A DNA stretch of 49,819 bases, from NCBI GenBank assembly GCA_029265715.1, contig JAJUGZ010000021.1:1-49819 (forward strand). The letters run 5' to 3'. The position numbers and the translations under genes were made by a program. The DNA is from Bacteroidota bacterium (lineage in GTDB: Bacteria > Bacteroidota > Bacteroidia > Bacteroidales > Prolixibacteraceae). The notes under the pieces are model-generated. The model was not told the origin of the DNA. It ran no database searches and saw nothing but the letters and a program-made list of their open reading frames with translations. Positions 1 to 49,819 of the stretch are shown in pieces; the stretch's first letter is position 1, and each line of letters begins with the position of its first letter.

Positions 1-409
1 ATTTGATAATATTGTTACGGCTTTTTGTGAGAAGTTCCTATTTTGAGTTAACTGTCATTGTTTCAGTCTTTTGAGTTGGTTAACTAAAACATATCTATTT
101 TCTTATATCGAATATCTATTTTTTCATCTGAAGGAAAAACAGAGCAACTATTTTTATGAAGCGGGGAATGAAATTTTAAAAAGTTTCGCCTTGTCAGTTA
201 TGATAAAATCCTGTTTTGTGGCTGCAAAGAATGATGACTAATTAACCTCAAAATAACAGAACTATGAAAAACATCAGGAGTAGGAGTGAGCCATTCAGTG
301 CATGATTCCGAATGGCTATTCGTTTCGAACAAGAATAGGCTTATTTGCTTTCGTTGCAAATGTGATATTCAAAAGTTGTTTAATAAAAATGAAAATCTAA
401 AAATTTAAA
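1..409. other. Leader region upstream of the PUL
   Basis: This 409-base AT-rich stretch precedes the first susC gene and has no convincing gene. A 14-codon open stretch runs in from the window edge and stops at 44-46; it is too short to identify. A hairpin-forming copy of the dispersed palindrome lies at 289-317. I found no exact TAnnTTTG promoter element. A large leader before the first susC is where a PUL regulator would be expected to act, but no regulator gene is visible here, so this is inference from position only. Confidence 0.4.
289..317. repeat. Dispersed palindromic repeat, copy 1 (degenerate)
   Basis: The arms AGCCATTC (289-296) and GAATGGCT (310-317) are perfect 8-base inverted repeats around a 13-base loop. 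The sequence that follows the right arm (ATGGCTATTCGTTTCGAACA) resembles the sequence following the right arm of the copy at 44092. It is treated as a degenerate member of the same family. Confidence 0.45.
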
Positions 410-3400
410 ATGAGAAATCGAGTCAAGAAAATGCATTGTCATGTTGCTTCTTGGACCAAGAGAAAGCATTCGATGCAGGCAGGATTTTTAAGTTTGGCTT
501 TTCTTTTTTTTATGGTAACAGTGGGCTTTTCACAAGGAACCCGGACCATAAAAGGAGTTGTACTTGATGAGCAAAATGATCCTGTAGTTGGGGCAATAAT
601 TGTCCAGAAAGGGAACAAATCAGTTGGTACCATAGCCGATAACAAGGGCGAATTTACATTAAACCTATCTGCTACCGGTAGTCAGGTTATTGTTGTATCA
701 TTTGTCGGTCTCGAGACGCAAGAGCTATCGGTTGCCGGAAAATCAACCGTTTCGGTGGTTCTGAAAGAACATAATATACAACTTTCAGAAGCAGTAGTGG
801 TTGGTTATGGCCAGCAGAAAAAAGAAAGTATAGTTGGATCGATTACGCAAACCTCAGGCGAGGTGCTTCAGCGTACGGGTGGTGTTTCGAGTTTGGGAGC
901 TGCGCTTACTGGTAATTTGCCAGGTGTGATCACCTACACTTCGTCGGGTATGCCTGGGGCCGAAGACCCGAAGATTATTATTCGAACACAAAGTTCATGG
1001 AACAACAGTGATCCCCTGATTTTGGTCGATGGGGTAGAGCGCCCCATGAGTACGGTTGATATTTCGTCGGTTGAGAGCATCTCGGTGTTGAAAGATGCAT
1101 CGGCTACTGCTGTATATGGTGTAAAAGGGGCTAATGGCGTAATCTTAATTACTACCAAACGTGGGAAAGAAGGTAGAGCAAACATTCAGGTTAAAGCCAA
1201 TATAACCACGAAACTGGTATCGAAGCTACCCGAAAAATATGATTCGTATGATGCACTGGTGCTTAGGAACAGAGCCATTGAAAATGAGCTTGCCATATCA
1301 CCCTCAGGTTGGTCGAATTATAAGCCCATGCAAATTATTGATAAATATCGCAATCCGGCCAACGACGAAGAATGGGACCGTTATCCGAATGTGGATTGGG
1401 AAAAGGAATTGTTTAAGCGTTATGCCATGTCTTACACTTCCAGTGTGAATGTATCGGGAGGGACAAAGTCTACAAAATATTTTTCGGCCATTGATTTTCT
1501 GCACGAGGGAGATTTGTTCAGGACCTTCCAAAACGGCCGGGGATATAATTCAGGATACGGGTACAATCGTATCAATGTTCGTAGTAATCTCGATTTCGAT
1601 TTAACAAAGACTACAAAATTTTCGACCAACTTATTTGGTTCGAATGGAGTTCGTACCCTCCCTTGGGGAGCTTCCGATTCGGATGCCGGTTATTGGGCTT
1701 CGGCGTATCTTACTGCTCCCGATGCCATGCGCCCGATCTATTCGAATGGAATGTGGGGGTGGTATGCCCCTCGTAATGCCGATGTCCCCAATTCAGTATA
1801 TAACCTTGCTATGTCGGGAGTTGAAAAGCGTACAACCACTCAAATCAGTACCGACTTTATTGTGAAGCAGGAATTGGATATGATTACCAAGGGGTTAGAT
1901 TTTAAAGTTGACCTTTCGTTAGATAACCGGTTTCGGGAAACCGAACGTGGAATTAACGATTTATATAACTCAGCACAACGTATGTGGGTCAATCCCGAAT
2001 CGGGCGAGATTTCATACGAACAGGTTGTTGACGCTGGTACTCAGCTCGATTATACTGATGGTGTGCGTTGGACCAATCAAGCAGGTTCTGTCGATATGGG
2101 GTCTACCTACCGCAAAATTTACTATTCGGCACAGTTGAATTATTCGCGTCAGTTCGGAAGTCATGAAGTAACCGGCATGGGGCTCTTCAGCCATGAAAAA
2201 TCGGCGACAGGCAGTATGTTCTACAATTATCGAGAAGACTGGGTTTTTCGTGCTACCTACAATTATGCGAAAAAATACTTTTTCGAGAGCAACGGTGCAT
2301 ACAACGGTTCTGAAAAATTTGGACCAGGTTATCGTTTTGCCTTCTTCCCCTCGTTTTCTGGCGGTTGGATGATTTCGCAGGAAGAATTCATGAAAGGTTT
2401 ATCATTTCTTGAAATGTTAAAATTGCGTGCTTCTTGGGGGCGAATTGGCGATGACAATGTAGGTGGACGCTGGCTATATAGTGATCAGTGGAGCTATGGC
2501 GGCTCTACTCAGTTTGGCGACATCCCTTCTGCTTCTCCATATACATATTATCGTATCAGTACCTTGGGGAACCCCAAGGTATCGTGGGAAACTGTTGAAA
2601 AACGAAACTTCGGGGCCGATTACTCCTTCTTGAAAGGTATCGTTGCTGGTTCGTTCGATGTATTCAACGATCGGCGAACGGATATTCTGATAAGTGGAAG
2701 TTCTCGGGCAATTCCTTCCTATTTTGGTACGTCAGCTCCTACTGCAAACATTGGCGAGGTGAAGAGTAAAGGGTACGAATTGGAACTTAGCTTGAATCAT
2801 AAGTTTGCCAATGGGGTTCGGGTTTGGGCACAAACCAGTATGACCCATGCTGTTAACAAAGTGATTTTTGCCGACGACCGGGAGCTTAATCCTTCGTACC
2901 AAAAGAAAGAGGGATTTGCCATCAACCAAACACGATCGTACATTGATTATGGCTTTATTCAAAGCTGGGACGATTTATACGGGAGTACGGAACGGCTTAC
3001 GAATAATGCCAACAAGATTGTGGGCGACTACAACATTATCGACTTTAACGGAGATGGAGTAATCGACACCTATGACCAAGCTCCGTACCAATATACCGGT
3101 GTTCCGCAAAATACATTCAATGCTACCTTCGGATTTGAATACAAGGCCTTAAGCTGTTTTGTGCAGTTTTATGGAGTAAATAATGTAACACGCGAAGTGA
3201 CTTTCCCAACATTCCGGGTCACATCGGATGTTGCTTATGTTGAAGGAACCTATTATACAAAAGATAACGGAGGGGATATTCCGTTACCCCGCTGGACAAC
3301 CCAGGTTGGGGCTGAAGCTGCGGGAACCCGTTACCTCTACGATGGTTCGTATGTGCGGTTAAAAAATGCAGAAATAGCCTATACCTTACCTCGTAATATG

Positions 3401-3568
3401 GTTAGCCGGATTGGAATGAAATCGTGTAAAGTGTATTTGAGTGGTTCCAATCTTTTATTATGGACCAATATGCCCGATGACCGTGAGTCAAACTTCAGCG
3501 GAGGCTCGAGTTCTGGAGCATATCCTACAGTTCGGCGCTTTAACCTGGGCTTCGATTTAATTTTTTAA
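410..3568 (+). CDS. SusC-like TonB-dependent outer-membrane glycan transporter (first pair)
   Basis: A 1052-residue outer-membrane beta-barrel that would import oligosaccharides into the periplasm, powered by TonB. A signal peptide ends near residue 41 (GFSQ). A carboxypeptidase-regulatory-like domain spans about 47-118, and the family linker VVVGYG sits at 129-134. The plug domain follows, with LVDGV at 205-209 and VLKDASATAVYG at 226-237, and the barrel ends in a Phe-terminated strand (LIF). The N-terminus carries a basic extension of about 20 residues; Met22 (position 473) is an alternative start. The partner susD starts 12 bases downstream. Length and architecture are typical of the SusC family. 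The substrate cannot be read from the sequence; the enzymes downstream point to a branched plant hemicellulose. Confidence 0.95.
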   Translation: MRNRVKKMHCHVASWTKRKHSMQAGFLSLAFLFFMVTVGFSQGTRTIKGVVLDEQNDPVVGAIIVQKGNKSVGTIADNKGEFTLNLSATGSQVIVVSFVGLETQELSVAGKSTVSVVLKEHNIQLSEAVVVGYGQQKKESIVGSITQTSGEVLQRTGGVSSLGAALTGNLPGVITYTSSGMPGAEDPKIIIRTQSSWNNSDPLILVDGVERPMSTVDISSVESISVLKDASATAVYGVKGANGVILITTKRGKEGRANIQVKANITTKLVSKLPEKYDSYDALVLRNRAIENELAISPSGWSNYKPMQIIDKYRNPANDEEWDRYPNVDWEKELFKRYAMSYTSSVNVSGGTKSTKYFSAIDFLHEGDLFRTFQNGRGYNSGYGYNRINVRSNLDFDLTKTTKFSTNLFGSNGVRTLPWGASDSDAGYWASAYLTAPDAMRPIYSNGMWGWYAPRNADVPNSVYNLAMSGVEKRTTTQISTDFIVKQELDMITKGLDFKVDLSLDNRFRETERGINDLYNSAQRMWVNPESGEISYEQVVDAGTQLDYTDGVRWTNQAGSVDMGSTYRKIYYSAQLNYSRQFGSHEVTGMGLFSHEKSATGSMFYNYREDWVFRATYNYAKKYFFESNGAYNGSEKFGPGYRFAFFPSFSGGWMISQEEFMKGLSFLEMLKLRASWGRIGDDNVGGRWLYSDQWSYGGSTQFGDIPSASPYTYYRISTLGNPKVSWETVEKRNFGADYSFLKGIVAGSFDVFNDRRTDILISGSSRAIPSYFGTSAPTANIGEVKSKGYELELSLNHKFANGVRVWAQTSMTHAVNKVIFADDRELNPSYQKKEGFAINQTRSYIDYGFIQSWDDLYGSTERLTNNANKIVGDYNIIDFNGDGVIDTYDQAPYQYTGVPQNTFNATFGFEYKALSCFVQFYGVNNVTREVTFPTFRVTSDVAYVEGTYYTKDNGGDIPLPRWTTQVGAEAAGTRYLYDGSYVRLKNAEIAYTLPRNMVSRIGMKSCKVYLSGSNLLLWTNMPDDRESNFSGGSSSGAYPTVRRFNLGFDLIF

Positions 3569-3580
3569 ATTAAAAAGAGT

Positions 3581-5470
3581 ATGAAAAAGTATAGAATAAA
3601 AACAGTATTGGCTTTTTTAACATTCGTTTTGGGTGCCTGGGGGATAATTTCGTGCGAGGACTATCTCGATAAGGCTCCCCTAAGTGACATCGATGCAGAA
3701 GAAGCATTTAAAAATTTTAAAAATTTCCAGGGTTTCACCGAAGAATTGTACAATTGCATTCCCATAACCAACTCGGCCGACTACCACAACAGTATTGATT
3801 TAGGCGAAGATGTGTATTGGGAACCGGGCGACCAACGGCCATTGGCATATTCAATTGACCAAGGTAACTATTGGGCATGGAACCAAACTGCTTATGGTTG
3901 GTTTAGGGCAGGAGGTTCGCCCAATAGCAATAGCCGCTTTGATAAAAACCGTCTCTGGGGCTTGTCGTGGTATGCTATCCGAAAAGCTAATATCGGGCTT
4001 GCCAACCTTGACAAACTGGTCGATGCTACTGACGAAGAGAAAAACCTTATTGCAGGGCAGTTGTATTTTTTCCGCGGTTGGTTCCACTTTATGCTTATGC
4101 AGTATTGGGGAGGGCTCCAATATATCGATCAGGTTTTGCCTTCTGATATGGTATTTCGTCTTCCACGGTTGAATTACCAGGAAACAGCCAATAAAGCTGC
4201 CGCCGATTTTCAAAAAGCAGCCGATTTGCTGCCTGTTAACTGGGACGAAACAACTGTAGGAAAGGCTACTCTTGGGAACAACAACCTTCGAATCAACAAA
4301 ATCATGGCGTTAGCCTATTTGGGCAAAAACCTTCTTTGGGCAGGCAGTCCGTTAATGAACGAAGAGTCAACCGGTAACCAATCGTACAACACCGAGTATT
4401 GCAAAAAAGCAGCCGATGCTTTTGCTCAAGCTCTGCAGCTTTGCGAATCGACAGGACGGTATGCTTTGGCCGACTTTTCCAAATACAGGGAAATATTTTA
4501 TACCTACAACCAAAGTGGGAAGATACCTGGATTAAAAGAAGCCATTTTTATGGAAAACTTATCCGAATCGGGTGGTCGTTGGCGTTGGAACCAGGTGAAC
4601 GATTACCGTCCGATGACCATTAATGCTTCAGGGCTTAAAGTTTACCCAACCGCCAACTACGTTGATTATTACGGAATGGCTAATGGGATGCCTATTACCG
4701 ATCCAACGAAGAAGGATCCTGAATCAGGTTACGATCCAGAATATCCCTGGAGAAACCGGGATCCTCGTTTTTACAACGATATCATTATCGATGGCGAAAA
4801 GTGCTGTTTGAACAGTGCCGGGAACTTGGCCGAAAACCGGCAGTATGCTAGTTTATATACTGGTGGTTTATATCGTACCAGCAATGGGACCAAAGCCGTT
4901 TTAACCGGTTACATGAACTCAAAACTTACATCGAAATTGATGAACGATTTTGATGGATATAAAGAAAATAATGTAACCGTTATGAGTTTTATGCGCCTGG
5001 CCGATGTTTATCTGATGTATGCAGAAGCAACTGCGGTTGGCTATGGTACTCCGCAAAGCAAAGCAGATAAATATAACCTTTCGGCAGTTGATGCCATCAA
5101 TAAAATACGCGATAGGGCAGGCGTGGGACATGTGGCCAGTAAGTTCTTAGGAAGTACTGAAAGTTTCTTGGGAGAAGTGCGTCGCGAGCGTGCCGTTGAG
5201 TTGGCTTTCGAAGGCCACCGTTTTGTAGACTTGCGCCGCTGGCTGTTGTTAACCGAAAGGCCCTATACGTTGAAAATGGCTATCGAGTTCGATCGTGCCA
5301 TGGATATTCCCAACAGCGAGTTATACAAAGATCCTAAAAACGGACATGTTTTGAATTATCGATACACGGTTTTGTTTGAACGGAAATTGAGTAAGAAACA
5401 CTACTGGTTCCCGTTCCCGAAAGAAGATGTGAATATGTACAAGGAGTTCAAACAGAATCCGGGATGGTAA
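3581..5470 (+). CDS. SusD-like surface glycan-binding lipoprotein (first pair)
   Basis: A 629-residue SusD/RagB family lipoprotein that caps the upstream SusC and delivers glycan to it at the cell surface. The signal peptide ends in a lipobox with Cys25, followed by Glu-Asp (CEDYLD). That acidic stretch is of the kind that directs surface export in Bacteroidota. Tetratricopeptide-like helices fill the N-terminal half. The C-terminal SusD signature appears in RRERAVELAFEGHRFVDLRR, and the protein ends with the usual Pro-Gly-Trp type tail (NPGW). It lies 12 bases after susC, so it is co-transcribed. Confidence 0.95.
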   Translation: MKKYRIKTVLAFLTFVLGAWGIISCEDYLDKAPLSDIDAEEAFKNFKNFQGFTEELYNCIPITNSADYHNSIDLGEDVYWEPGDQRPLAYSIDQGNYWAWNQTAYGWFRAGGSPNSNSRFDKNRLWGLSWYAIRKANIGLANLDKLVDATDEEKNLIAGQLYFFRGWFHFMLMQYWGGLQYIDQVLPSDMVFRLPRLNYQETANKAAADFQKAADLLPVNWDETTVGKATLGNNNLRINKIMALAYLGKNLLWAGSPLMNEESTGNQSYNTEYCKKAADAFAQALQLCESTGRYALADFSKYREIFYTYNQSGKIPGLKEAIFMENLSESGGRWRWNQVNDYRPMTINASGLKVYPTANYVDYYGMANGMPITDPTKKDPESGYDPEYPWRNRDPRFYNDIIIDGEKCCLNSAGNLAENRQYASLYTGGLYRTSNGTKAVLTGYMNSKLTSKLMNDFDGYKENNVTVMSFMRLADVYLMYAEATAVGYGTPQSKADKYNLSAVDAINKIRDRAGVGHVASKFLGSTESFLGEVRRERAVELAFEGHRFVDLRRWLLLTERPYTLKMAIEFDRAMDIPNSELYKDPKNGHVLNYRYTVLFERKLSKKHYWFPFPKEDVNMYKEFKQNPGW

Positions 5471-5544
5471 GTTGAAAATTATAGAGCATTGCCTGTCTCG
5501 ACAGCAAATGTCGATGGTCAACTAATTTTAAAATTAGCGATAAA

Positions 5545-8361
5545 ATGAAGAAAAAAATTATAAATACTTGCTGTGTGCTTTTTGCCATTGGAATAATGAA
5601 TTTGGCAGATGTATGCGCACAGGAAAAAACCGACAGTCTTGTAAATGTTGCTTTTGGAAAGGTTGAAAAGCAAGATTTGCTTGGAGCTGTTTCTACGGTC
5701 AATGTCCCCGAATTGATGAAAAAAAGCTACTCAACCTACAGTCTCGATGGGATGCAAGGTTATGTAGGCGGTTATACCGGCAATATTTGGGGCCAATCGC
5801 CTCTGGTTTTGGTCGATGGGTTTCCTCGTAGCGCTTCGAATGTGAATTCTTCTGAAGTAGAATCGGTAACCATTTTAAAAGGGGCTAGTGCCGTTGTATT
5901 ATATGGAAGCCGTGCTGCTAAAGGTGTGGTCCTGATTACCACCAAGAGGGGCAAGGCAAAACCACTAAGCATTGACCTGCGGGTAAATACTGGCGTCTGT
6001 GTTCCTAAGCGTTATCCAAATTATCTCAATGCATCTGATTACATGACGCTTTATAACGAGGCTTGCCGTAACGATAACATTGCTGAGCGCTATAGTCAGG
6101 AACTTATCGACAATACAGCCGCCGGAACAAATCCTTACCGTTACCCAGACATTGATTTTTACAGCTCGGATTTTCTGAAATCATTTTACAACAAAAGTGA
6201 TGTTACGGGTGAAATTTCGGGAGGTAATGAACGAGCTCGCTATTATTCAAATTTTGGCATGAGCCACAACAACAGTTTGATGAAATATGGCGATCAGAAG
6301 AACAACAAAGATATGCGGTTTAACGTGCGCGCCAATATAGACATGGACCTTACCGATTGGTTGAAAGCATCAACCAAAGCCTTAGCGATATTTTCGGATA
6401 GCTATGTCGGAAGGGGCGATTTTTGGGGCACTGCGGCTTCTCTCCGGCCTAATTGGTTTTCGCCTCTCATTCCGGTAGATATGCTCGATCCAGCGAATGA
6501 GGCTTTGCAAAATATAGTAAAAACAAGTAACAACGTTATCGATGGAAAATACTTGTTAGGAGGTACTTCAACAGATCAAACAAACGCGTTTGCCGATATG
6601 CTGGTTGCGGGTTATATCAAAAACAAAAGCCGTGTTTTTCAGTTCGATGTCGACGCTACTGCTGATTTGGGGAGTTTGTTGAAAGGGCTGACCTTTAAAA
6701 CTGCATACAGTGTTGATTATACCGATCGCTATTCCGAAGCATGGAAAGAGGGATACGCTGTGTATGAGCCTACATGGGCAACCGTTGATGGTAAGGATGT
6801 AATAACTGCCTTGAAAAAATACAATGACGATACCAATTCTACTAACGAATACATTGGGGAAACATCGTATGCACAAACCATGACTTTCAGTTCGCAGTTC
6901 AATTATAACCGAAGCTTTAATGAGTCGCATAATGTGTCGGCAACGTTAGTTGGTTGGGGTTTCCAAATCCGAAATTCGTCCGATTCGAACCACGAAGGGA
7001 GTGTGTATCACAACACCACCAATGTAAACCTGGGCATGCAGGCAACCTACAACTATTTACATAAATATTATATCGACTTAGCTGGCGCAGTAGTTCATTC
7101 ACCTAAATTGCCCGAGAACAATCGAAACGCATTTTCGCCATCGGTTACCTTGGGTTGGCGTATGAGCGATGAAGATTTCTTCAAAAACAGTGTTTCGTTT
7201 GTCAATAACCTGAAGTTAACAACTTCGTATGCGGTATTGAACCAGGATTTGGATATCGCTAACTTTTATATGTACAAAGGTTACTTCGACAGCAAAGGCG
7301 GATGGTACCAATGGCGCGATGGTGCAGCAGGAGGTTGGACTACCTCTTCGAAGCGTGGCGACAATCCAAATTTATCTTTTGTTCAGCGTGAAGAGTTTCG
7401 TACCGGCATAGAAACTTCGATTTTCAGTAATAGTATTAACCTCGAGGCAAATTATTTTCTGCAATACACCAAAGGACTGCTTACGCAGGGGGCATCTACC
7501 ATTTTCCCTTCGTACTTTTCCAGCTGGGATTTTTCATTCTTGCCCTACCTGAATTACAACAAAGACAAACGTAGCGGCATTGATTTTACACTGAACCTGA
7601 ACAAAACCATTGGACAGGTTGCCTATACATTAGGTTTCTCGGGAATGTACCTGGCTACCGAGGCAGTAACCCGCGATGAGATTTACGAAAACCGTTACCA
7701 ATATCGGGCAGGAAAACCACTCGATGCCTATTGGGGATACGAGTGTGAAGGTTTTTTTGCCGATCAGGCCGATATTGATAACCATGCCAAACAAACATTT
7801 GGGGAGGTGAAACCGGGCGACCTTAAATACAAAGATCAGAATAACGACGGTGTAATTGATTCTAAAGATGAAGTAAATCTGGGGCACAATGGCTGGTCGG
7901 CAGCTCCGTTTACCTATGGGCTTAATTTTACCATGAAGTGGAAAAACTTTACCCTCTTTGCTTTGGGTACGGGAAATACAGGTGCTATCGGATTTAAAAA
8001 CAACTCGTATTATTGGATTAAAGGTACCAGTAAATATTCTGACGTTGTATGGGGACGCTGGACTTCCGAAACTCGCAACACTGCAACTTATCCAAGGCTC
8101 ACAACAACCGATGGGAGTAACAACTTCCGGAATTCAACCTTCTGGATGTACAAAACCAACCGTTTCGATTTATCGCGTGTGCAAATCACCTACGATTTTA
8201 ATCAAAGTTTCTTGCAGAAATCGTTTGTTCATGGGCTGAGCATCTATGTAAGTGGTGAAAGTTTACTTACCCTCTCGAAGGAACGAAAACTGATGGAAAC
8301 GAACATTGGCACTGCTCCACAGACCCGTTTCTTCAACTTGGGGATGAAAGCTTCCTTCTAG
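5545..8361 (+). CDS. SusC-like TonB-dependent transporter (second pair), compact N-terminus
   Basis: A 938-residue TonB-dependent transporter with a signal peptide ending near residue 26 (DVCAQ). It lacks the carboxypeptidase-regulatory domain of the first SusC; the plug begins almost immediately (VAFGKVEKQDLLGAVST). The stretch from VAFG (36) to LVDG (89) is about 21 residues shorter than the equivalent VGYG-LVDG stretch in the first SusC. The usual IRIRG-like element is not visible. The LKGASAVVLYGSRAAKGVV motif and the barrel are intact. The two transporters are clearly not recent duplicates. The second SusD follows after 10 bases. It probably imports a different fragment of the same glycan, or a related glycan. 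Confidence 0.93.
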   Translation: MKKKIINTCCVLFAIGIMNLADVCAQEKTDSLVNVAFGKVEKQDLLGAVSTVNVPELMKKSYSTYSLDGMQGYVGGYTGNIWGQSPLVLVDGFPRSASNVNSSEVESVTILKGASAVVLYGSRAAKGVVLITTKRGKAKPLSIDLRVNTGVCVPKRYPNYLNASDYMTLYNEACRNDNIAERYSQELIDNTAAGTNPYRYPDIDFYSSDFLKSFYNKSDVTGEISGGNERARYYSNFGMSHNNSLMKYGDQKNNKDMRFNVRANIDMDLTDWLKASTKALAIFSDSYVGRGDFWGTAASLRPNWFSPLIPVDMLDPANEALQNIVKTSNNVIDGKYLLGGTSTDQTNAFADMLVAGYIKNKSRVFQFDVDATADLGSLLKGLTFKTAYSVDYTDRYSEAWKEGYAVYEPTWATVDGKDVITALKKYNDDTNSTNEYIGETSYAQTMTFSSQFNYNRSFNESHNVSATLVGWGFQIRNSSDSNHEGSVYHNTTNVNLGMQATYNYLHKYYIDLAGAVVHSPKLPENNRNAFSPSVTLGWRMSDEDFFKNSVSFVNNLKLTTSYAVLNQDLDIANFYMYKGYFDSKGGWYQWRDGAAGGWTTSSKRGDNPNLSFVQREEFRTGIETSIFSNSINLEANYFLQYTKGLLTQGASTIFPSYFSSWDFSFLPYLNYNKDKRSGIDFTLNLNKTIGQVAYTLGFSGMYLATEAVTRDEIYENRYQYRAGKPLDAYWGYECEGFFADQADIDNHAKQTFGEVKPGDLKYKDQNNDGVIDSKDEVNLGHNGWSAAPFTYGLNFTMKWKNFTLFALGTGNTGAIGFKNNSYYWIKGTSKYSDVVWGRWTSETRNTATYPRLTTTDGSNNFRNSTFWMYKTNRFDLSRVQITYDFNQSFLQKSFVHGLSIYVSGESLLTLSKERKLMETNIGTAPQTRFFNLGMKASF

Positions 8362-8371
8362 TAACCTTAAA

Positions 8372-10153
8372 ATGAAATTGAATATGAGAAAAAATATATT
8401 GCTTATACTGGTGGCTGTTCTGCTGTTTTCAAGCTGTGAAGATGTTTTTACTCCGGAGCCTGAAAACTTTAAGGATGTAGACCAAATGTACTCCGACTCC
8501 CGATATGCCCAAGGATTTTTGGTTAACGCTTACCGAACCATTCCGGCTTACTACGATAATAGCGATTATGCAACCGACGATGCGGTTACAAACCTGAAAG
8601 GCAACAACTATTTGCTGATGGCAACCGGTTCGTGGACTGCGGCCAATAATCCAGTTAACCGTTGGACCGATGCTTATGGGGCTATTCAAAACATCAACCT
8701 GTTCCTTCAAAATGTAAGTAAGGTTAAATGGGCTGAAGATGAGTCGGCTGCAAAACTTTTTGAGATGAGGATGAAAGGTGAAGCCTATGGAATGCGCGGC
8801 CTGTTTTTGTACTACCTGTTGCGTGCACATGGCGGCTTTTCTGCCGATGGGAAATTGATGGGGGTACCCATTCTGACCAGCTTTTTAAATGCACAATCGG
8901 ATTTTAATTTGCCGCGTGCTACATTCGAAGAATGTGTGCAACAAATTCATCGTGATTTAGACAGCGCAATTTATTATTTGCCGATTGAGTATATCGATAT
9001 TACTTCGGATAACGACATTCCTGCGCGCTTAAAAAGTTTTGTTACACGCAAGGAGGTTTACAATCGTGTAATGGGACAATATGCCCGACAATTGATGAAT
9101 GGTCAAATTGCCAGGGCTTTTAAAGCAAGAGTCTCCCTTTGGGCTGCCAGTCCTGCATTTCAAGATGCCTCCAATACCACTACTTGGAAAGATGCAGCAA
9201 ATTATGCTGCCGTTGTGCTCAACTACATTGGTGGTGTTAGCGGACTAGATCCTCAGGGGCATACTTTCTATGCCAACACGACCGAAATCGATGCATTAAA
9301 AGAAGGGATCAATCCCAAAGAAATCATCTGGAGAGAAAACTTGTCGACCAACAATACAGCACAAGAAGAGGCAAACTTTCCACCATCACTATTTGGTAAA
9401 GGAAACATGAACCCGACACAAAACCTGGTCGATGCGTTCCCAATGGCTAATGGTTATCCGATTACCAATAATGCCAGTGCTTATGATCCGAAAGATCCTT
9501 ACAGTGGTCGCGATCCTCGACTTGCCAAATACATTATTTACAACGGTTGCAAGGCCGGGGTTTCCAATTCTGTAATTAATACCAGTTCGGTATCGGGCAC
9601 CGACGATGGGATTAACATCAAAGAAACATCAACCCGCACCGGGTATTACATGAAGAAGCGTCTGCGCATGGATGTGAACATCAATCCATCGTCGAAAACC
9701 GGTAAAACACACTATACCCCGCGCATTCGTTATACCGAAATATTTTTGGATTATGCCGAAGCCGCAAATGAGGCTTGGGGGCCCAAAGGTATGGGTAATA
9801 ATACTTTTTCGGCTTACGATGTAATCAAAGCTATTCGTAAACGTGCAGGCGTAGGGGTAAGCAATGGAGATCCTTATTTGGAAGAGTGTGCAACCAATAA
9901 GGACAAAATGCGGGAGTTGATTCGCAATGAGCGTCGCCTCGAGTTATGCTTCGAAAGCTTCCGTTTTTGGGATTTGCGCCGATGGAAAGCCAATCTGAAT
10001 GAACCAGCGTTGGGTATGAATTTCGATGGGACAAATTACAATGTATTTAACGTTGAAGATCGTTCCTTTGAAGATTACATGTATTATGGCCCTATTCCGT
10101 ATTCCGAAATACTGAAATATAGCAATCTGGTTCAAAATAGAGGTTGGAAGTAG
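8372..10153 (+). CDS. SusD-like surface glycan-binding lipoprotein (second pair)
   Basis: A 593-residue SusD/RagB lipoprotein paired with the compact SusC just upstream. The lipobox Cys is residue 22 (FSSCEDVF), followed by acidic residues consistent with surface export. Met5 (8384) is an equally good start and would keep the signal peptide. The C-terminal signature NERRLELCFESFRFWDLRRW is typical, and the protein ends NRGWK. It is much diverged from the first SusD. The following gene is separated by 154 bases that contain a copy of the dispersed palindrome. Confidence 0.94.
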   Translation: MKLNMRKNILLILVAVLLFSSCEDVFTPEPENFKDVDQMYSDSRYAQGFLVNAYRTIPAYYDNSDYATDDAVTNLKGNNYLLMATGSWTAANNPVNRWTDAYGAIQNINLFLQNVSKVKWAEDESAAKLFEMRMKGEAYGMRGLFLYYLLRAHGGFSADGKLMGVPILTSFLNAQSDFNLPRATFEECVQQIHRDLDSAIYYLPIEYIDITSDNDIPARLKSFVTRKEVYNRVMGQYARQLMNGQIARAFKARVSLWAASPAFQDASNTTTWKDAANYAAVVLNYIGGVSGLDPQGHTFYANTTEIDALKEGINPKEIIWRENLSTNNTAQEEANFPPSLFGKGNMNPTQNLVDAFPMANGYPITNNASAYDPKDPYSGRDPRLAKYIIYNGCKAGVSNSVINTSSVSGTDDGINIKETSTRTGYYMKKRLRMDVNINPSSKTGKTHYTPRIRYTEIFLDYAEAANEAWGPKGMGNNTFSAYDVIKAIRKRAGVGVSNGDPYLEECATNKDKMRELIRNERRLELCFESFRFWDLRRWKANLNEPALGMNFDGTNYNVFNVEDRSFEDYMYYGPIPYSEILKYSNLVQNRGWK

Positions 10154-10173
10154 TAAAACAATTATATTTTGAG

Positions 10174-10234
10174 ATGAAATAGCCATGTGTGCTAACGTTC
10201 GAATCAACCGAAAGTGTACAAATGGCTATTTCAT
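10174..10234. repeat. Dispersed palindromic repeat, copy 2
   Basis: Perfect 13-base inverted arms, ATGAAATAGCCAT (10174-10186) and ATGGCTATTTCAT (10222-10234), flank a 35-base spacer. The spacer holds its own small stem (TTCG/CGAA). It lies between the second susD and the downstream lipoprotein gene and could act in RNA processing or partial termination. The same right arm occurs at 44191-44203 and 49805-49818. Confidence 0.7.
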
Positions 10235-10307
10235 ACCGGTGCTAAATTCATTGAAAAGCAAAAGCTGTTACGAAAATTGTTCGAAACAACATTGAAAATT
10301 TATACGA

Positions 10308-11342
10308 ATGAAAAAGAATAAAATATTTTGGGCACTCGTGGCAATGGCCGCCGTGCTTAGCTCGTGCGAAAACCAGGATGTCACATATCCCGACTTCGAC
10401 TATCAGACTGTTTATTTCGCTAACCAGTATCCGGTAAGGACTGTCGAACTTGGTGAAGATATGTTTGTTGATAACTCGCTTGACAACCAACGGAAAGTTG
10501 AGATCAAGGCAACTATGGGTGGTGTATATTCGAATAAAAAGAACATTGAAATTGATATTAAGGTTGATACATCGCTGTGTACAGGAATGTATTTTGTGAG
10601 TAGCAATGCGAAAGTTGTACCCATGCCTGCAGAATATTATCAGTTAGAATCAAACAAAATAACTATTCCTTCTGGAAGTATTTTGGGTGGCGTTGAAGTG
10701 CAGCTGACCGATGCGTTTTTTAACGATCCCAAATCGCTGGTGAATACCTATGTGATTCCGTTGTTAATGACAGATGTTAATGGTGCCGATTCGATTTTGC
10801 AAGGCCAGCCTTTAGTTGCTAACCCAAACCGTTGCATCGATTCAAATTGGAGTATTAAACCCCGCGATTTTGTGCTTTACTGTGTGAAGTATGTTAATCC
10901 ATGGGCCGGTAACTATTTGCGCCGTGGCACCGATCAAATAACTAACCCCGATGGTTCGGTAACCACCTCCGTAAGGCATAAACAATATGTTGAAAATGAC
11001 GAGGTGGTTAAAATTACCACCAACAGCCTGAACATGTCAACTCTTCCCATTTCGGTTAAAGACAATGTCGGGAAGACGGTTACCTACAATCTGCAGCTTA
11101 CCTTCACCGACGGTGAGAATTGCACCGTCGGTGGTAGTAATGCTACTTACGACATCACTGGAAGTGGTAAGTTTGTTTCGAAGGGTGAGAAAAATAGCTT
11201 TGGGGGAAAAGACAGAAATGCATTGTATCTGGACTATACTGTAACCTTTAAAGCTACCAACCTTAAATATGCTACGAAGGATACCTTAGTAGTTCGCGAC
11301 AGGGGTATTGCACCTGAATATTTTACAGTGATTAAAAAGTAA
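10308..11342 (+). CDS. DUF1735/DUF5627-type surface glycan-binding lipoprotein
   Basis: A 344-residue lipoprotein with lipobox Cys20 (LSSCENQD) and no catalytic motif. The N-terminal half (about 25-165) resembles DUF1735 domains of PUL-encoded surface proteins. The C-terminal half (about 190-340) is beta-rich and resembles DUF5627. Proteins like this commonly sit directly after susD and act as extra surface glycan-binding proteins. It closes the import operon: a strong intrinsic terminator follows 10 bases after the stop. Family names are from memory of sequence style; the role is inferred from position and the lipoprotein signal. Confidence 0.75.
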   Translation: MKKNKIFWALVAMAAVLSSCENQDVTYPDFDYQTVYFANQYPVRTVELGEDMFVDNSLDNQRKVEIKATMGGVYSNKKNIEIDIKVDTSLCTGMYFVSSNAKVVPMPAEYYQLESNKITIPSGSILGGVEVQLTDAFFNDPKSLVNTYVIPLLMTDVNGADSILQGQPLVANPNRCIDSNWSIKPRDFVLYCVKYVNPWAGNYLRRGTDQITNPDGSVTTSVRHKQYVENDEVVKITTNSLNMSTLPISVKDNVGKTVTYNLQLTFTDGENCTVGGSNATYDITGSGKFVSKGEKNSFGGKDRNALYLDYTVTFKATNLKYATKDTLVVRDRGIAPEYFTVIKK

Positions 11343-11352
11343 ACAAACAGAA

Positions 11353-11385
11353 AAGAGGTTGTTCCTTTCGGACAGCCTCTTTTTT
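11353..11385 (+). terminator. Rho-independent terminator after the lipoprotein gene
   Basis: A 10-base stem AAGAGGTTGT / ACAGCCTCTT (one G-U pair) closes a 9-base loop and runs directly into a T tract. It ends the susCD-susCD-lipoprotein transcript. Confidence 0.85.
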
Positions 11386-11514
11386 CAATGTTATTCACGA
11401 TCTGAAGTTTTTCTAACAGGGGAATAAAAAGGGATTGTTTCCAAGATGTAAGGATGGACGTCCATGTGGATCTGTTAACGCCTTGATTATGGGGAAAAAC
11501 AGCTATTTGTCAGG

Positions 11515-11548
11515 TTGTTCAATTTTAGAAATTAATTATCTGAATTTG
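11515..11548 (+). promoter_or_regulatory. Possible Bacteroidota-type promoter for the enzyme operon
   Basis: TTG at 11515-11517 and TGAATTTG at 11541-11548 (one mismatch to TAnnTTTG) are separated by 23 bases. Transcription would start near 11555, about 100 bases before the GH97 gene. The match is weak and rests on consensus resemblance alone. Confidence 0.3.
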
Positions 11549-11653
11549 AAACTGAAACCAGCAACCAGTATGCATCTTTAAATCCTGAAAACTGAGGCGT
11601 CTGAAAAGCCTAAAACTTCTTTTGATTTTCAGGGCTTAAAATAATTTGGAATT

Positions 11654-13588
11654 ATGCTTGAAAAAAGAATGGTTGTTTTTCTGTTGGTTTTGCTATTGGT
11701 GTTAACATCATTTGTCCAGACAGTTTCATTGGTTTCGCCGAATGGGAAACAGAAAATTGGGCTTTATTGTCAACAGGGAATCAGTAATGGCAGTTGGTTC
11801 CTAAAAGCCAGTTACAAAACCGGGGCTGAATATCTCGAAGTTATTCCTAAAATCGACCTGGGGCTTTCGCGTAGCGATCAGGATTTTTCGAAAGAACTGA
11901 AATTCATCAAGGCAAGCAAGCCGGTTTCGATCAGCGAAAACTACACTGTTCTTGTGGGAAAGCGCAGCCAATGCAGCAACCAGGCTAACGAGGTGGTGGT
12001 TTCGTTCGAAAATCCGTCGAAAGCCAAAATGAACCTCGTCATCAGGGCTTATAACGATGGCGTGGCTTTCCGTTACGAATTCCCCGACAAAGAGGGAACG
12101 TTCAAAATACTCGATGAATTCACCGCATACACGGTTCCCGATTCGACCTCGCGTTGGCTCGAGAAATTTAACCCGACCAACGAAGGGTTGTACAGCATGA
12201 TGAAAGACGGGAACGAGCAAAAAGACTGGGCCTATCCGGCACTGTTCAACACGCCTGACAAGAGTTGCTGGTATTTGGTCCACGAGGCCGACCTCGACCG
12301 TACCTATTGTGGAACCAAGCTCACCAATTTTACCGATAAAACGAAGTACAAGCTTACTTTTCCCGACAAATGGAACGGGCGCGAAAAAGGCGAAACCCAG
12401 CCCACGATCACACTCCCCTGGAAGTCGCCCTGGAGGGTAATAATCGTAGGCGGACTTTCCACTGTTGTGGAATCGACCCTTGTTGACGATGTTTCAACAC
12501 CTTCGAAACTTACCGGAACCGGATGGGTTCAACCCGGGAAAGCTTCATGGAACTATTGGTCAGATAACCATGGGACTAAAAGTTACAAAACCGTTTGCGC
12601 TTTTGCCGACTTGGCCGCAGAAATGGGTTGGCCCTACACTTTACTCGACTGGGAATGGGATGCCATGACTGATGGAGGCAACCTGGAGGATGCACTGAAA
12701 TATATCCACTCTCTCGGGATCAAGCCGCTCATCTGGTACAACTCGGGCGGCGACCATACATGGGTTAATGCGACTCCAATGAACCGCATGCTTACCCACG
12801 AGAACCGGATCGAAGAGTTCACAAAATTGAAAAAGCTGGGAATTGCAGGAGTGAAAGTCGATTTTTTTGAAAGCGAAAAACAGGACATGATAAACTATTA
12901 TCTCGACATAGTAGAAGATGCTGCTAAGTTCCAGATGATGGTTTATTTTCATGGGTGCCTTGTGCCACGCGGATGGCAGCGCACGTATCCAAACCTGATG
13001 ACTTACGAAGGCGTGCGTGGTGCCGAATGGTACAATAACGGTCCTGAATTTACGACCACAGCTCCCGAGCACAACACGACGTTGCCTTTTACCCGCAATG
13101 TAGTTGGTTCGATGGATTACACACCGGTTACGTTCACCAATTCTCAATACGCCCACATCACTTCGTATGGGCATGAATTGGCTTTGAGTGTGATTTTTGA
13201 ATCGGGTATACAACACCTTGCCGACCGCCCCGAAGGGTATTACGAACTGCCCGATGCTGCCCGGTCGTTCTTGAAAATTGTTCCCAATACTTGGGATGAT
13301 ACCAAATTTCTTGATGGGTATCCGGGGAAATTTACCGTGATGGCACGCCGAAAAGGTGCCGACTGGTATGTGGCTGGGATCAATTCCGACAGAAGGGAGA
13401 AAAACCAAAAGCTCGACTTCAGTTTCCTGCCCGAAGGGACCACCTACAAACTCACCTTAATTGCCGATGGCAAACACGATAAATCATTCTCGGTAAAATA
13501 TGCGGTGGTCGATAACAAAACCACTATTGATGTGAATATGCTCCGCCGCGGAGGGTTTGCAGCTTACCTTGAAAAGAAACAACAGTAA
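11654..13588 (+). CDS. GH97 glycoside hydrolase, retaining type (alpha-galactosidase or beta-L-arabinopyranosidase)
   Basis: A 644-residue exported GH97 enzyme. A hydrophobic N-terminal signal (residues 6-23) precedes the N-terminal beta-super-sandwich (about 28-280). The TIM-barrel domain follows (about 290-560; LLDWEWDAMTDGGNLEDALK), then a C-terminal beta domain. GH97 divides into inverting alpha-glucosidases (SusB type) and retaining members with an Asp nucleophile. Here GVKVDFF places Asp403 where the retaining nucleophile is expected. Known retaining members act on alpha-galactosides or beta-L-arabinopyranosides, so it probably removes a terminal galactose or arabinopyranose cap. It opens the enzyme operon, 12 bases before GH3. 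Confidence 0.88.
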   Translation: MLEKRMVVFLLVLLLVLTSFVQTVSLVSPNGKQKIGLYCQQGISNGSWFLKASYKTGAEYLEVIPKIDLGLSRSDQDFSKELKFIKASKPVSISENYTVLVGKRSQCSNQANEVVVSFENPSKAKMNLVIRAYNDGVAFRYEFPDKEGTFKILDEFTAYTVPDSTSRWLEKFNPTNEGLYSMMKDGNEQKDWAYPALFNTPDKSCWYLVHEADLDRTYCGTKLTNFTDKTKYKLTFPDKWNGREKGETQPTITLPWKSPWRVIIVGGLSTVVESTLVDDVSTPSKLTGTGWVQPGKASWNYWSDNHGTKSYKTVCAFADLAAEMGWPYTLLDWEWDAMTDGGNLEDALKYIHSLGIKPLIWYNSGGDHTWVNATPMNRMLTHENRIEEFTKLKKLGIAGVKVDFFESEKQDMINYYLDIVEDAAKFQMMVYFHGCLVPRGWQRTYPNLMTYEGVRGAEWYNNGPEFTTTAPEHNTTLPFTRNVVGSMDYTPVTFTNSQYAHITSYGHELALSVIFESGIQHLADRPEGYYELPDAARSFLKIVPNTWDDTKFLDGYPGKFTVMARRKGADWYVAGINSDRREKNQKLDFSFLPEGTTYKLTLIADGKHDKSFSVKYAVVDNKTTIDVNMLRRGGFAAYLEKKQQ

Positions 13589-13600
13589 ATATATATTTCC

Positions 13601-17345
<3,745 letters not shown>

Positions 17346-17405
17346 CCGGTAAAAAATCAATGGGTTACAGGCTGTTTTGCAATATCCGGATGGCCAATAA
17401 AAATC

Positions 17406-17450
17406 GTTCGGGTTCTGTTTTTCTGCTATGAAGCAAAACAGAACCCGAAC
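17406..17450. repeat. Long perfect hairpin between CE1 genes
   Basis: A 16-base perfect inverted repeat (17406-17421 and 17435-17450) closes a 13-base loop inside the 192-base gap between the first and second CE1 genes. No T tract follows on the plus strand; a T-rich run follows on the minus strand side (about 17398-17404 read in reverse). It is more likely an RNA-processing or stabilising stem within the operon than a plus-strand terminator. Confidence 0.7.
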
Positions 17451-17507
17451 TCCGAATTCCCCGTCGTTACAGTCTTGCAGCAGCCTGATACGCAATCGGA
17501 AAAATAA

Positions 17508-18695
<1,188 letters not shown>

Positions 18696-18697
18696 AG

Positions 18698-19867
18698 ATG
18701 AAGATATTGGCAATGTTGAAATCGATGGCAAGGGTCACTTTGTTGGTGTTCATTTGCACCTTATCAATTGAAATGGCAAAGGCTCAGATGGTTGAAAATT
18801 CCGTGCCGGCACCCACCAACATTAACCAAACCCAGTGCCCGTGCATTTTGCCCGACAATAGCGTTGTTTTTCAGGTAAAAGCGCCCAATGCGCAGAAAAT
18901 ACAAATTGACCTCGGTAAAAAATACGACATGGTGAAAGGTGCCGATGGTGTTTGGAGTGTCCGCACAAAACCCATTGTTCCCGGCTTTCATTACTACTTT
19001 CTGGTGATCGACGATGTGCCGGTTGCCGATCCTGCAAGCCAGTCGTTTTTTGGGACAGGGAAAATGGCAAGTGCCATCGACATACCCGAAAAAGGAGCCG
19101 ACTTTTACACGGTGAAAGATGTGCCACACGGGGCGATATGCTCAAAATACTACTTTTCATCGGTAACCAATAGTTGGCGCAGGCTCTTTGTTTACACGCC
19201 TCCGGGGTATGAAGCAAACCCCAGCGTAAAATACCCGGTGGTTTACATCCAGCATGGTGGCGGCGAAGATGAAACCGGATGGGCTAACCAGGGGAAAACC
19301 GATATAATTCTCGACAATCTGATTGCCGAAGGAAAAGCAAAACCGATGCTTGTAGTCATTGCCAACGGAAACGTGAGCGCAGGTGGTGGGGGCTACAGCA
19401 GTGAAGCAATGGCAAGTTTTAAAACGGAGATGACAGAGAATATTGTTCCTTTTATCGACAAAAGCTTCAGAACGTTGGCCAATCCCAAGAACCGTGCAAT
19501 GTGCGGTTTGTCGATGGGGGGCGGGCAGTCGTTTTATGTCGGGCTGCAAAGCCTCGATGTTTTCGGTTCGGTGGGTATTTTTAGTTCTGGTATTTTCGGC
19601 GGCATCCGCAACCCTTCGGGCAGCACCTTCGATGCCGAAAAGGAAATCCCCGGATTGCTGTCAAAATCTGCTGAGTTCAATAAAAAACTCGACCTGTTTT
19701 ACATCTCGTGTGGCGAGCAGGATATGCGCATTGAGCATACAAAAAAAGCGGTGGAAACAATGAAGAAAAGCGGGCTTGAGGTTGAATTCAACTCTTTCCC
19801 CGGCGACCATGAGTGGCAGGTGTGGCGTAAATCGCTCCATGATTTTGCTTCAAGGGTTTTTAAATAG
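18698..19867 (+). CDS. CE1-type esterase 3 with N-terminal CBM48-like domain
   Basis: A 389-residue member of the same tandem array. The start lies two bases after the stop of esterase 2, implying translational coupling. The signal peptide ends near residue 30 (MAKAQ), followed by the Ig/CBM48-like module and the hydrolase domain. The nucleophile is Ser272 in CGLSMGGGQ, the acid is Asp in CGEQD, and the His lies in GDHEWQVW. This triad matches the classical feruloyl-esterase-like Ser-Asp-His arrangement more closely than the other three copies do. The glycine-rich loop after the NGN motif is unlike its neighbours. Confidence 0.88.
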   Translation: MKILAMLKSMARVTLLVFICTLSIEMAKAQMVENSVPAPTNINQTQCPCILPDNSVVFQVKAPNAQKIQIDLGKKYDMVKGADGVWSVRTKPIVPGFHYYFLVIDDVPVADPASQSFFGTGKMASAIDIPEKGADFYTVKDVPHGAICSKYYFSSVTNSWRRLFVYTPPGYEANPSVKYPVVYIQHGGGEDETGWANQGKTDIILDNLIAEGKAKPMLVVIANGNVSAGGGGYSSEAMASFKTEMTENIVPFIDKSFRTLANPKNRAMCGLSMGGGQSFYVGLQSLDVFGSVGIFSSGIFGGIRNPSGSTFDAEKEIPGLLSKSAEFNKKLDLFYISCGEQDMRIEHTKKAVETMKKSGLEVEFNSFPGDHEWQVWRKSLHDFASRVFK

Positions 19868-19876
19868 CATGTTAGA

Positions 19877-19910
19877 CAGAGGCACACCGAGAAAACACAG
19901 AGTTTCACAG
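19877..19910. repeat. Short intergenic repeat-like sequence
   Basis: The gap between esterases 3 and 4 begins with a CACAGAG/TTTCACAG-style sequence of a kind I recall as common between genes in Bacteroidota. A weaker relative (ACCACAGAAAAGCATAAACT) follows the nitronate monooxygenase gene near 44034. Its function is unknown. Confidence 0.3.
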
Positions 19911-19968
19911 AAAAATATTAAGTAAAAAATGATGTTGACATACCTGAACCACATTAAAGATAAATACC

Positions 19969-21153
19969 ATGAATAAATTCTGGACTTATATTGTTGGCTT
20001 TCTTTTGATAATGCCTTTTGCTATAAAAGCGCAGCAAGCCAACGTGAATCTCGATTACAATCCGCAAAAAGATACAGAGGGATTAATCCCGTTCAGCGCT
20101 CCGGTCAATTCGCCCGAAGTACACGATGACCATACGGTAACATTCCGGTTGAAAGCCCCAAATGCACAAAAGGTAGTTCTGCCAACCGAGGCAATTTACA
20201 CGGCCAATAATTTGGGCAGCGAACCACTTCCGTTCACCAAAGGCCCCGATGGGATTTGGACATTGACCATTGGCCCGTTAAAACCCGACATGTACGCTTA
20301 CCATTTCAATGTCGATGGCGTTCAGATTCCTGATCCAAGCAATACCTACGCTGCTTTTACGGCCATGCCACCTTATAGCGAGTTGATTGTTCATGGCGAC
20401 GGACCAGCGTATTACGATGCAAAGAATGTACCCCACGGCAATGTTACGCGCCATATTTATCACTCCGACGTAACCAATGGTGAACGTGAGATTTATGTGT
20501 ACACACCCCCGGGGTACGACCCTAAAAAAGAATATCCGGTGTTGTATCTCTTAGGCGGTAGTGGTGAGCTTCCTTCCAACTGGGTTTACGATGGCAGGGT
20601 CAACTTCATTATGGATAACCTGTTGGCCGAAGGGAAAGTTAAACCGATGATTATTGCCATTCCCAACAACCAGGTAGTTCACCGCAACCACCCCAAACAT
20701 GCGGACTTAACGTTTGATATTTTTGAAAAAGAGATGCGGAACCATGTGATCCCGCTGATCGACAATAGCTACAAAACAATCCGTTCACCTAAAGGAAGGG
20801 CAATTTCAGGCTTGTCGATGGGCGGTAGGCATAGCATGTTTGTAGGTTTCCGGTCGCTCGATTTATTTGCCAACTTTGGCATCCTCAGCGCTGGCGATGT
20901 CGATGCCGAGACTTCGCTGGCCAAATTCTTAAACGACCCCAAAGTGAACGAAAAGGTCGATTACCTTTTTGTAGGCCAGGGTACCGAAGAGGCAAAAGGT
21001 TTCATGGGAAAACGTTGCCAGGTGTTGCATGAAGCACTTGCCAACCACAATGTCAAGCATGAATATTATGTGGGGGGATATGGCGGGCACGAATGGAATA
21101 CCTGGCGCCACCTGCTATATTACAGGTTTTTACCAAATCTTTGGAGGAAATAG
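19969..21153 (+). CDS. CE1-type esterase 4 with N-terminal CBM48-like domain
   Basis: A 394-residue esterase, the most diverged of the four tandem copies. The signal peptide ends near residue 23 (IKAQQ). The CBM48/Ig-like module is longer, with a different loop (EAIYTANNLGSEPLPFTKGP). The hydrolase domain carries Ser283 in SGLSMGGRHS, a possible acid Glu in GQGTEE, and the His in GGHEWNTW. The oxyanion-side motif LLGGSGELPSNW replaces the LQHG pattern of the other three copies. It is followed by a MITE-like element. Confidence 0.87.
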   Translation: MNKFWTYIVGFLLIMPFAIKAQQANVNLDYNPQKDTEGLIPFSAPVNSPEVHDDHTVTFRLKAPNAQKVVLPTEAIYTANNLGSEPLPFTKGPDGIWTLTIGPLKPDMYAYHFNVDGVQIPDPSNTYAAFTAMPPYSELIVHGDGPAYYDAKNVPHGNVTRHIYHSDVTNGEREIYVYTPPGYDPKKEYPVLYLLGGSGELPSNWVYDGRVNFIMDNLLAEGKVKPMIIAIPNNQVVHRNHPKHADLTFDIFEKEMRNHVIPLIDNSYKTIRSPKGRAISGLSMGGRHSMFVGFRSLDLFANFGILSAGDVDAETSLAKFLNDPKVNEKVDYLFVGQGTEEAKGFMGKRCQVLHEALANHNVKHEYYVGGYGGHEWNTWRHLLYYRFLPNLWRK

Positions 21154-21166
21154 GAAATAATAAACA

Positions 21167-21305
21167 GATTGTTTTGCTCCGCTCGCAATGACGGCTCTAT
21201 GTCTTTTGTAGGAGGGATGGAGGAAGGTTTGGCGGCAAAGCCGCCAAACCTTCCTCCCAAAATAGCTCTTCAATGTCTCGTCATCGCGAGCAACGCGAAG
21301 CAATC
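21167..21305. repeat. MITE-like element with terminal inverted repeats and an internal hairpin
   Basis: The 27-base ends 21167-21193 and 21279-21305 are imperfect inverted repeats (21 of 27 positions match). Inside lies an 18-base perfect inverted repeat (21219-21236 and 21240-21257) with only a 3-base loop. The end sequence (CGAGCAACGCGAAGCAATCC) belongs to a widespread class of intergenic repeats whose spurious translation reads SRHREQREAIP. It lies between esterase 4 and the carboxylesterase gene and may act as a bidirectional terminator or RNA-processing site. Confidence 0.75.
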
Positions 21306-21344
21306 CCCAATTTTACACGGATATATATAATTAAAAACCAGAAT

Positions 21345-22913
21345 ATGAAACGAATCAACGTCCTAATCATTACAGTGTTTGCCCTTATTTTGGGCGCTTG
21401 CACAAAATTACCGCTTAACCAGGTGAAAACCGAACAAGGAATTGTTCAGGGAACAATCGAAGACAGTTTGCGTGTTTTCAAAGGCATTCCGTTTGCCGCG
21501 CCACCTGTTGGCGATTTGCGATGGAAAGCCCCACAGCCTCCTGCAAAATGGGATGGCGTTAAAATGACAACCGAGTTTGCCCCGGCAGCCATGCAGGGAG
21601 GAAACCCTCCATCGGGGAAAAGCGAAGACTGCCTTTACCTGAATATCTGGACACCCGCAATGTCGGCCAACGAAAAAATCCCGGTCATGGTTTACATTTA
21701 TGGCGGTGGGTTTAGTGGCGGAAGTACTTCCGAACCATGGATCAGTGGCGAGAAGCTGGCAAAAAAAGGTGTTGTGCTGGTTAGCATTGCTTATCGGGTC
21801 AACCAGTTTGGGTTCCTGGCACACCCTGAATTAAGTGCCGAAAGCCCGAACCATGTTTCAGGGAATTACGGGATACTCGACCAGATTGCCGCCCTTCAAT
21901 GGGTTAAGAAAAACATTGCCGCGTTTGGTGGCGACCCGTCAAAAGTGACCATCTTTGGCGAATCGGCAGGGGCTATTTCGGTCAGCATGTTATGCGCTTC
22001 GCCATTGGCAAAGGGGTTGTTCAGCGGGGCTATTTCGCAAAGCGGCGGTTCGTTTGGCCCAACCCGCCCAACTACTTATCCGGGCGAGAATATGAAAACC
22101 CTTGCACAGGCCGAGAAAGATGGCGAAGTCTATCTGCAAAAAGCCGGGGTTGCTTCAATTGCCGAACTTCGCAAAATTGAGGCCGATAAAGTACCTTCCG
22201 GTTTTGGCATGGTTGGTGGCTGGCCTATTGTCGATGGCTATGTGATCCCCGACGATCAGCACAAATTATATGAAGCTGGAAAATACAACGATGTGCCTGT
22301 TCTGATCGGGTATAATTCCGACGAAGGGGCAAGTTTCACCTGGGTCAGGTCGACCGAAGATTTTGTTTCGGGCATAAAAACACGGTATGGCAAATTTGCC
22401 GATGCCTTGTTAGAAGCCTACCCGCTCGATTCGGGCAACGTAGTGGGCAAAACAGCCCGCGACCTCTCGCGCGATGCCGCTTTTGGCTGGCAAACCTGGG
22501 CCTGGGCAAACCTTCAGGCAAAAACAGGCAAATCGAAAGTGTTTTACTATTACTTCGACCAACACCCCGATTACCCTAAGGGCTCGCCCCGCTACGGGTA
22601 CGGTTCGCCTCATGCACAGGATGTTTCGTACGTTTTTCAGCATTTAGACACTTCAAATCCTGAAATAACAAAGGCCGATCTTGACCTTTCGGAAGCAATG
22701 GCGACCTATTGGACCAACTTTGCCAAATATGGAAACCCCAATGGGAACGGGCTTCCCGAATGGCCGGCTTTCACTCCCGAAAAGCCCGATGTGATGTACC
22801 TTACCGGCCCAACGCCTTTTGTAGGCCCGGTCCCCAGTGCTAAATCGCTTGAGGTGTTAGACCGTTATTTTGAATGGCGCAGGTCGCCCGAAGGTGCTGA
22901 ATGGGCTAAATAA
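21345..22913 (+). CDS. Type-B carboxylesterase lipoprotein
   Basis: A 522-residue COesterase-family alpha/beta hydrolase. The start at 21345 is chosen because it gives a lipoprotein signal (LILGAC, Cys19). A longer frame opening at 21273 would translate the upstream repeat. Catalytic residues are Ser207 in FGESAGA, Glu327 in NSDEGAS and His423 in GSPHAQD, the classical Ser-Glu-His triad. The YGGGF oxyanion motif (119-123) and the SEDCLYLN signature (93-100) are present. It probably removes acyl or aromatic esters from the glycan or from released oligosaccharides. It is membrane anchored, unlike the CE1 copies. The gap to the next gene is 29 bases. Confidence 0.9.
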   Translation: MKRINVLIITVFALILGACTKLPLNQVKTEQGIVQGTIEDSLRVFKGIPFAAPPVGDLRWKAPQPPAKWDGVKMTTEFAPAAMQGGNPPSGKSEDCLYLNIWTPAMSANEKIPVMVYIYGGGFSGGSTSEPWISGEKLAKKGVVLVSIAYRVNQFGFLAHPELSAESPNHVSGNYGILDQIAALQWVKKNIAAFGGDPSKVTIFGESAGAISVSMLCASPLAKGLFSGAISQSGGSFGPTRPTTYPGENMKTLAQAEKDGEVYLQKAGVASIAELRKIEADKVPSGFGMVGGWPIVDGYVIPDDQHKLYEAGKYNDVPVLIGYNSDEGASFTWVRSTEDFVSGIKTRYGKFADALLEAYPLDSGNVVGKTARDLSRDAAFGWQTWAWANLQAKTGKSKVFYYYFDQHPDYPKGSPRYGYGSPHAQDVSYVFQHLDTSNPEITKADLDLSEAMATYWTNFAKYGNPNGNGLPEWPAFTPEKPDVMYLTGPTPFVGPVPSAKSLEVLDRYFEWRRSPEGAEWAK

Positions 22914-22921
22914 TTTATTGA

Positions 22922-23788
<867 letters not shown>

Positions 23789-23808
23789 CATGTTAATTGT
23801 AAAGAACA

Positions 23809-25176
23809 ATGAGAATACGAAACCTGCTTTTTGTTTTAATGCTTCTTGGAAGTTGGGTTAACGCACAAAACCCCATCATCCAAACCTTTTTTACTGCCGA
23901 CCCGGCACCTATGGTCTACAACGGCACGGTTTATCTTTATACTTCGCACGACGAAGATTCAACGGTAAACAACTTTTTCACCATGTACGACTGGCGTTGC
24001 TATTCGTCCAAGGATATGGTGAACTGGACCGACCACGGCGCAGTGGCTTCGCTGAAGAATTTCAAATGGTTGAATAAAACCAATGGTGCCTGGGCAGTGC
24101 AGTGCATCGAACGAAACGGGAAGTTTTACCTTTACGTGCCCATTCACGGCGAAGGTATTTCCGTGTTGGTTTCCGATTCGCCAACCGGTCCTTTCAGCGA
24201 CCCTGTTGGGAAACGTCTTATCGATAGTGACCATATTTGGCAAGATATCGACCCCACTGTTTTTGTCGACGATAACGGGCAGGCATATCTTTATTGGGGA
24301 AACCCCGGCTTGTGGTACGTGAAGTTGAATAACGACATGATTTCTTACGATCGTAGCATTGGCCAGAATGGGATTGTTTCGATTGAAATGACCCCTGAAG
24401 CATTTGGTTCGAAAGCTGGCCGTGATGGTAAACCCGGGACAACCTACACCGAAGGCCCCTGGTTTTACAAACGCAACAACCTGTATTACATGATTTATGC
24501 CTCGGAGGGCATTCCCGAATATATCTCCTATTCAACCGCCCCTACAGCCGAAGGCCCCTGGACCTATAAAGGGCATATAATGAAAAGGGCCGACCACTTA
24601 GCTTTTACTAACCACTCGGGCATTGTCGACTTTAAAGGGAATTCGTACTTCTTTTACCATACCCATGAATTATCGAAAGGCGAAGGTTTTAAACGTTCGG
24701 TAAGCGTAGAGCAGTTTGCCTACAACCCCGATGGTACCATTCCGCTCATCACCCCAACCAAAGAAGGGGTTACCAAAAGCGTTTCTTTACTCAACCCTTA
24801 CACACCTGTGCAGGCCGAAACCATTGCTTTTTCCGAGGGGCTTAAAACCACAGGAAATAGTCAAACCGGAGTTTATGTTACCAAAATCGATAACGGTGAC
24901 TACCTGAAAGTGCGCAGTGTCGATTTTGGCAAAGGACCAAAACAAATCGAAGCTAGCGTTGCTTCGGCAGCACAAGGTGGAACAATTGAAGTTCGTATCG
25001 ACAATTCTGACGGGGAATTACTTGGTACTATCGCGGTTGAGAACACAGGGGGCTGGCAAAACTGGAAAACGGTCAATGGCAAATTGAAAAAGGCAACCGG
25101 TGTTCACGATCTTTATTTTGTATTCAAAGGTGGCGATGGCCAATTGTTCAATTTCGATTGGTGGAAATTGAAATAG
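23809..25176 (+). CDS. GH43 glycoside hydrolase with C-terminal CBM6
   Basis: A 455-residue exported GH43 five-bladed propeller enzyme with signal peptide ending VNAQ (about residue 20). The family triad is visible: base Asp31 in TADPAPM, pKa-modulating Asp148 in DIDPTVF and acid Glu215 in TEGPW. Residues about 335-455 form a CBM6-type beta-sandwich (FSEG...GDYLKV...FNFDWWKL). GH43 enzymes of this type act mainly as alpha-L-arabinofuranosidases or beta-xylosidases. It is paralogous to the GH43-CBM6 at 27612 and the GH43 at 36399, all starting NPII near the mature N-terminus. The next gene follows after 9 bases. Confidence 0.9.
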   Translation: MRIRNLLFVLMLLGSWVNAQNPIIQTFFTADPAPMVYNGTVYLYTSHDEDSTVNNFFTMYDWRCYSSKDMVNWTDHGAVASLKNFKWLNKTNGAWAVQCIERNGKFYLYVPIHGEGISVLVSDSPTGPFSDPVGKRLIDSDHIWQDIDPTVFVDDNGQAYLYWGNPGLWYVKLNNDMISYDRSIGQNGIVSIEMTPEAFGSKAGRDGKPGTTYTEGPWFYKRNNLYYMIYASEGIPEYISYSTAPTAEGPWTYKGHIMKRADHLAFTNHSGIVDFKGNSYFFYHTHELSKGEGFKRSVSVEQFAYNPDGTIPLITPTKEGVTKSVSLLNPYTPVQAETIAFSEGLKTTGNSQTGVYVTKIDNGDYLKVRSVDFGKGPKQIEASVASAAQGGTIEVRIDNSDGELLGTIAVENTGGWQNWKTVNGKLKKATGVHDLYFVFKGGDGQLFNFDWWKLK

Positions 25177-25185
25177 AATCGAGTT

Positions 25186-27579
25186 ATGAGAAAATATGCA
25201 ATACTACTATCGTTGTTGATGGTGATTGGCACCTGGGGCTTTCCCCAACCATTTCAAAAAACCAATTTGGGCATAAAAGCCAGCATCAATTCCACCGATG
25301 TGGAAATTCAGTTTTACAGCCCGTCGGTTGTACGGGTAGTGAAATCTCCGGTGGGGAAAAGCTTTAAAAAAGAAAGCCTATCGGTGGTTAAAACTCCACA
25401 AAAAATAGCGTTTTCGATCAATCAACAGGGTGAAAATATCGCACTTAAAAGTGAGAAACTGGTCGCAGTGCTGAATCTGAAAAGCGGTAAGGTTTCCTTT
25501 TCAACTCTTAAAGGCGAACCTCTTTTAACTGAAAAAGAATCAGGCAGTTCATTTACCGATTTCAACGATGCCGGGGTAAAAACGTATAGTGTGAGCCAGT
25601 CTTATGTACTTGATAAAGACGAAGCCATTTACGGGTTAGGAATCCTTCAGAACGGCAAAATGTCGCAGCGTAATCTGGAGGTCGAAATGGTGCAGAACAA
25701 TACCTGGGACTTTGTTACCTTCTTCCAATCGGTGAAAGGCTACGGGCTGTTTTGGGACAACTACTCGCCAACAAAATTTAAAGATACGCCATCCGAAACA
25801 TCGTTTACTTCCGAAGTGGGCGACGGCATCGATTACTATTTCATGTACGGCAGCAATGCCGATGGGGTAATTGCCTGTATGCGCGACCTTACCGGGCAAG
25901 TGCCCATGTTCCCTTTGTGGACCTACGGTTACTGGCAAAGCAAGGAACGTTACAAAAGCCAGAACGAACTGGTGGGCGTAGTAAAAAAATACCGCGAATT
26001 GGGCGTACCACTCGATGGGATTATTCAGGACTGGCAGTATTGGGGCAATAACTACCTGTGGAATGCCATGGAGTTTCTCAATCCCGAATTTTACGATCCC
26101 AAAAAGATGGTCGATGATGTTCACAGCCTGAATGCCCACATGATTATCTCTATCTGGTCATCGTTTGGACCAATGACCAAACCCTATAGAGAACTTGATA
26201 AAATGGGGGCTTTGTTCAATTTCGACACCTGGCCACAATCGGGTTCCGAAAAATGGCCCCCAAACCCCGATTACCCATCGGGCGTAAGGGTTTACGATGC
26301 TTACAATCCGGCAGCCCGCGATGTTTATTGGAAATACCTGAATCAGGGAATCCTGTCAACGGGCATGGATGGTTGGTGGATGGACTCAACCGAACCCGAC
26401 CATTTCAATCCAAAACCTTCCGATTTTGATACAAAAACCTATCTGGGTTCATTCCGGAAAGTTAGGAACGCCTATCCGTTGATGACCGTTGGTGGTGTTT
26501 TCACCCATAATCGTGAAGTAAGTTCTGATAAACGCATTTTCATTCTTACCCGTTCGGCTTTTGCCGGGCAGCAACGTTACGGTGCCAATACCTGGTCGGG
26601 CGATATTGTGGCTTCGTGGGAAACCTTGCACAACCAGATTGCCGCAGGGTTGAACTTCTCTCTTTGCGGAATTCCTTACTGGAACAACGACCTTGGTGGT
26701 TTCTTCCTGTGGAATTTCAAAAATCCGCTCGAAAACCCCGATTATCGTGAACTTCATGCCCGTTGGATACAGTTTGGCACTTTCTGCCCCATGATGCGTT
26801 CGCACGGCGAAGGTTCTCCTCGTGAAATTTATCAGTTTGGAAAAAAAGGCGACAAGATTTACGATTCCGACGAAAAATACATCAATCTTCGTTATCAACT
26901 GCTGCCTTATATTTATTCCACCTCGTGGGAGGTTACGGCCAGCCAGTCGAGCATGATGCGTGCCCTAATGATGGATTTTGCCGCCGATAAACAAACCCAT
27001 GATATCAACAATGAATACATGTTTGGGAAATTAATTCTGGTGTGCCCGGTTACCGAACCAATGTACAACAAGGATGGCAAAGAAGATTTCACCACGGTAA
27101 AAAGCAAGGAAGTGTACCTGCCCAAAGGTGCCGATTGGATTGACTTCTGGACTGGTGAAAAACACAAGGGTGGCCAAAAAATCAGCAAAGAAACACCGTT
27201 GGACATTATGCCGCTGTATGTAAAGGCAGGTTCCGTTCTTCCTTTTGGACCTAAAGTGCAATATTCGTCAGAAAAGAAATGGGATAATCTTGAAATTCGC
27301 ATCTATGAAGGAGCTAATGGCGAATTCACGTTGTATGAAGATGAAAATGACAACTACAACTATGAGAAAGGAGCCTATTCAACCATCACTTTTACCTGGG
27401 ACGATGCGAAAAAAACATTGACCATCGGTGACCGTAAAGGCTCTTTTCCCGGTATGCTGGCCGAACGGAACTTCAACATCGTGAAAGTATCGAAAAGCAA
27501 TGGGCTTGGCGATGCAACTTCAGTGGAATTCGACAAAACGGTAAGATTTAGTGGGAAGAAAATAACCGTAAAATTATAG
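25186..27579 (+). CDS. GH31 alpha-glycosidase (probable alpha-xylosidase)
   Basis: A 797-residue exported GH31 enzyme with an N-terminal hydrophobic signal (about residues 1-18) and an N-terminal beta domain with YGLG (149-152). The TIM barrel carries the nucleophile Asp400 in GWWMDSTEPD and the acid/base Asp473 in WSGDI. C-terminal beta domains follow. GH31 covers alpha-glucosidases, alpha-xylosidases and some alpha-galactosidases. Bacteroidota PUL members of this size, next to GH43, GH3 and GH9 genes, are often alpha-xylosidases, which would fit removal of alpha-xylose from xyloglucan or from xylosylated arabinose side chains. The exact sugar is uncertain. It is followed after 32 bases by another GH43. 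Confidence 0.88.
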   Translation: MRKYAILLSLLMVIGTWGFPQPFQKTNLGIKASINSTDVEIQFYSPSVVRVVKSPVGKSFKKESLSVVKTPQKIAFSINQQGENIALKSEKLVAVLNLKSGKVSFSTLKGEPLLTEKESGSSFTDFNDAGVKTYSVSQSYVLDKDEAIYGLGILQNGKMSQRNLEVEMVQNNTWDFVTFFQSVKGYGLFWDNYSPTKFKDTPSETSFTSEVGDGIDYYFMYGSNADGVIACMRDLTGQVPMFPLWTYGYWQSKERYKSQNELVGVVKKYRELGVPLDGIIQDWQYWGNNYLWNAMEFLNPEFYDPKKMVDDVHSLNAHMIISIWSSFGPMTKPYRELDKMGALFNFDTWPQSGSEKWPPNPDYPSGVRVYDAYNPAARDVYWKYLNQGILSTGMDGWWMDSTEPDHFNPKPSDFDTKTYLGSFRKVRNAYPLMTVGGVFTHNREVSSDKRIFILTRSAFAGQQRYGANTWSGDIVASWETLHNQIAAGLNFSLCGIPYWNNDLGGFFLWNFKNPLENPDYRELHARWIQFGTFCPMMRSHGEGSPREIYQFGKKGDKIYDSDEKYINLRYQLLPYIYSTSWEVTASQSSMMRALMMDFAADKQTHDINNEYMFGKLILVCPVTEPMYNKDGKEDFTTVKSKEVYLPKGADWIDFWTGEKHKGGQKISKETPLDIMPLYVKAGSVLPFGPKVQYSSEKKWDNLEIRIYEGANGEFTLYEDENDNYNYEKGAYSTITFTWDDAKKTLTIGDRKGSFPGMLAERNFNIVKVSKSNGLGDATSVEFDKTVRFSGKKITVKL

Positions 27580-27611
27580 ACGATTTTGACAACTATCGTA
27601 ATGTAAATCCG

Positions 27612-29015
27612 ATGACAGACAGAAAGACAATTGTCGCTATAATATTGGGATTGGCGTTTTTTACAGGTTATGAAGGAGCTGCCCAAAACCCAATCATTCA
27701 AACCAAATATACCGCCGATCCGGCACCTATGGTCTATAACGACACCGTGTTCCTTTACACCTCGCACGACGAAGACGATGCGTTTGGCTTCAAAATGTTC
27801 AACTGGATGCTTTACACATCGACCGACATGGTGAACTGGACAGAACGAGGAATCATAGGAGGCGTAAAAGAACCCTACCGCACATTTGCTTGGGCCGATG
27901 GTCACAGCGCCTGGGCGCCACAGTGCGTTGCCCGTAATGGTAAGTTTTATTTATACTGTCCTACAATTCATCAGGGGAAAATGGCCATTGGCGTGGCGGT
28001 AGCCAATAATCCTTATGGGCCGTTTGTCGATGCGCTTGGAAAACCGTTGGTTTTTCGAGGAGACCATGGTGATTACGACCCGACTGTGTTTATCGACGAT
28101 GACGGGCAAGCATATATGTATTGGGGTGGAAATGGCCCTTGTTATTACGCAAAGTTGAATGAAGACATGGTTTCTCTTAACAGTGAAATACAAGTAGCAT
28201 CAATCGATTTTGCAGGAACTTCGGCAGAGGCATCGTATACCGAAGGTCCATGGCTTTGGAAAAAGAACAAGCATTACTACCTGGCCTGGGCATCGCGTTG
28301 TTGCCCCGAAGGGATTGGCTATGGTATGAGTGACAGTCCGACAGGTCCGTGGAAATGCAAGGGTACCATCATGGATCCTGATGAAAGGTCGTCGGGAAAC
28401 CATCCCGGAATTATCGACTACAAAGGGGACTCGTATGTGTTCGGCTTCAATTATGCTGTTTTGAAGCAAACCCTATCAAAACACAATGAAAGGCGTTCGA
28501 TTTGTGTAACAAAGATGACTTACAACAGCGATGGCTCGATACTGAAGTTACCATGGTGGGCCGAAACAGTAAACACTCAAATTGGTACATTGAACCCATT
28601 CTTAAAAACTGAAGCCGAAACCATGGCTTATAGCGAAGGTGTCAAGACCGAATTTGCCACCGAATGGGAACGCAACATTCCATGGGACACCGGCAAAAAA
28701 GTTGCCGACCGATTATTTGTCACCTCCATTCACAACGGTGATTACATTAAAGTGCAAGGCGTGGATTTTTCGAAAGGAGCTACTTCGGTTGACGTAAGTG
28801 TAGCTTCACTATATGGTGGTAAAATTGAGGTACATACCGATAAAATCAACGGGCCTGTAATCGCTACCATCAATGTAAATACCTCGGGCGAGGGCGATGT
28901 TTGGAAAACCATTTCGGCACCTGTTTCCAAAGTGAACGGCATTCACGATGTCTATTTCGTTTTCAAAGGCGAAAAAGACTTGTTCAACTTCGATTGGTGG
29001 CAGTTTTCAAAATAA
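27612..29015 (+). CDS. GH43 glycoside hydrolase with C-terminal CBM6
   Basis: A 467-residue paralogue of the GH43-CBM6 at 23809. The signal peptide ends GAAQ (about residue 25). The triad is Asp36 (TADPAPM), Asp156 (DYDPTVF) and Glu211 (TEGPW). The blade around residues 100-135 differs (SAWAPQC...GKMAIGVAV), and a Cys-Cys pair (SRCCPEG) lies near the active site. The CBM6 module covers about 335-467 and contains an extra loop (ATEWERNIPWDTGKK) not present in the other copy. It is probably an alpha-L-arabinofuranosidase or beta-xylosidase with different linkage preference. Confidence 0.9.
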   Translation: MTDRKTIVAIILGLAFFTGYEGAAQNPIIQTKYTADPAPMVYNDTVFLYTSHDEDDAFGFKMFNWMLYTSTDMVNWTERGIIGGVKEPYRTFAWADGHSAWAPQCVARNGKFYLYCPTIHQGKMAIGVAVANNPYGPFVDALGKPLVFRGDHGDYDPTVFIDDDGQAYMYWGGNGPCYYAKLNEDMVSLNSEIQVASIDFAGTSAEASYTEGPWLWKKNKHYYLAWASRCCPEGIGYGMSDSPTGPWKCKGTIMDPDERSSGNHPGIIDYKGDSYVFGFNYAVLKQTLSKHNERRSICVTKMTYNSDGSILKLPWWAETVNTQIGTLNPFLKTEAETMAYSEGVKTEFATEWERNIPWDTGKKVADRLFVTSIHNGDYIKVQGVDFSKGATSVDVSVASLYGGKIEVHTDKINGPVIATINVNTSGEGDVWKTISAPVSKVNGIHDVYFVFKGEKDLFNFDWWQFSK

Positions 29016-29038
29016 AAAATTTTTAAAATCAAATAAAA

Positions 29039-31075
29039 ATGACAAGAGCGACTACGATATTTAGAACACTGATTTTATTCTTTGTCTTTCACTTGGCAAC
29101 AATAGGCTCTATATCTGCCCAAACCGTTTGGCTCGACGAGCTTGACCTAAGTACAGCCACACAAGGCTATGGCGTACCCCAGAAAAACAAATCGTGCGAT
29201 GGCAAAACACTTACCATTGCGGGCGAAACCTTTGAACGAGGCTTTGGCAGCCACTCTGAAAGTTTGTTAACCATCCTCTTAGAAGGAAAAGCAACCTTGT
29301 TCACCGCCAAGGTGGGTATCGACGACGAGGTGAAAGGCCAGCGTCCGGCTGCCGAATTTATCGTGAACGGCGATGGCAAACAGCTTTGGTCGAGCGGAAT
29401 TATGCACCTGGGCGATGCCGCCAAGCCCTGCTCGGTGAAGCTCGATGGTGTGAAAAAATTGGAATTGTTGGTAACCGATGGGGGAAACGGCAACTATTAC
29501 GACCATGTTGACTGGGTAGATGCCAAATTTGAAACCACAGGCGTTACTACTTTCAAAACCTTTAACCCGGTTTCAAGTGAAATATACATACTTACCCCAA
29601 AACCAGCCGCTACGCCCAGATTGACCGGGGCCAAAGTGTTTGGCGTTCGCCCGGGGTCGCCATTTCAGTTTTTGGTAACAGCAACTGGCGACCGGCCCAT
29701 GACTTTCTCGGCCAAAGGATTACCCAAAGGATTGAAAATTGATGAAAAAACAGGCTTAATCACCGGTACGATTTCTTCAAAAGGCACTTATAAAGTAACA
29801 CTGGTTGCCAAAAATGCAAAAGGAAAGGCCGAGCGTCAGTTCCGCATTGAATGCGGCGACCAAATTGCGCTTACCCCGCCTATGGGATGGAACAGTTGGA
29901 ACTGTTTTGCCCAAGAGGTTTCAGCCGACAGGGTAAAACGCGCCGCCAATGCTATGGTGAGCAGTGGCCTCATTAACCACGGTTGGACCTACATCAACAT
30001 CGACGATTTCTGGGAAAACCACCGCGACTCGAAAGACCAATCGTTGCGTGGAAAATTTCGCGATGAAAATGGCTACATCATCCCCAACTCTCGCTTTGTC
30101 GATATGAAAGCCCTTGCCGACTATGTGCATGGCCTTGGGTTGAAAATTGGGCTTTATTCTTCGCCCGGACCCTGGACTTGCGGAGGTTGTGCAGGTAGTT
30201 TTGGCTACGAAAAACAAGATGCCGAAAGCTACGCCCAATGGGGTTTCGATTACCTGAAATACGACTGGTGCAGCTACGGAAACGTAATTAACGGCTTGCC
30301 CGAAAACGACCCTTACAAAGTCTCTTCGCTATCGTACAACGGAGGTAGTCAGCTCGAAACAGCCCAAAAGCCTTTTATTTTAATGGGCGATTTGTTGAAA
30401 AAGCAGAAACGCGACATCCTTTTCAGCGTGTGCCAATACGGAATGTCGGACGTGTGGAAATGGGGCGGATCGGTTGGCGGCAACTGCTGGCGAACCACCA
30501 ACGACATTACCGACACCTGGGCAAGCGTGAAGGGCATTGCCCTCGACCATGAAAAATCGGCCCCTTATGCAAAACCCGGTAACTGGAACGACCCCGACAT
30601 GCTGGTGGTTGGCCACGTGGGATGGGGCAACACGCATCCAAGTAAGCTGAAACCCGACGAACAATACCTGCACATCAGCTTGTGGAGCCTTTTTGCCGCA
30701 CCTCTTTTGATTGGTTGCGACATGGAAAAACTCGATGATTTCACGCTCAATTTACTTACCAACGACGAAGTGATCGACGTGAACCAGGACCCGCTTGGCA
30801 AACAAGCTACCTGCCAACACACCATTGGCGAAATGCGCATTTATGTGAAGGAGCTCGAAGACGGGAGCAAAGCTGTAGGATTTTGCAATTTCGGCCTCGA
30901 AAAAATTCAAATGAATTACACCGACTTTGCCAAACTTGGACTGAACGGGAAATTCACCGTGCGCGACCTTTGGCGGCAAAAAGATGTAGCTAAAGTTAAT
31001 GCTACAAACGGCGAACTTGCCATCGAGGTTCCTGTTCATGGGGCGTTGCTCTATAAATTTTCACCAGCTAAATAA
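29039..31075 (+). CDS. GH27 alpha-galactosidase/beta-L-arabinopyranosidase with NPCBM and Ig-like domains
   Basis: A 678-residue exported enzyme. After a signal peptide (ends SISAQ, residue 28) comes an NPCBM domain (about 29-165), a putative Ig-like domain (about 200-270), and the GH27 TIM barrel starting at LTPPMGWNSWN (278-288). The nucleophile is Asp409 in YLKYDWC and the acid/base is Asp489 in WRTTNDI; WNDPDML follows. A C-terminal antiparallel beta domain ends the protein. GH27 members hydrolyse alpha-galactosides and in some cases beta-L-arabinopyranosides. It is functionally redundant at family level with the GH97 at the start of the operon, which suggests two different capped side chains. 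Confidence 0.92.
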   Translation: MTRATTIFRTLILFFVFHLATIGSISAQTVWLDELDLSTATQGYGVPQKNKSCDGKTLTIAGETFERGFGSHSESLLTILLEGKATLFTAKVGIDDEVKGQRPAAEFIVNGDGKQLWSSGIMHLGDAAKPCSVKLDGVKKLELLVTDGGNGNYYDHVDWVDAKFETTGVTTFKTFNPVSSEIYILTPKPAATPRLTGAKVFGVRPGSPFQFLVTATGDRPMTFSAKGLPKGLKIDEKTGLITGTISSKGTYKVTLVAKNAKGKAERQFRIECGDQIALTPPMGWNSWNCFAQEVSADRVKRAANAMVSSGLINHGWTYINIDDFWENHRDSKDQSLRGKFRDENGYIIPNSRFVDMKALADYVHGLGLKIGLYSSPGPWTCGGCAGSFGYEKQDAESYAQWGFDYLKYDWCSYGNVINGLPENDPYKVSSLSYNGGSQLETAQKPFILMGDLLKKQKRDILFSVCQYGMSDVWKWGGSVGGNCWRTTNDITDTWASVKGIALDHEKSAPYAKPGNWNDPDMLVVGHVGWGNTHPSKLKPDEQYLHISLWSLFAAPLLIGCDMEKLDDFTLNLLTNDEVIDVNQDPLGKQATCQHTIGEMRIYVKELEDGSKAVGFCNFGLEKIQMNYTDFAKLGLNGKFTVRDLWRQKDVAKVNATNGELAIEVPVHGALLYKFSPAK

Positions 31076-31084
31076 TTGAAGTAA

Positions 31085-34000
31085 ATGAATATAAATTCAA
31101 TAAAAATAGTTGCGGGTGCACTGCTTTTATCATTGTTCATCACAAACAATGCAAATGCACAAGACAAACTTTACCCCAACGAATTTCCTTTGTCGGATGT
31201 AACGTTGCTCGATGGACCTTTTAAACATGCCCGCGACCTGAACCTTCAGGTATTGCTTAAATACGACGTGGACCGCCTTTTGGCACCCTATCGGAAAGAA
31301 GCAGGCTTGCCCGAAAAGGCAAAGAGTTATCCTAACTGGGATGGGTTAGATGGCCATGTGGGCGGCCATTACCTATCGGCCATGGCCATGTATTATGCCG
31401 CCTTGGGGAATGCCGAATGCAAAAAGCGCATGGATTACATGATTTCGGAACTCAAAGCCTGTCAGGAAGCCAATGCTAAAAACAACCCGGCCTGGGGAGT
31501 GGGCTACGTGGGCGGAGTGCCCAAAAGTGCCGAATTATGGTCGAAGATAAAAGAAGGAAATGCGGGGGTAATATGGAGTGCCTGGGCACCTTGGTACAAC
31601 ATTCATAAAATGTACGCCGGGCTCCGCGATGCCTGGCTTTATGCCGGAAACGAAGAGGCAAAAAACCTTTTCCTTAAGTTTTGTGACTGGGGAATCGACG
31701 TAACCTCGAACCTCAGCGATGCAAAAATGGAAGAAATGTTGGGCAACGAACATGGAGGGATGAACGAAATGTATGCCGATGCCTACCAGATGACCCGCGA
31801 CGAAAAATACCTTACTGCCGCCAAACGTTTTTCGCACAAGGCTTTTCTCGATCCCCTATCGCAGGGCAACGATGTGCTTGACAATCAACATGCCAACACA
31901 CAAATCCCAAAATTTATCGGGTTCGAACGAATTGCCGAGCTGAGCCACGATGAGAAATACCAAAAAGCCGCCAGCTTCTTTTGGGAAACGGTTACCCAAA
32001 ACCGCTCGCTGGCTTTTGGCGGTAACAGTCGCAGGGAGCATTTCCCAAGTGTTACCTCGTGCATCGACTTTGTGACCGTGAACGATGGCCCCGAGTCGTG
32101 CAACTCGTACAACATGCTAAAGCTCACCGAAGACGTGTTCCGCATGAGACCATTGGCCAAATATGCCGACTACTATGAACGTACCATCCTTAACCATATT
32201 CTTTCAACCCAACATCCTGAACACGGTGGATATGTGTATTTTACATCGGCTCGTCCGCGCCACTACCGGGTATATTCAGCACCCAACGAAGCCATGTGGT
32301 GCTGTGTGGGTACGGGCATGGAGAACCACGGGAAATACAACCAATTTATCTATACCCGTTCGAAAGACACCTTGTATGTAAATCTTTTTATTGCCTCGGA
32401 ATTGAACTGGAAAGAGAAAGGTTTGAAAATAAAGCAAGAAACAAAGTTTCCTTTTGAAGAACAAACCCAGTTTTCCATAACCGAAGGCTCGGGGAATTTC
32501 AAGTTGATGCTCCGCCATCCGTCGTGGGTGCGCAAAGGAGAATTGAAAATTTCAGTTAATGGTAAAGATGTAAAATACACAGTGCTTCCATCGAACTACA
32601 TCAACATTGAGCGCAATTGGAAAAAGGGCGATAAGGTGAAGGTGTTGCTGCCCATGCACAACCACATTGAGCATTTGCCCAACGTGCCCGAATATGTGGC
32701 CTTTATGCACGGCCCAATTTTACTCGGAGCCAAAACCGGTACCGAAGATTTAAAAGGACTTATTGCCGACGATGGCCGTTGGGGGCAATATGCCGGTGGA
32801 GAATATCTACCAGTTGACAAAGCTCCAATTTTGGTTTACGACGACATTGAAAATATTGCCCAAAAGTTAGTGCCAGTTAAAGGGAAACCATTGAATTTTA
32901 AGCTCGATGTAAAAATGGTAAACCCCATGGAACTTACCCTTGAGCCGTTTTACCAAATTCACGATGCGCGGTACATGATGTACTGGCTGGCCCTCACCAA
33001 CTCGGGCTACAAGGCCTATACCGATTCGTTGACCAAAATAGAAACGGCGAAATTGGAACTTGAGAAACGCACCATCGACTATGTGATGCCCGGCGAACAG
33101 CAGCCCGAAACCGACCATGCCATGCAAGTGGAAAAATCGAACAAAGGCAACAACATGAACGAATTTTTCCGTGAGGCACGCGATGGGGGCTATTTTAGCT
33201 ACGATTTGGCCACCAACGGCGAGACCAACCTCAGCCTGTTTGTCCGTTACTGGGGAGCTGAATGGGGAAGCCGCAAATTCGACATTTACATCGACAATGA
33301 AAAACTGGTTTCCGAAGACAATAGCAACCGTTGGAACCTGTCGCAGTTTCAGAATATCGTTTATCCCATCCCCGATTCAATGGTCAAAGGCAAAAAACAC
33401 ATCAGGGTTAAATTTCAGGCAGCACAAGGTTCAACAGCCGGAGCAGTGTATGTGGTTAGGTTGTTGAGGGCAGGGGAAACGAAAAGTCCTGCATCGAAGG
33501 AAAGCGGCACTTCCAACATTCCCGCCCCCAGAGTAGTGGAAGATGGAGGAACCGGCCTGTATAGTGCCATTATGTACACCGATAGCACGCTGTTAACCCA
33601 TACCATATTTCGTCCGAAAGATCTAAGTGTTTTTGGACATAAAACCAAGTTACCAATTATTGCCTGGGGTAATGGCGCTTGCGCCAACTCACCATGGGAG
33701 CATATCAACTTTTTATCTGAAGTGGCCTCGCACGGATTTTTGGTGATTGCCATTGGCCCTATGCCTAAGGAAGGTGAACGGGGCGGTGGCCGGTCAACAT
33801 CCTCACAATTGATCGATGCCATAAATTGGGCTATTGCACAGAACAGCAACAAAGCCAGTGTGTTTTACAACAAAATTGATGTTTCGAAAATAGCGGTTAG
33901 CGGTATGTCGTGTGGTGGTTTACAAACGCTTGAAACTGCCCCTGACCCACGCGTTACCACTGCGGTGATCTGCAATAGTGGTATTATTGGCAATGGCGGA

Positions 34001-34336
34001 GGAATGTCCGGAATGCCTGCTTTAACAAAAGACCATCTGGCCAAGTTGCATACGCCAACTCTCTATTTGCTTGGAGGCGAAAAGGATATCGCTTACAAGA
34101 ACGGCATGGACGACTTTAGCAGGATAAACCATGTTCCGGTTTTTGTAGCCAATATGGATGTTGGACATGGCGGTACTTACAGCCAGCCTCATGGAGGCGA
34201 GTTTGCCAAAGTGGCAACTGCCTGGTTTAAATGGCAATTAAAAGGCGATAAGGAAGCCGCCAAAATGTTTACCGGAAACCCGTGCCAGCTTTCCAAATCA
34301 ACAGTTTGGAAAGTTGAAAAGAAGAATTTGCCATAG
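31085..34336 (+). CDS. Two-enzyme fusion: GH146/GH127 beta-L-arabinofuranosidase plus C-terminal esterase
   Basis: A 1083-residue exported protein (signal ends NANAQ, residue 26). Residues about 30-650 are a DUF1680-type (alpha/alpha)6-barrel with beta-sandwich. The zinc/nucleophile cluster Glu337 and Cys339 (GPESCNSY) and Cys406-Cys407 (WCCVGTG) matches the Glu-Cys-Cys-Cys set of GH127 beta-L-arabinofuranosidases, with the sequence style of the related GH146. A second beta-sandwich covers about 680-795. From about 800 a complete alpha/beta-hydrolase is fused: Ser942 in VSGMSCGG, a probable Asp in GGEKD, and His1028 in VGHGG. The reading frame is continuous through the junction. One polypeptide could therefore remove both an ester and the beta-L-arabinofuranose. 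Assignment to GH146 rather than GH127 is a judgement. Confidence 0.88.
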   Translation: MNINSIKIVAGALLLSLFITNNANAQDKLYPNEFPLSDVTLLDGPFKHARDLNLQVLLKYDVDRLLAPYRKEAGLPEKAKSYPNWDGLDGHVGGHYLSAMAMYYAALGNAECKKRMDYMISELKACQEANAKNNPAWGVGYVGGVPKSAELWSKIKEGNAGVIWSAWAPWYNIHKMYAGLRDAWLYAGNEEAKNLFLKFCDWGIDVTSNLSDAKMEEMLGNEHGGMNEMYADAYQMTRDEKYLTAAKRFSHKAFLDPLSQGNDVLDNQHANTQIPKFIGFERIAELSHDEKYQKAASFFWETVTQNRSLAFGGNSRREHFPSVTSCIDFVTVNDGPESCNSYNMLKLTEDVFRMRPLAKYADYYERTILNHILSTQHPEHGGYVYFTSARPRHYRVYSAPNEAMWCCVGTGMENHGKYNQFIYTRSKDTLYVNLFIASELNWKEKGLKIKQETKFPFEEQTQFSITEGSGNFKLMLRHPSWVRKGELKISVNGKDVKYTVLPSNYINIERNWKKGDKVKVLLPMHNHIEHLPNVPEYVAFMHGPILLGAKTGTEDLKGLIADDGRWGQYAGGEYLPVDKAPILVYDDIENIAQKLVPVKGKPLNFKLDVKMVNPMELTLEPFYQIHDARYMMYWLALTNSGYKAYTDSLTKIETAKLELEKRTIDYVMPGEQQPETDHAMQVEKSNKGNNMNEFFREARDGGYFSYDLATNGETNLSLFVRYWGAEWGSRKFDIYIDNEKLVSEDNSNRWNLSQFQNIVYPIPDSMVKGKKHIRVKFQAAQGSTAGAVYVVRLLRAGETKSPASKESGTSNIPAPRVVEDGGTGLYSAIMYTDSTLLTHTIFRPKDLSVFGHKTKLPIIAWGNGACANSPWEHINFLSEVASHGFLVIAIGPMPKEGERGGGRSTSSQLIDAINWAIAQNSNKASVFYNKIDVSKIAVSGMSCGGLQTLETAPDPRVTTAVICNSGIIGNGGGMSGMPALTKDHLAKLHTPTLYLLGGEKDIAYKNGMDDFSRINHVPVFVANMDVGHGGTYSQPHGGEFAKVATAWFKWQLKGDKEAAKMFTGNPCQLSKSTVWKVEKKNLP

Positions 34337-34497
34337 ATTTTCAAAAAAAACAGATGGCCTTGCAATTAATTATTCCGAAGAAATGCCGTTTGCAACTGCT
34401 GTGGTTTCTTAATCGAATAAGCAAATCAAGTTCTTATAAAATATAGTAAAAAGGTACTTTTCTAAACAAGTAAAATAAAATCAAATAATTATAAACG

Positions 34498-36258
34498 ATG
34501 AAAAAAAGTTTGTTCGCTATCATTTCTTCCAAAGGAAGAGCTGTCATGCTTTTAGTGGCTTTTACAGCCCTGTTTTCGCCAATGGTTTTTAGTCAGGCCG
34601 CCAATTCGCCTTTGTTTACCAATTTTGTGTACGAGGGCAACGACCAGGTTTATATCGACAACCCGCTGAGACCCGGCGAGTTTTATAACCCCATTTTGCA
34701 GGGTTGTTATCCCGACCCGAGCGTTACCCGCAAAGGCGATGATTATTATCTTGTTACTTCCACTTTTGCCATGTTCCCGGGCGTCCCGATTTTTCATTCA
34801 AACGATTTGGTGAACTGGAAACAAATTGGGCATGTACTCGACCGCAAATCGCAGTTAGTTGTTCACGACTGCGGAATCAGCGCCGGTATTTATGCCCCGC
34901 AGATTCTGTACAACAAAAACAACGACACGTTTTATATGATAACTACTCAGTTTTCAGGAGGTTTTGGCAATATAGTGGTGAAGACCAAAGATCCGATGAA
35001 AGGTTGGAGCGACCCGATAAAGTTGGATTTTAATGGCATCGACCCCTCGCTTTTCTTCGACGATAACGGGAAAGGTTATGTGGTTCACAACGATGCGCCC
35101 GACCCGGGAAAAGAATTGTACAATGGTCACCGGGTAATTAAAATCTGGGAGTATGATGTGGATAAAGACAAAATAATTCCCGGAACCGACAAAATTATTG
35201 TGGATGGAGGTGTTGACCTTTCGAAAAAACCAATCTGGATTGAAGCACCACACATTTATAAGAAAAATGGGAAATATTACCTGATGTGTGCCGAAGGTGG
35301 CACCGGTGGCTGGCACAGCGAAGTGATTTTTGTGAGCGACAATCCCAAAGGGCCCTACATCCCGGCTCCAAACAATCCGATTCTTACCCAGCGATATTTT
35401 GCCAACGACCGCGTCAATAAAGTCGATTGGGCTGGTCACGCCGACCTGGTTTTAGGTCCCGATAATAAAACATATTACGGTGTTTTTCTGGCTGTTCGCC
35501 CCAACGAAAAACAACGGGTAACCACCGGACGCGAGACATTTATTCTGCCAGTTGACTGGTCGGGTGAATTCCCTGTTTTTGAAAATGGCTTGATCCCGCT
35601 GGAACCAAAATTGAAAATGCCTGCCGGGGTAACCGAAAACAAAGCCGGGAAAGATGGATTTTTCCCCAACGGAAACTTCACGTTTAAAGATGATTTCAGT
35701 GCTGAAAAGCTGGATTACCGCTGGATTGGGTTACGCGGTCCGCGCGAAGATTTTATTTCAACGTCAAAACAAGGGTTGATAATTAAACCGTTTGAAACAA
35801 ACATCAAAGAAGTAAAGCCAACCTCAACACTGTTTTACCGACAGATGCACAAACGTTTTTCGTATTCGGTGAGCATGAAGTATAAGCCTGCATCAGAAAA
35901 AGACCTGGCCGGAATTGTGGCGCTGCAAAGCGAACGGTTCAACTATGTTTTCGGTATTACCAAAAAAGGGGCCGATTATTACATCTTGCTGGAACGGACT
36001 GAGGGAAAATTCAGAAGTCGCGAAACCGAATCGAAAATTGTGGCTAGTGCCAAAATCGACCTTAGTAAACCGGTTCGGCTACAGGTTTCGGCCAATGGCG
36101 ACGATTATCAGTTCAGGTATTCAACTAACGGAACCGACTTTATCAATTTGGGTGGAACTGTTTCGGGCGACATTCTTTCAACCGATGTGGCCGGTGGGTT
36201 TACCGGTTGTTTGCTGGGATTGTATGCAACCTCGGCGAACAATGCTGTGCCTGAATAA
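34498..36258 (+). CDS. GH43 glycoside hydrolase with C-terminal beta-sandwich
   Basis: A 586-residue exported GH43 of the beta-xylosidase/arabinofuranosidase type. The signal peptide ends near residue 33 (VFSQ). The catalytic set is Asp73 (CYPDPSV), Asp182 (GIDPSLFF) and Glu249 (WIEAPH). The C-terminal half from about residue 397 (FKDDFS) is the GH43-associated concanavalin-like beta-sandwich, which contributes to the active site in such xylosidases. A 161-base AT-rich gap precedes it, the largest gap within the second half of the operon, so an internal promoter there is possible although no clear element was seen. A 14-base palindrome overlaps its stop codon. Confidence 0.88.
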   Translation: MKKSLFAIISSKGRAVMLLVAFTALFSPMVFSQAANSPLFTNFVYEGNDQVYIDNPLRPGEFYNPILQGCYPDPSVTRKGDDYYLVTSTFAMFPGVPIFHSNDLVNWKQIGHVLDRKSQLVVHDCGISAGIYAPQILYNKNNDTFYMITTQFSGGFGNIVVKTKDPMKGWSDPIKLDFNGIDPSLFFDDNGKGYVVHNDAPDPGKELYNGHRVIKIWEYDVDKDKIIPGTDKIIVDGGVDLSKKPIWIEAPHIYKKNGKYYLMCAEGGTGGWHSEVIFVSDNPKGPYIPAPNNPILTQRYFANDRVNKVDWAGHADLVLGPDNKTYYGVFLAVRPNEKQRVTTGRETFILPVDWSGEFPVFENGLIPLEPKLKMPAGVTENKAGKDGFFPNGNFTFKDDFSAEKLDYRWIGLRGPREDFISTSKQGLIIKPFETNIKEVKPTSTLFYRQMHKRFSYSVSMKYKPASEKDLAGIVALQSERFNYVFGITKKGADYYILLERTEGKFRSRETESKIVASAKIDLSKPVRLQVSANGDDYQFRYSTNGTDFINLGGTVSGDILSTDVAGGFTGCLLGLYATSANNAVPE

Positions 36259-36271
36259 CCTTTCGAAAGGT
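36258..36271. other. Perfect 14-base palindrome at the end of a GH43 gene
   Basis: ACCTTTCGAAAGGT is its own reverse complement and begins on the last base of the GH43 stop codon. It has no loop, so it is a candidate protein-binding site rather than a hairpin. Its role is unknown. Confidence 0.35.
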
Positions 36272-36398
36272 ATTACGCTACAAATAGATTGGATGATATG
36301 AAACGAGCATGTTTATATCAAAACAAGGATGAATTGAATCAAAGTGAAAATTGCAACATGCGAGTTCCATCCGACAACTTAAAATAAATTATTTCCGG

Positions 36399-37355
36399 AT
36401 GAAGATTAACATCATCACCATCGTTCTTGGATTTTGGGCTATTGCACAGGGCAATGCCCAAAATCCAATTATCAGGCACATTTTTACTGCCGACCCGGCA
36501 CCGCTGGTATATCACGATACCTTGTTTTTGTACACGGGGCACGATACAGCTTCGGTTTCGGCCACTAACTACAAAATGCCCGACTGGCAGGTATTTTCAA
36601 CCACCGACATGGTGAACTGGAAGCACTATGGCACCTGTTTGTCGCCAAAAACCTTTTCGTGGGCAACGGGCGATGCTTATGCCGCACAGTGTGTCGAGCG
36701 TAACGGTAAATTTTACTGGTTTGTGTCCACCTTTCACAAAGCCGACGAAAACAGCAAAGGTGGTGCTGCTATTGGAGTAGCTGTTTCCGACAGGCCAACC
36801 GGCCCGTTTAAAGATGCAATTGGCAAAGCGCTGATTGTGAATGAAATGACAACCGATGTAAAGCACGGCTGGGACGACATCGACCCGACTGTTTTTATCG
36901 ACGACAACGGGCAAGCCTATCTGTATTGGGGAAATCTGAGCTGCCGGTATGTTAAACTGAAAGAAAACATGACAGACCTGGATGGTCCGATAAACTTTCT
37001 GAAGATCAGGAATTTTATTGAAGGTCCCTGGATTTACAAACGAAATGGAATTTATTACCTCGTATATGCCAGTGTGGGCACTAAACCCGAAATGATTGAA
37101 TACTGCACCTCCAAAAGTTTTGAAGGGCCGTGGGAATACCAGGGGATCATTCAGGAAAATGTAGAGAACAGTTTTACAACGCATCCCGGAATAATCGACT
37201 ACAAAGGGAAGTCGTATTTCTTTTATCACAATGGGGCGCTTCCAACAGGAGGCAGTTACCGCCGTTCGGTGTGTGTTGATTACATGTACTACAACGAAGA
37301 TGGGACCATTCAGAAAATTATTCAAACAAAAGAAGGGGTAAAACCGATAAAATAA
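36399..37355 (+). CDS. GH43 glycoside hydrolase without CBM
   Basis: A 318-residue exported GH43 enzyme. The start at 36399 gives a normal signal peptide (MKINIITIVLGFW, ending GNAQ at about residue 21); the frame is also open from 36351, but that would put 16 polar residues first. The triad is Asp32 (TADPAPL), Asp162 (DIDPTVF) and Glu208 (IEGPW). It is paralogous to the GH43 domains at 23809 and 27612 but ends directly after the propeller, with no CBM6. It probably acts on soluble oligosaccharides in the periplasm. The next gene follows after 9 bases. Confidence 0.88.
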   Translation: MKINIITIVLGFWAIAQGNAQNPIIRHIFTADPAPLVYHDTLFLYTGHDTASVSATNYKMPDWQVFSTTDMVNWKHYGTCLSPKTFSWATGDAYAAQCVERNGKFYWFVSTFHKADENSKGGAAIGVAVSDRPTGPFKDAIGKALIVNEMTTDVKHGWDDIDPTVFIDDNGQAYLYWGNLSCRYVKLKENMTDLDGPINFLKIRNFIEGPWIYKRNGIYYLVYASVGTKPEMIEYCTSKSFEGPWEYQGIIQENVENSFTTHPGIIDYKGKSYFFYHNGALPTGGSYRRSVCVDYMYYNEDGTIQKIIQTKEGVKPIK

Positions 37356-37364
37356 AATTCAACG

Positions 37365-38939
37365 ATGAGAAATTCAATTTATGCAGTTGCGCTTATTCTA
37401 TTTTCAGTTCTTACCTTCAAAGCGTCAGCTCAGGAAGGAAAAGCAAAAAACCCGGTAATTTTTGCCGATGTTCCTGATATGTCGATGATCCGTGTTGGCG
37501 ACACCTATTACATGAGCAGTACGACTATGCACATGAATCCCGGAGTTCCCATTATGAAATCAAAAGACCTCATTAACTGGAAACTGGTTAACTATGCATA
37601 CCGTACTCTTGCCGATATGGATGAAACAAACTTAAAAAACGGGAAGAGTGAATATGGTCATGGTTCGTGGGCAAGTTGTATCCGGTATCATAACAATACT
37701 TACTATGTGTCAACATTCTCCGGAACTACCCACAAAACGTACATTTATTCAACCCGGAATATTGAAAAAGGTCCCTGGAATTTAATTACGCTTGATGCTC
37801 AATACCACGATCACACCATTTTCTTCGATGACGATGGGAAAACGTACATCATCTGGAGTGTTCGCAAATTGATGATTGCCGAATTAAAAGATGATCTTTC
37901 AGGGGTAAAAGAAGGTACCCAGAAAGTGCTTATTGAAGATGCCAATGCTCCAGCCGGGAAAAATGTTGCTTTGGGCGAAGGGTCTCAACTGTTTAAGGTA
38001 AATGGGAAATATTACCTGTTTAACATTTGCTGGCCACAAGGCGGCATGCGTACGGTTGTTGTGCATCGTGCCGATAACATCACCGGTCCGTGGGAGGGCA
38101 AGGTTGTTTTGCAAGACAAAGGTGTGGCACAGGGTGGTTTAATCGACACCCCCGATGGCCGCTGGTTTGCTTATTTGTTCCAGGATCATGGTGCTGTTGG
38201 GCGCATCCCCTTTTTAGTACCCGTGAAATGGGAAGATGGCTGGCCTGTATTGGGAGTTGACGGCAAAGTGCCCGAAACCCTCGATTTGCCCGCCAGTAAA
38301 GGCCTGATTCCGGGAATAGTAAACAGCGATGAGTTTAGCCGTAAAAAAGGCGAACCGGCCCTGCCATTGGTTTGGCAATGGAACCACAATCCCGACAATT
38401 CACTATGGTCGGTAACCGAACGCAAAGGTTTTTTGAGATTGAAAACCGGGCGCATCGACAGCCTTTTCCTGAAGTCACGAAATACCTTGACACAACGCAC
38501 CATTGGTCCCGTTTGCACAGGAACAACCATGCTCGATGCCTCGAACATGAAAGAGGGCGATTTTGCCGGCTTGAGTGTTTTTCAGCGCAAATTTGGTCAG
38601 GTTGGAGTAAAGGTTCTGAACGGACAAAAATTTGTCTTTATGGTGAGCAACAAAACCGATGTGCCTACCGAATTGGAAAGTTTGGCATTATTACAAAACA
38701 AGGTTTACCTCAAGATAGAATGCGATTTCAGGAACAAGATCGACGTGGCTAAATTCTTTTACAGTCTCGATGGCAAAGTATGGAAACAAATAGGAGGAGA
38801 GCTGAAAATGGAATACACCCTGATGGAGCACTTTATGGGGTATCGTTTTGGGTTGTTCAACTATGCAACAAAAAATATAGGTGGCTATGCCGATTTCGAT
38901 TACTTCCACATAAGCGACCAGATATCAGAAACCAATTAA
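37365..38939 (+). CDS. GH43 (subfamily 12-like) xylosidase/arabinofuranosidase with C-terminal beta-sandwich
   Basis: A 524-residue exported GH43 enzyme with signal ending ASAQ (about residue 23). The sequence style (NPVIFADVPDMS; MSSTTMHMNPGVPIMKSKDL) resembles subfamily GH43_12. The proposed triad is Asp38, Asp149 (HDHTIFF, with His where Pro is usual after the Asp) and Glu205 (LGEGSQLF). Residues from about 305 form the C-terminal beta-sandwich. Members of this type in PULs release arabinose or xylose from arabinoxylan or xyloglucan fragments. It is followed by the GH9 gene after 15 bases. Confidence 0.87.
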   Translation: MRNSIYAVALILFSVLTFKASAQEGKAKNPVIFADVPDMSMIRVGDTYYMSSTTMHMNPGVPIMKSKDLINWKLVNYAYRTLADMDETNLKNGKSEYGHGSWASCIRYHNNTYYVSTFSGTTHKTYIYSTRNIEKGPWNLITLDAQYHDHTIFFDDDGKTYIIWSVRKLMIAELKDDLSGVKEGTQKVLIEDANAPAGKNVALGEGSQLFKVNGKYYLFNICWPQGGMRTVVVHRADNITGPWEGKVVLQDKGVAQGGLIDTPDGRWFAYLFQDHGAVGRIPFLVPVKWEDGWPVLGVDGKVPETLDLPASKGLIPGIVNSDEFSRKKGEPALPLVWQWNHNPDNSLWSVTERKGFLRLKTGRIDSLFLKSRNTLTQRTIGPVCTGTTMLDASNMKEGDFAGLSVFQRKFGQVGVKVLNGQKFVFMVSNKTDVPTELESLALLQNKVYLKIECDFRNKIDVAKFFYSLDGKVWKQIGGELKMEYTLMEHFMGYRFGLFNYATKNIGGYADFDYFHISDQISETN

Positions 38940-38954
38940 TTTCAAATTGTGGCG

Positions 38955-41594
38955 ATGAAAAAAAACTGTCAACTTTATAAGGGAGGGACAATCTTCCGTA
39001 AATTGGGGTTACGATCAATACTATCTGTTTTCCTTTTAGGATGGGGGGCAGCGGGGGCAAATGCACAAAAATTGCAGTTGAACAACTTGGAATATTTTGA
39101 AACTCCGGGCGTCAATGTCTTTGTTTTCAATAACCAGTATAATGGCATGTTTTTCGACGAAAAGACTGCTGGTATCGAAATCATTCATCATGGGGTCCGA
39201 ACTTCAACCGGGGGGGCTGTCAGGTTGCAAAATACGCCCGAACAATGGGATTTAGTCCCCCGGCTGATCGACCGAAAAGTGGATCCGGCAAACAATGCAA
39301 TATATGTTGAATTGTATTATGCAGACTTTGACTTTAAGTCTAAAATCAGTGTAACCTCAAAAGACAAAGGAGTTGAAATCAGTGTTTATCTTGATAACCC
39401 GCTTCCCCAAAAACTGGAAGGAAGGGCGGGGTTTAACCTTGAATTTTTACCTTCGGCCTATTTCGAAAAGACTTATTTGATGGATGGCAACCCCGGAATT
39501 TTTCCCAAATATCCGGCTGGGAATACGAAAATTGAGCCGATCAGTAATAAAATTCAACAGTTTGGCGGCCATACGACGTTTGACGATCGGGGTCGCGGCG
39601 AATTCATTGTTCCATATCCGATAGCTACCGGGAAATCGATGGTATTAGCGCCTGAAGATCCGGAGCGAATGGTCAGGATCAATAGTCAGGACGCCGATCT
39701 GTTACTTTTTGACGGTCGCAATCTGGCTCAAAACGGATGGTTTATTGTCCGGAGTTTACTCCCGGCGAATAAAACAGGTAAGGTGCTGACCTGGTACCTC
39801 GAGCCCAATGCTATTCCAAACTGGAAGCGGCAGCCGGTAATCGGGTTCTCGCAGGTGGGATATTTGCCTCAGCAGGAGAAAGTTGCCATTATTGAGTTGG
39901 ATAAAAGCGATACACCGTTGAAGACCGCATCGCTCATTCAGGTCGGTCCGGATGGAAAGAATGTGGAAAAACTCAACGGGCAGGTAACAGTTTGGGGAAC
40001 ATATCTTCGTTACAACTACGCAAAGTTCGACTTTAGTAAGGTTAAAGACCCAGGAATCTATTATATTCAATATGGCAACCAGAAGACCAACCCGTTTGTC
40101 ATTGGCCCAAATGTTTACAATGACATTTGGCACCCAACGCTCGATGTTTGGTTCCCGGTACAAATGGACCACATGCAGGTAAACGAAGCTTACCGGATCT
40201 GGCACGGCGTTCCTTACCTGGACGATTGTCTTCAGGCGCCGGTTAACCATCAGCATTTTGACGGTTATACACAGGGGCCTGTTACGGATACAAAATATAA
40301 GTCGCTTGAACGCATTCCGGGAATGGCCGTGGGCGGTTGGTTCGATGCCGGGGATTTCGATATCCAGACAGGCTCTCACAACAGTGTTATTTCAAGCTTT
40401 GTCGAATCGTGGGAGAACTTTAACGTTAACAGAGATGAAACGTTTATCGACCAGAAAACCCGTTATGTCGATATTCATCGTCCGGACGGCAAACCAGATA
40501 TCTTACAGCAAATTGAGCATGGTACATTAAATTTGGTTGCTCAGTGCGAAAATATTGGACATCCGGTCCGGGGAATTATTGTCCCGAATCTGCATCAATA
40601 TCATCATTTGGGCGATGCCTCACAGGAAACAGACAACCTCCCGTACAACCCGAACCTGAAACCATATGAAACAGACGGATTATCGAGCGGGACTTTGGAT
40701 GACCGGTGGGCTTTCACCAACCGCATGACCTTCTTAGACTACCAGACCGCCGCGACACTGGCAGCAGCAAGCCGGGCGCTTCGGGGGTATAACAATGAGC
40801 TTGCTGAAAAGAGCCTGGCTTGTGCCAAAAGGTTATTGGAAGAAGCCGACGAAGCTTCGAAAAAGCCCAATGATGACGAAGAGCCATTTATGAAAATGCT
40901 CGGCAGGGGAGCTGACCTGAATACGGCTTTGCAGTTATACATTACCACCAGAGAAAAAAAATACGCCGACAGGTTTCTTGAGAAAGTGTGGCCGATGCTG
41001 GAACGGGCAACGACGAAGAGCGGCCCAAATTCAGGTCCTTTTTCCGGATTTGGGGGCATGGGCACGATTAATCCGGCTTTGATTGCAATTCCGTACATGG
41101 ACGCCGATTACAAAGCGAAGCTTCGCAACTATATCGTTAAATACAAAGAGTTGATCGATGAAAATGCGAAAGAAAACCCGTATGGAGTTCCCATGTCAAC
41201 ACGGGGCTGGGGCGGAACTTCGCCTGTAATGAATTGGGCAATAACAAATTACTATGCCAATCAGGCGTTTCCTGACATTATTGGAAAAGAATACGTTTTT
41301 AAAGGGCTTAATTTTATTTTTGGTTGCCATCCGTATTCCAATTTATCGTTTGTAAATGCCGTGGGGGTTCGCTCTAAAAAAGTTGCTTACGGGAATAACC
41401 GGGCTGATTTTACGACGATTGCCGGAGGGGTTGTGCCCGGCCTGATTATGCTGAGCCCTGATTTCCTTGAAAACAAAGATGATTGGCCATTTTTCTGGGG
41501 CGAAAACGAATGTATCATTGATGGAGGAGCCTGGTACATCTTTCTGGCAAATGCAGCACAGGATCTAGCTGCTAAAGCGAATCAAAATAAATAA
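38955..41594 (+). CDS. GH9 glycoside hydrolase with Ig-like domain and long N-terminal beta domain
   Basis: An 879-residue exported GH9 protein. ATG at 38955 is preferred; an in-frame GTG lies two codons earlier. The signal peptide ends GANAQ. Residues about 38-275 are a beta-rich region that I do not recognise. An Ig-like CelD_N domain follows (GFSQVGYLP, about 287-385), then the (alpha/alpha)6 barrel with Asp464/Asp467 in WFDAGDFD and the acid Glu852 in GENECI. GH9 enzymes are mostly endo- or exo-beta-1,4-glucanases. This is the only candidate backbone-cleaving enzyme in the locus. Its proline codons (9 CCG of the first 20) differ from the PUL body (3 CCG of 20 in the GH146 fusion), hinting at separate acquisition. 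Confidence 0.85.
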   Translation: MKKNCQLYKGGTIFRKLGLRSILSVFLLGWGAAGANAQKLQLNNLEYFETPGVNVFVFNNQYNGMFFDEKTAGIEIIHHGVRTSTGGAVRLQNTPEQWDLVPRLIDRKVDPANNAIYVELYYADFDFKSKISVTSKDKGVEISVYLDNPLPQKLEGRAGFNLEFLPSAYFEKTYLMDGNPGIFPKYPAGNTKIEPISNKIQQFGGHTTFDDRGRGEFIVPYPIATGKSMVLAPEDPERMVRINSQDADLLLFDGRNLAQNGWFIVRSLLPANKTGKVLTWYLEPNAIPNWKRQPVIGFSQVGYLPQQEKVAIIELDKSDTPLKTASLIQVGPDGKNVEKLNGQVTVWGTYLRYNYAKFDFSKVKDPGIYYIQYGNQKTNPFVIGPNVYNDIWHPTLDVWFPVQMDHMQVNEAYRIWHGVPYLDDCLQAPVNHQHFDGYTQGPVTDTKYKSLERIPGMAVGGWFDAGDFDIQTGSHNSVISSFVESWENFNVNRDETFIDQKTRYVDIHRPDGKPDILQQIEHGTLNLVAQCENIGHPVRGIIVPNLHQYHHLGDASQETDNLPYNPNLKPYETDGLSSGTLDDRWAFTNRMTFLDYQTAATLAAASRALRGYNNELAEKSLACAKRLLEEADEASKKPNDDEEPFMKMLGRGADLNTALQLYITTREKKYADRFLEKVWPMLERATTKSGPNSGPFSGFGGMGTINPALIAIPYMDADYKAKLRNYIVKYKELIDENAKENPYGVPMSTRGWGGTSPVMNWAITNYYANQAFPDIIGKEYVFKGLNFIFGCHPYSNLSFVNAVGVRSKKVAYGNNRADFTTIAGGVVPGLIMLSPDFLENKDDWPFFWGENECIIDGGAWYIFLANAAQDLAAKANQNK

Positions 41595-41618
41595 AAATGT
41601 TTGGTAATGTAGAGGAAC

Positions 41619-42968
41619 ATGAAACGAATTAAGTTATTTATAATTACGGCTATTGCTTCTTTTTGCGCTAATAATTTATCAGCACAGAACCCGGTAATCC
41701 GCGATCAGTTTAGCGCCGACCCGACGGCCCGTGTTTTCAACGGGAAGGTTTATCTTTTCCCTTCGCACGATATTACAGCCCCCGAGGGGAAAAACCTCCG
41801 TAAAGATTGGTTCTGCATGAAAGACTACCACGTGTTTTCATCAGAAAATCTTATTGATTGGACCGACCATGGTGTAATTGTAAGCCAGAATACGGTAAAC
41901 TGGGTAGACTCGACCAGTTACAGCATGTGGGCTCCTGATTGCATTGCGCGAAATGGGAAGTATTATTTTTATTTCCCGGCGAATACAAGTGTCACTGACC
42001 CAAGCGGGCGAAAAGGGTTTGGAATTGGGGTTGCGATAGCCGATAACCCGGAAGGCCCGTATATTCCCCAGGAAAAACCTATTTCCGGGGTACATGGTAT
42101 TGATCCAAACGTGTTTATCGATAAAGACGGACAAGCCTATTTGTATTGGGCAATGGGGAAAATTTTTGTGGCCAAACTGAAAGAGAATATGTTAGAGTTG
42201 GATTCCGAACCACAGGAAGTAAGTGAACTTCCGGAGGTTGGATTAAAAGAAGGGCCGTTTTTGTTTGAACGAAACGGGATTTACTACATGACCTACCCAC
42301 ATGTACAAAACAAAATCGAAAGGCTGGAATACGCGATAAGCAACAGTCCGATGGGACCATTTAAGATAACCGGCGTTATTATGGATGAATCGCCTATGAA
42401 CTGCTGGACCAATCACCAGTCGGTTGTCGAATACCGAAATCAATGGTACCTGTTTTACCATCAAAACGAATACTCGCCGCAGTTTGATAAACATCGATCG
42501 GTTTGCATCGACAGCCTCTTCTTCAATACCGACGGGACGATTCAGAAAGTGGTCCCTACGCGGCGTGGTGTTGGTGTCACCAATGCTGCTGGCAGGATTG
42601 AAATTGACCGGTTCAGCTCGAAAAGCGAAGGAACCACCATCGCATTCAATCAGGCTGCTGACCCATTCGACGGATGGAAAGCGGTCTTGGCGAAAAAGGG
42701 AGATTGGGTTCAATACAATACGATAGATTTTGGGAAAGGGAAGTTTAAAAAAGTGATGCTTAACGCCTGTGCAAAAATGGGGGGAACAATACAACTTCGG
42801 TTGGAAAATGCGCACGGACCGGTTATTGGGTCAATTCAGGTTCCTTCGGGGAGCGAACTGAATAAAATTGAAATAAAAGTTTCTGGAATACAATCTGGAA
42901 TCCAGAACCTGGTTGTAGTTTCTGAAACTGATACTCCGGTTGAAGTCGATTGGCTAACGTTTAAATAA
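41619..42968 (+). CDS. GH43 glycoside hydrolase with C-terminal CBM6 (last PUL gene)
   Basis: A 449-residue exported GH43-CBM6 enzyme with signal ending LSAQ (about residue 23). The triad is Asp34 (SADPTAR), Asp162 (GIDPNVF) and Glu211 (KEGPF). The ADPTARVF and YLFPSHD motifs set it apart from the other three NPII-type GH43s and resemble GH43 arabinanase/xylosidase relatives. The CBM6 module covers about 320-449 and ends VDWLTFK. It is probably an arabinofuranosidase or xylosidase. It closes the PUL; a separate promoter precedes the next gene 98 bases on. Confidence 0.88.
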   Translation: MKRIKLFIITAIASFCANNLSAQNPVIRDQFSADPTARVFNGKVYLFPSHDITAPEGKNLRKDWFCMKDYHVFSSENLIDWTDHGVIVSQNTVNWVDSTSYSMWAPDCIARNGKYYFYFPANTSVTDPSGRKGFGIGVAIADNPEGPYIPQEKPISGVHGIDPNVFIDKDGQAYLYWAMGKIFVAKLKENMLELDSEPQEVSELPEVGLKEGPFLFERNGIYYMTYPHVQNKIERLEYAISNSPMGPFKITGVIMDESPMNCWTNHQSVVEYRNQWYLFYHQNEYSPQFDKHRSVCIDSLFFNTDGTIQKVVPTRRGVGVTNAAGRIEIDRFSSKSEGTTIAFNQAADPFDGWKAVLAKKGDWVQYNTIDFGKGKFKKVMLNACAKMGGTIQLRLENAHGPVIGSIQVPSGSELNKIEIKVSGIQSGIQNLVVVSETDTPVEVDWLTFK

Positions 42969-43038
42969 TTCGCTCCCATCTTAGAAACGATCTCCCCGGT
43001 CCTCTTTTGTTTTAAATGCAGGAAAATGGGGAAATTGT

Positions 43039-43046
43039 TACCTTTG
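43039..43046 (+). promoter_or_regulatory. Bacteroidota -7 promoter element for the nitronate monooxygenase gene
   Basis: TACCTTTG exactly fits the TAnnTTTG element and lies 20 bases before the start codon. The nearest upstream TTTG (43006-43009) is 29 bases away, further than the usual spacing of about 20, so only the -7 part is convincing. Confidence 0.5.
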
Positions 43047-43066
43047 CCTTTCTTAAAAGCTAAGGC

Positions 43067-44026
43067 ATGATGGAAAACAAAATATGCAAACTTTTCGGGA
43101 TAGATCTTCCGATTATCCAGGGTGGAATGGTTTGGTGCAGCGGCTGGCGATTGGCCGCTGCCGTTAGTAATAACGGGGGGCTTGGCTTGCTGGGCGCCGG
43201 ATCGATGCACCCGGAGACCCTTCAGGAACACATCCGCAAAACAAAGGCGGCAACCGCCAAGCCGTTTGGTGTAAATGTCCCGATGTTTTATCCCGAGATG
43301 GAAACCATTATGGAAATCATCGCGGCCGAAAAAGTGCCGGTGGTATTTACCTCGGCCGGAAGCCCGAAAACCTGGACCCCGTGGCTGCATGCCCGCGGAA
43401 TTATTGTCGCCCATGTGGTTGCCGGATCGGTGTTTGCCCGCAAATGCGAAGAGGCCGGGGTAGATGCGGTGGTTGCCGAAGGTTTTGAGGCCGGTGGGCA
43501 CAACGGGCGCGACGAAACCACAACTTTGACCCTGATTCCGTCGGTCCGGCGGGCTACTTCGCTGCCCTTGCTGGCTGCCGGTGGCATTGCAACGGGCGAA
43601 GCCATGCTGGCGGCCATGGTGCTTGGCGCCGACGGCGTGCAGATCGGTTCGCGGTTTGCCGTTTCCGAAGAATCATCGGCCCATCCGGAGTTTAAAAAGC
43701 TGGTACCCACGCTGGGAGAGGGTGGTACCAAACTGGCCCTGAAAAAACTGTCGCCGGTGCGGCTGATCAGGAATGAGTTTTTTCAGGCAGTTGACAAGCT
43801 CGAAAAGGAAGGGGCTTCGGAAGAAACACTCAGGGACCTGCTCGGACGCGGCCGTGCCAAAAAAGGGATGTTCGAAGGCGACCTGAAAGAAGGTGAACTG
43901 GAGATCGGGCAGGTTGCATCCATCATTAACGAGATACTTCCGGTGAAAACCATCATGGAAAACCTGATGGCCGAGTACAATCGGGCAAAAGCCGAAGTGA
44001 TTTACGGAGGGAAATACGCCTTTTAA
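43067..44026 (+). CDS. Nitronate monooxygenase / FabK-like FMN-dependent enzyme
   Basis: A 319-residue cytosolic TIM-barrel flavoprotein of the 2-nitropropane dioxygenase family, which includes nitronate monooxygenase and the enoyl-ACP reductase FabK. FMN-binding features are visible: PIIQGGM at 15-21, EGFEAGGHNG near 142-151, and AAGGIATGEAMLAAMVLGAD with GVQIGSRF. The GGHxG motif holds the family's catalytic His. Sequence alone does not separate nitronate detoxification from a fatty-acid role. It has no signal peptide and is not part of the PUL. GC content and CCG proline codons (11 of the first 14) are visibly higher than in the PUL. Confidence 0.85.
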   Translation: MMENKICKLFGIDLPIIQGGMVWCSGWRLAAAVSNNGGLGLLGAGSMHPETLQEHIRKTKAATAKPFGVNVPMFYPEMETIMEIIAAEKVPVVFTSAGSPKTWTPWLHARGIIVAHVVAGSVFARKCEEAGVDAVVAEGFEAGGHNGRDETTTLTLIPSVRRATSLPLLAAGGIATGEAMLAAMVLGADGVQIGSRFAVSEESSAHPEFKKLVPTLGEGGTKLALKKLSPVRLIRNEFFQAVDKLEKEGASEETLRDLLGRGRAKKGMFEGDLKEGELEIGQVASIINEILPVKTIMENLMAEYNRAKAEVIYGGKYAF

Positions 44027-44091
44027 GGTTCTAACCACAGAAAAGCATAAACTCAAGATTCATGTGCTTATATTCTCAATTTTGGGTTCAA

Positions 44092-44204
44092 CAATTTTTG
44101 TATCAACTTCAGTCTTTCAATCTTAGAATCCAATCTGGCAGTTGCCGGAGACATTTATACATTCTCGGTTTGTGCGGGCTTTAGCACAATATGGCTATTT
44201 CATT
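44092..44204. repeat. Dispersed palindromic repeat, copy 3
   Basis: About 112 bases that align along their length with 49712-49819. Shared blocks are CAATTTTxGTATC, CATTTATACATTC, CGGTT and ATGGCTATTTCAT (44191-44203). The left palindrome arm is degraded here (CTGGCAGTTGCCGGAGAC replaces the AATAGCCAT arm). It lies in the 283-base gap between the nitronate monooxygenase and the first M16 peptidase; the rest of that gap shows no gene. Confidence 0.65.
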
Positions 44205-44309
44205 CAACGAAGAAATATCGAACGAGGAATAAGAAATAATAAAAGTCGCAGTCCTCAGGTACAGTATAACTAACTCGCGACTCGTAACTCAAAACTCGCA
44301 ACGTTTAAA

Positions 44310-45551
44310 ATGATTGAATACGAAAAATACCGATTGGGCAACGGACTGGTGGTGATTGCCCACCGCGACGAAACCACGCCAATGGTGTGTGTTGATGTGT
44401 GTTACAACGTCGGCGCCCGCGACGAGGACCCGGAACGCACCGGCTTTGCCCACCTGTTTGAGCACCTCATGTTTGGCGGCTCGAAACACATTCCGGATTA
44501 TGACGGGCCGTTGCAGCTCGCCGGTGGCGACAACAACGCCTACACGACCAACGACCTGACCAATTATTACCTCACCTTGCCAAAGGCTAACCTCGAAACC
44601 GGATTCTGGCTCGAATCGGACCGTATGCTCGAACTGGCTTTTTCAAAAAAGAGCTTAGACGTGCAGCGAAATGTGGTGATCGAAGAGTTCAAACAGCGCT
44701 ACCTGAACCAGCCGTACGGCGACGTGTGGCCGCTGCTGCGTGAAATGGCCTACAAGGTGCACCCGTACCGATGGCCGACCATCGGGCGTGAAATCGGCCA
44801 TATTGAAAAAGCGAACATGCAGCAGGTAAAAGACTTTTTCTATTCGCACTATGCGCCGAACAACGCGGCGCTGGTGGTTGCCGGAAATGTCGGTCCGGAC
44901 GAGGTGTTCCGCCTGGCCGAAAAGTGGTTTGGCCCGATTCCGGCGCGCGATGTCAAGCCGCGTAACCTTCCGCAGGAGCCGGAACAAACGGCTTTGCGCG
45001 AACTGACCGTGGAACGCGCCGTTCCGAACAATGCCATTTACATGGCTTTTCACATGGCAGGCCGTCTGCAACCGGGTTACTTTGCCGCCGACCTGATTTC
45101 GGATGTGCTGTCGAACGGGAACTCCTCGCGCATGTACCAAAACCTGGTGCAGAAACAAAAGCTGTTTTCAGAACTGGATGCCTATATTTCCGGCGATTTC
45201 GACCCGGGCTTGTTTGTGGTATCCGGAAAACCGTCGGAGGGGGTGAGCCTCGAAAAAGCGCGGGCTGCCATTCAGGAAGAATTGGACCGGATGGCACAAG
45301 AGCGGGTTTCGGAATACGAGCTCGAGAAGGTGAAAAACAAGATCGAAGCCAACCTGGTATACAGCGAGATGAGCTACCATACCAAAGCGATGAACCTGGC
45401 CACCGACGAAATTTTGCAGGATGCCTCGCTGATTAACACCCAGATTGAACAGTACCGGGCGGTAACGGTTGACGATCTGCGCGACGAAGCAGCCCGCATC
45501 TTCCGGGGTGAAAATTGCTCGGTTTTAAATTACATTGCCAAAAATTCCTGA
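44310..45551 (+). CDS. M16 family zinc metallopeptidase, catalytic subunit
   Basis: A 413-residue M16 (pitrilysin/processing-peptidase type) protein. The inverted zinc motif HLFEH is at 48-52, and the third zinc ligand is probably Glu125 or Glu126 in VVIEEFKQR. No signal peptide is seen, so a cytoplasmic location is likely. Size and partner arrangement match bacterial two-subunit M16B peptidases, where one subunit carries the zinc site. The partner lacking this motif lies 167 bases downstream. High GC and abundant CCG codons match the neighbouring nitronate monooxygenase gene. Confidence 0.9.
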   Translation: MIEYEKYRLGNGLVVIAHRDETTPMVCVDVCYNVGARDEDPERTGFAHLFEHLMFGGSKHIPDYDGPLQLAGGDNNAYTTNDLTNYYLTLPKANLETGFWLESDRMLELAFSKKSLDVQRNVVIEEFKQRYLNQPYGDVWPLLREMAYKVHPYRWPTIGREIGHIEKANMQQVKDFFYSHYAPNNAALVVAGNVGPDEVFRLAEKWFGPIPARDVKPRNLPQEPEQTALRELTVERAVPNNAIYMAFHMAGRLQPGYFAADLISDVLSNGNSSRMYQNLVQKQKLFSELDAYISGDFDPGLFVVSGKPSEGVSLEKARAAIQEELDRMAQERVSEYELEKVKNKIEANLVYSEMSYHTKAMNLATDEILQDASLINTQIEQYRAVTVDDLRDEAARIFRGENCSVLNYIAKNS

Positions 45552-45718
45552 ATACGTTAGCTTTTATTGCATGAATTCAGGTATTGAATTTGCCTTTACC
45601 CAATGTTACTCAATCGTCATTCGGTCTTTTTAGAAAATAATGACAATTGAATGATCACGAATGACAAAAATTGGCTTTGGGAGACATAGATAATCGATAA
45701 AAATAAACTCTTGTCCCA

Positions 45719-46999
45719 ATGATAAACAGAAAAATGCAACCACCGGTAAGCGCCATCGACCGGTTTGATTATATCCCGACCCAAAAACTGACTCTCACAA
45801 ACGGGTTGCCTGTGTATTTTATTAACGCCGGCAGTCAGGATGTGGTAAAGATCGATTTTATTTTCGAGGCCGGAACCTGGCAACAACCGGCCAACCTGGT
45901 TGCCACGCTGAGCAACAATATGCTCGAAGAGGGGAGCGCCAGATTCGAGGCTGCCGCAATTGCTGAACGTTTCGATTTTTACGGATCGTACATTCAGTTG
46001 TCAGCCGACCAGAATTACGGGGTGGTCAGCATTATCAGCCTGAACCGCCATTTGCCGGCTATTTTGGAGGTGACCGAAGATTTGATTAAAAATTCGGTGT
46101 TTCCCGACCACGAATTCGGGGTGTTGGTGGCTAAAAACCGTCAGCGTTTCCTGATCGAGAACGAGAAGGTGAAAACACTTTGCCAGAAGAAATTTACGCA
46201 GGCATTGTTCGGTATGGGGCATCCGTATGCCATTAAAAACACAGTGGAAGATTACGACCGGGTTACCAAACAGCAGGTGTGGGATTTTTACCGCCGGTTT
46301 TATCACGCCGGAAACTGTCGCCTGGTGGTGGCCGGAAAAGTGGATAACGAAGTACTGACTTTATTAGAGTGGCATTTCGGCGGAACGGACTGGGCGGGCG
46401 AGCCGGTCCTTCAGTTTAATTATCCGGTTGTGCCTGATCCGGTGAAATACCATCATGTCGATAAACCGGATGGCATGCAATCGGCGATCCGGGTTGGGAA
46501 GCATTGGGTTCATAAAACGCATGATGATTACATTGGCTTGTCGATCCTGACAACCATTCTGGGCGGCTATTTCGGTTCGCGCCTGATGGCCAACATTCGC
46601 GAAGACAAAGGCTACACTTACGGGATCGGGGCGTATGTGCTTTCGCTGAAAGAGGCTTCGTACCTGGTTATTTCAACCGAAGTGGGAAATGAGTATGTGG
46701 AACCGACATTGTCCGAAATTCAAAACGAATTGAAGCGGTTGCAGGATGAGCCTGTTTCGGCAGACGAACTCGAAACGGTTAAAAATTACCTGTTTGGCGA
46801 ATTTTTGCGCGATTTTGACGGTCCGTTTGCCCTCTCCGGAAGTTTCCGGGCCATCAACGATTTTGGGCTGGATTATGCGTTTTACGATCGTTATCTGGAA
46901 ACTATCCGTAACATTAATCCGGTCGAGATTCAGCGGTTGGGGAACGAATATCTTTCGGGAGATGAGTGGTACACGGTGGTTGCCGGGAGTAAAAGTTAA
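45719..46999 (+). CDS. M16 family peptidase, non-catalytic partner
   Basis: A 426-residue M16 homologue in which the HxxEH motif is absent: the equivalent region reads NNMLEEGSARFEAAAI. It keeps the C-terminal-domain substrate-binding signature (RLMANIREDKGYTYGIGAYV). This matches the alpha-like subunit of M16B heterodimers, which shapes the chamber while the catalytic partner (44310) cuts. It converges with folE, leaving six bases between them. Confidence 0.88.
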   Translation: MINRKMQPPVSAIDRFDYIPTQKLTLTNGLPVYFINAGSQDVVKIDFIFEAGTWQQPANLVATLSNNMLEEGSARFEAAAIAERFDFYGSYIQLSADQNYGVVSIISLNRHLPAILEVTEDLIKNSVFPDHEFGVLVAKNRQRFLIENEKVKTLCQKKFTQALFGMGHPYAIKNTVEDYDRVTKQQVWDFYRRFYHAGNCRLVVAGKVDNEVLTLLEWHFGGTDWAGEPVLQFNYPVVPDPVKYHHVDKPDGMQSAIRVGKHWVHKTHDDYIGLSILTTILGGYFGSRLMANIREDKGYTYGIGAYVLSLKEASYLVISTEVGNEYVEPTLSEIQNELKRLQDEPVSADELETVKNYLFGEFLRDFDGPFALSGSFRAINDFGLDYAFYDRYLETIRNINPVEIQRLGNEYLSGDEWYTVVAGSKS

Positions 47000-47005
47000 T
47001 CCGTT

Positions 47006-47617
47006 TTAACTAATCAGCCTGATAAATTCTTCGCGGGTAGCAACCCGTTCAAACGCTCCGGTAAAATCGGACGTGGTCGTGACTGAATGCTGTTTTTGTA
47101 CGCCACGCATCTGCATGCACAGGTGTTGTGCTTCAATGACTACGGCAACCCCGAGCGGATTCAGTGTATTCTGGATACATTCTTTAATCTGGGTGGTCAG
47201 TCTTTCCTGAACCTGCAACCGGCGGGCATAGGCGTCAACAACCCGGGCAATTTTGCTAAGCCCGGTGATATATCCGTTGGGAATATAGCCAATGTGAGCT
47301 TTGCCTATAAACGGTAGCATGTGGTGTTCACAGAGCGAATAAATCTCAATATCTTTTACGATGACCATCTGCCGGTAATCTTCTTTGAACATGGCTGAGC
47401 GGAGCATGGCTTCGGGGTCCTGGTCATACCCCTGAAGCAAAAATTGCAACGCTTTGGCAACCCGCATCGGAGTCTTAGACAGGCCCTCGCGTTGCGGGTT
47501 TTCGCCAAGCAGGGTAAGTATTTCAGAATAATGCTTGCTTAACTCGATGGTTTTTTCTGAATCGTATTTTTCTACTTTCCGGTAATTGCTTTCTTTTCCG
47601 TTTAATGAGAATTCCAT
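47006..47617 (-). CDS. folE: GTP cyclohydrolase I
   Basis: A 203-residue enzyme converting GTP to 7,8-dihydroneopterin triphosphate, the first step of folate (or queuosine) synthesis. Zinc ligands Cys96 and His99 ([10 protein letters not shown]) and Cys167 (HLCMQMRG) are present, with the conserved QERLT and GxxSxxT-like (KQHSVTTTS) regions. Length and motifs are typical of type IA FolE. It reads on the minus strand and converges on the M16 partner gene. A TACCTTTG element lies 41 bases upstream of its start. Confidence 0.97.
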
Positions 47618-47657
47618 GTTTTTCAGTTTCTTGGATTATTTCGTCCAAATTGCCCGA

Positions 47658-47665
47658 CAAAGGTA
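47658..47665 (-). promoter_or_regulatory. Bacteroidota -7 promoter element for folE
   Basis: Read on the minus strand this is TACCTTTG, an exact TAnnTTTG match, 40 bases upstream of the folE start codon. The upstream -33 element is not obvious at normal spacing. Confidence 0.5.
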
Positions 47666-47829
47666 GCAAGTAAACGTATTAATTGGCTCTTTTTTTCAAA
47701 TTGATATGCATCCGGCTTAGGGCCGTTTGGTGCAAAGCAATTATTTTTGCAGCGATGATAAAAATGATCAATTCAAATAGATTCATGTAATCATCAGGTA
47801 AAAATAGGTTAAGGTAAGGATGGTTTTTT

Positions 47830-47837
47830 TACCTTTG
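47830..47837 (+). promoter_or_regulatory. Bacteroidota -7 promoter element for hldD
   Basis: TACCTTTG is an exact TAnnTTTG match and would give a leader of roughly 110 bases before hldD. No clear -33 element was found. Confidence 0.5.
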
Positions 47838-47952
47838 TCGGTCAATTTTTAGGAGAAAAAATAAGAATAAACAATAAAAAGACTCTTCAGAAGTTGATAT
47901 AGATTGAAAAGCCAATCTTGGTACGAAAATCAACTGACAATTCTGGATATTT

Positions 47953-48918
47953 ATGATTGTAGTTACAGGCGCTGCCGGATTTATAGGAAGTTATCTCGTT
48001 GGAAAACTAAACAGAGAAGGATTTGAGGATATTGTGATGGTCGATAAATACGACGATCCGTTAAAAGATAAGAACTACAATACGAAAAAATGCCGCGAAC
48101 GAGTTGACCGCGATGATTTTTTCAACTGGCTGGCACAAAACGAGAAATTTGTTCAAATCATCATACATCTTGGGGCCAGGACCGATACGGTCGGGCAGGA
48201 GCCTGAGATTTATCAGCAATTAAACCTCGAATACTCGCAGAAAATCTGGAATGCTTGCATTGACTATGGATTGCCTTTAATTTATGCATCGTCGGCTTCG
48301 ACTTATGGCGATGGTCGTTTGGGATTTGATGATTCACATGAGTTGGTAAATAATTTTGTGCCTCTGAATTTGTATGCCAAATCGAAACACGATTTTGATG
48401 TTTGGGCTTTGTCTCAAAAAAAACAACCATATTTCTGGGCCGGTTTGAAATTTTTCAATGTATACGGGCCGAATGAATATCATAAGGGCCGGATGGCTTC
48501 GGTTATACTTCAGGCTTTCCAGACAATTGGACGGACCGGGGAAATGAATCTTTTTAAGTCGCACAGGCCTGAAATAAAAGATGGTGAACAAGCTCGTGAT
48601 TTTATATATGTTGAAGATGTTGCCAAAGTAATAATGTTCTTCATGCAAAACCGGAAAAAGTCGGGATTGTTTAATGTTGGGACTGGCAAAGCGCGGACAT
48701 ATTTAAGCTTGGCAAAAGCTGTTTTTCGGTCGATGGATAAACCGGAGCACATTCATTTTATTGATACGCCGGAAGATCTCCGTGGGAAATACCAATATTA
48801 CACCTGTGCCAACATAAATAAATTAATTCAGGCAGGCTATAACCAGCCATTTTATTCGCTGGAAGATGGGATTGATGATTATGTCAGGAATTATCTGGTA
48901 TTGAGCAAGAACTATTAA
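47953..48918 (+). CDS. hldD: ADP-L-glycero-D-manno-heptose 6-epimerase
   Basis: A 321-residue short-chain dehydrogenase/epimerase that makes ADP-L-glycero-D-manno-heptose for the lipopolysaccharide core. The NADP-binding GAAGFIG is at 6-12, the catalytic Tyr141-x3-Lys145 lies in LYAKSK, and the HldD-specific stretch NVYGPNEYHKGRMASV is present. Length matches the family. It abuts yaaA on the opposite strand: the last base of its stop is immediately followed by the yaaA stop. Confidence 0.95.
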   Translation: MIVVTGAAGFIGSYLVGKLNREGFEDIVMVDKYDDPLKDKNYNTKKCRERVDRDDFFNWLAQNEKFVQIIIHLGARTDTVGQEPEIYQQLNLEYSQKIWNACIDYGLPLIYASSASTYGDGRLGFDDSHELVNNFVPLNLYAKSKHDFDVWALSQKKQPYFWAGLKFFNVYGPNEYHKGRMASVILQAFQTIGRTGEMNLFKSHRPEIKDGEQARDFIYVEDVAKVIMFFMQNRKKSGLFNVGTGKARTYLSLAKAVFRSMDKPEHIHFIDTPEDLRGKYQYYTCANINKLIQAGYNQPFYSLEDGIDDYVRNYLVLSKNY

Positions 48919-49683
48919 TCAGCGCGTAAAAACCCAGTTGTCTCCTTTCGACAGGTTGTTGTTAAAATAATATCCGTCCAAATCAAAGGCTTTGATATTC
49001 TCAGGGTCGTTAATCTTGTTTTGAATAATAAACCGGCTCATCAGTCCTCTGGCTTTTTTTGCAAAGAATGAAACAATTTTGTATTGCCCGTTTTTTTGCT
49101 CTTTAAATGTTGGTGTAATCAGGCGGGCCTTGAGTTTTTTTGTATCGATTGCAGAAAAGTACTCAACGGAGGCCAGGTTTATCAGGGTTGGCTCGTGTTC
49201 TTTCGATAACTCGTTATTTAATTCAGTGGTAATCGTGTGTTGCCAGAACGCGTAAAGATCCTTTTCCTGGCCAATTGCCAGAGCAGTTCCCATTTCAAGA
49301 CGATAGGGTTGTATCAGATCGAGAGGTTTCAGCAAACCGTAAACCCCCGAGAGGATCCGGATTTTCTCCTGAGCAAGGTACAGTTCTTCTTCTGTCATCG
49401 TTGTTGCTTTCAATCCCTGGTAAACATCGCCATTGAACATGAAAACAGCTTGCCATCCATTGGTTGGAGAAGCTGAGAATTCCCAATTTTGAAACCGATT
49501 GTAATTCAGCTGCGCAAGAGGCTGGGAAATGTTCATCAGACCGGCAATTTTTTCAGGGGTTAGTTTTTGCAATTTCCGGATTATCTTTTCGGATTCATTT
49601 AGAAATACCGGAATAGAATACTCTTTGAACTGAACCGGACATTCGTTGAATAATGATTTGGCGGGAGAAATAACAATTTTCAT
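48919..49683 (-). CDS. yaaA: YaaA/UPF0246 peroxide-stress protein
   Basis: A 254-residue member of the YaaA (DUF328) family. In Escherichia coli this protein lowers intracellular free iron and protects DNA during peroxide stress. Family motifs include MKIVISPAKS at the start, PLAQLNYNRF, LSGVYGLLKPLDLIQPYRLEM and the C-terminal FKEQKNGQYK and FFAKKARGLM. Complete length, no signal peptide. It overlaps nothing and ends one base after hldD. Confidence 0.95.
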   Translation of the reverse strand: MKIVISPAKSLFNECPVQFKEYSIPVFLNESEKIIRKLQKLTPEKIAGLMNISQPLAQLNYNRFQNWEFSASPTNGWQAVFMFNGDVYQGLKATTMTEEELYLAQEKIRILSGVYGLLKPLDLIQPYRLEMGTALAIGQEKDLYAFWQHTITTELNNELSKEHEPTLINLASVEYFSAIDTKKLKARLITPTFKEQKNGQYKIVSFFAKKARGLMSRFIIQNKINDPENIKAFDLDGYYFNNNLSKGDNWVFTR

Positions 49684-49711
49684 CTGTATAAATTTTCAAA
49701 GTTGTTTCTTG

Positions 49712-49819
49712 CAATTTTCGTATCTATTTCTGTTTTTCAAACTAGTTTTTCAACGAGATGGAATAGCCATTTATACATTCCCGGTTGGTATAAGCTTCAG
49801 CTTTTATGGCTATTTCATC
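49712..49819. repeat. Dispersed palindromic repeat, copy 4 (runs to the window edge)
   Basis: Inverted arms GATGGAATAGCCAT (49757-49770 region) and ATGGCTATTTCATC (49806-49819) can pair with one mismatch around a spacer of about 35 bases. The copy aligns with 44092-44204 over about 110 bases in the same orientation. It lies upstream of yaaA (minus strand). The window ends exactly at the end of the right arm, so the element may continue. Confidence 0.7.

Follow-up and report, generated by a model that had tools for sequence, protein, structure and literature searches.

In this locus, a single gene encodes both a predicted beta-L-arabinofuranosidase and a predicted esterase. The window, that is, the whole 49,819-nucleotide stretch of DNA that was analysed, contains one ATG-started frame of 1083 amino acids at 31085..34336 (+) with no internal stop codons. 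An earlier note on this DNA had described a complete glycosidase followed in frame by a hydrolase as one polypeptide. This description held, as the 1083 codons are open and both halves were matched in Pfam and the PDB, and the residues that it had named (E337, C339, C406, C407, S942 and H1028) are all at the positions it gave. When the translation was inspected by eye, residues 1-26 (ending in NNANAQ; 31085..31162, +) were recognized as a putative signal peptide, the only export signal noticed in the fusion; the hydrolase domain has none of its own. The signal peptide is followed on the same (+) strand by a GH127/GH146 catalytic domain (residues 38-419; 31196..32341; PF07944, E 6.9e-108, and alignment to 5opj and 8k7x), a GH127 middle domain (Glyco_hydro127M, residues 429-524; 32369..32656; PF20736), a DUF4986 domain (residues 552-634; 32738..32986; PF16375) and a DUF6805 domain (residues 658-794; 33056..33466; PF20620), with the 5opj alignment extending up to residue 795. 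The DUF6805 region matches the C-terminal part of BT0349 and by inference would be a jelly roll. Comparison with standalone relatives placed the joint and linker at residues 795-819 (RAGETKSPASKESGTSNIPAPRVVE; 33467..33541, +), and Pfam, a PDB search, AlphaFold2 and Foldseek identified residues 820-1083 (33542..34333, +) as a PETase/lipase-like alpha/beta-hydrolase domain. A full-length model built from an 8-row alignment was too poor for domain placement (pLDDT 57.7, pTM 0.44). A Shine-Dalgarno-like start motif had no match across the whole window; Bacteroidota seldom use this motif, which makes its absence uninformative.

The N-terminal half is predicted to be a complete GH146-type beta-L-arabinofuranosidase. 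In a phmmer search of the PDB, fusion residues 15-795 aligned to BT0349 (5opj; E 1.5e-203), the closest solved structure, and GH146 was nearer than GH127, with 8k7x matching at E 1.1e-61 versus E 8.2e-07 for HypBA1 (3wkw, GH127). E337, C339, C406 and C407 align with E723, C725, C804 and C805 of Bll3HypBA1 (8k7x), so that the Zn-binding Glu-Cys-Cys-Cys set is present, and E318 aligns with the acid/base residue E694 of the same protein, whose chain numbering carries an offset of 378 that we derived by hand from the Cys pair. With the zinc-ligand, Cys nucleophile and acid/base roles in GH146 taken from PMC10850190, C406 would be the nucleophile and E318 the acid/base. W167 aligns with W160 of the 5opj chain, which we infer, with an offset of 2, to be the active-site W162 of BT0349. 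The C-terminal jelly roll of BT0349 shields its active site and oligosaccharides are the expected substrate, and BT1003, which falls in the same tree of relatives, hydrolyses aceric acid linkages as an aceric acid hydrolase (PMC10850190, excerpts). Elsewhere in this genome, the GH127/146 catalytic family has six more matches (contigs C113, C24, C120, C161, C101 and C30; L001-L003 and L005-L007); five are over the cut-off, and none of the six matches the fused GH146 at E 1e-100. The second long GH127-family protein of the genome (L005, 1019 aa) proved on inspection to contain no esterase; Laminin_G and Big_4 domains precede its GH127 domain.

The C-terminal half is predicted, from sequence and a structural model, to be a complete serine esterase of the PETase/Pseudomonas mendocina lipase structural type. 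PETase-like family PF12740 matched residues 874-960 (E 3.5e-08; 33.6 bits versus a curated cut-off of 28). Searching the PDB with phmmer matched residues 832-1081 to 9hl5, 9w68 and 9k0h and residues 810-1082 to 2fx5, with E values of 1e-20 to 3e-21 for the whole protein and 1e-21 to 2e-22 for the C-terminal part alone. An AlphaFold2 model of this half (56-sequence alignment) had a mean pLDDT of 91.4 and a pTM of 0.91, and Foldseek placed 9k0h, 9hl5 and 2fx5 at the top (E about 1e-20, 26-27% identity), followed among the best 50 matches by PETase and cutinase entries at 17-20% identity. The NCBIfam BHET hydrolase model scored 22.1 bits, below its cut-off of 520. The third triad residue, which the earlier note had left unnamed, is D1001. 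For conservation analysis, 135 homologous frames were reduced to 133 that matched over at least 230 residues and to 113 distinct domains after removal of identical ones; S942, D1001 and H1028 are invariant in 113/113, and likewise C866 and C943. C866 is in the likely oxyanion loop and C943 adjoins the nucleophile. This pair, which may form a disulfide, is absent from the three PETases compared by alignment.

That the fused esterase is unlike the CE1 copies of the locus was borne out. The fusion has GMSCGG and CE1 copies 1, 3 and 4 have GLSMGG; copy 2 reads GLSMG, lacking the second G. Neither PF00756 (CE1) nor PF20434 (BD-FAE) matched the fusion at E 0.001, and we assign the domain to neither type; Bi1040-FAE is presumably of the BD-FAE Pfam type (PF20434). 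Comparison with locus L044, which contains sequence of a same-genus genome (G005), gave dN values of 0.17 for GH146 and 0.07 for the esterase, with saturated dS values of 2.4 and 1.5. Since dN/dS is far below 1, both halves are under purifying selection, a signal that covers the whole comparison of the window with L044 and is not specific to the time since fusion. Together with the finding that this genome has no second esterase copy at E 1e-10, purifying selection makes it likely that the fused domain is working.

The setting of the gene resembles that of hemicellulose degradation. Upstream, an NPCBM plus GH27-type melibiase gene (29039..31075, +) ends 9 bases before the fusion ORF, and downstream lies a GH43 gene with a C2 domain by Pfam (34498..36258, +). 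The locus holds two SusC/SusD pairs, a BT_3987-like protein, GH97, GH3, four CE1, a carboxylesterase, CE6, six GH43, GH31, GH27 and GH9. The SusC/SusD pairs stand in tandem at the locus start (410-10153), followed by the BT_3987-like/DUF5627 protein (10308-11342), which probably binds glycans at the cell surface. Six consecutive esterase genes on the same strand, encoding the four CE1 paralogues, the carboxylesterase and CE6/SASA, occupy 16239-23788, and the fused domain brings the locus total to seven esterase domains. In the GH43 gene at 36351-37355, an in-frame ATG at MKINIITIVLGF starts a likely signal peptide, and the listed TTG start is probably too far upstream. To our knowledge, beta-L-arabinofuranose (beta-L-Araf) is not an established xylan substituent, which makes the substrate of GH146 in xylan-type loci doubtful. 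Esterase-rich arabinoxylan loci resemble this one in make-up (PMC7815789, excerpts), and a predicted glucuronoarabinoxylan locus of Dysgonomonas mossii contains a GH146, which its authors list among alpha-L-arabinofuranosidases (PMC8040265, excerpts). We also used tblastn at 1e-20 on 68 named loci that carry the esterase and are 10 kb or longer. One or more further homologues of the window glycosidases or esterases were found in 46 of the 68 (GH43 in 33, CE1 in 28 and GH146 in 7, two of these at about 30% identity). A xylan setting is thus common, not universal, because 17 of the 68 have no other homologue of the window locus proteins.

The earlier note had proposed looking for the same fusion in other genomes; across the family, order and class samples and the named loci, we saw it in this genome only. 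At E 1e-10 the esterase was found in 32 of 140 family genomes, and the 34 matches lie in frames of 1083 aa (this genome), 557 aa (G072 and G125) and 299-386 aa (the rest). Most relatives make the hydrolase on its own, as a protein of about 300-320 aa whose gene often lies in xylan-type loci rich in esterases, and GH146 likewise on its own at about 800 aa. The esterase was present in 24 of 393 genomes of the order sample at E 1e-20 and in 1 of 395 genomes of the class sample at E 1e-40, the one being this genome, with no further fusion. The family is therefore thinly spread outside the order; it is scattered through Bacteroidota and also occurs in a small number of MAGs that carry the labels Verrucomicrobia, Phycisphaerae or other phyla. 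Among the 80 best of 98 named esterase relatives, none is joined to GH146. From the other side, GH146 was found at E 1e-100 in 76 of the 140 family genomes (up to seven candidates scored per genome), and the window frame is the only one over 1000 aa among the matches listed, the next being 918. None of 32 distinct GH146 relatives with at least 60% identity (duplicate loci merged by eye) has an esterase at its C-terminus, and all 32 stop no more than about nine residues from a shared RL motif. Occurrence in one genome only leaves the protein without comparative support for working as a fusion. The suggestion that the combination was undescribed agrees with our literature search, in which open-access listings yielded no description of a GH146/GH127-esterase fusion. 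As far as these searches reach, the GH146-esterase combination is new and the fusion principle ordinary.

The likely origin of the join was apparent from three loci in which a standalone GH146 gene is followed, on the same strand and after a short spacer, by an esterase gene that also stands alone and encodes a signal peptide of its own. One is L044 and the others (L053 and L063) are two other lineages; the available sequence of L063 starts inside its GH146 gene. Standalone GH146 proteins stop near the start of the linker and the mature standalone esterase starts inside it. Here, the window reads VRLLRAGETKSPAS into KESGTSNIPAPRVVEDGG, the latter part resembling the mature N-terminus of standalone esterases; the frame is kept, and the stop codon of GH146 is absent together with the spacer and the signal peptide of the esterase. 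These losses point to two neighbouring genes having fused cleanly; a slip in base calling would not explain them. In a draft genome of 200 contigs, a fusion unique among the genomes searched might also come from an assembly that wrongly joined two separate genes. We consider this very improbable, as the GH146-then-esterase order recurs in the three loci and as the retained frame and mature esterase N-terminus, with stop, spacer and signal peptide missing, go beyond a base-calling error. On present evidence the fusion appears real.

The same gene order was seen more widely at greater distances. For 21 family genomes carrying both genes, we compared coordinates, using the best GH146 only and leaving out other esterase-bearing genomes. 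The two genes share a contig in 14 of the 21, always on the same strand with GH146 upstream (14/14), at distances of 118 to 50,428 bases, and only the G005 pair is adjacent; in the other 7 of 21 they are on different contigs. L080 has the same order with about 7 kb between the genes. The locus of the nearest esterase relative (L038) reads CE1, CE6, esterase, GH43, GH43; its downstream side is as in the window, with a homologue of the GH43/C2 gene directly 3' of the standalone esterase, and GH146 is absent. On a quick tree, the seven rows nearest to the window esterase are all standalone.

Fusion to other partners proved to be frequent in this esterase family. All 26 other frames over 440 residues (stop to stop) that contain the family were domain-scanned. 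The partner is CE6/SASA in L016, L019 and L057; CE1 in L061 and L104; GH8 in L069 and L111; GH97 in L111, L112, L113 and L131; BD-FAE in L108, L109, L117 and L133; GH43 with or without CBM6 in L114, L115, L128, L135, L136 and L137; a carboxylesterase in L110; and a beta-lactamase-like domain in L138, L139 and L140. No partner domain was found in L101 and L127. The quick tree of 114 domains, 24 of them labelled fused, requires no fewer than 10 switches between the fused and the standalone state. L135-L140 share only 34-40% identity with the esterase domain of the window and may be a separate subfamily.

These data bear on the claim of close proximity between the ester and the beta-L-arabinofuranose on the substrate. 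On that account a single residue or two neighbouring ones would bear both, as in an acylated terminal arabinose, and the enzyme would use its two sites in sequence on one side chain. Both domains are intact within one chain, and feruloylation at arabinose O-5 is the usual ferulate ester of arabinoxylan (PMC7815789, excerpts). However, the esterase is separate in most relatives and elsewhere joins at least seven other partner families (CE6, CE1, GH8, GH97, GH43, BD-FAE and carboxylesterase), and 32/32 GH146 relatives lack it. The fusion therefore does not show that an ester is present on beta-L-arabinose, and since gene neighbourhood accounts for the join, no shared substrate residue is needed. 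We regard this account as quite unlikely, and the claim was not supported. A bolder proposal is that the domain represents an undescribed family of xylan side-chain esterases with a PETase-like cleft for bulky aromatic esters (feruloyl groups and diferuloyl cross-links), repeatedly welded to neighbouring trimming enzymes, in which case the GH146 fusion would mark acylated beta-L-Araf side chains of complex xylans. We know of no established beta-L-arabinofuranose linkage in complex xylans, and we consider this proposal a long shot. It is also unlikely that the fusion is neutral, a deletion having joined two operon genes and been tolerated without benefit since both products share the exported compartment. 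Its presence in one genome only and the recurrence of esterase fusions to neighbouring kinds of gene would fit such an event, whereas the repeated changes between fused and alone, with several partners, hint at a benefit or at least at ease of fusion and are not decisive.

Our preferred explanation, to which we assign a probability of roughly 0.72, is that two fused neighbouring genes yielded a bifunctional exported PUL enzyme in which GH146 and a side-chain esterase co-deliver two trimming steps. It builds on a single frame with both sets of active-site residues and one predicted signal peptide, and on relatives that are separate and, in three loci, adjacent. Judging from the signal peptide recognized by eye, the fusion protein would be exported into the periplasm, where its GH146 half, as a retaining zinc-cysteine glycosidase, would remove terminal beta-L-Araf from imported oligosaccharides. 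The esterase half, through S942-D1001-H1028, would take an acyl group (acetyl or feruloyl) off side-chain fragments of (glucurono)arabinoxylan from that same pool. The benefit would be fixed 1:1 co-delivery of two trimming activities, which does not require attack on one acylated arabinose. Domain synergy has been reported for some multicatalytic enzymes and was lacking in several (PMC8417218, excerpts), and because of the latter, co-delivery is the safer reading.

Among described proteins, the best published parallel is BeGH43/FAE of Bacteroides eggerthii, for which a crystal structure and both activities were reported (PMC7815789, excerpts). Like the window protein, it is related to an arabinoxylan locus and combines an N-terminal arabinose-releasing glycosidase with a C-terminal alpha/beta-hydrolase esterase in one chain. 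It differs in having a GH43 arabinofuranosidase where the window has GH146, and a Bi1040-FAE/tannase-like esterase where the window has a PETase/lipase-like one. BT0349, the GH146 founder, aligns over residues 15-795 including the Zn/Cys cluster and the C-terminal domain; it has no esterase and comes from an RG-I locus (PMC10850190, excerpts), whereas the window fusion is in a xylan-like locus. The CE15-GH8 multicatalytic PUL enzymes of Bacteroidota likewise combine an esterase with a further enzyme that acts on side chains or the backbone, with different families on both sides (PMC8417218, excerpts). In both sequence and structure, the esterase half is matched best by dsPETase05 (9k0h), HaloPETase1 (9hl5) and the P. 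mendocina lipase (2fx5); unlike these, the window esterase family has the invariant C866 and C943 and is often found in glycan loci. A CE6-CE1 multicatalytic enzyme of Bacteroidota reportedly also joins an esterase to another enzyme, and its families differ from those of the window. The fusion ties an apparently uncharacterized esterase family to hemicellulose side-chain removal, and the many partners of the family point to a general acyl-trimming role. The protein also provides a test case for synergy between an exo-glycosidase and an esterase and for the role of GH146 in xylan loci.

Several of the other fusions deserve mention in their own right. Where the esterase lies behind CE6/SASA, the result is a double esterase (L016:1501-3171, -; L019:637-2307, +; L057:7933-9813, +). 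A 1319-residue frame of a Bacteroidales MAG (L111:6607-10563, +) combines GH8, the esterase and GH97, and is apparently a three-activity enzyme. Finally, a more distant branch of the esterase family stands in front of a PF00144 beta-lactamase-family domain (L138:1411-3516, +; L139:1435-3525, +; L140:235-2358, -), an odd partner for a glycan locus.
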